Source of the DNA: Tabrizicola sp.
Lineage (GTDB): Bacteria > Pseudomonadota > Alphaproteobacteria > Rhodobacterales > Rhodobacteraceae
Direction of reading: 5' to 3'
Assembly: GCA_016792685.1 (NCBI GenBank)
Contig: JAEULQ010000087.1
Span: 1 to 43,255, forward strand
Length of the DNA stretch: 43,255 bases
Positions 1-43,255 of this stretch are shown here, in pieces (position 1 is the stretch's first letter; each line of letters starts with the position of its first letter). The notes beneath the pieces were generated by a model, which was not told where the DNA came from, did not search any database, and saw only the letters and a list, made by a program, of their open reading frames with translations. A program made the translations under genes and the position numbers.

Positions 1-480
1 GAAGGCGCACCGCACGGCTTCGAGCCTGCGGGCGAGAAAGGGGGGTCTGACGACCAACGCGGGCGTCTGATCGGGCGGACGAAGGGCGGGCTAAACACCA
101 AGCTGCACGCAGTAACCGACGCTAAGGGACGGCCCCTGAAGTTCTTTATGACCGCAGGTCAGGTGAGTGACTATACCGGAGCCGCCGCCCTGTTGGGCAG
201 TTTGCCTGCTGCCGAATGCATGATCGCGGACAGGGGCTATGACGCCGATTGGTTCCGGGAAGCGTTGAGAGACAAAGGGATACGCCCCTGTATCCCCGGA
301 CGGAAGTCCCGCGGCAAAGCCGTCAGTTACGACAAGCGACGCTATCGCCGACGCAACCGCATCGAGATCATGTTCGGTCGCCTGAAAGACTGGCGCAGAG
401 TCGCAACCCGCTATGACAGATGCGCCAAGACCTTCCTGTCCGCCGTCGCACTCGCGGCCTCCGTCATGTTCTGGCTTTGA
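1..480 (+). CDS. IS5-family (IS427-like) transposase, 5'-truncated by the window edge
   Basis: The reading frame is open from base 1 to the TGA at 478-480, so the start lies outside the window. The visible part reads as the catalytic half of an IS5-family DDE transposase of the two-frame IS427 type: GRLIGRTKGGLNTKLHAV, then FFMTAGQ, then the IADRGYDAD block carrying the second catalytic Asp, and the C-terminal YRRRNRIEIMFGRLKDWRR block carrying the catalytic Glu, ending SVMFWL. It would cut and join the ends of its own element. No internal stop or frameshift is visible in this part, so the element may be intact outside the window. The terminal repeat follows directly at 489-503. Confidence 0.9.
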   Translation, partial: EGAPHGFEPAGEKGGSDDQRGRLIGRTKGGLNTKLHAVTDAKGRPLKFFMTAGQVSDYTGAAALLGSLPAAECMIADRGYDADWFREALRDKGIRPCIPGRKSRGKAVSYDKRRYRRRNRIEIMFGRLKDWRRVATRYDRCAKTFLSAVALAASVMFWL

Positions 481-488
481 AGATCAAT

Positions 489-503
489 GAGTCTGGACCC
501 TAG
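489..503. repeat. Right terminal repeat of the IS5-family element
   Basis: GAGTCTGGACCCTAG lies 9 bp after the transposase stop. A 15-bp relative (GAGACCTGGCCCTAG) occupies the same place after the decayed IS5 copy at 6258-6272, which supports reading both as element ends. The left end is outside the window, so the inverted repeat cannot be matched directly. The CTAG at its edge also supplies the stop codon of the minus-strand gene at 500-721. Confidence 0.65.
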
Positions 504-721
504 GAAGTCTTGTCCGGCTCAACACATTTAGCTTGTTGGACAAACATTTCGCGAACTTCGCACGCATAGACTCTCAGATAGGCAGGTACTTGGCCACCCT
601 CCATTATCATAGCGTCAATAGTTCGGCTACAAGCCAAGTGAAGCCGGTTGTCAGATGTACGAGTCGCGTGTGCTCGCGCCTCACGGATGACAGAGAGTGC
701 TTCCTTTTGCCATTCTCTCAT
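500..721 (-). CDS. Small orphan protein, paralogue of the one at 3268-3501
   Basis: This 73 aa protein has no recognised domain. The reason to accept it is its clear similarity to the 77 aa product at 3268-3501: both share LSVIREA, a following LH.ACSRTI.AM block, EGG.VP and YA...R, roughly half of the aligned positions. Selection on protein sequence in two copies argues against chance frames. The TAG stop lies in the CTAG of the IS5 end (489-503), so the C-terminus may have been trimmed or replaced by the insertion. It is soluble, with no membrane segment or signal peptide. The start at 721 has only a weak ribosome site. Function unknown. Confidence 0.6.
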   Translation of the reverse strand: MREWQKEALSVIREARAHATRTSDNRLHLACSRTIDAMIMEGGQVPAYLRVYACEVREMFVQQAKCVEPDKTS

Positions 722-1155
722 TCGGTGAGATCTCCAAGAGGCGGGTGCTTATCAAGGAAGCGCGTATTAGTAAATATCTCGTTAATGCTTTGCTTGGGAG
801 GACAAAGCAGATCCTCATTGGGCTTAACTTCTGACGTCGAAAAATGCATCTAACAATCGTTGTAAGAGGCCGAAGGCATCTGCCGCGCAGTCATTGAACA
901 GATTCTCATGTGCTCCAAAAGCCTCACTCTAGCCTTCGAGATCAGCCTCTGCGGCAGCCCAAAGCGCCTATTTCGCCATCTCGCCCGGATGCTTGATGAG
1001 TCAAATTCTTCAGCCAAATTCTAAACGGGTTCTATAATCAACATTGATAAATTAGCTTAGATTCATTAGAGGCCCAAGTTGCGAAGTTGGTCGATCAAGG
1101 GAATCTATGTGTACGTCCCTGGTGTGGTAGTCACACGCGGCGGGATTGAGTAGTT
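722..1155. other. Non-coding or decayed stretch
   Basis: Short open frames occur on both strands here (for example 533-853 on the plus strand, which is antisense to the small gene at 500-721), but none shows a family motif, a good ribosome site or a paralogue in the window. Base composition is lower in G+C than in the operons after 10.4 kb. I see no hairpin or repeat that I would defend. Confidence 0.4.
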
Positions 1156-1324
1156 TAAGCGCTGGTGTTGTGACGCACATCCGAGGCGACCATGGAAAGG
1201 GGCTGATCGATAGGAATCTGATCCGCCGGCTCAGGCAGAATGGGTGCATCCCCAATCCAGCTGGCAATCACTTCATTCGCCAGGACTTTCTGCGTTTCGG
1301 CATCTACTCCGGGATGAACCTAGT
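1156..1324 (-). pseudogene. Remnant of a second IS5-family transposase
   Basis: Read on the minus strand, this gives about 55 residues without a start codon: VDAETQKVLANEVIASW, then IGDAPILPE, then DQIPIDQPLSMV, ending in a stop. The order LGVDxxT - GDAPxLPELLDQIPxDQ is the signature of the middle of IS5-family DDE transposases of the IS903/ISL2 kind, a group distinct from the IS427-type copies at 1-480 and 5546-6248. Upstream the same frame is broken by stops at about 1320-1335, and the expected second catalytic block downstream is not readable. It is a decayed internal fragment without ends. Confidence 0.6.
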
Positions 1325-2069
1325 GTCAGTCGCATGATTTGAACGGGCTATCTTTCCCCACCGACCACTCACCATCAACATGGCTCTTCACTTCCCCGCC
1401 TTCGGTCAAGGCTGCTGCTCAACGGTGACGGGTCGATAGGAACTATGCACCGTCAGGGACTTCAGATGACGGCAATGCGTGCTGAAGTTTAGCAACGGCC
1501 AGATGAGCGCAGCAAGTTCGCTACAATCCCGGTCGTTTGCAGCAATAGAAGCCCGAGCCGCGTTTTCGATGCAAAAGAGCCTCGATAGTCGCGGCCGTAA
1601 AAACAGTTTGGCGCCCGCGTCTGCTGGTCGCAGAGGCGCGCCGCTGCATCTTGCGATCAAAAAAATCAACAGTGAGCCGCGCTTCGGAAGTGCGCGGTTG
1701 TCGTCATGCGAGTTCGTCGTGCGATAGGTGGGCCGGCTATGGTCCTGTTCACTCTACTTCCTAAGAGACTGGAATTGCAACGGAAATACCTCAGAGCGAT
1801 CGAGCACCAGAGCCCTGCGGATCGAAGGAATTCATTTAAGTTGGTGGCTTGACCATTTGCCCGCTACAACCTTATTGTCAACTGCCGAAGGGTGTTCGGC
1901 GGTTCAGCTAAAGATCCAGATCGGTCCTTTGGGGGAATGGTGTACGCTGGCACACAATTGTCAGTCGTTTGTCAGATGAGGCACTTGCTCTTCCCTTTCG
2001 CTCATGTTTCTTCTGACAGGTCGCACGTTGGTTGCTTAGTTTTTCACACGATTGTACGGCGTCAGGGAC
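1325..2069. other. Intergenic stretch without a supported gene
   Basis: Several frames of 60-87 codons overlap on both strands (1406-1669 minus, 1479-1727 plus, 1728-1979 plus), but none has a recognisable motif or a convincing ribosome site. The last 100 bases presumably hold the promoter of the membrane-protein gene at 2070. I see no strong hairpin or repeat. Confidence 0.4.
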
Positions 2070-2477
2070 ATGTCAAAGACAGATGAACTCGCTCTGGAGT
2101 TCGGCCGCGAGGCTGTTCGTATCGTATTCCTTATGAACGCCGGATGCGCTACCGTGTTGTATTTTGTTGGTGGTCAGATAAGTGAACTAAATCCTGCGAT
2201 TGCTACGTTCGGCGGAGGCTGCGGATTGGCGTCCGCAGCATGGTTCTCAGGCTACCTTTGGATGAAACGGCGCACTCGGGATAGGAAGAGGCCGAACGGT
2301 CGGAACAGAAGACTGATGCGCATTTATCTGTTGTTAGCTTACGCTTATTTAGTTTCTGGCGTAATTGCGTTGGTTATTGGATGCCTGCTTGCACTCCAAG
2401 CCTTGGCGCCAAGCTCGAGTTCTTCTGAGCAAGCTATACTAAGCTCAAGGCCCATCGAATTTAGAATTGGGAATTGA
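2070..2477 (+). CDS. Small membrane protein of unknown function
   Basis: This encodes about 135 aa. I chose the ATG at 2070 (MSKTDEL) over the ATG six codons upstream because an AGGGA ribosome site precedes it at normal distance. Three hydrophobic spans are visible: about residues 15-35 (IVFLMNAGCATVLYFVG), 45-70 (a Gly/Ala-rich span ending in YLWM) and 90-115 (YLLLAYAYLVSGVIALVIG). A basic stretch, KRRTRDRKRPNGRNRR, lies between the second and third and by the positive-inside rule should be cytoplasmic. The C-terminus is Ser-rich. No family recognised. It stands alone, facing the convergent pair at 2765-3501. Confidence 0.6.
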   Translation: MSKTDELALEFGREAVRIVFLMNAGCATVLYFVGGQISELNPAIATFGGGCGLASAAWFSGYLWMKRRTRDRKRPNGRNRRLMRIYLLLAYAYLVSGVIALVIGCLLALQALAPSSSSSEQAILSSRPIEFRIGN

Positions 2478-2764
2478 GAGATTTCGGAAGAGCCTACGGA
2501 GAGGAGGACTGACTTTGCTCATATTTCTTGATCGGTCGCCGTACAGTCTGCGGCTAGATCCTCATCCTTCCGGACTGGGGCGAGGGTTCCCGTCGTTTCA
2601 GTGTATATTGTTGCCTAGCTGCTGCGGTTAGTAGTCGATGTGTCAATCCGTTCGCAATGGTGATCTAGAAGGAAAATCGTGTGCCATAGCGAAGGGCAGC
2701 GCCATGGCACACTAGTGGACTGGGGGAAGTTCATTAACTCAGTACAGCTACATGTGCAGTTTAT

Positions 2765-3262
2765 TCACAACGACGTTGGCAGCTTAGAGCCATAAGCGTG
2801 GTATTGTTCGGGTGCTTCTGTGGTCGAATAGTTCATGTCAGTCGCCAATGTGGACAGGATGCGAGCACTCTCCAATTGGACCCGTTTCAGCTCCTTTTGC
2901 CGCCGCCGCAGTTGAGAAAGACGCATGTTGTCGCTATCCCGAGATAGGGAAGCCAGTGCCCGGATCAATCGTTCCGATTCCTCGACGTAGTGGCGAAGAA
3001 TTGGCCTACTCGAGGCGAGGGGAACAACATTCGTGTCTCGTTCGCACCCACCCCGGTCATGAACATCGAATTCTCTTGCCAGTGCTGCCGACCGAGCAAG
3101 CATGTAGTTCCGGGTTGTATGTTCAAGCGAACTGCGGAACTTGCGGATTAGTTCGATCTGCTGGGCGGTTGTACCCGTCGATATCCTAAGTCCGAGAATA
3201 GCGAGGAGAGCTGCGGCGGCGACTACCAGCGAGAGGTTGTTGTAGAGTTGCGGAAGATCCAT
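2765..3262 (-). CDS. Membrane-anchored coiled-coil protein, unknown function
   Basis: The 165 aa product begins at the ATG at 3262 (MDLPQLYNN), 5 bp after the stop of the small gene at 3268-3501. A longer upstream start would overlap that gene entirely. One N-terminal membrane span is visible (about residues 8-30, LSLVVAAAALLAILGLRI). The remainder is charged and helical, with an acidic/basic heptad-like run (LRRRQKELKRVQLESARILSTLA near residues 120-145) suggestive of a coiled coil. The close spacing indicates co-transcription with the upstream paralogous small protein. No known domain; the topology would put the long tail on one side of the inner membrane. Confidence 0.55.
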   Translation of the reverse strand: MDLPQLYNNLSLVVAAAALLAILGLRISTGTTAQQIELIRKFRSSLEHTTRNYMLARSAALAREFDVHDRGGCERDTNVVPLASSRPILRHYVEESERLIRALASLSRDSDNMRLSQLRRRQKELKRVQLESARILSTLATDMNYSTTEAPEQYHAYGSKLPTSL

Positions 3263-3267
3263 CTCAC

Positions 3268-3501
3268 TTACCCCGCAAACTGAGGTGCAGCTGCAGAGGC
3301 GTTCCAACTGGCTTCGCCTGCGTAAGGATCGCGGATTTGGCGGGCGTATGTAAGAAGCTCGGAGGGCACCTTTCCGCCCTCTGTAACCATCGCTACTATC
3401 GTGCGGCTGCAAGCGATGTGCAAGTGCTTGTACGTACTTAGGGACGCGTTGGCGTGTGCTTCACGTATGACAGAGAGAACTTGTATGTGCCACAGTTTCA
3501 T
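3268..3501 (-). CDS. Small orphan protein, paralogue of the one at 500-721
   Basis: This encodes 77 aa (MKLWHIQVLSVIREA...). It shares about half its residues over the first 60 positions with the product at 500-721, notably SVIREA, H.ACSRTI, EGG.VP and YA. The C-terminal 15 residues diverge, as expected if the other copy was trimmed by the IS5 insertion. It is followed after 5 bp by the membrane-anchored protein at 2765-3262, so the two likely form a small operon. No membrane segment and no known family. The pairing with a membrane partner is the only functional hint. Confidence 0.6.
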   Translation of the reverse strand: MKLWHIQVLSVIREAHANASLSTYKHLHIACSRTIVAMVTEGGKVPSELLTYARQIRDPYAGEASWNASAAAPQFAG

Positions 3502-3561
3502 TCTGCGTAGTCTCTAATCCGTGGGTACAACGGAGAAAAGCGCTATTTGGTAAAGTTTCCC

Positions 3562-3774
3562 TTAACGGATGACTTCGAGGAGAGAAAATCTATCCAGCGC
3601 TGTTTCAGGCTTTCTTTGCCCGGTTGATCCGGTCGGCTGCGACCGCAAGTACCTAGCTTCCGCCGCGCAGGCCTTGGCGAGAAGCACCAGTGCTTCGGCA
3701 GTAGCAGTGAAACCGTCGCGCTTAGCCAGCGCAGCGGCGACAAGGGCTTGGTTCTTCAGTTCACTCGGATGCAT
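3562..3774 (-). CDS. Hypothetical 70 aa protein
   Basis: The product starts MHPSELKNQALVAAALAKRDG and is Ala/Leu-rich and probably helical over residues 8-45, with a polar tail. A TAGGTG ribosome-like site precedes the ATG at 3774. It is read in the same direction as the pair at 2765-3501, 60 bp upstream of them. There is no recognised family, and an overlapping antisense frame (3569-3820) has about the same length, so the call rests on composition and the ribosome site only. Confidence 0.4.
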   Translation of the reverse strand: MHPSELKNQALVAAALAKRDGFTATAEALVLLAKACAAEARYLRSQPTGSTGQRKPETALDRFSLLEVIR

Positions 3775-4106
3775 GGGACACCTAAGATTCGGTCAACTTT
3801 CGCCCATGTTACGCCGCTAGAGTTAACGAAGAGTTAATGCGATTCCGTTCCCGGGACAATTAATCTAGTCTTGAGATCTGGCCAACCCACGCCAAGGTGA
3901 GATTCTCGATATTCCATTGTTCTCGCCCGTCAAGTGGCCACAACATCTAGCGTCTAAATGCGCTGCCGGGGATCCTCAGTTGCTCCGACCCAGTCTCGAC
4001 AGGTCTGGGCTAAGTTTGGATTACGCCTGAAGTTATCCACAATCCCTGGTTGAACCAAACCTGACAAATAAGATCGGTAGAATGCCCAGTTGTAATTCGG
4101 CGAAAC
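3775..4106. other. Intergenic region, possible promoter area
   Basis: This is 330 bp of lower G+C sequence without a gene. It contains GTTAACGAAGAGTTAATG near 3820-3838, a short GTTAA direct repeat, and one perfect match to the DnaA-box consensus TTATCCACA at 4033-4041. A single box without further iterons or a replication gene nearby is not evidence of an origin. The right part adjoins the stop of the gene at 4107-4559. Confidence 0.35.
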
Positions 4107-4559
4107 TCACCGAAGTGGCCCGCCAATGCGAACGGCGGTCACCAGCATTTCCCCGATGCCTTTCGCGACTTCGTCGGAAGGATCGAATGCCTCGCGCCCC
4201 GGCAGCCATCCGGACTCGGACCACAGGTACCGGAGTATCGCGAATGCAAGGTCAGTCCGAGCATAGTGCCTGAGTGCTCGGCCCTCTAAACTTGAAGTTA
4301 CGGGAAACACTGCCAAGCCAGCCCGGCCGAAAAGATCTAGGTTCCCCGCTTCGAACGGGTGCTCATTTGTTAGGTCAGCGACCGCTACGTAGTTCGGCCG
4401 CAAGAGCTTGTCGCTGTGCCGGTGTCGCACACCTTCCGGAAAGATCGACGCCCAGAACGCGGCCTCTTTCCGAATGTCGAAAACCAAACGCTCGGGACTC
4501 TCGCCTTCGAAGAGGGTCGTTCGACCTACCAGAACTTTTACCGTGTGATGCATGCCCAT
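4107..4559 (-). CDS. Hypothetical 150 aa protein
   Basis: I chose the ATG at 4559 (MGMHHTVKVLVG) because GGGAG lies about 9 bases upstream; the frame continues 50 codons further upstream without features of coding sequence. The product is soluble, with alternating beta-like segments (TVKVLVGRTTLFEG, YVAVADLTN, AGLAVFPVTSS) and a helical C-terminal half (DLAFAILRYLWSESG, DEVAKGIGEMLVTAV). I do not recognise the family. It stands alone, divergent from the IS6-family transposase that starts about 120 bp away at 4683. Confidence 0.5.
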   Translation of the reverse strand: MGMHHTVKVLVGRTTLFEGESPERLVFDIRKEAAFWASIFPEGVRHRHSDKLLRPNYVAVADLTNEHPFEAGNLDLFGRAGLAVFPVTSSLEGRALRHYARTDLAFAILRYLWSESGWLPGREAFDPSDEVAKGIGEMLVTAVRIGGPLR

Positions 4560-4682
4560 CGTGCGCGTCTCCCAAAAGATGCGCCCAAGCCGCGGAGTTA
4601 GCACTTTTCGAGATACATTCAATGGGGTTTGTCTGAGGAACTTCACTTGCCGCGTGACATGCTGCTCCGCCAGCATGCACGA

Positions 4683-5389
4683 ATGAAAAAACGCTCCCCT
4701 GTCCGCCACTTCAAGACGAGCCCAGAGATCATCCGACGGCCATGATGCTCTACGTCCGGTTCCCGCTGTCGGTCCGAAGCGTCGAGGATCTGATGCACGA
4801 ACGGGGCATCGAGTTCAGCCACGAGACGGTGCGGTACTGGTGGAACAGGTTCGGCCCGATGTTCGCCGCCGAGATCCGCGGGCGAAGAGTAGATGCGATG
4901 CGCGCTTACCGACAATGGCAGTCGCACGTGGATGAGGTCTACGTGAGGATCAACGGGCTGACGCACTACCTTTGGCGGGCTGTCGATCACGAGGGCGAAG
5001 TGCTGGAAAGCATTTCAACCAAGTCGCGAGATCGCAAGGCAGCGCTAAAACCTTTGAGGAAATCTATGAAACGCCACGGCCTGCCGGAGACGATCATGAC
5101 CGATCGGCTTCGGTCCAACGGTGCCGCTCTGAAGGACCTCGGTCGCGGCGATGACCGCGAGATGGGACGCTGGCTCAACAACAGAGCAGAGAATTCGCAC
5201 CTTCCATTCCGACGACGCGAGCGGGCAATGTTGCGGTTCCGGCGCATGCGAATGCTACTGAAGTTTGCTTCAGTCCATGTCTCGGTCCACAACCACTTTC
5301 CGACAGAGCGGCATCTCCAAGAACGCAACACCTACAAGCAGTTTCTCGCCGCCGCTCTGGCAGAGTGGCGCGGCCTTCTCACTTCCTGA
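4683..5389 (+). pseudogene. IS6-family transposase with a one-base frameshift
   Basis: A start at 4683 gives MKKRSPVRHFKTSPEIIRRP followed by a stop. From the ATG at 4742 the sequence resumes one frame away as MMLYVRFPLSVRSVEDLMHE and continues to 5389 as an otherwise complete IS6-family catalytic domain: HVDEVYVRI with the first Asp, TDRLRSNG with the second, and NNRAENSH with the Glu. The fragment at 9963-10116 runs across the same junction in one frame (EILCLTVMLY), which places a one-base loss at about 4730-4740. Translation from 4742 would make a protein lacking the N-terminal DNA-binding part. I could not identify the element ends with confidence. Confidence 0.75.
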
Positions 5390-5545
5390 CCGATTGGTGG
5401 GGTTGGGGTAACGGAGACTGGTTCGCATATGTCTGTCAGCACCGTTGGCGCGAGTGTAGCGCTTCATTCCTACGAGCGTCCGAAGATCAGAAAATTGTCT
5501 GAGGGAGTATCTTCCTGAGGATGGGCAAGCCGCACTTCAATGATC

Positions 5546-6248
5546 ATCGGGTTCCGAGTGGCATTTTCATTATCAACTGCAAAGGCTTATGGCGGTGTGA
5601 TGCTCCAAAGGAGTATGGCCCGGCGAAGACCCGCTACAACCGATGATAGCGGTGGGGAGACAAAGGCGTGTTTGCCCAGATTTTGGAGGGTCAGGTCCCT
5701 GAAGCTGACACCCCAAAGAACGTGATGATCGATGCGAACGGGCCTACACCATTGGTCCGAGCATGGCCGCACAAATACCTCGAGGCGCTCCGCACGGCGA
5801 GCAGCCTCCAGGCGAAAAGCGGGGCAACGACCAGAGAGGTCGCCTGATCGGCCGAACCATGGGCGGCATGAACACCACACTTCTCCCCGTCATCGACGCC
5901 GACGGACGCCCGATCCGGTTCTTCATGACCAAGGGCGAGTTCACCGATCACACCGGCGCTGCCGCCCCGCTAGACAGCCTGCCAAGGGCCGACTTCTGCT
6001 GGTTGACCGGGGTAGTTATGTTGCCGTGTTCTGATATCCGGTGAGAGACAAAGGGATAATGCCAGGCATCCACAGCACTGGGCAAAGCCGACAAGCACGA
6101 CAAACCTGCAACATAATGCCGGGATAGGATCAAGGGAGTGTTCAGTCGGTTGAAAGATTGGCGATGCATCGCAACACAACACGACTGTTGCTCGAAGGTC
6201 CTCCTCTCCGCCGTCGCCTTGGCAGCAACCGTCATGTTCTGGTTATGA
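5546..6248 (+). pseudogene. Decayed IS5/IS427-type element, both reading frames broken
   Basis: The first frame is readable as RVPSGIFIINCKGLWRCDAP-KEYGPAKTRYNR, the N-terminal half of an IS427-type transposase, then a stop. Traces of the next segment follow (WGDKGVFAQI, then VMIDAN, and TASS in another frame). From about 5843 the second half reads RGRLIGRTMGGMNTTLLPVI and FFMTKGEFTDHTGAAAP, closely parallel to the copy at 1-480. It then breaks again near 6010 and recovers only the tail (SAVALAATVMFWL) ending at 6248. At least three frameshifts or deletions are present, so no active protein is made. The right end lies at 6258-6272. Confidence 0.8.
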
Positions 6249-6257
6249 ATGAAGAAT

Positions 6258-6272
6258 GAGACCTGGCCCTAG
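6258..6272. repeat. Right terminal repeat of the decayed IS5 copy
   Basis: GAGACCTGGCCCTAG matches the end of the other IS5-type copy (489-503) except for small differences in the middle. Its CTAG gives the stop codon (6271-6269 on the minus strand) of the GGDEF-EAL gene, so that gene and the element end overlap. Confidence 0.6.
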
Positions 6273-9061
6273 GCGCGAAGAGGCAGAACGGTCAGCTCAA
6301 TGAGCTTTGACCGATTTTTCGCTCTTACCTTTCGGAAGAAAGCCTCCGCTTGCAGTGGCCTGTCAAAGTAGTAGCCCTGAGCCTGATCGCATCCTTGGTT
6401 GGCAAGCCAAGCTCTCTGTGCCCGAGTTTCCACACCTTCGGCAACCGTCCGCAGTCCTAGCTCCTTGGCGAGAGCCAAAATTGCCCGGACGACCATGTCT
6501 GACGGGTTCTGATGTTTGCCAAGCCGAGCGACAAAGCTTCGATCGACCTTAACCTCTTCAAGTGGGAGGTCTTGAAGCCGGCTTAAGGATGAGTATCCGG
6601 TTCCGAAGTCGTCGATTGAGAACTCGTAACCTGCGTCTCGGACTGCAGAAATGTTCTCTTTGACAACGGAATTCATACCCATCATGGCTGACTCGGTGAC
6701 TTCGATCAGTATTGCATCTGGAGAGATCTCAGTTCTTTGCAGTTCGCCCACAAGTAGTCGCCCAAAGCCATCGCATTTAAGACTTTCAGCAGAGATGTTC
6801 AGAGAGAATTTGAAGCCTGATCTAGGAATATGGCTTCTGTTGCGCTCAATCGATTCACTAAGGAGGCGAACTACCTGCAGATCGATTAGCCTGATAAGGC
6901 CGTTGCGCTCTGCAACCGGAATGAATTCCTGCGGACCAGCCTCGCTGAGGATCTGGTTCCGTGATCTCAGAAGAACTTCCGCGCCTGCCATAAGCCCTCC
7001 GACGGCCAGAGAATATCGGGGCTGGAAGACCAGGTGAAAACTGTCTTCCTCGAGTGCCTGGCGCAAAGCTTGAGAGACCTCGGCTTCACGATGGATCTGA
7101 TGCCGAAGTTCTGATGAGAATACTTGGATCTGGCTGCGACCGCGTCCCTTTGCCTGGTACATCGCGATGTCAGCATTCCGCATCATATCCTCAGGCGACT
7201 TGGCGTCCTGCGGGTTCAGGCTGACTCCCATTGAACACGTCAACCAGACTTGGTCCCCTGAGAGAACAAAAGGCGTTGAAAAGGCCTGTTGCAACGGCTC
7301 CAAAGCTTCCCTCGGTGACAGATCTGCAGGGATCTGCATCAATATTGTGAACTCGTCTCCACCGATCCGCGATAGCATCGCGTCCGGCGGGAGCGCCGAC
7401 GACAGTCTGTTCGCGATCTGTATCAAGAGTGCATCGCCAGCCAAATGTCCACGTATGTCGTTGGCAAGCTTGAAGTTGTCTACATCAAGAAACACCAACA
7501 TCAGTGAGCTTGCCGGATCGTTCACCTTCGTTGTTATTTTTTGGAGATTGCGACCGAAGTACTCACGGTTTGGCAGGCCAGTGAGTGGATCGTGCAACGC
7601 TTGATGGAGCGCGTCTTCAGCCGCGCGTTCTAGAGCCCTTTGTCCGCGGAGTTCGTCCGTTATGTCCGTAAGCGAGAACACAACACGTACAGGGCTTCCC
7701 TCTGCTTGAACGGGCGCCCCATTTAGCGAGATTGTGCAGCACGAGCCGTCGGGACGGCGAATGGCAAGCCGCATGCCTTGCACGGGCCCATGAAGCTCCA
7801 GAACCTTCTGGAACGGCAAACAAAGAGAAGGGATTGGTTGTCCGGTAAGGGGTTGTGAATCCCATTCAGCCTCTCTTGAGGGCAAGAGTTGCAGTTGAGA
7901 CAAGGATGCTCCAAGGATACGCTGCGCTTCGGCGTTCGCAAAGCACATGCGGCCTTCGGCATCGAGTCCGAGAACGCCAGATATGGAAGTCTCTGTCAAA
8001 CTGACGAGAAAATCACGTTCAGAGATCAGCTCTTTCTCCAGGGCTTTTCGGGTGGAGATGTCGATGTGAACTCCTGACAACACAAGAGGATCAGACGACT
8101 CGTTGTAATGTGTTACCTTTCCACGAGATAGCACCCAAACCCAGTGGCCATCCTTGTGCTTCATCCGCAGTTCATTGCTAAACTCCGCTCGGCACTCAGC
8201 AATAGCTCTGTTGTGAGTGCTCTTGAGTTGAGCGCAGTCGTCTGGATGAAGCAGAGCGTGGAACGCGTGGAGATTGAGCGGCGACAGTTCAGCCAGGTCG
8301 TAACCCAGCATGCGCGCCCACTCGTCGTTTACCTCAACGACATTGGTCTTGAGGTTAAGTCGCCAGACACCGAGTTCTCCACCTCTGATCGCATCTTGGA
8401 GCCGCTCAGTTGTATCGACTTGCTCAGACACGTCCAACGCTACACCGATTGTAGACAGTCCAGCGCTCCCGAATGGCTCTGTGGTAGGTTTCTCGGGTAC
8501 AATCTTAAGCCATCGGTAGGCTCCCGAGGCCGAAAGTAACCTGCAAACCACCTGCGGTGCGACTTGATTGGAACAACCGCTGTCGTTGTACAAGCTGTCG
8601 AAAGCTTCGCGATCGCTTGGGTGTATGCGTTCTCGGATATCTTGGAGCGACATATTCGACCGGTGGTCAAGACCAAGTTCCGTTGCGATGGAACCTGCGA
8701 TAGCAACTTCAAGGGATTCGTCCTTAGGATGCGCTGTCCAGACGATGCCGCCAGCTGCGTCGAGTGCAAGCCGCAAACGGCGCTCGGCGTGTTGCGCCTC
8801 TTGCATCTTTCCGTGGATCGCTGAGAAGGCACTCCGTAGCACAACCCAAAGAAGCAGGGCAGTTACGACGATGTATCCCCAACCCTTCCAAGTCTGAAGC
8901 GCTCGGTAAAGCGCGTGGTTATGCGAGGTGAGAGCCTCCAAAGCTTGGTCTGACCAAGCGATGTAGGTCAAGCCAGCCACTGCATAACCAGCGGCAATTG
9001 CGAACGGTGCCGTACTTGACCTTCTGGCCATAAGATTTCTCATTTTATCTAGCAGAACCAT
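6269..9061 (-). CDS. Membrane PAS-GGDEF-EAL protein (cyclic-di-GMP turnover)
   Basis: About 930 aa if started at the ATG at 9061; ATGs at 9043 and 9031 are alternatives and no ribosome site is strong. Two N-terminal membrane spans (FAIAAGYAVAGLTYIAW and YIVVTALLLWVVL) flank a short periplasmic loop. Three PAS-like segments follow, then a GGDEF domain with an intact SRIGGDEF motif and an EAL domain whose signature reads AEVLLR, within the accepted ExLxR pattern. The other phosphodiesterase residues are present (NISAES, EVTESA, DDFGTGYSS, KVDRSF, EGVET, QGYYF). Both diguanylate cyclase and phosphodiesterase activity are therefore possible. The stop codon lies in the end of the adjacent IS5 remnant, so the last residues (about ELTVLPLRA) may be element-derived. 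Frames of up to 145 codons on the plus strand are shadows. Confidence 0.92.
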   Translation of the reverse strand: MVLLDKMRNLMARRSSTAPFAIAAGYAVAGLTYIAWSDQALEALTSHNHALYRALQTWKGWGYIVVTALLLWVVLRSAFSAIHGKMQEAQHAERRLRLALDAAGGIVWTAHPKDESLEVAIAGSIATELGLDHRSNMSLQDIRERIHPSDREAFDSLYNDSGCSNQVAPQVVCRLLSASGAYRWLKIVPEKPTTEPFGSAGLSTIGVALDVSEQVDTTERLQDAIRGGELGVWRLNLKTNVVEVNDEWARMLGYDLAELSPLNLHAFHALLHPDDCAQLKSTHNRAIAECRAEFSNELRMKHKDGHWVWVLSRGKVTHYNESSDPLVLSGVHIDISTRKALEKELISERDFLVSLTETSISGVLGLDAEGRMCFANAEAQRILGASLSQLQLLPSREAEWDSQPLTGQPIPSLCLPFQKVLELHGPVQGMRLAIRRPDGSCCTISLNGAPVQAEGSPVRVVFSLTDITDELRGQRALERAAEDALHQALHDPLTGLPNREYFGRNLQKITTKVNDPASSLMLVFLDVDNFKLANDIRGHLAGDALLIQIANRLSSALPPDAMLSRIGGDEFTILMQIPADLSPREALEPLQQAFSTPFVLSGDQVWLTCSMGVSLNPQDAKSPEDMMRNADIAMYQAKGRGRSQIQVFSSELRHQIHREAEVSQALRQALEEDSFHLVFQPRYSLAVGGLMAGAEVLLRSRNQILSEAGPQEFIPVAERNGLIRLIDLQVVRLLSESIERNRSHIPRSGFKFSLNISAESLKCDGFGRLLVGELQRTEISPDAILIEVTESAMMGMNSVVKENISAVRDAGYEFSIDDFGTGYSSLSRLQDLPLEEVKVDRSFVARLGKHQNPSDMVVRAILALAKELGLRTVAEGVETRAQRAWLANQGCDQAQGYYFDRPLQAEAFFRKVRAKNRSKLIELTVLPLRA

Positions 9062-9264
9062 ATAGATAATCTTTCTTTGGCCCTGTCTCACCTGGCCAAG
9101 ACAAGAGATGATCAACTTGGGCTGCGGACCAAGCAGGTCGTTTCGTGACAGTTGACTCAAGCGGAAGTGTGGTGCCCTAAAGGCAATCACATGAAACCTG
9201 CATCTCAAATCAAACGAGCAGCCACGCATTTTGGCGAACGGATCTCGCAACCGTTGCTCCAATT

Positions 9265-9283
9265 GGAGAAGGTTTGACGGCAG
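9265..9283 (+). repeat. 19-bp direct repeat, copy 1
   Basis: GGAGAAGGTTTGACGGCAG recurs with one mismatch at 10190-10208. The two copies bracket a block of about 0.9 kb that holds the WYL-like gene and the IS6 fragment. Confidence 0.6.
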
Positions 9284-9300
9284 AAATCACGTCCACCACA

Positions 9301-9320
9301 TGCCATTGATTTAAATGGCA
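9301..9320. promoter_or_regulatory. Inverted repeat TGCCATT-N6-AATGGCA
   Basis: The two 7-bp arms are perfectly complementary with a 6-base spacer, and another AATGGCA follows at 9344-9350. The setting is A+T-rich, upstream of the c-di-GMP gene, so an operator is possible. No regulator can be assigned. Confidence 0.35.
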
Positions 9321-9570
9321 AAAATAGCCAATATAGCCACGTAAATGGCAAGAAACCCCCACAAAAGAAGATCGCTTGAGGCTTGTTCGGCTGGACGCGC
9401 GCTTTGCCATTATCTTGCCCAACTGGGCAGGTAGCAATCGCTACATGGGCAAAGCGGTCTCCGCCTTGCTCGAACTTGTTTGAGCTGCCACTTTTCCCCA
9501 AAGTTGCTTTACCTGCCCGGCCTCACGGTCGGGCAGCATTTCTTTGGAGCGGTTTCTTCTTCGACTGTCG

Positions 9571-9876
9571 TTAGACATGCGTAAACACTTCCACGAAGCC
9601 ATGAACGTCCCGAGCGCGGTCTGGGCGCGGCTCGAAGGTCTCAGTCAAGGGTGACACGCGTGTCATGAACGCAACATGGAACCATCGCCAAGCGTTGCTT
9701 CCAAACTGAAAACCGATCAGTGACTCCGCGCCATCCACGTTGCGCCCGCAGCAATGTGGCTCCACCGTCCTGAACTCGTTGTCGTACCACATGCGTAACC
9801 GTCGCCGGTCACGGATTGCGCCCAAGACTATCAGGTCCACGCCCCCCGCCTCCGCGTCTGAGCCGCATCTTTGCAT
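9571..9876 (-). CDS. Small WYL-like domain protein
   Basis: The 101 aa product contains AIRDRRRLRMWYDNEFRTVE, PHCCGRNVDG, LIGFQFG and then a WRWFHVAFMTRVSPL segment. This order (basic helix, YDxxxRxVEPHxxGR, later WRxFxLxRM) is that of the ligand-binding WYL fold found in many bacterial regulators. No HTH is attached, so the protein is either a stand-alone WYL module or what is left of a larger regulator. The ATG at 9876 has no clear ribosome site. It sits between IS debris and direct repeats, so it may be passenger DNA. The family assignment comes from motif resemblance only. Confidence 0.5.
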   Translation of the reverse strand: MQRCGSDAEAGGVDLIVLGAIRDRRRLRMWYDNEFRTVEPHCCGRNVDGAESLIGFQFGSNAWRWFHVAFMTRVSPLTETFEPRPDRARDVHGFVEVFTHV

Positions 9877-9962
9877 CTCACGGCGAGGTGTTGTCAGAAG
9901 AACTCGGTTTGCCGCAGGACAGGTAGCCCGGATAGCCTGCTGAGACGACAGAACGCTACCCT

Positions 9963-10116
9963 TTCCGCTATTTCAAGTTAGCCCCAGAAATCCTCTGCTT
10001 GACGGTGATGCTCTACATCCGGTTCCCTCTGTCGCTGCGCAATATGGAGGATCTCCTGCATGAGCGTGGCATCGAGATCAGCCACGAGTCTGTGCGGTAC
10101 TGGTGGAGCCGGTTCG
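9963..10116 (+). pseudogene. N-terminal fragment of an IS6-family transposase
   Basis: In frame from about 9963: FRYFKLAPEILCLTVMLY, then IRFPLSLRNMEDLLHERG, then HESVRYWWSRF. This is the same N-terminal region as the copy at 4683-5389, diverged but without the frameshift at the EII-MLY junction. Similarity stops abruptly after GGTTCG at 10111-10116, and the catalytic domain is absent, so this is a deletion remnant. Confidence 0.75.
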
Positions 10117-10417
10117 TTTTTCCGGCAGATGCACTTACCAGAACGCGTAACTTGGAGCCTCTGTGTATTTGAAATCAATTGTTTAAGGTGGAGAAGGTTC
10201 GACGGCAGGCCCATCCCCACCGCCAGCCTGTCCTGCCAGGATTGGAAGAGTCCAATAGTTGCGTGTGTTTGCCAGCAAGTGGCAGGCTTGGCATTCCCAT
10301 GGGATCGTCGAAACTGGTCGAAGGCGCGACTGGGAACGTCGCGCAACCGAATTCTGTCAGGCAGTCCATCGCAGCGCCCAGACCAACAGAGGTACAGACG
10401 GGATCCGGGCTTACGCG
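10117..10417. other. Intergenic region between IS debris and the redox operon
   Basis: This is about 300 bp with no supported gene. It contains the second 19-bp direct repeat near its left side. It is downstream of the flavoprotein gene, whose stop is at 10418, so a terminator could be expected; I do not see a clean hairpin with a T-run. Confidence 0.35.
10190..10208 (+). repeat. 19-bp direct repeat, copy 2
   Basis: GGAGAAGGTTCGACGGCAG differs by one base from the copy at 9265-9283, in the same orientation. Confidence 0.6.
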
Positions 10418-11545
10418 CTACCGGCCGAACCAGCGGGCACGGCGGCTTGAACCGAAATGCTCCTTGTCGACGCGCAGGGCTTCGGATGCGCCGTGGAAGG
10501 TGCCAAAGGGTTTGGGTCCGGACAGGAAGTCGACATCGACCCGCGCGATCCGGTTCGCCCCGAACTCGATGTAGCAGGACCCTGCGCCGGGGTTCCGTGC
10601 GGTTTCTTCCTGACCCCGAAGCCGCGAGATGATGTTGGCGGCCACCGTGCGCGCTGCGCCTTCGGCATAGACCCCAGCCTTGGGTACCCCGGTGTTGGCC
10701 AGATCACCCACCGCATAGACGCCGGAAAACTTGGTCTGCAGCGTGAAGGCATCGACCGGAACCCAGCCCCCGTCGGTCAGGCCTGCTGCCACCACCACAT
10801 CCGCCGCCCGGTTCTTCGGCACGCCAAGGAAGAGATCACAGTTCAGCGTGCTTCCGTTGTCCAGCTGCACAGTCTTGCCATCGACCCCCGTCACACGGGT
10901 GTTCGGCATGAAGGTGATCCCCCGCTCTTCAAAGGCGCCAAGGATCGCTTTCGAAGTGTCCGGCGACGGTGGCACCGGCGAGGGCAGGGGATTGACGACC
11001 GTGATCCGCGTCTTGTCGGCAAGGCCCCTTGCCTTGGCATAGTCATGCATCATCAGCGCGCATTCCGCCGGGGCAGGCGGGCATTTGTAGGGGGCGCCAC
11101 AGACGCCCACCACTACGTCGCCCCCGGTGAACGCGGGCAGGACCGTCGACAGATGCGCCGCCCCCGCGACCGAGTAGAACTCGTTCACTCCAAGGACGAC
11201 GCCGGGGGTGCTGCTGACGTCGTAGTCGGCGCCCAGTGCAATGACCAGGATATCAGCCTCATGCACGCCCTTGTCGGTCGTGACCCGCCGCGCCTCGGCG
11301 TCGATGGCCGTGATCGTCTCCCGCAGGAGGCGGACCCCCGGTTTTGTGAAGTCGGCATAGGCATTGCGGACCCCCGCTTCCGGCGTCCGGCCAAACAGGA
11401 GGTCCAGCTTGGCATAGCCGAAGACAAAGGCATCGGATCGGTCGATCAGCGTGACGTCGATACTGTCGCCGAGTGCCTCGGAGAGCGTTGTTGACATCTC
11501 CAATCCGCCAAAGCCGGCGCCGAGGATGAGGATCTTGGTCTTCAT
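10418..11545 (-). CDS. SQR-like FAD/NAD(P)-dependent oxidoreductase
   Basis: The 375 aa product starts at the ATG at 11545, preceded by AGGAAG. It opens with an FAD-binding GAGFGG motif (residues 9-14) and carries a second ADP-binding area around residues 143-165 and a C-terminal GVYAVGDLAN FAD motif near 276-284. A Cys-containing stretch, VCGAPYKCPPAPAEC (Cys149, 155, 162), and a distal Cys324 resemble the redox cysteines of the sulfide:quinone reductase/flavocytochrome c family. Sulfide, polysulfide or a thiol compound is therefore a plausible substrate, but this is inference. The gene starts 11 bp after the peroxiredoxin stop, so the two are co-transcribed and probably act on reactive sulfur or peroxide stress. 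Confidence 0.8.
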   Translation of the reverse strand: MKTKILILGAGFGGLEMSTTLSEALGDSIDVTLIDRSDAFVFGYAKLDLLFGRTPEAGVRNAYADFTKPGVRLLRETITAIDAEARRVTTDKGVHEADILVIALGADYDVSSTPGVVLGVNEFYSVAGAAHLSTVLPAFTGGDVVVGVCGAPYKCPPAPAECALMMHDYAKARGLADKTRITVVNPLPSPVPPSPDTSKAILGAFEERGITFMPNTRVTGVDGKTVQLDNGSTLNCDLFLGVPKNRAADVVVAAGLTDGGWVPVDAFTLQTKFSGVYAVGDLANTGVPKAGVYAEGAARTVAANIISRLRGQEETARNPGAGSCYIEFGANRIARVDVDFLSGPKPFGTFHGASEALRVDKEHFGSSRRARWFGR

Positions 11546-11556
11546 GTTCTTCTTCC

Positions 11557-12228
11557 TTAGCCCTTGGTCACACCTGGTTGCGGCACAATCCTCAGATACG
11601 GCTTTGGCGCCGCCCATCCGTTCGGATAGAGGCCCTTTGCCTCTTCATTGCTGACCGAGCCTGCGATGATGACATTCTGCCCGAACTCCCAGTTCGCAGG
11701 GGTAGCCACGCGGTGTTGGGCAGTCAATTGCAGGCTGTCGATGACCCGCAGTATTTCGTCGAAGTTCCGCCCGGTGGTCATGGGGTAGGCTATCATCAAC
11801 TTGATCTTCTTGTCTGGCCCGATGACGAAGACATGCCGCACGGTCTGGTTGTCGGCCGCGGTGCGCCCTTCGGCAGTATCGCCAGCCGAGGCGGGCAGCA
11901 TGTCGTAAAGTTTGGCGACAGCCAGTGTCGGATCGCCGATCATCGGAAAGCCGGGCATCGCCCCTTGGGTTTCGGCGATGTCATTGGCCCAAAGGGCGTG
12001 CTTGTCGACCGGATCGACCGACAGGCCCAGGACCTTGACCCCACGCCGGGCAAACTCGGGCGCGAGATGTGCCATCCGGCCCAGTTCTGTCGTGCAGACC
12101 GGGGTGAAATCCTTGGGATGCGAGAAGAGAATGGTCCAGGACCCGTCCATCCAGTTGTGAAATGAAATGGGGCCCTGGGTGGTCTCGGCGGTGAAGTCGG
12201 GAGCGACGTCGTTGATGCGAAGGGACAT
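11557..12228 (-). CDS. 1-Cys peroxiredoxin (Prx6 type)
   Basis: The product of 223 aa starts at the ATG at 12228 with AGGAAA upstream. It begins MSLRINDVAPDF and carries the peroxidatic motif DFTPVCTTELG with Cys45. No other Cys occurs in the chain, which fits the 1-Cys class. The length and the extended C-terminal domain (VATPANWEFGQNVII) match the Prx6 subfamily. It reduces hydroperoxides using an external thiol in the cytoplasm. It is the first gene of the pair with the SQR-like flavoprotein, which might serve as or feed its reductant. It is transcribed divergently from the SARP-type regulator at 12353, with 124 bp in between. Confidence 0.9.
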   Translation of the reverse strand: MSLRINDVAPDFTAETTQGPISFHNWMDGSWTILFSHPKDFTPVCTTELGRMAHLAPEFARRGVKVLGLSVDPVDKHALWANDIAETQGAMPGFPMIGDPTLAVAKLYDMLPASAGDTAEGRTAADNQTVRHVFVIGPDKKIKLMIAYPMTTGRNFDEILRVIDSLQLTAQHRVATPANWEFGQNVIIAGSVSNEEAKGLYPNGWAAPKPYLRIVPQPGVTKG

Positions 12229-12278
12229 GGAATTTCCTCGTTTGGTTGGTGATTGCCGCCCAAGATTGACGCAGCTAA

Positions 12279-12294
12279 GTTCCGTCAGCGTTCC
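12279..12294 (-). promoter_or_regulatory. Candidate SARP box: direct repeat with 11-bp period
   Basis: GTTCC occurs at 12279-12283 and 12290-12294, exactly 11 bp apart. Extending the repeat gives 7 of 11 matching positions. SARP-family activators are known to bind direct repeats with this periodicity near the -35 region, and the site is about 50-65 bp upstream of the peroxiredoxin start. A 5-bp repeat can arise by chance, so this is tentative. Confidence 0.3.
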
Positions 12295-12352
12295 TTCTGC
12301 TGAGGAGCGCTGTGACGCACGCCAATGCAGACCGGCGATCAGGTGAAGAAGA

Positions 12353-14062
12353 ATGCGGATTGAAATACAGGTACTTGGCGGATTTTCCGTTTCGGTGGAC
12401 GGCGTGCCTGTCAGTGCAGGTCTTTGGCGCCGCGACCGTGCCGCTGCCTTGGTAAAGCTTTTGGCCATCACCCCGAACCATCGAATGCATCGCGAACAGG
12501 TGATGGATCTGTTCTGGCCGGACGCCGATTCGGAGGTGGCTGGCGCCGCTTTGCGCAAGGCCGTCCACTTTGCGCGCAAGGCGCTTGGCCACAATGACCT
12601 GATCGGCACCAGTGGCGACACGGTCGCCCTTGCCCCGGGCGCCGACCTTGTGATCGACGCCGAGGCCTTCGAGACCGCAGCCACTGCTGCCATGCGCCTG
12701 CCGACGCCCGAGACATGCAGCGCCGTGGCCGAACTTTGGCGGGGCAATCTTCTGCCGGACGATCTGTATCTCGACTGGCTGGATGCCCCCCGCGCGCGCC
12801 TGTTTCAGCGGTACACCGATCTTTTGCGTGCCGGAAAGCTGTGGCAGCAGCTGATTGCTGTTGATCCCAGCGACGAGCCGGCCCAATGCGCCCTGATGCA
12901 GGCGGCGCTGGATGCGGGCAATCGTGGCGAAGCGATCCGGATCTTCAACCAGTTGCGCGAAAGCCTGAAGTTTGAACTCGGCCTCGGTCCCTCGTTTCGG
13001 GCGGTTGCGCTTTATGAAAAAGCGCTGGCCATTCCCGCCGTGGACTCGGTCAGCCAGACGGACCGCATCCGCGCCTCGCTGGCCTGGGGCCTCTTGCACC
13101 TGCACAGCGGCGAGTTCGACAAGGCCTGTGCCGTGGCGGAAGAAACGCGCGAACTGGCGATGGCGGCGGGCCTGGTGCGGGAAGTTGGCGAGGCGAGCGC
13201 ATTGATGGGCCTTTGTGCCCAGATGCAGGGGCGCTGGAAGGAAGTCTTCCAGACCGAGTTCGTCGCCTGGGTCCGCAAGTCGCCCGACAAGGTCAACATG
13301 GTCTTCGATGGTCATTTGTGCCTGGCCGAGTTTTGCTTGTGCAACGCCAAGGGCCACCATGAAATCGGATTGGCGGCCCAGGAATTGCTGTCGGTTGCGG
13401 AAGGCGCGGGGTCCGTGGCGGGGCGCGGGCTTGCGTCCCTGATCCTTGGGGAAGTCGCCCTGTTTTCGGGCAATCTGGGCGAGGCAGAGCGGTTTTTGAC
13501 CGAGGCAGAGGCGCTGTTGGCCAGGGCCGACGCCCATTCGGGCCGTGCCTTGGCTTTGGAGCGTTTGGCCGAGATCGCCCTGTCAACTGGGCGCAATTGG
13601 CAGGCAAGACGCTTGCTGGGGCGGGCCGAGGGCATCGCTGCGGCGTCCTGGCTATCGCCCCACTTGCAGATCCGGCTGACAGGCCTGTCGCTGCGTGCGG
13701 CTGCGTCGCGAGACAAGGTGCTTGCCATCATTCATGAAGGCGACCGGCTTCTGGGGCTCCACAGTCATGGCTGCCAACCTTGCTCGATGGGGTTCCGCGT
13801 CGCTTCGGCAACCGCGCTTGCCGAACTGGGCGAACTGGACCAGGTGGGCCGAAGGCTGGATGAGGCCGAGCGGATTGCCGGTGTGTGGCATGGCGGTCCC
13901 TGGGCAGCAGCGGTCTGGGAGGCTCGCGGCGCCCAGCGTCGGGCCGAACGGAATGAAGCCCGCGCCGTGTCAGCCTTTGAAGAGGCCGCCAGCCGCTATG
14001 CCGCGCTCGGCCGCCCGACTGACGAGGCACGGTGCCGGGCCCGGATCGCATTGGCGTCCTGA
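12353..14062 (+). CDS. SARP/BTAD-type transcriptional regulator with TPR-like C-terminus
   Basis: The 569 aa protein begins with an OmpR-like winged helix (about 1-90: IQVLGGFSVSVDG, ALVKLLAI, HREQVMDLFWPD, ALRKAVHFARKALG). A bacterial transcriptional activator domain follows at about 95-235 (DAEAFETAA, WRGNLLPDD, ARLFQRYTDLL, LMQAALDAGNRGEAIRIFNQL). The rest is Ala-rich helical repeats of TPR type. There is no AAA/NB-ARC ATPase segment as in AfsR. The family activates linked operons by binding spaced direct repeats. It is divergent from the peroxiredoxin/flavoprotein pair, its likely target. The start at 12353 follows a GAAGAAG site. A long antisense frame (12275-13537) is a G+C-driven shadow. 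Confidence 0.8.
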   Translation: MRIEIQVLGGFSVSVDGVPVSAGLWRRDRAAALVKLLAITPNHRMHREQVMDLFWPDADSEVAGAALRKAVHFARKALGHNDLIGTSGDTVALAPGADLVIDAEAFETAATAAMRLPTPETCSAVAELWRGNLLPDDLYLDWLDAPRARLFQRYTDLLRAGKLWQQLIAVDPSDEPAQCALMQAALDAGNRGEAIRIFNQLRESLKFELGLGPSFRAVALYEKALAIPAVDSVSQTDRIRASLAWGLLHLHSGEFDKACAVAEETRELAMAAGLVREVGEASALMGLCAQMQGRWKEVFQTEFVAWVRKSPDKVNMVFDGHLCLAEFCLCNAKGHHEIGLAAQELLSVAEGAGSVAGRGLASLILGEVALFSGNLGEAERFLTEAEALLARADAHSGRALALERLAEIALSTGRNWQARRLLGRAEGIAAASWLSPHLQIRLTGLSLRAAASRDKVLAIIHEGDRLLGLHSHGCQPCSMGFRVASATALAELGELDQVGRRLDEAERIAGVWHGGPWAAAVWEARGAQRRAERNEARAVSAFEEAASRYAALGRPTDEARCRARIALAS

Positions 14063-14083
14063 TCTTAGGGCAGGGTGCTGGAT

Positions 14084-14107
14084 GGCGGGACCCTACGCTG
14101 TCCCGCC
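14084..14107. terminator. Hairpin between convergent genes
   Basis: GGCGGGAC (14084-14091) pairs perfectly with GTCCCGCC (14100-14107) across an 8-base loop. It lies between the stop of the SARP gene (14062) and the stop of the rhamnosidase gene (14142), where a bidirectional terminator is expected. No T-run follows. Confidence 0.55.
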
Positions 14108-14141
14108 CAATGCTGCAGGCGCCTGACAGCGTACGGGCCCG

Positions 14142-16187
14142 TCAGGTCATGGACAGCCAACCGAGGGGGTGGGCCGAGAAACCATGGCAGGCCGAGCCGT
14201 CGGGGAAGTCGATCGTCCAGTTTTCCCAGGTATTCGGTTGGCTTGCCTGTGCCCAGCGGCCCCAGCGCAGGGCGATGATGCGGCGGATGGCAGCGTTCCG
14301 GCCCAGACGATGCAGCGCAAGGAACAGGTAGTGGTGCATGAACGGACTGGCGAGAGCCGGCGCCCCGGGCTTCGCGGTGTCGTCGGGGTCGAGGGAGCGG
14401 GCCTCGATGGCATCGGCAAGGCGGGCGGCCTCGGCAGGTGGCACGAGGTTTGTCAGGATCAGGAAGGCGAGGGCAAGCTGGCTGGCCTGGGTTCTGGTCG
14501 GACTTTCCTGCCAGCCATCCGCACGGTGGTGCGCGGCGCGGATGGCGTCGGACAGTTGGCGGGCCCGATGGTTCCAGGTGGCTGGGGCCTCGAGACCGGT
14601 CGCGGCGGCCAGTCGCTGGGCAGTCTGGAGCGCGTGAAGATAGCGCAGGTTGTAGGTGAGGTTGGGTTCGGCCCGGTCCATGGCCGACCAGTCGAGGAAG
14701 AGCCTGCGGCCGGGCTGGCTGCGGATGAGCCCGTCGGCGGCGCGGTCGGCGTCGAAGCGGTCGAGCAGACGGATCAGGGCGGGCCAGTGTTGTGCCAGCA
14801 GGTCGGTGTCACCGTTAGGGTGCTCATGCCAGAAGGCCAGCAGTTCGACCCAGGAGAAATTGTAGTCGGTGACGACATAGGCGGGCACGTCACCCGGCAG
14901 GACAGAGGGAAGAATGCCATCCAAGGCAGCGCCGGCCGCCGCCTGTTCGATGGCAAGACGCAGCGGGCGGGCGTCGTCGCTGATCGCAGCAAGGGCGAAA
15001 GCCTGGGCCACGACATCGCCAAGCCATTGGCTGCTTTCGCGCCAGACGGAATCGACGAAGCCGTCCTGAAGGCAGGCCAGCGTGGTGCGCTGGCAGATTG
15101 CCTGGACGGCGGCCAGCGTCGGGTCGCGCTCGGGTCGGGTGTCGCGCAGATCCAGCGGATAGGCGGGCAGGCGGGCGTGGAAGGCCGGGGCGGGGGTCAC
15201 AGGGGCCTGCGCATCAAGCTGGAAGATCAGGAAGCGGCCACCGCGCAGGGTGAAACCTTCCACGGTGCTGCGTCCGGCGGCAAGACGATAGCGGTCAGTG
15301 GGCCGCATCCGGCAGTAGGTCGCCGGATCCGGCAGCAGGATGTCATCCCCGCGCCGCTTCTCGGCGTAGGAGACACAGAGCATGTCGCCTGCACCGGCGG
15401 TCAGAGTGGCCTCCGCGACGGTGACCCGGCTTTCGCCAAGGTCGAAGACCCAGATCGCGCTGTGCCCCGCAGGCAGGGTTTCGGGGATGGGGGCCTTGGG
15501 GAGAGCGGCATAGCCCTGGCGCAGGTGGTCATGCGGGTCTTCGGAAGGCGGAAGGCTTGGGCCGAAGCGTGTTTCCACCGGCGTGAGGAGCAGGCGGTGT
15601 TCTTCGGCAAGAAGCGGCGTCGTCCTGGCGCGAAGGCTGGCCCAGATCGGACCTTCGGGCGGTTGCACGATGCGGGGCTGGGCCCAGTCCGAGCAGTCGG
15701 AAAGCGGGGTAGTGGCAGAAGCGATGTCGCGGTCTTCGACGCCCGTGCCATAGATCGATACGCGCGGCACCCGCGGGGAATAGGACAGATCGCGCCGGAC
15801 ACGCCAGCGGTCGCGGTCGGTGACGAGGGCGGTCTGTCCGTCGATGTCGAGCCACCCGATCAGGCCGCAGGCGGCGCGATGAACATGGGCAAAATGGGAG
15901 TATCCGGGCGAATAGACCTGTACGGCGATGCGGTTGTGCCCCGGCCGCAGCACATCCGTCACATCCCGGGCATCCACGGCCATGGCTGTGGGCCATGACC
16001 GTTCCGGCCCGCGTCCCACATAGTCGCCGTTGATCCACAGCCGGTAGCGGCTGTCGGCGGTCAGGTGGCACCTGGCGGAGCGGGGTGGCGCGGCAAGGTC
16101 CAGATCGGCCATGAACCAGAGATAGGTCTCCTGCAGGTCGAAAGGGTGGTCAGACCCGATCCAGACGCAGGGGTCCGGTGCCTTCAC
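14142..16187 (-). CDS. GH78-like alpha-L-rhamnosidase, cytoplasmic
   Basis: This 681 aa protein has an N-terminal beta-sandwich region (YRLWINGDYVGRGPERSWP, typical of the rhamnosidase N domain) and a six-hairpin catalytic region. DSVWRESSQWLGDV near residue 388 and the C-terminal CHGFSAHPLGWL match conserved blocks of the GH78 family. It would hydrolyse terminal alpha-L-rhamnosyl groups. No signal peptide is visible, so cleavage should occur after uptake. It starts with a GTG at 16187 that overlaps the upstream stop as GTGA. It is the last gene of the rhaD-rhaI operon and would supply free rhamnose to it. Long antisense frames are composition shadows. Confidence 0.82.
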   Translation of the reverse strand: MKAPDPCVWIGSDHPFDLQETYLWFMADLDLAAPPRSARCHLTADSRYRLWINGDYVGRGPERSWPTAMAVDARDVTDVLRPGHNRIAVQVYSPGYSHFAHVHRAACGLIGWLDIDGQTALVTDRDRWRVRRDLSYSPRVPRVSIYGTGVEDRDIASATTPLSDCSDWAQPRIVQPPEGPIWASLRARTTPLLAEEHRLLLTPVETRFGPSLPPSEDPHDHLRQGYAALPKAPIPETLPAGHSAIWVFDLGESRVTVAEATLTAGAGDMLCVSYAEKRRGDDILLPDPATYCRMRPTDRYRLAAGRSTVEGFTLRGGRFLIFQLDAQAPVTPAPAFHARLPAYPLDLRDTRPERDPTLAAVQAICQRTTLACLQDGFVDSVWRESSQWLGDVVAQAFALAAISDDARPLRLAIEQAAAGAALDGILPSVLPGDVPAYVVTDYNFSWVELLAFWHEHPNGDTDLLAQHWPALIRLLDRFDADRAADGLIRSQPGRRLFLDWSAMDRAEPNLTYNLRYLHALQTAQRLAAATGLEAPATWNHRARQLSDAIRAAHHRADGWQESPTRTQASQLALAFLILTNLVPPAEAARLADAIEARSLDPDDTAKPGAPALASPFMHHYLFLALHRLGRNAAIRRIIALRWGRWAQASQPNTWENWTIDFPDGSACHGFSAHPLGWLSMT

Positions 16188-17170
16188 TGGAGCGTCCCGT
16201 ATTGCCGGGCAAGTTTGTTCACCAGCCGGTAGGCGCGGATCAGGCGGGCAGGGGGGATGTCCGGCTGGATGAAATGACCGCCGTTGAAGATGAACCCTCC
16301 TCCCGGGGCGTAGATGCCGAAGCGTTCGGTGATGTATTCGTCCAACTCGTCCCCGTCGTATTTCAGCAGGCCGTCGACCACGTCGAGCGAGCCGTAGATG
16401 ACGATCTGGTCACCATACTTTGCCTTGATCTCGCGCGGGTTCATCCCGGCGCTTTCCTGAACCGGATGCCAGGAGGTGTAGCCCATTTCGATGATGTCAT
16501 CGAGGATCTGCATGATGTAGCCGTCGGAATGCAGGTTCACCGGCAGGCCCCTGCTGCGCGCATGCTGCACGACCCGCATGGCATAGGGCTTGATCAGCTT
16601 GCGCCAGGACTTCGGGGAAAACAGCATCGTGCCGTTCGAACCCCAGTCGTCCGATAGGGTCATCATGTCGACCCCCGCTTCGACCATCTGGTCGACCTGC
16701 ACGCACATCCAGTCGGCATAACGGTCGAAGAAGGCGGCCATCAGGTCGGGGTTGCCGCCGAGGTTCATCCAGCAGTTCTCGATGCCGAGGAAAGAGGAGG
16801 TGCCTTCGACCATGCCCCAGCAATGCGCCAGCACACACCGCTTGCCCTTGTGGTCGCGGATGGCAGTGGCAATGTTCACACCGCCGAAATCGTAGTTCCA
16901 GTTGGTGAAGTTCAGCCATTTGGGGTCGCGCGGGTCTTCAAGGGGCACGCCAGACAGTTCATGGATGTCGAATTTGCGCCCGTGCTGGTTGGGAAAGGGC
17001 ATGAGGCCGACGAAGACGTCGATGCCGAATTCCTCGATGAATTTCTCGCGCGGGCCATAGTCGGCCTGCAGCCGTTCGAGGAACTGCTTCTGGTAAAGCC
17101 AGCAGTCGATGGGCGTCCGGTCCACCGGGCGGTGGTTGATCGTCGCCATCACGCGTTCCAGCGAGTTCAT
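16184..17170 (-). CDS. Uroporphyrinogen decarboxylase-family (URO-D-like) protein
   Basis: The 328 aa product starts at the ATG at 17170 with a strong GGAGG. The opening MNSLERVMATINHRPVDRTP and the later blocks LPVNLHSDGYI, GYTSWHPVQESAGMNP, IYGSLDVVDGL and GGHFIQPDIPP are those of the URO-D/MtaA/CmuA superfamily. It lacks the HemE N-terminal RQAGR motif, so it is not the haem enzyme. The zinc-site HxC of corrinoid:thiol methyltransferases reads HSD here, so a classical MtaA role is also unlikely. It is coupled by ATGA to the DUF4037 gene and by GTGA to the rhamnosidase, which ties it to rhamnoside metabolism. Reaction unknown. Confidence 0.8.
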   Translation of the reverse strand: MNSLERVMATINHRPVDRTPIDCWLYQKQFLERLQADYGPREKFIEEFGIDVFVGLMPFPNQHGRKFDIHELSGVPLEDPRDPKWLNFTNWNYDFGGVNIATAIRDHKGKRCVLAHCWGMVEGTSSFLGIENCWMNLGGNPDLMAAFFDRYADWMCVQVDQMVEAGVDMMTLSDDWGSNGTMLFSPKSWRKLIKPYAMRVVQHARSRGLPVNLHSDGYIMQILDDIIEMGYTSWHPVQESAGMNPREIKAKYGDQIVIYGSLDVVDGLLKYDGDELDEYITERFGIYAPGGGFIFNGGHFIQPDIPPARLIRAYRLVNKLARQYGTLQ

Positions 17171-18219
17171 CTGTGTTCCTCCAGAACAAGCATGCGCCGC
17201 CAGTCGGCCAGATCGACCCCGGCAACGAATTGGGAGTGGAAGCCTTCCCAATGCACCTGCTCCCATTCGGGAACGATGCCGTGCAATTCGGGCGGGCATT
17301 TACGGATCAGTTCGGCATAGGCGGATTCAAGCAGGCGATAGCCCGATGTATCGGACGGTCGAAAGGGCGGGTGCGGGGCGATCAGGCCGTCTTCGACCAT
17401 GGCGGCGTCGAGGATGTCCGACATCTCGTGCAGGAGGTCGAGCTTGCGCTGCCAGGAGATCTCCAGCCGCGGGGCTTCGTCCACGATATGGGCCAGACGC
17501 GCGCCCATTCGGGGCAGGCGGTGGAACATCTCGGTCATCCACTTGTCATATGGGTAGTAGCGGCGGTCGAGCAGGAAGGCCATCTGCACGCCCCAGCGCA
17601 GCGAGCGCGCGAAGGTGGTGGACGCGTAAAGCAGGTTGTCGCGCAGAAGCGCCCGCTTCAGGGCATAGACGCCCATGCCCGAAAAGTAGCGGCACCAGTG
17701 GGCGAGGCGGCGCAGGCGCACCGGCTCGGGGTAGTATTGGCCGAGCGTTTCGCGGATGGCGGTGAAGCGGCCGGAGGGGTCATGCCAGACCTCTCCGGCG
17801 ACGATGTGGGTGATGTCTTCCTCGGGGATATTCAGCCATTCGGCATGGGTCCGCGGCGGGTGGTCGAGGCCGATGGTCGAGCGCAGATGGTGTTCGAGGC
17901 TGGCAAGTTCGACGCCCTTGGTCCGCGTATATCCTTCGCGAAGCTCGCGGCCGCGCCAGTATTGCGGAAGGTGGGCGGCAAGCCCGTCTTCGATGGCGCT
18001 GCCTCGGGCGTCCTTGATCGCCGCTGGTAACAGGATGTTCACCCGCAGACCGAAGTGATGGTCGGTGGAATACTGGTCGTCGAGGCGGAGAACCTCGGAG
18101 CCGTAGCCAAAGAAGCCAGCGGCCATCTGGGCGGCTTCCTCGGGAAATTGCGACTGAAGGAGGGGAAGCACGATCTCGTGCCAGAAGTCGCGGCTGTCGT
18201 CGATGATGGACCGCTTCAT
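17167..18219 (-). CDS. DUF4037-type nucleotidyltransferase-like protein
   Basis: About 350 aa. I chose the ATG at 18219 because AGGAGCGGAGG precedes it; a GTG at 18237 that overlaps the rhaI stop is the alternative. Near residue 40 the stretch GFFGYGSEVLRLDDQYSTDH-HFGLRVNI resembles the GS...D..S.DHDxG core of the DUF4037 family, which appears related to nucleotidyltransferases. The rest is helical (HWCRYFSGMGVYALKRALLR, MSDILDAAMVE). No substrate can be read from the sequence. The position between rhaI and the URO-D-like gene, with tight spacing on both sides, says that it is made together with the rhamnose enzymes. Confidence 0.7.
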   Translation of the reverse strand: MKRSIIDDSRDFWHEIVLPLLQSQFPEEAAQMAAGFFGYGSEVLRLDDQYSTDHHFGLRVNILLPAAIKDARGSAIEDGLAAHLPQYWRGRELREGYTRTKGVELASLEHHLRSTIGLDHPPRTHAEWLNIPEEDITHIVAGEVWHDPSGRFTAIRETLGQYYPEPVRLRRLAHWCRYFSGMGVYALKRALLRDNLLYASTTFARSLRWGVQMAFLLDRRYYPYDKWMTEMFHRLPRMGARLAHIVDEAPRLEISWQRKLDLLHEMSDILDAAMVEDGLIAPHPPFRPSDTSGYRLLESAYAELIRKCPPELHGIVPEWEQVHWEGFHSQFVAGVDLADWRRMLVLEEHR

Positions 18220-18233
18220 GCCTCCGCTCCTGT

Positions 18234-19526
18234 TCACACGATGCCGGACGAGGCGCCCCTGATCGCCGGCCGGTCCTTGGCGACCTGCGCCCGGTAGGCC
18301 GCCGCGCGGTAGGCTGCGACCGGGTCATGGGCGCCGCCCTGCCTGCGACGCGCCTCGGCGAGAATGGGCGAGACATCGGTGATGAAGGCGGCCTTCAGCT
18401 GGCGGTGGGCCCCGAGCACATCATTCGCCTCCTGCGCCTCGGCCAGCGCCTTGCGGTCGACAAGCGACGCTTGCACGCGGGCGCGGGCGATCTCGATCGC
18501 GCTGCACATCAGGCTTTCGATCGGGTCGGTGACGTTGTGGCTTTGGTCGATCATGTAAGCGGGGCGGAAGTCGCGGGCACCGCGTTGTTCTGCATCCACC
18601 AGTTCGTTGAAGACGAGGAACAGCCGGAAGGGATCGACCGATCCGGAATCCAAATCGTCGTCGCCGTATTTGGAATCGTTGAAATGGAACCCGGCGAGTT
18701 TGCCGACATGGATCAGCCGCGCCACGATCTGTTCGATATTCACGTTGGGTGCATGGTGGCCAAGGTCGACAAGGCATTTCGCCTTGTGGCCAAGTGTCTG
18801 CGCCGCGATCAGGCTGCTGCCCCAGTCCGAGATGACGGTGGAATAGAAGGCTGGCTCGTACATCTTGTGCTCGATGAACATCGACCAGTCGGCGGGGAGG
18901 GCGGCATAGATGTCCTGCATGGCCGAGAGATAGTTCTCGTACATCCGGGTCAGGCTTTGCTGGCCGGGGAAATTGGTCCCGTCGCCGATCCAGACGGTGA
19001 TGGCCTGGGCGCCAAGTTGCTTGCCGATCTCGATGCAGCGGATGTTGTGGGCGACCGCCTGCGCGCGGGTTGCGGCGCTTGCATTGGCAAGCGAGCCATA
19101 CTTGTAGCTGTGGGTCTGGTCGATCTGGTCCTGAAAGGTGTTGGAGTTGACCGCGTCGAAGCCAAGGCCGAATTGCGCCGCCTCTTGCCGGAGCGCGTTG
19201 TAGTCCGACACTTCGTCCCATGGGAAATGCGGGCTGACCGTGCGGGTGCCACGCGTGAGTTGCTGGATCACACCGCAATCGGCGAGCTTGTCATGGATGC
19301 CACGCGGCTCGCCCGGGCCGGGGAAACGGGCAAATCGGGTACCGCCGGTGCCCACGCCCCAGGTCGGAATGGCGACCGACCATTGCATGGCGCGCGCAAC
19401 CTGCGCCTCGATGTCGATGCCGCGGCGGGCGAGTTGGCGGCCAAGCGCGCCGAAGTCATCCTCATGCGCAGGACGGGTCTGTTCGTTAAGCGATCCGATC
19501 AGGTCGGCAGAGATGAGTTCGGTCAT
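18234..19526 (-). CDS. rhaI: L-rhamnose isomerase (RhaI type)
   Basis: The 430 aa TIM-barrel enzyme converts L-rhamnose to L-rhamnulose. Length and sequence match the rhizobial-type isomerase, which is distinct from enterobacterial RhaA. Visible metal and substrate blocks are FIEHKMYEPAFYST, CLVDLGHHAPNVNIE, GFHFNDSKYGDDDLDSG and DQSHNVTDPIESL. A GAGGT ribosome site precedes the ATG at 19526, and only 2 bp separate it from the rhaD stop. It acts in the cytoplasm before RhaK. Confidence 0.95.
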   Translation of the reverse strand: MTELISADLIGSLNEQTRPAHEDDFGALGRQLARRGIDIEAQVARAMQWSVAIPTWGVGTGGTRFARFPGPGEPRGIHDKLADCGVIQQLTRGTRTVSPHFPWDEVSDYNALRQEAAQFGLGFDAVNSNTFQDQIDQTHSYKYGSLANASAATRAQAVAHNIRCIEIGKQLGAQAITVWIGDGTNFPGQQSLTRMYENYLSAMQDIYAALPADWSMFIEHKMYEPAFYSTVISDWGSSLIAAQTLGHKAKCLVDLGHHAPNVNIEQIVARLIHVGKLAGFHFNDSKYGDDDLDSGSVDPFRLFLVFNELVDAEQRGARDFRPAYMIDQSHNVTDPIESLMCSAIEIARARVQASLVDRKALAEAQEANDVLGAHRQLKAAFITDVSPILAEARRRQGGAHDPVAAYRAAAYRAQVAKDRPAIRGASSGIV

Positions 19527-19528
19527 GA

Positions 19529-21598
19529 TTACCTCGTGAACGACACGGCATTGCCGGCATCGACGTTCAGGAAATTGCCTGTCGATTTCGCCGACAGGTC
19601 GGAGGCGAAGAAGTAGACAGCTTCGGCGATGTCTTCCGGAAAGACCGACCGCTGCAGAAGGCTGCGCTTGCGGTAGTGCTCTTCCAGTTCATTCACCGCG
19701 ATCTTGTTGGAAGCGGCGCGCTGCTGGCTCCATTCGCCCTGCCAGATCTTGGATCCGCGCAGGACGGCATCGGGGTTCACCACGTTGACCCGAATCCCCA
19801 TCGGCGCGCCTTCGAGGGCCATGCAGCGGGCGAGATGAATCTCGGCCGCCTTGGCGGTGCAATAGGCAGAGGCCCCAGGTGAGGCAGCGACGCCGTTCTT
19901 GGAGGAGATGAAGATCATCGATCCGCCCAGGCCCTGCGCCTTCATGATGCGATAGCCTTCGCGTCCGACGAGGAAATAGCCGGTGGACAGGATGTCGAAG
20001 GTTCGGTTCCACATGGCGAGCGTCGTGTCTTCCACCGCTGCCGCAGAGGTGATGCCCGCGTTGTTCACCAACACGTCGAGCCCGCCGAATTCAGCCACTG
20101 CGTGTTCAAGCGCGGCGACGACCTGGTCTTCGCGCGTGACATCCATCACGACCGAACGGACCATGTCGCGCCCGTAGCGTTTGGCAAAACCGGCGGCCAC
20201 TTCCTCAAGCGAGGGGGCGTCGATGTCAGCCAGGACAACGTTGCAGCCTTCGCGCAACAGGCGGTCGGCGGTGGCCGAGCCGATGCCGCCCGCACCGCCC
20301 GTGATGAAGGCGACGCGTCCTTGCATGGATTTCGGCTTCGGCATCCGCTGGAGTTTGGCTTCCTCCAAAAGCCAGTATTCGATGTCGAAGGCCTCTTGTT
20401 CCGGCAGGGACTGATAGGTGGAGACACCCGAGGCCCCGCGCATGACGTTGATGGCGTTGACGTAGAATTCAGCCGAGACGCGGACCGTCGCCTTGTCCTT
20501 GGCAAAGGCAAGCATGCCGACACCGGGGACAAGATAGATCACCGCGTTGGGGTCACGCATGGCTGGGGAATTGGGACGCTTGCAGCGATTGTAGTATGCC
20601 GCGTAATCGGCGCGATAGCCCTCAATCAGCGCATCCAGCGTTGCAGCATCGGCGTCTGCGGGAACGACCAGCGGCTTGATCTTGGTGCGCAGGAAATGGT
20701 CCGGGCAGGACGTGCCCATCGGGGCCAGACTGTCAAGCGCGTGGGAATTCACGAATTCCAGCACTTCGGGCGCGTCGGTGAAATGGCCCGCCTTCATTTC
20801 CGACCCCGAGATGCGGCCACGGATCAGCGGCATCAGCCGGCGCGCGGCAGCCTTGCGGTCCTTGGCGGGCAAGGCGGGGATGCGTTCGCCACCGAAACTG
20901 GGGCGCTTGGTGTTGGCGTCGAGCCAGACGGCGGCCTTGTTGATCATCTCGAGCGTCAGAAGGTAGCAGTCCTTGGCCGTGTCGGCCCAGGTGAAAAGCC
21001 CGTGCTGGCCCAGGACCACACCCTTGAGACCGGGGTTCTCCTCGGCCATGCGTCCGAGCTTGATGCCCAAATCGATGCCCGGACGCTGCCACGGCAGATA
21101 GCCGAGTTCGCCGCCGAAGATCTCTTGCGTCAGGCGAACCTGGTCGGCGCTGGCCGCGATGGCAATGACGGCGTCGGAATGAACATGGTCGACATGCGCG
21201 CGAGGGACAAAGCCATGCAGCCAGGTGTCGATCGAGGGCGCACGCGGGTTGAGGTTGAAGATGCAGTGCGACAGGGCTTCGACCATCGCGTCTTCCTGCG
21301 CGAGGTCACGGTACTGCGCGCGTAGCTGGTAGAGACGGTCCATGTAGACCGTGGCAAAGCCGTCCAGTTTCATGCTTCCGATGTCGCCGCCCGATCCCTT
21401 GACCCAGAGAACCTGAACATCGGCCCCGGTCAGCGGATCTTTTGCAGCGATCTTGGCCGAGGTGTTGCCGCCACCGAAGTTGGTGATCCGCAAGTCACTG
21501 CCCAGCAGGTTGGACCGGTACAGAAGCTTGCCCGGTTCATCCAGGGAGGCTGCATGGGCGTCGTCCCAAAGGGACGGAAGGAGAATATCCTTGGTCAT
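19529..21598 (-). CDS. rhaD: Bifunctional rhamnulose-1-phosphate aldolase / short-chain dehydrogenase
   Basis: This 689 aa fusion has a class II aldolase domain in residues 1 to about 400 and an SDR domain from about 425. In the first, FGGGNTSAK (41-49) and the zinc-ligand HVH (138-140) are visible. In the second, GGAGGIG binds NAD, LVNNAGIT is the structural motif and AYCTAK supplies the catalytic Tyr and Lys. It splits rhamnulose-1-phosphate to dihydroxyacetone phosphate and lactaldehyde and is expected to oxidise the aldehyde product, as in rhizobial RhaD. It is the first gene of the minus-strand operon and divergent from rhaR (160 bp apart). No clear ribosome site is seen at the ATG at 21598. 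Confidence 0.95.
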   Translation of the reverse strand: MTKDILLPSLWDDAHAASLDEPGKLLYRSNLLGSDLRITNFGGGNTSAKIAAKDPLTGADVQVLWVKGSGGDIGSMKLDGFATVYMDRLYQLRAQYRDLAQEDAMVEALSHCIFNLNPRAPSIDTWLHGFVPRAHVDHVHSDAVIAIAASADQVRLTQEIFGGELGYLPWQRPGIDLGIKLGRMAEENPGLKGVVLGQHGLFTWADTAKDCYLLTLEMINKAAVWLDANTKRPSFGGERIPALPAKDRKAAARRLMPLIRGRISGSEMKAGHFTDAPEVLEFVNSHALDSLAPMGTSCPDHFLRTKIKPLVVPADADAATLDALIEGYRADYAAYYNRCKRPNSPAMRDPNAVIYLVPGVGMLAFAKDKATVRVSAEFYVNAINVMRGASGVSTYQSLPEQEAFDIEYWLLEEAKLQRMPKPKSMQGRVAFITGGAGGIGSATADRLLREGCNVVLADIDAPSLEEVAAGFAKRYGRDMVRSVVMDVTREDQVVAALEHAVAEFGGLDVLVNNAGITSAAAVEDTTLAMWNRTFDILSTGYFLVGREGYRIMKAQGLGGSMIFISSKNGVAASPGASAYCTAKAAEIHLARCMALEGAPMGIRVNVVNPDAVLRGSKIWQGEWSQQRAASNKIAVNELEEHYRKRSLLQRSVFPEDIAEAVYFFASDLSAKSTGNFLNVDAGNAVSFTR

Positions 21599-21697
21599 CG
21601 GGCGGATCGGCTTTCTTCAGGGAATTGGGGAAAGGATTACCGCAGCAACGCTCACAGTCAATCATGAAACATCATACTGCGTCGCAGAGAATATATT

Positions 21698-21712
21698 GCA
21701 ATGCAGCATTGC
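21698..21712. promoter_or_regulatory. Perfect 15-bp palindrome, candidate RhaR operator
   Basis: GCAATGC-A-GCATTGC lies in the A+T-rich middle of the rhaD-rhaR gap, about 100 bp from the rhaD start and 46 bp from the rhaR start. Farther out, GCTCACA (21650-21656) and TGTGAGC (21730-21736) form a second complementary pair around it. A DeoR-family regulator controlling both directions would be expected to bind here. Confidence 0.5.
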
Positions 21713-21758
21713 GATTGATTGTTGACGAATGTGAGCGATTCTCCTTAGCCTTCCAATC

Positions 21759-22559
21759 ATGCATGAACGTGAACGCTGGTCCCTTATCCTTTCGAAGCTG
21801 CGCGAACGCGGGATCGTTCGTGTGAGCGATCTTGCCGCGCTGACTGGGGCATCGGTCGCCACGCTGCGGCGGGATATGGCAAAACTTGAGGATTCCGGGC
21901 TGTTGCGCCGTGTCCACGGCGGGGCAGAGCGTGCGGGGGTGTCGGGGCAGAACGAACTGACGGCCACCTCTTTCGGGACGAGCCAGTCGATCAATGCCCA
22001 GGAAAAGCAGGCCATCGCCGCCCGTGCGGCCGAGCTGTGCGAGGACGGCGATTCGATCATCCTGAACGCGGGATCGACGACTTGGTTCATGGCGCAATGC
22101 CTGCGCGCCAAGCGGATGCAGGTCCTGACCAATTCCTTCCCCATTGCGCAGGAACTGATCGCGAATTCCTCAAACCGCGTCGTGCTGCCTGGGGGAGAGC
22201 TTTACCGCGAGCCGGGGATCATCCTGTCGCCCTTCGATGAGGATGCGATCCAGCATTTCGCGGCGGCCAAGATGTTCATGTCGGCCTATGCCGTCACGCC
22301 TCTTGGCGTGATCGAAAGCGATCCGCTGATCGCGCGGGCCGAGGCAAAGCTGCTGAACCGCACGGAACGGCTGATCGTTCTTGTGGACAGTTCGAAATTC
22401 GAGGCGCGGGGAAACATCGTGGTCTGTCCGCTGACCCGTGTCTCGACCGTCGTCACCGATACCGGCGCGCCGCCACAGATGGTTGATCATCTGCGCGGAG
22501 TGGGGGTCGAGGTGATCTTGACCGATCCGAAGGACGTGAAGGTTCTCACGGCGGCCTGA
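21759..22559 (+). CDS. rhaR: DeoR-family regulator of rhamnose genes
   Basis: The 266 aa protein has an N-terminal HTH (SDLAALTGASVATLRRDMAKLE, about residues 22-45, followed by LLRRVHGGAE) and the DeoR sugar-sensor domain (DGDSIILNAGSTTWFMA; LPGGELYRE; LIVLVDSSKFEARG). In rhizobia the equivalent gene opens the rhaRSTPQUK operon and represses it and rhaDI in the absence of a rhamnose-derived signal. Here it is divergent from rhaD and 42 bp ahead of rhaS. The ATG at 21759 has little ribosome-site support. Confidence 0.92.
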   Translation: MHERERWSLILSKLRERGIVRVSDLAALTGASVATLRRDMAKLEDSGLLRRVHGGAERAGVSGQNELTATSFGTSQSINAQEKQAIAARAAELCEDGDSIILNAGSTTWFMAQCLRAKRMQVLTNSFPIAQELIANSSNRVVLPGGELYREPGIILSPFDEDAIQHFAAAKMFMSAYAVTPLGVIESDPLIARAEAKLLNRTERLIVLVDSSKFEARGNIVVCPLTRVSTVVTDTGAPPQMVDHLRGVGVEVILTDPKDVKVLTAA

Positions 22560-22601
22560 CCGGCGTGGGGAAAGAAACAAAACTCAGGGAGGAGTTCGAT
22601 C

Positions 22602-23648
22602 ATGATGATGAATATGAAGGGGCTGGCGCTGGCCGCCGGTCTGGTTGCAGGGCTGATGGGCAGCACCGCATTGGCCGAACCCGTCACGGCCACGCCGGGG
22701 CAGGAAGTGAACGCGGTCCTGTTGCCGAAGTTTCTCGGCATCCTGCCGTTCGATCAGGCCAATCGCGGCGCTCAGGAAGCTGCGGCCGAGCTCGGGTCGA
22801 CGGGCAAGCTCGAATACATCGGGCCGACGCCTGAGAATTCGGCTGCGGGCCAGATCGAGATGCTGACGACCGCGACCACGCAGAAGCAGCATGTCGTGAT
22901 GCTGTCGAACAACGCCGGCGATCAGATCGCCGCCACGGCCGAGGCCGCGCAGGCCGCAGGCACCAAGGTCGTGACCTGGGATAGTCCGATCCCGAACGGG
23001 GCGGGCGAGAGCTTCTTCGTGGCCCAGGTCGACTTCGGCTCGATCGGTGTGGTGATGGCCGACATGGCCTATGACCTCGCCGGTGGCGCGGGTGAGTTCG
23101 CGGTGCTTTCGGCCAGCCCGGACGCGGCCAACCAGAATGCCTGGATCGACATGATGAAAGAGGCGCTGAAAGGGGACAAGTACAAGGACCTCAAGCTTGT
23201 CGATGTCGTCTATGGCAATGACCAGTCTGAAGAATCCTACAACCGCGCTCTGGGTCTGGTGGACAAGTATCCCGACCTGAAGGTCATCATGGCCCCGACC
23301 ACCGTGGGCATCGTCGCCGCCGCCAAGGCCATGCAGGACGAGGGCCTTTGCGAGAAGGTCAAGGTGTCCGGTCTGGGACTTCCGGCCGAAATGGTCAGCT
23401 ACTCTCTGAACGGCTGCGCGCCGCAGTTCGCGCTGTGGAGCTTTGTCGACCTGGGCTACCTGACCTATCACGCCTCCTATGCGCTGGCGACCGGTGCGAT
23501 CAAGGGCGAGGTGGGCGAAGAGTTCACGGCGGGCCGCATGGGGACCTTCAAGATTGAGGAAGACCCGGGCCGTCCGGGAACCAAGCGCGTCCTGATGGGG
23601 CCGTTCACGGTCTATACCAAGGAAAACGTCGAAGCCGCTGCAAACTGA
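22602..23648 (+). CDS. rhaS: Rhamnose ABC transporter, periplasmic binding protein
   Basis: This 348 aa protein has a signal peptide (about residues 1-25, [15 protein letters not shown] followed by STALAEP) and a ribose-type periplasmic binding fold ([55 protein letters not shown]). It binds rhamnose in the periplasm and delivers it to RhaP/RhaQ. The ribosome site AGGGAGGAG is one of the strongest in the window, fitting the need for excess binding protein. A strong hairpin follows the stop. Confidence 0.93.
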
Positions 23649-23669
23649 GGCTTTGACCGGACGAAAGAT

Positions 23670-23698
23670 GATCGGGGCTGCCCTTCGCGGCCCCGATC
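23670..23698 (+). terminator. Intra-operon hairpin after rhaS
   Basis: GATCGGGGC (23670-23678) pairs perfectly with GCCCCGATC (23690-23698). It lies in the 79-bp gap between rhaS and rhaT without a T-run, so it probably acts as an attenuating or mRNA-protecting hairpin that keeps binding-protein mRNA above that of the membrane components. Confidence 0.55.
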
Positions 23699-23727
23699 CC
23701 CTCCCAGTACGCTGAACGGACCATCCC

Positions 23728-25233
23728 ATGACCTCTGCGGTTCTTGAACTGCGGTCCGTGGCAAAAAGCTTTGCCGCCACCGCCGCCCTGCGCGACATGT
23801 CGCTGGCCATCGAACCGGGCGAGGTCCATGCCATCGTAGGTGAGAATGGGGCAGGCAAATCCACGCTGATCAAGATCATGACCGGTGTCTATCGCCCTGA
23901 CGCGGGCGAGATCCTGGTGGAAGGGCGCGCGGTCACCCTGCGTTCGACCCAGGATGCGCAGGCCGAGGGCATTGCCGCGATCTATCAGGAGCCGATGGTC
24001 TTTCCCGACCTGAACGTGGCCGAGAATATCTTCATCTCGAACCGGGCGAGCGGGGCCTTCCTGAACTGGCGCGCGATGTTCGCCGATGCCGACCGGATCG
24101 TGGCGCAGCTTGGCGTCAGCCTGGACGTGCGGCGCGCGGCCTCGGGGCTTACGCTGGCTGAACAGCAGACAGTGGAAATCGCGCGGGCGCTGTCGCTGAA
24201 GGTGAAGGTCCTGATCATGGACGAGCCCACCGCCAGCCTTTCGGCGCATGAGGTTGAGCGGCTCTTGTCCATCGCCCGGGCGCTGAAGGCGCAGGGAGTG
24301 GCGGTCATCTACATTTCGCACCGTCTGGACGAGATCTTCCGCATCGCGGACCGCGTGACGGTGATCCGCGACGGGCAGCACATCTCGACCCGTCCCATTG
24401 GTGAGGTGACGGAAGAAGGCATGGTGCGCGAGATGGTGGGGCGCGCGATCGACAGTTTCGCGGTCAAGACCGAGGCCAATGCCGTGGGCGACGTGGCGCT
24501 GTCGGTGCAAGGTCTTGGCCGCGCCGGCGTGTTTTCGGGCGTGTCCTTCGATCTGGCGAAAGGTGAGGTGCTGTGCCTTGCGGGGCTTGTCGGCGCGCGG
24601 CGGACGGATGTGGGGCTGGCGCTCTTTGGCATTGCACCCGCGACCGAGGGCCGCCTCTATCTGCATGGGGCCGAAGTGCGGATCACCACGCCGCGCCAGG
24701 CCATGGATCTTGGCATCGCCTATGTCTCTGAGGACCGCCGAAAGCTTGGGCTGGCGATGACGCTGCCGATCTTTGCCAATATCTCGCTGGCATCCCTGCG
24801 CAAACTGCTGGGGGCCTTCGGTCTGATCGACCGCAAGACCGAGGCGGCAATGGCCGAGGATTACCGCCGTCAGCTGGACATCCGCGCACCTGACATGCGG
24901 ATCGAGGTGGGCAAGCTGTCCGGCGGAAATCAGCAGAAGGTGATGCTGGCCAAATGGCTGGAGACGAAGCCCGGGGTGCTGATCTTCGACGAGCCGACGC
25001 GGGGAATTGATGTGGGTGCCAAGGCCGAGGTGCATGGCATCATCCGCCGCCTTGCGTCAGAGGGCGTGGCGATCATCGTCATCTCCTCTGACCTGCCCGA
25101 GGTCATGGCCCTTGCCGACCGGGTGCTCGTCATGCGCGAGGGGCGGCAGGCGGGGCTTCTGGACATATCCGAGGCCAGTCAGGAACGCGTGATTGCCATG
25201 GCCGCCGGTACCGGCGCGACGGAGGCCGCATGA
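23728..25233 (+). CDS. rhaT: Rhamnose ABC transporter ATP-binding protein
   Basis: The 501 aa protein has two fused ABC domains, as in other ribose-type importers. The first has Walker [10 protein letters not shown] (about 40-48), a signature-region [15 protein letters not shown] and Walker [11 protein letters not shown]. The second has the usual degenerate A site ([12 protein letters not shown]), a good signature LSGGNQQKV and Walker [12 protein letters not shown]. It powers rhamnose uptake at the inner face of the membrane. Its stop overlaps the rhaP start as ATGA. Confidence 0.94.
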
Positions 25234-26243
25234 CCGGGCTGTTCGACAGGGTTTCGCCGCAGACGCTGCGGCTGGTTGCATTGTTCCTGGCGCTTCTGGC
25301 GACGGTTCTGTTCTTTTCCACGCAGATCGAGGGCTATCTCTCGGCGCGGATGTTCAACCGGATCTCGACCTCGGCCGCCGTGGTCCTGCCGATTGCTGTC
25401 GGGCAGGCCATCGTCATCATGACGCGCAACATCGACCTTTCGGCCGGGTCCATTCTGGGCGTCGTGGCCTACATGACCGGGCAGGCGCTGGGCGCGATGC
25501 CCGACATGCATCCCGTGCTGGCGGTGGCGCTTGCGATGGGGATCGGGGCCTGTGCGGGGGCGATCAACGGGCTGCTCGTCGCTGTTGGCCAGGTACCGTC
25601 GATCATCGTGACGCTGGGGACCTTGGCGCTCTACCGCTCGTTCCTGGTGGAATACTCCAATGCCACCACGATCACCACGGCCAGCCTTCCGGCCTGGCTG
25701 GTCGATCTGCCGCAAAAGAGCCTGTTCTCGATCGGGGCGCTGGATGTGCGGGTGACGGTGGTTCTGGCGCTGGCGGCCTGTCTGGCCGTGGGGCTGGCCT
25801 TGTCGCGGCTGCGGGCGGCACGGAAATTCCTGGCGGTGGGGTCCAACCCCGATGCCGCGCGCATGGCCGGGATCAATGCGCCGCGCGTGGTGTTTGTGGC
25901 CTTCGTGCTGGCCGGGGCGCTGGCGGGGCTGTCGGGGTTCATCTTCCTGGCAAAGTTCGGAAACATCACCGTGGTTGCCGGGCTGGGGTTCGAGTTGAAG
26001 GCGATCGCTGCTGTGGTGGTGGGGGGCGTGTCCATCATGGGCGGCTCTGGCACGATCCTTGGCGTGCTGATGGGGGCGGTGCTGGTCGACACCATCGACA
26101 ATTCGCTGACCCGCTGGGAGTTGGTCAGCGAGTTCTGGCGCGATGCGCTGCTTGGCATGCTGATCATGGCTGCGGTCACGGTGGATACGCTGGCGGCACG
26201 GCAGCTTGCCCGGCTGCGCGGCAGAGACGGGGGCGGGCAATGA
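25230..26243 (+). CDS. rhaP: Rhamnose ABC transporter permease 1
   Basis: The 337 aa protein consists almost wholly of hydrophobic spans and belongs to the ribose/xylose permease family (BPD_transp_2). The characteristic coupling segment around [15 protein letters not shown] and the [19 protein letters not shown] block are present. It pairs with RhaQ to form the channel. It overlaps rhaT by ATGA at its start and rhaQ by ATGA at its end, so translation is coupled. A long antisense frame over this gene (25179-26240) is a shadow. Confidence 0.92.
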
Positions 26244-27193
26244 TCGGGGCTTTGAAAAGCTGGGAGGGTGGACTTCTGCTGGTGTTTCTGGCCACGCTGG
26301 CCTTGAACGCCGCCTTTGCGCCGGAATTCCTGACGGTGCAGAACCAGATCAACCTGTTCCAGCTGTCGATCGAGAAGATCATCGTGGCACTGGTCATGGC
26401 CCTTGTGATCATGAATGCCGAGATCGACCTGTCGGTCGCGTCGGTCATGGGGCTGTCGGCAGTGGTGTTTGCCTATCTGCTCAATCAGGGATGGGGTGGT
26501 GGCGGGGCCTTGGTGGTCTGTCTGGGTGTCGGGCTGCTGGCGGGTATGGTGAATGCCGTGCTGGTTGCGAAGGTGGGTATCCCGTCGCTGGTCGTCACGT
26601 TGGCGATGATGATCGGCTATCGCGGCTTCTCGCGCGTGATCGTGCAGGATACGAGCCTCGGCAATTTCCCCGAATGGATTACCGATCTGGGCCAACAGGG
26701 GCTGATCGGGCCGCTGCCGCTGTCGATGGTGCTGTTCTTCCTGCTGCTGGTCGGTCTGGGTGTCCTGCTGCACCGCACGGGCTTTGGCCGGCAGGTCGTG
26801 GTGATTGGCACCAATGCCGAGGTGGCGCGGTTCTCGGGGCTGGATGTGTCCCGCGTCAAGGCGACGCTCTTCGTCATGTCCTCGGTGATTTCTGCGATTG
26901 CCGGTGTGCTTTACGCCGCGCGCCTGGGGTCGGTGCGGGGAGACTCGGCGCTGGGGTTCGAGCTGGACATCATCACCATGGTCCTGCTGGGTGGCGTGTC
27001 GATCTTTGGCGGCAAGGGCAGCATGATGGGCGTATTCCTTTCGATCCTGATCATCCTGAACCTTCGCAACGGCATGGCGCTTCTGAACATCACCGGCCAT
27101 GTCCAGACGGGCGTGATCGGGATCCTGCTGATCCTTTCTGTCCTGTTGCCCAATATCGTGACCGAGCTGCGCGCCCGCCGCGCCCGTGCCTGA
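26240..27193 (+). CDS. rhaQ: Rhamnose ABC transporter permease 2
   Basis: The 317 aa product starts at the ATG at 26240, inside the rhaP stop (ATGA). The frame stays open far upstream, but that part is rhaP read out of frame. It has about eight to ten hydrophobic spans, the family motif [18 protein letters not shown], the cytoplasmic loop [17 protein letters not shown] and [14 protein letters not shown]. It forms the rhamnose channel with RhaP. Confidence 0.92.
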
Positions 27194-27203
27194 GGGGAAG
27201 ACC

Positions 27204-27518
27204 ATGCAACGCCACGCCTTCAAGATGTTCCTCAACCCCGGGCAGGAAGCGGAATACGTCCGGCGGCATGACGAGATCTGGCCCGAACTTGTCGAGCTGC
27301 TGAAGGACGTCGGCATCGCCAACTATTCCATCCATCTCGACCGCGAGACCGGGGTGCTGTTCGGCTATCTGGAGCGGCGCGAAGATCACGGGATGGAAGA
27401 GCTGCCGAACCATCCGGTGATGAAGCGATGGTGGGCCCACATGGGCGACATCATGCGCACCAACCCGGACGGATCGCCCGTCGCCATCCCGCTGGTCGAG
27501 ACGTTCTACATGGCCTAG
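27204..27518 (+). CDS. rhaM: L-rhamnose mutarotase
   Basis: The 104 aa protein (also called RhaU) starts at the ATG at 27204 behind GAGGGGAAG. It interconverts the anomers of L-rhamnose. Residues at the positions known from the family are present: Tyr18 and His22 in [11 protein letters not shown], Tyr41 in NYSIHLD, and Trp76-Trp77 in MKRWWAHM. It is the last gene of the rhaRSTPQM operon. Its TAG stop lies on the palindrome CTAG, which also gives the stop of rhaK on the other strand. Confidence 0.95.
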
Positions 27519-28885
27519 CTGCTGGACTGGCGCGCGGCCACACGGGCCTGCCATAGCGCAGCGTAGTCTTTCCAGACCGGCTCGGTTTCCGGTCGGATCC
27601 GTTCTGGAGCGGCACGCGGCGCAGTCAAAGGTCCGGCAAGCAGGGCGGCCCCAAGCCCGGTTCCGGCGCCCTGACCGGCCAGAAGCACATCCCGCCCGGT
27701 GGCCGTGGCCAGCATCCTGGCAAAGGCACGATTGCCGCCCATCGGGCCCTCGACGATGATCTCGCCCTCGGCCCCGATCAGCGACAGGCAGGCGGCCCCC
27801 ATCAGCGCGACATAGAACGAGGCGGCGGCGACGCGCGCGCCGGCATCTTCCGGTTCGGTCGGCGTCCAGCTTGCGACCTGCCCGGGGAAGGGGCCGGTGG
27901 TCGGGTGCAGCGACGGCAGGACCATGACCTGCGAGGCCAGCACCATGCGTTCGGTGGCTTCGGAGGCGGCGGGTGTCTGCCCGCGGGTAAGTTCGTCGAA
28001 CTCGCGTCCTGCCATGAAGCGCGCGGTCGGCACCGGAGCGCCCCGGGCGTTCACATTGATCAGTGTGTCGCGCCGCGCGTCGAGCGTGACGGTCCCTCCG
28101 CCCAGCGACATGACGATCATCCAGGTCCCGGTGGACAGGACGGAACAGGGATCCTTGCGCCCAAGCCAGGGAACCAGCGAGGCGTTGGAATCATGGATGC
28201 CGCACAGGACGGGCGTTGCGGCGGGGAGGCCTGTGGTGCGGGCGATGTCGGGCAGGATCGGGCCAAGCACGGCCCCGGCCGGATGCAGCGGCGGAAAAAG
28301 TGCCGACCAACCCATCCGCTCCACGAGGGACGAGAAGCTGCGACCGAAGGGGTTCCACAAATCGGTGTGACAGCCGAGCGATGTCGCTTCGCTGGCAGCG
28401 ATCCCGGTCAGGCGGAAGGCCCAGTATTGCGGATAGGTCAGGATGTGGCGCGTTTCTGCGAAGGCCGCGGGGAAGCGCTGCGCCTGCCAGAAGAGCTGCG
28501 CACCAAGGTTCAGCCCGCCCGGAAGACGCGGTGCGCCGGTCTCGGAAAAGGGCGGGCGCTGTGCGTCATAGTCGGCAGACAGATCGTCCGGCCCCGGGTG
28601 TTCGTAGTCGAGGACCGGGAGCGCAAGTCTGCCCGCAGCGTCGACCAGTGCGGCCGAGGCCCCGTGCGTCGTGATGGAAATGGCATCCACCTGCTGACTG
28701 CGTCCAAGCTCGCCAAGAGCGGCAAGAAGGAAGGACCAGAGAGCCTCGACGTCAAAGTGCGGGTAGGGGGCCGAGGAGACAACCTCGTTCGGACGGCGGG
28801 CGACGATGCGTTCCATTCCGGTCGAGAGGTCGATGGCCAGCAGCTTTGCGTTGGTCTTTCCGATGTCGATGACGGCGATGTGTCG
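27515..28885 (-). CDS. rhaK: Rhamnulokinase-like FGGY carbohydrate kinase
   Basis: About 456 aa. The frame is open to 28945, but I place the start at the TTG at 28885 ([17 protein letters not shown]), because AGGAG lies about 7 bases upstream and the kinase fold begins there; the upstream TTG at 28945 is part of a TTGACA that may be a -35 box. FGGY features visible are [28 protein letters not shown] and [11 protein letters not shown]. It would phosphorylate L-rhamnulose. In rhizobia rhaK ends the rhaRSTPQUK operon; here it is inverted and meets rhaM tail to tail at the shared CTAG. It lies downstream of the cyclitol operon, separated by a hairpin. Confidence 0.88.
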
Positions 28886-28939
28886 CAAATCGGGGCTCCT
28901 GCCTGATCGGTCGGAACAGTTTCGTTGCGGCGGTGGCCG

Positions 28940-28945
28940 TGTCAA
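28940..28945 (-). promoter_or_regulatory. Possible -35 box for rhaK
   Basis: A perfect TTGACA on the minus strand lies about 55 bp upstream of the proposed TTG start. The -10 region at 17-18 bp spacing (AAACTG) is poor, so the promoter would need an activator or is only apparent. Confidence 0.3.
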
Positions 28946-29049
28946 CGCCCGCGCGGAGGATGATCATGGATGACGCCGAATTCTCGATTGGCCGTGTGCA
29001 GAGACGGGAGGTCTGGCACCCACCGTCCGGACCCGACCCTTGAGTGGTT

Positions 29050-29078
29050 TGCCTGCCCTGGTCTGGCCAGGGCAGGCA
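29050..29078. terminator. Strong hairpin after the cyclitol operon
   Basis: TGCCTGCCCTGG (29050-29061) is perfectly complementary to CCAGGGCAGGCA (29067-29078) with a 5-base loop. It lies 6 bp beyond the iolG-like stop at 29084 and separates that operon from rhaK. No T-run follows on the minus strand. Confidence 0.65.
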
Positions 29079-29083
29079 TCCGT

Positions 29084-30085
29084 TCAAGTGAGAACGCTGG
29101 CCATCTCGACGGGCTGGCCCGACTTGGCGGATCGGGTCGCGGCCTCTGCCATGGCAAGCGCGGCCACGCCGTCATCCAGGGTCACGGGCACGGGCGTGCC
29201 GGTATGGACGGCCGTCACGAAGGCGGCCCATTCGGCGGCGTAGGCGGGCGTGTAGCGTTCGAGGAAGAAGTAGGTGGGCTTCGCGCCGGTCACGCCTGCG
29301 GTCGTCGATTTGACCACGGTGTTCTCCAGCATGTTCTGCGCCTGGAGAAGGCCGTCCGATCCCAGAAGCTCGACCCGCTGGTCATAGCCATAGACCGCAC
29401 GGCGCGAGTTCTTGATCACCGCGATGCGACCGTCAGCGTAGGTGAGGGTGACAACGGCGGTATCAACGTCTCCGGCGGCGCCGATGGCGGGATCGACGAT
29501 CGAGGTGCCGACGGCGCTGACTGTGACGGGGGCGGCACCCATCAGGAAGTTCGCCATGTCGAAGTCATGGATCATCATGTCGCGGAAGAGGCCACCCGAG
29601 ACCTTGATGTAGGCGACCGGCGGGGGCGCGGGGTCGAAGGACGTGATCGAGAGCAATTCGGCCTTGCCGATCTCGCCCTTGTCGAGCGCGGCCTTGAGGG
29701 CGGCGAAGTTCGGGTCGAAGCGGCGGTTGAAGCCGATCATCACCGGCTTGCCGTTCTTGGCCGCCACCTTCTGGCAGGCCTGCGCGCGGGCGAGCGACAG
29801 GTCCACGGGCTTTTCGCACAGGACGGCCTTCCCGGCCCCCGTGGCGCGTTCGATCAGGTCGGAATGGGTGTCGGTCGAGGTGGCAATGAGGACCGCGTCG
29901 ATGGCGGGGTCGTTCAGGATCGCGTCCGTGGTCCGCGCCTCGGCCCCGTATTGCTGGGCCAGCTTGGCGGCGGCTTCGGTGTTGATGTCGCTGACCGCGA
30001 CGAGGGTCGAGCCGGGGTTCGCGGAAATGGCGGTGGCATGGACGCCGGCGATACGCCCGGCGCCGAGAAGGCCGACTTTCAGCAT
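29084..30085 (-). CDS. iolG: IolG/MocA-like inositol dehydrogenase (Gfo/Idh/MocA family)
   Basis: The 333 aa protein has the N-terminal Rossmann motif LLGAGRIAGVHA, the EKP motif in AVLCEKPVDLS with its conserved lysine, GFNRRFDPNF, and the catalytic HDFDMANF block. These fit NAD-dependent myo-inositol 2-dehydrogenase and its close relatives, which oxidise a ring hydroxyl to a ketone. The exact substrate, inositol isomer, inosamine or another cyclic polyol, cannot be read from sequence. It is last in the operon, 17 bp after the PanB-like gene, and is followed by a strong hairpin. Confidence 0.85.
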   Translation of the reverse strand: MLKVGLLGAGRIAGVHATAISANPGSTLVAVSDINTEAAAKLAQQYGAEARTTDAILNDPAIDAVLIATSTDTHSDLIERATGAGKAVLCEKPVDLSLARAQACQKVAAKNGKPVMIGFNRRFDPNFAALKAALDKGEIGKAELLSITSFDPAPPPVAYIKVSGGLFRDMMIHDFDMANFLMGAAPVTVSAVGTSIVDPAIGAAGDVDTAVVTLTYADGRIAVIKNSRRAVYGYDQRVELLGSDGLLQAQNMLENTVVKSTTAGVTGAKPTYFFLERYTPAYAAEWAAFVTAVHTGTPVPVTLDDGVAALAMAEAATRSAKSGQPVEMASVLT

Positions 30086-30102
30086 GGGTTTGGTCCTTGA
30101 GG

Positions 30103-30912
30103 TTACTGGCCGATGGCGGCCTTGAAAGCTTCGAATTCTTCGTCCTGCATGGCGACGTTGTGCTGCGGCTGCGGATAGCCGCCGGTGTTCACGTCCGCGA
30201 TGAACTCCTTGAACGCGTTGATGCGTTCCTGTTGCAGGCGGGCGTATTCGGCGGCGAAGTTGCGGTAGGTCTTGGCATGGCGCGGCTTGTGGCCGTCGGT
30301 GCAGCCGAGGACGTCTTCGGCGAAGAGGTATTGCGCGTCGGCCCCCGGTCCCGCGCCCATGCCGAGCATGATCATCGGGGTGTTTTTCGAGATGAATTCG
30401 CCCAGGCGGTCGGGGACGACCTCAAGCTCGGCCCCGAAGGCACCGATGGCTTCCAATTGCTTGACATGGTCCCAGACAGCGCGGGCTTCCGTTGCAGTCT
30501 TGCCGACGGCGCGCCAGCCGGTCCAGGTGATGTAGGACGGGATCAGACCGACATGGGCGACGATGGGCATGTGGTTGTCACAAAGCGCCTTCTGGATGTC
30601 CAGCGAGGCGGCGCAATAGAAGCAGTCGCCGCCCATGGCGGTGAAGTGGAAGGCCGCGCGGAGGTAATCCTCGGCCGTCGCAAGCTTGCCGTAGGGTCCG
30701 AAGGGAAGGCCGACTTGCACGAAGCATTTGCCCGCCGCTTCACGCATTTCGGGTGAGAAGAAGCGGCTTTCGATGGACAGTATGTGGATGCCAGCAGCAT
30801 CGGCAGCGGCAGCCTCGTCCAGCGTGGTCACGTAGAGCATGCTGATCTTTTCGCCCCGCGCTTTCATTGCGCGCATGTCGTGGACGGTCGGGCGGCTGGA
30901 TTTGTGGACCAT
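30103..30912 (-). CDS. PanB-like protein lacking metal ligands
   Basis: The 269 aa protein aligns by pattern with ketopantoate hydroxymethyltransferase (PanB): IPIVAHVGLIPSYITWTGWR, AVGKTATEA, LEAIGAFGAELEVVP, GMGAGPGADAQYLFAEDVLG. However, the family VGDSLGM motif reads ILSIESRFF here, with Glu48 near the usual Asp, and the second metal Asp (ADLPF in PanB) is Gly68 in VQVGLPFGPY. The VKLEGG motif is also missing. Pantothenate synthesis is therefore unlikely. A PEP-mutase/PanB-fold enzyme acting in this catabolic operon, perhaps on a 2-keto acid or aldol intermediate, is a better guess. It follows the TIM-barrel gene by 2 bp. Confidence 0.75.
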   Translation of the reverse strand: MVHKSSRPTVHDMRAMKARGEKISMLYVTTLDEAAAADAAGIHILSIESRFFSPEMREAAGKCFVQVGLPFGPYGKLATAEDYLRAAFHFTAMGGDCFYCAASLDIQKALCDNHMPIVAHVGLIPSYITWTGWRAVGKTATEARAVWDHVKQLEAIGAFGAELEVVPDRLGEFISKNTPMIMLGMGAGPGADAQYLFAEDVLGCTDGHKPRHAKTYRNFAAEYARLQQERINAFKEFIADVNTGGYPQPQHNVAMQDEEFEAFKAAIGQ

Positions 30913-30914
30913 GG

Positions 30915-31688
30915 TTACACCGTGAAGGCTGAACGGAAGGCTTCGAGGGCAGCCTCCTCATCGCCCTTGGCGTTGGCCTCCATGCCGACGGGGCCGGAAT
31001 AGCCCATGGCTTTCAGAGCCTTGGCGACGCCGTGGTAGTTGATCTCTCCCGTTCCCGGCTCAAAGCGGCCGGGGTTGTCGGCGACCTGAACCTCGCCGAT
31101 CCAGGGCAGGCAGGCCTGGCACCAGCGGATCAGGTCACCCTCGCCGATTTGCGTATGGTAGAGGTCAAGGTTGATGCGAAGCTGCGGGCGGTTCACGGCG
31201 GAGACGAGGCCTAGGACGGCAGCGGTGGAGCCGAAAGGGCAGCCGGGATGGTCGATGGGGTTGAGGTTTTCGAGGGTGAAGACCTGCCCCTCGCCCTCGG
31301 CCAGATCGCAGATCCGGTGCAGCGTATCGCGGGCGCGTTGTTCCATTCCGGGGGCGAAAGCGCCGATATGGGGGATCGGAATGCCCATGTCGCCAAGGCC
31401 AGTGCCATGCAGGTTCAGCCGGTGGACGCCCAGGCGCTTGCCGACCTTTGCCGTCTCACGCGCCGAGGCCAGCAGCATCTCGCAGCCCTCGGCATCGGTC
31501 AGGCGGCCCTGAAGATAGCCGTTCATGATGGTGAAGGTCGCGCCGGTCTTCTCCAGAGCGGCCAGCTCCCAGTTCGGCCAGTTCCAAAGGCCGACTCCGA
31601 AGCCCATCTCCTTCAGGCGGCTGGCGCGCCAGGCGATGGGGCGGTCGCGCCAGAGCATTTCGGCGCAGGCGGCGAGTTGAAAGGTCAT
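30915..31688 (-). CDS. Hyi/MocC-like sugar-phosphate isomerase (TIM barrel)
   Basis: The 257 aa product starts at the ATG at 31688, overlapping the Rieske gene stop as ATGA. It is an AP-endonuclease-2/xylose-isomerase-type TIM barrel. Likely metal ligands lie in FTLENLNP, INLDLYHTQIGEGD, and the C-terminal VGMEANAKG. The fold and length match hydroxypyruvate isomerase (Hyi) and the inosose-processing proteins (IolE/IolI, MocC). In this setting I favour isomerisation or dehydration of a ketocyclitol after the IolG-like step. This is inference. Confidence 0.8.
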   Translation of the reverse strand: MTFQLAACAEMLWRDRPIAWRASRLKEMGFGVGLWNWPNWELAALEKTGATFTIMNGYLQGRLTDAEGCEMLLASARETAKVGKRLGVHRLNLHGTGLGDMGIPIPHIGAFAPGMEQRARDTLHRICDLAEGEGQVFTLENLNPIDHPGCPFGSTAAVLGLVSAVNRPQLRINLDLYHTQIGEGDLIRWCQACLPWIGEVQVADNPGRFEPGTGEINYHGVAKALKAMGYSGPVGMEANAKGDEEAALEAFRSAFTV

Positions 31689-31996
31689 AGTTCGATCCAG
31701 ACTTGGCCGTCTTCGACTTTGACGGGGAAGGTTTTCAAGTTGATGCAGGCGGGGGCGCGTTTCGCCTCGCCGGTGCGGTAGTCGAAGGTCGCGTTGTGCT
31801 TGGGGCATTCGACGGTGCCGTCCATGACAAGGCCGTCGCAAAGGTGCACCTTCTCGTGGCTGCAGACGCCGTCCATCGCGTGGAAGGTGTCGTCTTCGCT
31901 GCGGATGATGACGAAGGTCTGCGTGCCGTGGTCAAAGCGGATCAGGTCGTCGAGGTCGATGTCGTCGGTCGCGCAGGCGCGGGTCCATCTGGGCAT
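31685..31996 (-). CDS. Rieske-type [2Fe-2S] ferredoxin (MocE-like)
   Basis: The 103 aa protein has a single Rieske domain with CSH (Cys45, His47) and CPKH (Cys64, His67), the full set of cluster ligands. The start at 31996 (MPRWTRACATDD) is 10 bp after the ATPase stop; the longer frame upstream lies in that gene. Stand-alone Rieske ferredoxins pass electrons to oxygenases. Within this operon the only candidate partner is the histidine-box membrane oxygenase at 34970-35986. No ferredoxin reductase gene is present, so a housekeeping reductase would be needed. MocE of the rhizopine pathway is the closest functional analogue that I know. Confidence 0.88.
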   Translation of the reverse strand: MPRWTRACATDDIDLDDLIRFDHGTQTFVIIRSEDDTFHAMDGVCSHEKVHLCDGLVMDGTVECPKHNATFDYRTGEAKRAPACINLKTFPVKVEDGQVWIEL

Positions 31997-32006
31997 GGTC
32001 GGTCTC

Positions 32007-32825
32007 TTACTGGGCAGGTGGGGGCGGGTGGCCGCCGTGGCTGGCCATGTAGCCTTCGATCTCGGCTTCCAGGCTGGCCATGCTGGCACCGCCCGCCATC
32101 AGGTCGGTGATTTCCTCGCGGGTCTTTTCGCCCTTCTTGAAGTCGGCGGCGACCGCGCCCCGGATCAGGACGGCGAAATGGTCGCCTACGGCCATCGCAT
32201 GCATGACCTGATGGGTGATGAAAACGACGGCGAGGCCCCGGCGCTTCGCCTCGTTCACGATGCGCAGGACGTGGGTCGCCTGCTTCACCCCCAAGGCGGC
32301 GGTGGGCTCGTCCAGGATCAGGACGCGCGCGCCGAAATGGACGGCGCGGGCGATGGCGAGGGACTGGCGTTCGCCGCCTGACAACCCACCGACCAGACGG
32401 TCGCCGTCGGTGATGCGGGTGATGCCCATGTCCTGCACGGCCTTGACCGCGATGCTGTTGGCGCGCTTGCGGTCATAGACCTTGAACGGACCCCAACCTT
32501 TTGTGGGTTCCACGCCCACGAAGAACGACCGCCCGATGGACATCAGCGGGAAGGTGCCGCCGAACTGGTGGACGGTAGAGATCCCGGCCTCTTGCGCGGC
32601 GCGGGGGGTGGGCAGGGTGACGGGCTGTCCGTCGAGCTCGATCTGGCCGGACGATGCCTGGTGCACCCCCGACATGATCTTGATCAGCGTCGACTTGCCC
32701 GCGCCGTTGTCACCCAGAAGGCAGAGCACTTCGCCGGGCCGGACTTCCAGCGTGATGTCGTGCAGCACGTCGATCGGGCCGAAGCTCTTGTTCACGCCGC
32801 GGAGGGCAAGGATCGGAGTCGTCAT
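32007..32825 (-). CDS. Sugar ABC transporter ATP-binding protein (single domain)
   Basis: The 272 aa product starts at the ATG at 32825 and overlaps the permease stop (TGATG). It has one ABC domain: Walker A GDNGAGKST, signature LSGGERQSLAIARA, Walker B VLILDEPTAAL and a switch His in FITHQ. This is half the size of RhaT-type fused ATPases and matches the FrcA-like type that works as a homodimer. The C-terminus is a His/Pro-rich tail. It energises the neighbouring permease. Confidence 0.92.
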   Translation of the reverse strand: MTTPILALRGVNKSFGPIDVLHDITLEVRPGEVLCLLGDNGAGKSTLIKIMSGVHQASSGQIELDGQPVTLPTPRAAQEAGISTVHQFGGTFPLMSIGRSFFVGVEPTKGWGPFKVYDRKRANSIAVKAVQDMGITRITDGDRLVGGLSGGERQSLAIARAVHFGARVLILDEPTAALGVKQATHVLRIVNEAKRRGLAVVFITHQVMHAMAVGDHFAVLIRGAVAADFKKGEKTREEITDLMAGGASMASLEAEIEGYMASHGGHPPPPAQ

Positions 32826-33829
32826 CACTTGGCCCCCTTCTTCGGGCTGTAGGACAGCGCCATCTTGCGGAAGGTGTTGTTCATCAGGACAGCGCCGAGA
32901 AGCAGGACGCCGATGATGAGGGACGACCAGTTCCGGTCGAAGTCGGTGTAGTAGATGCCCTGCGTCACGATGGCGAAGGTGATCGTGCCGAAGAAGATGC
33001 CGACCACCGACCCGAAGCCCCCGGTCAGCAGGACGCCCCCAACCACGACCGAGATGATGGCGTTGAAGATGAAGCTTTGCCCGCCCGCCACTTGCGCCGA
33101 GTTGTAGAGGATCGCCTGGCACATGCCGACGAAGGCGGCCGAGGTGGCGGAGAGGACGAAGAGGATCACGGTCAGCCGGTCAGTCGGGATGCCGGCATTG
33201 CGGGCGCTGGTCTTGTCACCACCCATCGCGAAGATCCAGTTCCCGAAGGGCGAGACATGGACGAAGAAGATGTAAAGCGCGGTCAGGGCCAGCCACCAGA
33301 TCACCATGACTTGAAGCTGGCCACCCAGCAGGAAGTCTCCGAACAGCACCTTGGCCGGGCCCTCGACGGTCAGCGCGACCGAGGTGGACTTGGTGATGAG
33401 GACAGTCAGGCCAAGGACGATACCTTGCACGGCAAAGAGGCTGCCAAGGGTCACGATGAGCGAGGGCACGGCGGTCTTGATGACGAGGATTCCGTTCACC
33501 AGCCCGACGATCACGCCGAAGGACAGGGCCACGGCGACACCAAGCCAGATCGACATGCCATAGTGGCCGGTTACGACGGCCACGGTCATCGCCCCGAACG
33601 GAACCATCGCCCCGACCGATATGTCCAGTTCCCCGGCGATCATCAGAAGTCCCAGCGGGATGGCGATGACGCCCAGGTTTGCGGCGACGTTCAGCCAGCT
33701 GGCCATGCCCGCGGGTTTCAGGAACGTGAGCCCGCCGAAGATGGCGAAGAAGATCAGGACGGCGATCAGGCCAAGCGCGGCCCCCGCCTCTGGGCGGCGC
33801 AGAAGCCCGCCGATGGTGATGCTGGACAT
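32825..33829 (-). CDS. Sugar ABC transporter permease
   Basis: The 334 aa inner-membrane protein of the ribose/fructose permease family has the GELDISVGAMVPFGAM motif, the loop GGDKTSARNAGIPTDR and the GGVLLTGGFGSVVG block. It is the only permease in this operon, so it presumably dimerises. It is separated from the binding-protein gene by a 62-bp gap with a hairpin and overlaps the ATPase gene by one base. Confidence 0.92.
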   Translation of the reverse strand: MSSITIGGLLRRPEAGAALGLIAVLIFFAIFGGLTFLKPAGMASWLNVAANLGVIAIPLGLLMIAGELDISVGAMVPFGAMTVAVVTGHYGMSIWLGVAVALSFGVIVGLVNGILVIKTAVPSLIVTLGSLFAVQGIVLGLTVLITKSTSVALTVEGPAKVLFGDFLLGGQLQVMVIWWLALTALYIFFVHVSPFGNWIFAMGGDKTSARNAGIPTDRLTVILFVLSATSAAFVGMCQAILYNSAQVAGGQSFIFNAIISVVVGGVLLTGGFGSVVGIFFGTITFAIVTQGIYYTDFDRNWSSLIIGVLLLGAVLMNNTFRKMALSYSPKKGAK

Positions 33830-33859
33830 GGGTCGTCCCCGGGACTGGAAGGGAAAGGT

Positions 33860-33883
33860 GGGACCGGCGGCAAGGCCGGTCCC
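33860..33883 (-). terminator. Intra-operon hairpin after the binding-protein gene
   Basis: GGGACCGGC (33860-33868) pairs perfectly with GCCGGTCCC (33875-33883). It lies between the binding-protein stop and the permease start without a T-run, in the same relative place as the hairpin after rhaS. Confidence 0.55.
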
Positions 33884-33891
33884 GGAGGGTC

Positions 33892-34863
33892 TTAGCGCGC
33901 GCCGAGGGACACGCCGGCCAGCGTCGCCTCGATGTTCGACGCGTCGACGATGCCCGGGCCGGTCAGGACCGGGAAGACCGGCAGGTCGGTACCGAAGTCG
34001 ATGTGCGCGGCCAAGAGGCTGACGGCCAGGTAGGATTGCAGGTAGGGCTGCTGGTCGATGGCGAAGGCCTGAGTGCCCGCCTTGATCCGGTCGAGACCGG
34101 CCTGGTTCATGTCGAACGAGCCAAGCTTGGTGGCGCCGGTCTTGCCCGCCTGTTCCACCGCAATCGCGGCGCTGTCGGCATCGCCCGCGCTGATGGTGAT
34201 CACACCGTCGATGGTCTCGTCTTTGATCAGTTCGGCCTTGATCGCCTCGGCCACGGCAGTCGCGTCGCCGAACGAGGTCGACGGCAGCGGCAGTTGCGCA
34301 CCCTTGCCGCCCTTGGCGGTGATGCCGTCGATCACGCCCTTGCAGCGCGCCTCGATGTTCGCCGTACCCGGCAGGGTGTTGATGCAGAGGACGTTCTTCT
34401 GCCCGCCATCGCCGAAGTATTCGCCACCGGCAACACCGGCCACATATTCATCGGACCCGACATAGTTGATCGCGCCCAGTTCCTTGGCCTTGTCCGCGCC
34501 GCCCGCGTTCATCAGGATGACCTTGATGCCCGCCGCCATCGCGTCCTTGATCGCCGGGTCTTCGGCTTCCGGAACCCAGTTCGGGATCACCAGGCCGTCG
34601 ACTTCCATCGAAATCGCGGTGCGGATCAGCTGCACCACGTCGGGGGCGAAGTTGTCGTAGTTGACGAGGCGCAGGTAGGTCACTTCGCCGCCGTTGGCCA
34701 CGATCGCCGGGGTGGCGTCATCGATGCCCTTCTTGATGATGTTCCAGAAGGCGTCGTCGTTCGATCCGCCGATCACCGCGATCTTTGCAGCCATCGCGGC
34801 TGATCCGGCCGAAACCAGTGCCGTCGTCGCAAGGACTTTGGCGATAGTCTTCATGAAGCTCAT
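33892..34863 (-). CDS. Sugar ABC transporter periplasmic binding protein
   Basis: The 323 aa protein has a signal peptide (KVLATTALVSAGSAAMAA, about residues 9-26) and the type I periplasmic binding fold (AVIGGSNDDAFWNIIKKG; DGLVIPNWVPE; TISAGDADSAAIA; FAIDQQPYLQSYLAV). It falls in the ribose/inositol group (Peripla_BP_4). A very good ribosome site (AGGGAGGAA) precedes the ATG at 34863. The ligand is unknown; the linked IolG-like and Hyi-like enzymes suggest a cyclitol or its derivative. Confidence 0.92.
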   Translation of the reverse strand: MSFMKTIAKVLATTALVSAGSAAMAAKIAVIGGSNDDAFWNIIKKGIDDATPAIVANGGEVTYLRLVNYDNFAPDVVQLIRTAISMEVDGLVIPNWVPEAEDPAIKDAMAAGIKVILMNAGGADKAKELGAINYVGSDEYVAGVAGGEYFGDGGQKNVLCINTLPGTANIEARCKGVIDGITAKGGKGAQLPLPSTSFGDATAVAEAIKAELIKDETIDGVITISAGDADSAAIAVEQAGKTGATKLGSFDMNQAGLDRIKAGTQAFAIDQQPYLQSYLAVSLLAAHIDFGTDLPVFPVLTGPGIVDASNIEATLAGVSLGAR

Positions 34864-34969
34864 TGGTCTTTTCCTCCCTTGGTCCGCCCCTCTCGGCGGG
34901 TTGTTGATGCCTTCTGGTCGTCACCACCTGGCCAGCCTCCTCGACCGGCCGGTGGAATGCGCGTGGGGG

Positions 34970-35986
34970 TCAGGGGCGGGCCGCTTTCGCGTTCATCCGC
35001 TCTTTCTTCTTCTGGAAGCGGGCGTTCATCCGCGCCTCGCCTTCCTTGGAGCCGTCGTGCCAGTAGCCGAACCACTTATCCAAGGGGATCAGCCCGTCGC
35101 CGCCGTAGTTCACCTCGAAGTACTTGTGGTGCAGGTAATGGGCGTAGGCGTGGCTTTTCAGCGGGGTGTTTTCGGTCAGCTCCAGCTTGTCGAACCCGAT
35201 ATGCCCATTCACCGCCCCAAAGCCCGCAAGGTGCAGCTGGAACATGGCCAGCAGCGGGTTCGACGGGATGATCAGGTGCCAGAAAGCGACCGCGTGATAC
35301 AGGAACCCCTCAACCGGATGCATCGAGAGCGACGACCAGGGGCTGGGGTTGACCGAGTTGTGGTGCACCGAATGCACCCACTTGTAGAGAAGGGGCGTGT
35401 GGATCAGCCGGTGGATCGCGAAGAAGTGGACTTCGTGGATCGCGGGGCTGAGGAGCGCAAGCGCGACCAACCAGGGCCAGTGCGTCGTCCAGGGCAGCCA
35501 GGTTGCCCAGCTATTTGCGAAGGCCCAGAGGAACAGCACCTCGACGAGCGTCCAGAGCGGGATCGAAATGAAGAAGGACCGCAGAAAGTTGTCGAGGTTC
35601 TGGCTCTTGAACCAGAAGACGTCCGAGGGCTGCTCGGCCGGGAACTTGCCGTTGTACTTGAAGCGGGTGCCCTGCTTCTTCTTGACATACCAGAAAAGCT
35701 CGACCGAGCCGTAGAACACGAAGATCGCCGCCGCATTCACGGCGTAAAGCCACAGCGCCCAACCCCAAGACAGGGTTTTCATCGTCTCGACATCCGGCAC
35801 GACGTAGAACCACCAGATCAAAGCGGTCGCCATGTGGAAGGCATTCCAGGGCCAGAGATATTCCGGAATCCAGCCAAGAACCTTGCTCAGCCTGAACGGA
35901 CGGCGCCAGAAGGGCGGCAGCTCCAGAGCGGCATTCGGCGCCCAGTCGCCGCGCTTGTTCCGGGTGCCAAACTGCAGATCGTCCAT
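34970..35986 (-). CDS. Membrane fatty-acid-hydroxylase/sterol-desaturase superfamily oxygenase
   Basis: The 338 aa protein has several hydrophobic spans and three histidine clusters: HFFAIHRLIH (His187, 192, 196), HSVHH (205, 208, 209) and HYLHH (283, 286, 287). These are the di-iron ligands of the superfamily, so it should be an O2-dependent hydroxylase or desaturase at the inner membrane. It lies 106 bp upstream of the binding-protein gene on the same strand and divergent from the LacI regulator. With the Rieske ferredoxin it could form an oxygenase system analogous in logic to MocD/MocE. An action on membrane lipid is the main alternative. The gap leaves it open whether it shares the operon promoter. 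Confidence 0.85.
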   Translation of the reverse strand: MDDLQFGTRNKRGDWAPNAALELPPFWRRPFRLSKVLGWIPEYLWPWNAFHMATALIWWFYVVPDVETMKTLSWGWALWLYAVNAAAIFVFYGSVELFWYVKKKQGTRFKYNGKFPAEQPSDVFWFKSQNLDNFLRSFFISIPLWTLVEVLFLWAFANSWATWLPWTTHWPWLVALALLSPAIHEVHFFAIHRLIHTPLLYKWVHSVHHNSVNPSPWSSLSMHPVEGFLYHAVAFWHLIIPSNPLLAMFQLHLAGFGAVNGHIGFDKLELTENTPLKSHAYAHYLHHKYFEVNYGGDGLIPLDKWFGYWHDGSKEGEARMNARFQKKKERMNAKAARP

Positions 35987-36214
35987 CCTAGCCCATCCTC
36001 TTTTTCCCGGCAGGGAACGGATGGCACAAGATCATCAGCCCGCGGGACACATCCCTCGGTCACCAGGCGCCAAGCCCATGATCAAGCTGCCGAAACCTTT
36101 CTGCCGTCGACGAGGGGACTCACGGACCCTCTCGGTCGTCGTGCCGCGAAATAAGCGCCTTGACCGAAATCAAATCAACCCGCATTGATAGCGGAAACAG
36201 TAATTCGTTTCATC

Positions 36215-36242
36215 CGTATCATCGAGCTTCTTTGGTGATACG
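36215..36242. promoter_or_regulatory. Inverted repeat upstream of the LacI regulator
   Basis: CGTATCA (36215-36221) and TGATACG (36236-36242) are perfectly complementary with a 14-base spacer, ending 18 bp before the regulator ATG. A second short dyad, GAAAC-N8-GTTTC, lies nearby at about 36194-36211. Either could be the operator for autoregulation and for control of the oxygenase operon. Confidence 0.4.
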
Positions 36243-36260
36243 AAAGATATCAGGAACACC

Positions 36261-37283
36261 ATGCGCCGTCCGACGATTCCAGACCTCGCCGAAGCAGCCG
36301 GTGTCTCGGTTGCAACCGTGAACCGGGTGCTCTCTGGTGCGGCCAACGTACGATTGGCCACGCGGGAGAGGGTCAAGCAAGCGGCTGAGGATATTGGCTT
36401 TTATGGTGTGGGCAGTATCCAGGCGCGGGTCGCCGCCGCGCGTCCGCGGCTGCGTTTTGGCGTCTTGCTGTTGCAGCCACATCGGCCCTTCTACCAGAAT
36501 GTCGCCCGCGCTCTGGAAGAGGCAGCCTCTTCGACCACCGAAGCCGATGTCGACCTGCGGATCGAGTTCCTTGAAGATCTGTCGCCACAGAACATTGCGG
36601 CCCGCGCGCTGGATCTGGCGACCAGCTGCAACGCGATTTGCCTGACTGCTGCCGTGCATCCGATCGTGACCGAAGCGTTGGAGCAGATCCAGACCAGGGG
36701 CATTCCGGTCTTTGCGCTGATCTCGCAGATCTCGGTCACGGGCCAGATGTCCTATATCGGGCTCGACAACTGGAAGGTTGGGCGCACGTCTGCATGGGCC
36801 TTCGCGAACATCTGCAAGGCGCCGGGAAAGATCGGCATCCTGATGGGCAATCCGCGCTACCGGAACCAGGAGATGAACGAGACAGGTTTCCGGTCGTTCT
36901 TCCGCGAATTTGCGCCAGAGTTCGTTCTGCTGGAACCGGCGTCAACCTTCGAATCTGCGGCGGTCGCGCAGGACCTGACCGAGAAGCTTTTGGCCGATCA
37001 TCCGGACCTTGTCGGGCTTTACATCTCGGGAGGCGGCATCAGTGGCGCGCTTGCTGCTTTGCGGTCTGGTGCGAGGCCAGGTTCGCTGGTTGTTGTCGGG
37101 TACGACCTCACCGATGTGACCCGCGCGGCTCTGCTGGACGGGACAATGACGCTGGTGATTTCGCATCCCCTTGGGCGTCTGGCCCGCGATGCCATTGACG
37201 GCATGATCCGCGCCTGCGCCCATCCCGGAACCAATCAGACGAGCATTGCGCCGTTCGAGCTTTACACGCGCGAGAATATTTGA
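36261..37283 (+). CDS. LacI-family transcriptional regulator
   Basis: The 340 aa protein has the N-terminal LacI HTH (IPDLAEAAGVSVATVNRVLS, residues 5-25) with the hinge helix region and a periplasmic-binding-like sensor domain (FGVLLLQPHRPFYQNVARAL; YIGLDNWKVGRTSAWAF; GLYISGGGISGALAA; VGYDLTDVTRAALLDGTM). It is divergent from the oxygenase gene with 274 bp between them, so it very likely controls the 29.1-36.0 kb operon in response to its sugar or cyclitol. Confidence 0.92.
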   Translation: MRRPTIPDLAEAAGVSVATVNRVLSGAANVRLATRERVKQAAEDIGFYGVGSIQARVAAARPRLRFGVLLLQPHRPFYQNVARALEEAASSTTEADVDLRIEFLEDLSPQNIAARALDLATSCNAICLTAAVHPIVTEALEQIQTRGIPVFALISQISVTGQMSYIGLDNWKVGRTSAWAFANICKAPGKIGILMGNPRYRNQEMNETGFRSFFREFAPEFVLLEPASTFESAAVAQDLTEKLLADHPDLVGLYISGGGISGALAALRSGARPGSLVVVGYDLTDVTRAALLDGTMTLVISHPLGRLARDAIDGMIRACAHPGTNQTSIAPFELYTRENI

Positions 37284-37331
37284 CGCCGAGGTCTCTGGCT
37301 GCGCATTGGCCGAGGGCCTCGGTCGATTTCT

Positions 37332-37359
37332 GGCAGCGGCGGATGCCTAGGGCGCTGCC
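37332..37359. terminator. Hairpin between convergent genes
   Basis: GGCAGCG (37332-37338) pairs with CGCTGCC (37353-37359) in the 100-bp gap between the LacI stop and the flavin oxidase stop. A second complementary pair (GGCCGAG/CCTCGG) lies just to the left. No clear T-run. Confidence 0.4.
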
Positions 37360-37383
37360 GGTCCCGCAAGAAAGAGTCGACTA

Positions 37384-38748
37384 TCAGGACGGCACGATGT
37401 TCTGGTTGAGGTGGAAGATATTCTGCGGGTCATAGCGGCGCTTGACCTCTTGCAGGCGGGCATAGGTGCCGGGCCCGAAAGCATCGCGGACAAGAGTGTC
37501 GCCCTCTCCCAACCCGGGGAAGTTGAGGTAGAGCCGCCCGGTCGAATGGCGCTGCATTTCGTCCCATTGTCCCCGCACCCAGTCGATGTTTGCCGCATCG
37601 TCGTCTGGCGAGGACCAGATCGCGTCGAGACTGAGCATCCAGCGCATCGAACGGTCTCCGAAGGCAGTGGCCTCGGGCGCCACCCGCGAAACCGCACCGC
37701 CGAGGTACCAGATCGAGGAATAGGTCATTTCTGACGGGCGGCGCGACAAGCCTGAAAGAATGTCATGGATGACATCCTCGTCCAGTCCCTTGAGATAGGT
37801 GGATTTCCAGTAGCAGCGGTCGCGACCCTTGGGAAAGATCCCGTCGAACAAGGTCTGGATCACCCGGTAGGGCATCCTGCCGCTGAAGTCGATCAGTGGT
37901 TCGGCCAGTTGCCGCAGGGGCATCGTCAGGCGCTCACCTTCCTCGGCCGGGCCATCATGTACGGTGGCAAGCGCCACGACGCGTCGGCCCCAGATCTCTT
38001 GCGGGTAGGCGGGATCGGCGGGAATGGTCGAGAATTCGGCAAGACCGGACAGGCTGTCGGGTGCCGCCGCCATGAAGCCGCGCCAGCGCGGCAGGATGTC
38101 GGCTGCGATCTCTTCGGGATAGGCGGGGGCACAGAACATCATCTCCGGTTCGATCGGATGCAATGCGAAGTCCATCGCTGTGACCACACCGAAGTTCCCG
38201 CCGCCGCCGCGCAGACCCCAGAGCAGATCGGGGTTCTGGGTCTCGGACGCATGCACAAGCTCGCCCGTGGCCAAGACCACATCGGCTGCCAGGAGGTTGT
38301 CACAGGAAAGGCCATGTGTGCCACGAAGCCAGCCAACGCCGCCCGACAGAGTAAGCCCCGCAACCCCGGTGGCCGAGATCAGCCCGCCCGGCGTCGCGCG
38401 ACCGAATGGGGTTGCCGCCGCATCCAGATCAGCCCAGGTGGCCCCGCCGCCCACGGTCGCCCGATCCAGCGACGGATGAACGCGCACACTGTTCATCAGC
38501 GACAGGTCGATCATCAGCCCACCGTCGCAAACGGCGTAGCCAGCTACATTGTGCCCGCCCGACCGGACGGCGATTGCCAGCCCCGCCGCGCGGGCGTGCA
38601 AGACTGCCGCCCTGACATCTGCGGCGCTCCGGCACCGCACGATAATGGCCGGTCTCCGGTCGATCATGCCGTTCCAGATCACCCGGACGGCATCGTAGTC
38701 CGCATCCCCCGGTCGCAACACGAGTCCGCTGATATCATCTAGAGACAT
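37384..38748 (-). CDS. FAD-linked oxidase of the berberine-bridge (BBE-like) type
   Basis: The 454 aa product starts at the ATG at 38748, with AGAGGA about 8 bases upstream. It has an FAD_binding_4 domain (PAIIVRCRSAADVRAAV; RSGGHNVAGYAV, where His66 is the usual covalent flavin attachment site; LRGGGGNFGVVTAMDF) and the C-terminal BBE motif (YDPQNIFHLNQNI). It would oxidise a sugar, alcohol or phenolic compound with O2. No signal peptide is visible. It is divergent from the AraC-type regulator, with a 37-bp candidate operator between them. Confidence 0.88.
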   Translation of the reverse strand: MSLDDISGLVLRPGDADYDAVRVIWNGMIDRRPAIIVRCRSAADVRAAVLHARAAGLAIAVRSGGHNVAGYAVCDGGLMIDLSLMNSVRVHPSLDRATVGGGATWADLDAAATPFGRATPGGLISATGVAGLTLSGGVGWLRGTHGLSCDNLLAADVVLATGELVHASETQNPDLLWGLRGGGGNFGVVTAMDFALHPIEPEMMFCAPAYPEEIAADILPRWRGFMAAAPDSLSGLAEFSTIPADPAYPQEIWGRRVVALATVHDGPAEEGERLTMPLRQLAEPLIDFSGRMPYRVIQTLFDGIFPKGRDRCYWKSTYLKGLDEDVIHDILSGLSRRPSEMTYSSIWYLGGAVSRVAPEATAFGDRSMRWMLSLDAIWSSPDDDAANIDWVRGQWDEMQRHSTGRLYLNFPGLGEGDTLVRDAFGPGTYARLQEVKRRYDPQNIFHLNQNIVPS

Positions 38749-38798
38749 GGCGTGATCCTCTTTCTGTTGTGACAAAGCTAGACCGAGGGGGCTGCCAC

Positions 38799-38835
38799 CG
38801 CTAAAGTCGAAATTGCTGATAACCGTTCATTTCGG
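38799..38835. promoter_or_regulatory. 37-bp element, copy A
   Basis: The element begins CGCTAAAGTCGAAA and ends TCATTTCGG with 14 bases between the two blocks. The same two blocks with the same spacing occur at 40945-40981. GTCGAAA and TTTCGGC give it imperfect dyad symmetry. It lies 50 bp upstream of the BBE-type oxidase and just before the AraC-type gene, its likely regulator. Confidence 0.65.
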
Positions 38836-38854
38836 CCAAAGCGGGGTGAAACCG

Positions 38855-39889
38855 GTGCCCGGACTTGACGGTCGCATCAAAGTAGCGCTGCTGGCGATGC
38901 CGGAGGTGACGGCCTCCGCCCTGTTCGGTATGTTCGATCTCTTCTCGGCACCCGGACGCGACTGGCCCTTCATCCTGTTCGGAGAGCCCGGACTTCAACG
39001 GATGGAGCCCTTCATCGTCGCCCGCGGGAAGTCCGAGTTCATGGCCGCCAACGGCATCGTCGTGCACCCGGATTATGCCCTGTCCGATTGCCCGACGCCC
39101 GATATCGTGTGCATTCCGGATTTCTTCGTGAATCCGGGCGAGGCGGTCACCGGTCTTTATGATCCGGAAGCCGACTGGCTGCGCCAGATGCACGATAAGG
39201 GAAGTGTTCTGTGCAGTGCCTGTTCCGGCGCTGTCTTGCTTGGCGAGGCCGGGTATCTCGACGGTGCCGATGCGACGATCCATTGGGGTTATGTACGGAC
39301 GCTTCTGAACAATTATCCCAAGGTGCGGGTCAATCTGGACCGCTCGCTGGTGATGTCGGGCGAGGCGCAGCGGATTGTCATGGCCGGGGGAGGGACCAGT
39401 TGGCAGGACCTGGCGCTCTGGCTCATTGCGCGGTTTGTCAGCGCCGAAGAGGCGATGCGCGTGGCGCGGATCTACATGCTGCAATGGCATGATCTGGGCC
39501 AGACACCTTTTGCCTCGCTTCTGGGTCGCTCGCAGGCGGATGATGCCAGCATTCGCGAGTGTCAGGACTGGCTGGCCGAGAATTACAATACGGCGTCACC
39601 TGTTGCCGAGATGATTTCGCGATCCGGGCTTGCCGAACGCACCTTCGCCCGGCGATTTGCGCGGGCCACGGGATTGAGCCCGCTGGATTACGTGCACGCC
39701 TTGCGGCTGGAAGAAGCCAAGCAGATGCTGGAAACGGGACCGCAGTCCGTCGAGGCCATCGCCGAGGAAATCGGCTACGAGGACAGCAGCTTTTTCAGCC
39801 GTCTGTTCCGCCGCAAGGTCGGTCTGACCCCGGCCCAGTACCGGCGCCGCTTTGCCGGTTTGCGCCGGGCCATCGGCACGCAGGACTGA
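38855..39889 (+). CDS. GlxA-like AraC-family regulator (DJ-1/PfpI + HTH)
   Basis: About 344 aa. The frame is open from a TTG at 38813, but that start would place the 37-bp element inside the gene, so I prefer a GTG at 38855 (or 38846) after the GGGGTG site. The N-terminal half is a DJ-1/PfpI-like domain (VALLAMPEVTASALFGMFDLF; VLCSACSGAVLLGEAGYLDG with the nucleophile-position Cys; YPKVRVN). The C-terminal half is an AraC HTH (VAEMISRSGLAERTFARRF, then EAIAEEIGYEDSSFFSRLF-RRKVGLTP). It probably controls the divergent oxidase and, through the second element copy, the secreted-protein/cytochrome operon. The effector is unknown. Confidence 0.9.
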   Translation: MPGLDGRIKVALLAMPEVTASALFGMFDLFSAPGRDWPFILFGEPGLQRMEPFIVARGKSEFMAANGIVVHPDYALSDCPTPDIVCIPDFFVNPGEAVTGLYDPEADWLRQMHDKGSVLCSACSGAVLLGEAGYLDGADATIHWGYVRTLLNNYPKVRVNLDRSLVMSGEAQRIVMAGGGTSWQDLALWLIARFVSAEEAMRVARIYMLQWHDLGQTPFASLLGRSQADDASIRECQDWLAENYNTASPVAEMISRSGLAERTFARRFARATGLSPLDYVHALRLEEAKQMLETGPQSVEAIAEEIGYEDSSFFSRLFRRKVGLTPAQYRRRFAGLRRAIGTQD

Positions 39890-39950
39890 GCCCGGTATCC
39901 GACCGGTTTGCAAGGCAATCCGGCCGGATCGGAAAAGTCGCCGCCGCGGA

Positions 39951-40358
39951 CTATTCTGCTGTCGCCGTGGCGAGATAGGCGATGAGGTCTTCGGCCTCAC
40001 CAGGGCGTTTCAGACCGTTGAAGTTCATCTTTGTTTGCGGGACGAACCCGCGCGGATTGGGCAGAAACTGCGCCAGGGATTCCGCATCCCAGACGATTCC
40101 AGCGGTTGCCATCGCTTGGGAATAGGGAAAACCGGGCCAACTGCCCGAAGTTCGGCCAAAAAGACCGGTCAAGGGCGGGCCGATCTTCACCTGGTCCCCC
40201 TGCGTCGCATGGCATTCGCTGCATCGGTTCAGGAACACACCCTCACCTTTCGCAGGATCACCTTCCGCCAGGCCGGGACGCGGCAGCAGGCAGAGGGTCA
40301 CCAGCACGGCGATCCGGACTCGTCCGGGGCCCGGGACGGACTCCGGGGCTCTAGCCAT
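39951..40358 (-). CDS. Periplasmic c-type cytochrome (class I)
   Basis: The 135 aa product has a signal peptide (VRIAVLVTLCLLPRPGLAEG), the haem motif CSECH at 46-50 and a distal Met111 in TKMNF, the layout of small soluble class I cytochromes. It starts 8 bp inside the preceding gene (ATG at 40358 before that gene's TAG at 40351), so translation is coupled. It would carry electrons in the periplasm, perhaps from an oxidase or dehydrogenase that uses the secreted partner. The partner redox enzyme is not in the same operon. Confidence 0.9.
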   Translation of the reverse strand: MARAPESVPGPGRVRIAVLVTLCLLPRPGLAEGDPAKGEGVFLNRCSECHATQGDQVKIGPPLTGLFGRTSGSWPGFPYSQAMATAGIVWDAESLAQFLPNPRGFVPQTKMNFNGLKRPGEAEDLIAYLATATAE

Positions 40359-40851
40359 GGGTCAGGGTGCCTTCGTAGAAGTAGTGCGGCGCGCCTTCTC
40401 CGGCCATCACATCATGGAAACGGATCACCCCGACAAGGCCGACACCCGAGACATAGTGAAGGCAACCTCCGGTGATTTCCTGCTCGGCCGCTGGTTCAGG
40501 GCAGGAGCCACTGGGGAAGAGGCCCGTGAAGGTATAGACCGTATTGAAGCTGACAGCCTCGCCATCAAGCTTGCCTTCGAATTCTTCCCTGCCAAGTTCG
40601 GTGTAGAGTGCAAAGCCGTTCTTCTCCTGACAGTTGAACTGGCTGATGAAGGTCGCCCAGCAGCCCGTGAGGCTTCCGGTCAGCTTGATGGAATAGTCCG
40701 CCTTCTTGGCGGCACCGCAGTCCGAAGGTGTGCTGTCGCCCGAAACGCTGGTCGTCGCGTCGGCTGAAAAGCTTGGCCCTGCGGCCGTCAGGGCAAGGGA
40801 TCCGGTCAGAGCGACAAGTGTGCGAAAAGCATTCGAGGTTCTGCTAGTCAT
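40351..40851 (-). CDS. Secreted Cys-rich protein, unknown function
   Basis: The 166 aa protein starts at the ATG at 40851, preceded by AAGGAGATC. The signal peptide runs to about residue 30 (SFSA/DATT). The mature part has five Cys (45, 64, 74, 117, 130), suggesting disulfides in the periplasm, and beta-type segments such as YSIKLTGSLTGCWATFI and FNTVYTFTGLFPSG; the C-terminus reads GVIRFHDVM...YFYEGTLTHG. I do not recognise a family. It overlaps the cytochrome gene and has a copy of the 37-bp element about 95 bp upstream, which links it to the AraC-type regulator. Confidence 0.8.
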   Translation of the reverse strand: MTSRTSNAFRTLVALTGSLALTAAGPSFSADATTSVSGDSTPSDCGAAKKADYSIKLTGSLTGCWATFISQFNCQEKNGFALYTELGREEFEGKLDGEAVSFNTVYTFTGLFPSGSCPEPAAEQEITGGCLHYVSGVGLVGVIRFHDVMAGEGAPHYFYEGTLTHG

Positions 40852-40944
40852 GCGCGATCTCCTTGAAAACATACTGCTTTGTCAAGCCGGTTACATCCGG
40901 GTGACATGATCCGGACCCAAAGCGTACTTGCGTCAGGCGCGCGT

Positions 40945-40981
40945 CGCTAAAGTCGAAAATGACAGGAAAGGGTCATTTCGG
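40945..40981. promoter_or_regulatory. 37-bp element, copy B
   Basis: CGCTAAAGTCGAAA and TCATTTCGG are separated by the same 14 bases in length as in copy A. Here the dyad is better: GTCGAAAATGAC against GGTCATTTCGG. The orientation relative to the downstream minus-strand gene is the same as for copy A and the BBE-type oxidase. Confidence 0.65.
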
Positions 40982-41176
40982 TCACCTGCAGCCCTGGAGT
41001 GAGATGGGCCAGGCCAGGCCTGCCAGGCGCCGACGTTCGGGGTCAGGCTGTCCTGGATGCCTCCGCGATCAGCATTCGCGCGGGCATCCATTCGGGCCGG
41101 ATCGGCCGGCTCAGACGCAAAGGCGATGGTCCGAAGGTCCGATTGGCCGCGAGATGACGGCGGCCCAATGGGGGTC
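40982..41176. other. Rest of the intergenic gap
   Basis: The full gap between the secreted-protein start (40851) and the crotonase stop (41177) is 325 bp. Apart from the 37-bp element I see no gene or strong hairpin in it. A TTGACA on the minus strand at about 40880 lies too close to the start for an ordinary promoter without a visible -10. Confidence 0.35.
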
Positions 41177-41977
41177 TTACGTCTTGGGCCGGATCCTTGC
41201 GCCGGACTTGTCGGCAAAGGCCTGCAGCCGGGCCCGGGCCTCGGGCTGGGTGTTGACGACACCTGCGACACAGGCCTCGGCATAGGCCGCATCCAGGGCC
41301 GACATGTTTTGCATATGGCTGATCGCCGAACAGATGGCAAAGTTGGTCAGCGGCAGGTTTTCGGCACAGCGGCGGGCGAGGGCCGTGGCCTGGGCGAGCG
41401 AATCCTCGACCAGATACTGGGCAAGGCCAAGGTCGACGGCCTCTTGCCCCTGATAGACCCGTCCCGTCAGCATCATGTCGATCATCCGCGCCTTGCCGAT
41501 CAGGTCGGTTACCCGGATCGTCGCCCCGCCGCCGGTGAAAAGCCCACGCTGGCCCTCGGGGAGGGCAAAGTAGGTGCTGTGATCGGCCACCCGGATATGC
41601 GCTGCCGAAGCCAGCTCGAGCCCGCCACCCACGACAGCCCCTTTCAGAGCGGCGATGATCGGCACCCCGCCATATTCCATCTTGTTGAAGGCCTCATGCC
41701 AGCGCAGGCAAAGTTGCCAGAATTCGGCCGGCGTCCGGTCGGCCTTGTGATGCTCCACCAGATCAAGCCCCGCGCAAAAGTGATCCCCCTCCGCCGCCAG
41801 CACAATTGCCCGCGCTCCGGCCCTCGCTGCCCCCGAGAACAAAGTCACCAATCCCTCGATCGACTCGGCATTCAGTGCGTTGCGTTTGTCGGGGCGGTTC
41901 AGGGTCACGATCCAGACGCCGGGGCTGTCTTCCTCAAGGCGCAGGTTCTGCAGGGCGAAGTCGGTGATCGAGGGCAT
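41177..41977 (-). CDS. Enoyl-CoA hydratase/isomerase (crotonase) family protein
   Basis: The 266 aa protein has [16 protein letters not shown] near the N-terminus, the oxyanion-hole segments HFCAGLDLV and [11 protein letters not shown], and [18 protein letters not shown]. The first catalytic Glu position (PEG) is occupied. The second, usually in a TGERxxA-type motif, reads [10 protein letters not shown], so hydratase activity is uncertain and isomerase or other crotonase chemistry is possible. It acts on an acyl-CoA in the cytoplasm. It is separated by 123 bp from the gene at 42101-42613 on the same strand. Confidence 0.9.
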
Positions 41978-42100
41978 GGGTCGGTCCAGTCGGTTTGTGA
42001 ACTGCGGGAGCTTGGGGTCTTGCGACCGTTTGTGCGGGAACGGTAAGGCCTGCCGTGGCCCACGTCATGCGTAATTGCGGCAGACAGGATGGCAGCAGCA

Positions 42101-42613
42101 TCAATCCGGCGAAGCCCAGGTCCAACCTGCGACATGGGCCAGATAGGCGTCCAGTGGGGCAGCGGGGTCGCTTGTGCCGGAAAGCTCGGCCCGCGCCATG
42201 TCGATGATCGCGATTTCGTGGTCGATCAGCAGTTGAACCGCAGCTTTGGCCTTGGGGGGAGCGATGGGAAGCATCGCCTCGAATTCCGCCAGATAGCCGG
42301 TCGGATAGTCGCGGATCATGATCGCCATCACTTCGGCAAAGGGCAGGGCCTGCCATTCCGCTGCTTCGTCACGGCCCGACAGCCGAACGGCAGCCTCATC
42401 GGCGGGCGCAAGGCCCATCGTTTCGGCCAACGGGCGCAGGGCGGCAATCGTACGCTTTTCGATCAGCGCCACCTTGGCCCAAAGCCCTGCACGCCGGGGA
42501 TCGGGTTCGGTCTCGGCCAATGCCGCAAAGAAGGTCTCGCCCGAGACCTCCTCAGCGAAGGCCATCGCGAAGGCTGCGTCAAAGCTGGCAAAGCTGCGGG
42601 GCGTTGCACTCAC
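42101..42613 (-). CDS. Helical protein of unknown function, ferritin-like in pattern
   Basis: About 170 aa, starting with a GTG at 42613 that overlaps the upstream stop as GTGA, with AGGGGG before it. It is wholly alpha-helical in appearance, with acidic/His positions spaced as in four-helix bundles (AEEVSGETFFAALAE, KVALIEKRTIAAL, LLIDHEIAIIDMARAEL), so a ferritin-like fold is possible. That is a resemblance, not an identification. The coupling to the FAD oxidoreductase suggests a partner role in the same reaction. Confidence 0.65.
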   Translation of the reverse strand: MSATPRSFASFDAAFAMAFAEEVSGETFFAALAETEPDPRRAGLWAKVALIEKRTIAALRPLAETMGLAPADEAAVRLSGRDEAAEWQALPFAEVMAIMIRDYPTGYLAEFEAMLPIAPPKAKAAVQLLIDHEIAIIDMARAELSGTSDPAAPLDAYLAHVAGWTWASPD

Positions 42614-43255
42614 TGGATGCGCACCCCCTGCCGGATCAGTTCGCGCTGGACGGCGTCCATATCGACAGTATCCACGTCGCGGTTCGACTTCACCGCCTGT
42701 GCGGCTGCCACGCCCGCACCTTGCCCAGCCACGGCGCAACAGGCCATGTTGCGGGTCGCCGCATGGGCCACCATGTCGCCGCCAATCGCCCGGCCCGCGA
42801 CCAAGAGCCCCTTGACCCCTTTGGGCAGCATCGAGCGGTAGGGGATATGCATGTAGCGACCGGTGGTCGGGATGATCAGGATGCCATAGCCGTCGATGAA
42901 TTCGGGGTAGATGCCGATCGTATCCTCGAACCGCCCCTCATGGCGCACATCCGCCTCGGTCATGTTGTAGACCGCGTCGATCTTGCGGGTGTCCCGGATG
43001 CCGATGGTCATGCCGAAATTGCGCAGGCGCACGCCCTTGCAGCCCGGCATGAAGCGCCGCAGCGCCTCGATGGCCAGCATCGCCTGCTTGCGGCCTTCGA
43101 CCTCTCCCCTTGTCATGCTGTCGGGGTCGGTGCCATCCACCCCGGCCAAGTGCACAAGATTCATGTAGGTGAGTTCCCCGGTGTCATGCATTGCGCCCCA
43201 GGTCCCGGCGATGGTGTTCAAGTGCTTCGGGATGATCCCCTGTTCAATCGCCTTG
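42610..43255 (-). CDS. FAD-dependent oxidoreductase, C-terminal part (runs off the window)
   Basis: The frame is open through the right edge, so the start and N-terminal FAD-binding part are outside the window. The visible 215 residues resemble the C-terminus of FAD_oxidored-type enzymes: NFGMTIGIRDTRKI, then YRSMLPKGVKGLLVAGRAIGG, which is the terminal FAD contact, and ACCAVAGQGAGVAAAQAV. The family includes secreted and cytoplasmic dehydrogenases of unknown substrate found in sugar loci. It overlaps the next gene by GTGA, so the two form one unit. Confidence 0.85.
   Translation of the reverse strand, partial: KAIEQGIIPKHLNTIAGTWGAMHDTGELTYMNLVHLAGVDGTDPDSMTRGEVEGRKQAMLAIEALRRFMPGCKGVRLRNFGMTIGIRDTRKIDAVYNMTEADVRHEGRFEDTIGIYPEFIDGYGILIIPTTGRYMHIPYRSMLPKGVKGLLVAGRAIGGDMVAHAATRNMACCAVAGQGAGVAAAQAVKSNRDVDTVDMDAVQRELIRQGVRIQ

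What the first reader, a model, noticed from the sequence alone, without database searches (positions are those of the whole stretch)
29084..35986. Cyclitol-type ABC operon joined to a Rieske ferredoxin and a di-iron membrane oxygenase
Seen: on one strand, histidine-box oxygenase, binding protein, permease, ATPase, Rieske ferredoxin, Hyi/MocC-like barrel, PanB-like protein and IolG-like dehydrogenase, mostly overlapping, with a divergent LacI regulator. Known, from memory: rhizopine catabolism in rhizobia joins a MocA/B/C set with a ferredoxin-dependent oxygenase (MocD/E/F) that removes an O-methyl group before inositol degradation. Inferred: this operon imports a modified cyclitol or sugar and removes a substituent oxidatively before dehydrogenation. 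The reductase component is missing and the PanB-like member is not part of the moc set, so it may be an undescribed variant.
Basis: partly seen in the sequence, partly recalled or inferred. Interest (0 to 1): 0.75.

Follow-up and report, generated by a model that had tools for sequence, protein, structure and literature searches.

The report
Methyl-inositol operon with formaldehyde-capture candidate
This is a conserved bacterial gene set that most likely imports a methylated plant inositol, clips off the methyl group with oxygen, and may hand the toxic formaldehyde to folate through a re-purposed vitamin-pathway enzyme, a step for which the papers seen name no enzyme.

Summary
In detail: eight same-strand genes plus a divergent LacI regulator. 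Of 66 loci with enough flank, all found by the PanB-like query, 60 also carry the oxygenase, ABC and ferredoxin genes. The ferredoxin passes the MocE model and the dehydrogenase the IolG model. The binding protein's best solved match is an inositol binder. The oxygenase is an FA_hydroxylase-type di-iron enzyme; the mocD-type neighbour in S. meliloti is FA_desaturase-type. So this is moc-like chemistry, not the rhizopine system.

The new part is the PanB-like protein. The genome has a separate true PanB. The PanB-like set kept PanB's fold, His136 and Glu181 but lost four metal/keto-acid residues (0 of 23). In 32 same-genus genomes 42 of 47 PanB-like genes lie within 4 kb of a MocE ferredoxin, and the clade occurs with both oxygenase families. 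Seventeen of 80 loci also hold a ferredoxin reductase, PurU or FolD.

Best reading: oxidative O-demethylation of an O-methyl-inositol, with the PanB-like protein passing the C1 unit to tetrahydrofolate. The C1 transfer is inferred and untested. Twelve of 25 class-wide PanB-likes showed no oxygenase nearby.

The parts
34970..35986 (-). membrane di-iron oxygenase (FA_hydroxylase / sterol desaturase superfamily), putative O-demethylase; histidine boxes HxxxH (192-196), HxxHH (205-209), HxxHH (283-287)
   Evidence: Pfam PF04116 61.3 bits, cut-off 31; these eight histidines kept in 74 of 74 aligned oxygenases
33892..34863 (-). periplasmic binding protein of a sugar/cyclitol ABC importer
   Evidence: Peripla_BP_4; best NCBIfam is rhizopine SBP, 158.7 bits, below its cut-off of 420; model best match 4ru1, TM 0.80/0.90
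32825..33829 (-). ABC importer permease
   Evidence: BPD_transp_2
32007..32828 (-). ABC importer ATPase, single domain
   Evidence: ABC_tran, one stretch; matches only the first half of the double ATPases
31685..31996 (-). MocE-family Rieske [2Fe-2S] ferredoxin
   Evidence: TIGR02377 154.6 bits, cut-off 136.15; CxH and CxxH ligands in 73 of 73; start chosen at the ATG at 31996
30915..31688 (-). xylose-isomerase-like TIM barrel, putative inosose isomerase/epimerase
   Evidence: AP_endonuc_2; nearest curated family hydroxypyruvate isomerase, below cut-off; the role is inferred
30103..30912 (-). PanB-like protein lacking the PanB metal/keto-acid residues; candidate C1-to-tetrahydrofolate enzyme
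   Evidence: Pantoate_transf; 106.9 bits against a cut-off of 272 and 79.4 against 207.55; residues; model matches PanB; function inferred
29084..30085 (-). inositol 2-dehydrogenase (IolG)
   Evidence: TIGR04380 430.7 bits, cut-off 355; PDB 4hkt E 6.6e-99
36261..37283 (+). divergent LacI-family regulator
   Evidence: LacI and Peripla_BP_4; 66 of 80 loci have a LacI match of at least 35%
36215..36243 (.). candidate operator: CGTATCA - 14 bp - TGATACGA in the LacI/oxygenase gap
   Evidence: 8-mer TCGTATCA (either strand) in 32 of 53 such gaps, 0.3 expected from letter shuffles; related sequences, so not independent; place counted by hand from the sequence printed

Best explanation
The operon catabolises an O-methylated inositol (pinitol- or ononitol-like). 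A CUT2-type ABC importer brings it in. The membrane di-iron oxygenase, fed electrons by the MocE ferredoxin and a ferredoxin reductase encoded elsewhere in the genome, hydroxylates the O-methyl group; the product loses its one-carbon unit as formaldehyde. The PanB-like protein, which has lost the keto-acid half of PanB's active site but kept the fold, His120 and Glu164, loads that C1 unit onto tetrahydrofolate as methylene-THF. FolD, and in some relatives PurU, then oxidise it to formate. The freed inositol is oxidised by IolG, adjusted by the TIM barrel if needed, and enters the inositol pathway. LacI senses the substrate or a product. Shown: gene content, families, conservation, loss of the PanB residues. 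Inferred: importer ligand, demethylation, C1 transfer, regulation.
For: Inositol: IolG above cut-off; binding-protein model closest to 4ru1, described as a myo-inositol transporter (PMC10747050, passage); relatives next to iolC/iolD or iolE/iolD; two IolD over cut-off in this genome. Oxygenase electron chain: MocE above cut-off; ferredoxin reductase in 13 of 80 loci. C1: PurU in 11, FolD in 6, any of reductase/PurU/FolD in 17 of 80 loci. On L031 PurU and FolD pass NCBIfam cut-offs, while the reductase matches dioxygenase ferredoxin reductases below theirs. Plasmid L088 reads binding protein-permease-ATPase-MocE-TIM-reductase-PanB-like-FolD-PurU-IolG (Pfam domains). PanB-like tied to the ferredoxin: 42 of 47 PanB-like places lie within 4 kb and on the strand of a MocE gene, median gap 18 bp, in 32 same-genus genomes. 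The clade occurs with both oxygenase families and twice beside a MocE gene in this genome. True PanB is separate. D45, D84, K112, E114: 22 of 22 true PanB, 0 of 23 PanB-like; H136 and E181 kept in all. Need for such an enzyme: spontaneous HCHO + THF was judged too slow for growth, and PanB was considered as a possible promiscuous catalyst (PMC7073904, passages).
Against: No ligand or activity was tested. In 385 class-wide genomes, of 25 PanB-like places 11 have an oxygenase or MocE in the stretch, 12 do not, and two were not judged (by BLAST to a few labelled proteins, some stretches cut by contig ends, so misses are possible). FolD/PurU are found with only a minority of relatives and not in this operon; the best PurU search hit in this genome, 88.9% complete, is a partial 53-bit match. 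PMC7073904 found that deleting E. coli panB together with ltaE did not change formaldehyde-dependent growth, so true PanB is no precedent for the activity. Losing the metal site could equally mean quite different chemistry.
Confidence: 0.5

Rival explanations
1. Oxidative demethylation as above, but formaldehyde condenses with THF or glutathione unaided, and the PanB-like protein does another job: for example it takes the hydroxymethyl ether (R-O-CH2OH) or acts as a hydrolase/lyase on the oxygenase product.
For: The PanB-like gene follows the oxygenase/ferredoxin module, not the inositol genes; the metal/keto-acid residues are lost. A review describes formaldehyde-THF condensation as spontaneous (PMC8879981, passages).
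Against: FolD and PurU join the same operon in some relatives, pointing to THF; the nearest fold is PanB, a methylene-THF enzyme (its cofactor recalled); the spontaneous rate was judged too slow (PMC7073904).
Confidence: 0.25
2. The operon is a rhizopine (3-O-methyl-scyllo-inosamine or scyllo-inosamine) catabolic locus, a direct relative of mocABC/mocDEF.
For: MocE-family ferredoxin, Gfo/Idh dehydrogenase, TIM barrel, and rhizopine SBP as nearest curated binding-protein family.
Against: Binding protein far below the rhizopine cut-off (158.7 of 420); LacI in place of a MocR regulator; oxygenase of another Pfam family than the mocD-type gene.
Confidence: 0.07
3. The oxygenase removes or oxidises something other than an O-methyl group (for example a ring or side-chain hydroxylation of a sugar), and the PanB-like protein is a C-C lyase acting on a later intermediate.
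For: After PanB the model's next Foldseek matches are class II aldolases and methylisocitrate lyases; some variants carry a second Gfo/Idh, a second TIM barrel or a ribokinase.
Against: Would not explain FolD/PurU, nor why the PanB-like gene keeps to the ferredoxin across different oxygenase families and neighbours.
Confidence: 0.13
4. A lipid-modifying oxygenase that merely neighbours a sugar operon.
For: FA_hydroxylase family name.
Against: The gene set is kept in 60 of 66 loci across Rhodobacterales and rhizobia; electron donor in the same operon.
Confidence: 0.03

Closest known systems
Rhizopine catabolism, mocABC + mocDEF (S. meliloti L5-30, R. leguminosarum)
   Same: MocE-family ferredoxin, Gfo/Idh dehydrogenase, TIM barrel, and a proposed ferredoxin-oxygenase step feeding inositol degradation (title of Bahar 1998 seen only in a reference list; MocA/MocC families recalled)
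   Different: FA_hydroxylase- not FA_desaturase-type oxygenase; LacI regulator; PanB-like gene in the operon; no reductase in this operon; binding protein below the rhizopine cut-off
S. meliloti pSymB LacI-mocD-mocE-mocF cluster (SM_b20817-20820 named so in PMC11387232, passage)
   Same: MocE ferredoxin, divergent LacI, and a PanB-like gene next to them in a pSymB of strain ml28 (54.9% identical; matched to SM_b20817-20820 by content and order, locus tags not compared)
   Different: desaturase-type oxygenase, reductase present, no inositol importer set in the stretch shown
PanB, ketopantoate hydroxymethyltransferase
   Same: fold (3vav, E 5.9e-19), His136 and Glu181
   Different: below PanB cut-offs; D45, D84, K112, E114 lost; separate clade; true PanB elsewhere in the genome
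Fae, formaldehyde-activating enzyme for H4MPT, and Gfa for glutathione
   Same: proposed role: speeding formaldehyde capture by a carrier (PMC7073904 and PMC8879981, passages)
   Different: other carrier (THF); PanB fold by model; homology to Fae or Gfa not tested here; no activity shown
Inositol catabolism (iol)
   Same: IolG equivalog, iolC/D/E beside some relatives
   Different: adds a proposed methyl-removing front end

Membership tests
MocE-family ferredoxin (TIGR02377) | score over curated cut-off | tested here: met
   154.6 against 136.15 bits
MocE-family ferredoxin (TIGR02377) | Rieske ligands CxH and CxxH | tested here: met
   73 of 73 aligned copies
Inositol 2-dehydrogenase (TIGR04380) | score over curated cut-off | tested here: met
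   430.7 against 355 bits
Rhizopine moc system | rhizopine binding protein (NF052284) | tested here: not met
   158.7 against 420 bits
Rhizopine moc system | MocD-type (FA_desaturase) oxygenase | tested here: not met
   window PF04116 only; mocD-type gene PF00487; MocD of L5-30 itself was not available
Rhizopine moc system | MocF reductase in the set | tested here: not met
   absent in window; reductase in 13 of 80 relatives
Rhizopine moc system | MocR-type regulator | tested here: not met
   the adjacent regulator is LacI-family; that MocR is GntR-related is recalled
Rhizopine moc system | growth on scyllo-inosamine or its 3-O-methyl form | not testable with these tools
   needs a culture
PanB | score over PanB cut-offs | tested here: not met
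   79.4 of 207.55 and 106.9 of 272 bits
PanB | metal and keto-acid residues D45, D84, K112, E114 | tested here: not met
   0 of 23; roles and E. coli numbering recalled; D84, K112, E114 and E181 counted on the 1m3u alignment printed, D45 placed by its GDS motif in true PanB
PanB | PanB fold | tested here: met
   AlphaFold2 model, pLDDT 87.2; Foldseek ranks 1-28 all PanB entries
FA_hydroxylase membrane di-iron enzymes | Pfam score and histidine boxes | tested here: met
THF-linked formaldehyde-capturing enzyme (hypothesis) | THF binding and catalysis | not testable with these tools
   needs purified protein

The most novel reading that the evidence does not exclude
The PanB-like clade is a dedicated enzyme family that transfers formaldehyde, or the hydroxymethyl group made by membrane di-iron oxygenases, to tetrahydrofolate: a folate counterpart of Fae, recruited from PanB by dropping its keto-acid site, and shared as a module with MocE ferredoxins by two different oxygenase families.
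Probability: 0.4. Interest if true: 0.85.

Novelty: new variant of a known kind. Interest (0 to 1): 0.62.

Why it matters
O-methyl-inositols such as pinitol are abundant plant solutes (recalled; PMC5889025's abstract start, says methylated cyclitols are a major part of the carbohydrates in many plants). None of the papers listed by my searches reports, by title or abstract start, bacterial genes that demethylate them. Three of these lists were cut (20 of 108, 25 of 100, 20 of 34), and most subscription journals are missing from that library, so this is no proof of absence.

More broadly, the passages seen describe formaldehyde plus THF as spontaneous (PMC8879981) and too slow to support growth, and raise the possibility of a formaldehyde-activating enzyme that accepts THF (PMC7073904). 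A gene family tied to oxygenases expected to release formaldehyde, and built on the PanB fold, makes that question directly testable, and would be useful for synthetic one-carbon assimilation.

Tried and rejected
Considered and rejected: PanB-like as the genome's pantothenate enzyme (true PanB elsewhere; residues lost). Lipid hydroxylase beside a sugar operon (set conserved). Direct rhizopine locus. The FGGY kinase as a ninth gene: it lies 138 bp downstream on the same strand, but no match to it was printed for any of the 80 loci (E up to 1e-10, overlapping weaker hits hidden).

Weak or led nowhere: PDB sequence search with the oxygenase found nothing useful. Palindrome scan of the LacI gap gave no shared palindrome in the eight loci looked for; only short repeated words stood out. 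First PanB alignment script failed on a wrong motif. A first Fisher figure used a mistyped overlap of 8 genomes; the right overlap is 7, redone. Paper searches that showed nothing on this operon in their listings. Bahar 1998 was not held.

Against the reading: 12 of 25 class-wide PanB-like places have no oxygenase or MocE in the stretch fetched; seven of them form their own clade. Two were not judged (G070 at a contig end, G313 not fetched). Five of 47 same-genus PanB-like places have no MocE within 4 kb, and six of 48 MocE places have no PanB-like gene within 4 kb. Loci in the tree were partly chosen by oxygenase or desaturase searches, so its label mix is not a census; searches are counts of all hits at their E-value limits. 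That tree is of the quick kind and warns of long branches that may be wrongly joined.

Names by eye or by BLAST to a labelled set rather than by profile: most neighbours.
Full report
What is there. The window, from a 3.58-Mb, 88.9% complete genome, holds eight minus-strand genes at 29084-35986: membrane oxygenase, binding protein, permease, ATPase, MocE-type Rieske ferredoxin, TIM barrel, PanB-like protein and IolG, with a LacI gene facing away at 36261-37283. Two of seven junctions overlap by 4 bp; the others are 2 to 106 bp apart. The ferredoxin and the dehydrogenase pass their curated NCBIfam cut-offs; the binding protein and the PanB-like protein do not pass the nearest ones.

Conservation. 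A scan of the species genome collection with the PanB-like protein gave 91 relatives, of which the best 80 were kept, mostly Rhodobacterales, Rhizobium, Shinella, Ensifer, Labrys and Mesorhizobium. Of the 66 with enough flank, 60 have oxygenase, binding protein, permease, ATPase and ferredoxin; 54 also the TIM barrel; 37 also IolG at 35% or more. Three of the 66 lack an oxygenase match: L066, L073 and L080. L073 has an FA_desaturase gene directly upstream of its PanB-like gene, and L080 has a desaturase match. Within the genus, 16 of 32 genomes have a match to the oxygenase at E up to 1e-60, which includes paralogues down to 42% identity.

Substrate class. IolG is an equivalog match, closest in PDB to an inositol 2-dehydrogenase (4hkt). 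The binding protein's model is closest to 4ru1 (36% identity), which PMC10747050 calls a verified myo-inositol transporter (passage). A 67%-identical binding protein in R. leguminosarum heads a cluster with iolC and iolD and no oxygenase in the 17 kb shown. In Marivivens a desaturase-type cluster with MocE and PanB-like genes runs on into iolG, iolC and iolD, and in R. leguminosarum Vaf-108 the window-type oxygenase lies with a desaturase near iolE and iolD. This genome has two IolD over cut-off. A methylated inositol is therefore the likeliest import; which isomer is not known.

Oxygenase chain. The oxygenase is FA_hydroxylase-type with its eight box histidines kept in 74 of 74. In S. meliloti 1021 genes named mocD, mocE and mocF (SM_b20818-20820) are listed with a LacI gene in PMC11387232 (passage). 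The pSymB stretch of strain ml28 that matches by content and order shows LacI, an FA_desaturase-type oxygenase, MocE ferredoxin, FAD oxidoreductase and then a PanB-like gene. The window lacks the reductase; the genome's best candidate is unlinked, at 41% identity. A reductase lies in 13 of 80 relatives.

The PanB-like protein. This genome has a true PanB (332.8 bits, cut-off 207.55) and two PanB-like genes, each next to a MocE ferredoxin; the second pair goes with an FA_desaturase. On a tree of 61 rows PanB-like proteins are one clade apart from true PanB, and labels for FA_hydroxylase, FA_desaturase or no oxygenase nearby need at least four changes within it (quick method, long branches flagged; rows not a census). 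All 22 true PanB keep D45, D84, K112 and E114; none of 23 PanB-like rows do. In a wider set of 21, two rows have D at the first and one at the second place. H136 and E181 are kept in all 22, all 23 and all 21 (residue roles recalled). The model has the PanB fold.

Linkage statistics. In 32 same-genus genomes, 42 of 47 PanB-like places have a MocE gene within 4 kb on the same strand (median gap 18 bp), and 42 of 48 MocE places have a PanB-like gene; 12 of the 42 pairs also have the FA_hydroxylase oxygenase within 8 kb. The oxygenase family beside the other 30 pairs was not determined, except for the C40 pair of this genome. MocE and PanB-like genes each occur in 24 of the 32 genomes, both in 22. 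In 385 genomes of the class, MocE (E up to 1e-30) occurs in 14, PanB-like (E up to 1e-40) in 21, both in 7 (one-sided Fisher p 1.3e-6; relatedness not corrected). Of 25 PanB-like places there, six have MocE within 4 kb, and 11 have MocE or a membrane oxygenase in the stretch; 12 do not, and two were not judged. MocE itself often has a desaturase- or hydroxylase-type gene beside it where no PanB-like gene is found.

One-carbon link. PurU, FolD or a ferredoxin reductase lie in the stretch held for 17 of 80 loci (PurU 11, FolD 6, reductase 13): in 13 of these downstream of the PanB-like gene on its strand, in four (L066, L072, L075, L078) upstream on the other strand; L066 has no oxygenase match. 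On L031, PurU and FolD pass NCBIfam cut-offs, and the reductase is nearest to dioxygenase ferredoxin reductases, below their cut-offs. On a Neotabrizicola plasmid the genes read binding protein, permease, ATPase, MocE, TIM barrel, reductase, PanB-like, FolD, PurU, IolG (Pfam), with the oxygenase at the other end of the circular record. No convincing PurU was found in this genome.

Mechanism. Import, hydroxylation of the O-methyl group, collapse to inositol plus a one-carbon unit, transfer of that unit to THF by the PanB-like protein, then oxidation by FolD (and PurU where present), with IolG taking the inositol. Passages of two papers bear on the transfer step: PMC7073904 finds the spontaneous reaction too slow, names PanB as a possible promiscuous catalyst, and saw no change on deleting panB and ltaE in E. 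coli; PMC8879981 describes the reaction as spontaneous. I infer that a PanB relative that lost its keto-acid site is a good candidate catalyst. This is an inference from linkage and residues, not shown.

Comparison and verdict. It works like the moc oxidative demethylation but fails four tested rhizopine features (binding protein, oxygenase family, reductase in the set, regulator type), so it is not filed as a moc locus. It is a new variant of a known kind whose most interesting member may prove a new enzyme family.

Noticed in passing
G000:C40:68787-72209 (locus L102:6788-10210): A second MocE + PanB-like pair in the same genome, with an FA_desaturase and a divergent LacI, followed by a TIM barrel, binding protein and permease (the last three named by eye).
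   Followed up: partly
L020:10001-16364 and L030:1-4289: The window-type operon (its 3' end in L030) and a desaturase-like/MocE/PanB-like cluster lie next to each other, on opposite strands.
   Followed up: no
L120, L121, L122: In three 1.4-Mb genomes (unnamed) a PanB-like gene sits beside a desaturase-type gene (36-38% by BLAST) with no MocE match nearby; which substrate these serve is unclear.
   Followed up: no
L127-L130, L134, L135, L139: A separate PanB-like clade (seven rows) with no oxygenase found near; L127, the one displayed, has Met in place of Tyr99. Role unknown.
   Followed up: no
window 14142-28945: An L-rhamnose-type catabolic cluster abuts the operon (names by eye, kinase by Pfam), including a uroporphyrinogen-decarboxylase-like ORF (by eye) at 16184-17299 that is unexpected there.
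   Followed up: no
window 1-10000: G+C is 0.52-0.58 in the 2-kb windows up to 10 kb against about 0.60-0.68 further on, which may mark acquired DNA.
   Followed up: no
G000:C111:10977-11960 (L003): A 43%-identical oxygenase paralogue; no MocE match lies on that contig.
   Followed up: partly
L173:6909-11773, L174:6789-12607: Mesorhizobium and Bradyrhizobium plasmids join a ribokinase to PanB-like, oxygenase, Rieske ferredoxin and reductase, perhaps a different substrate for the same module.
   Followed up: no
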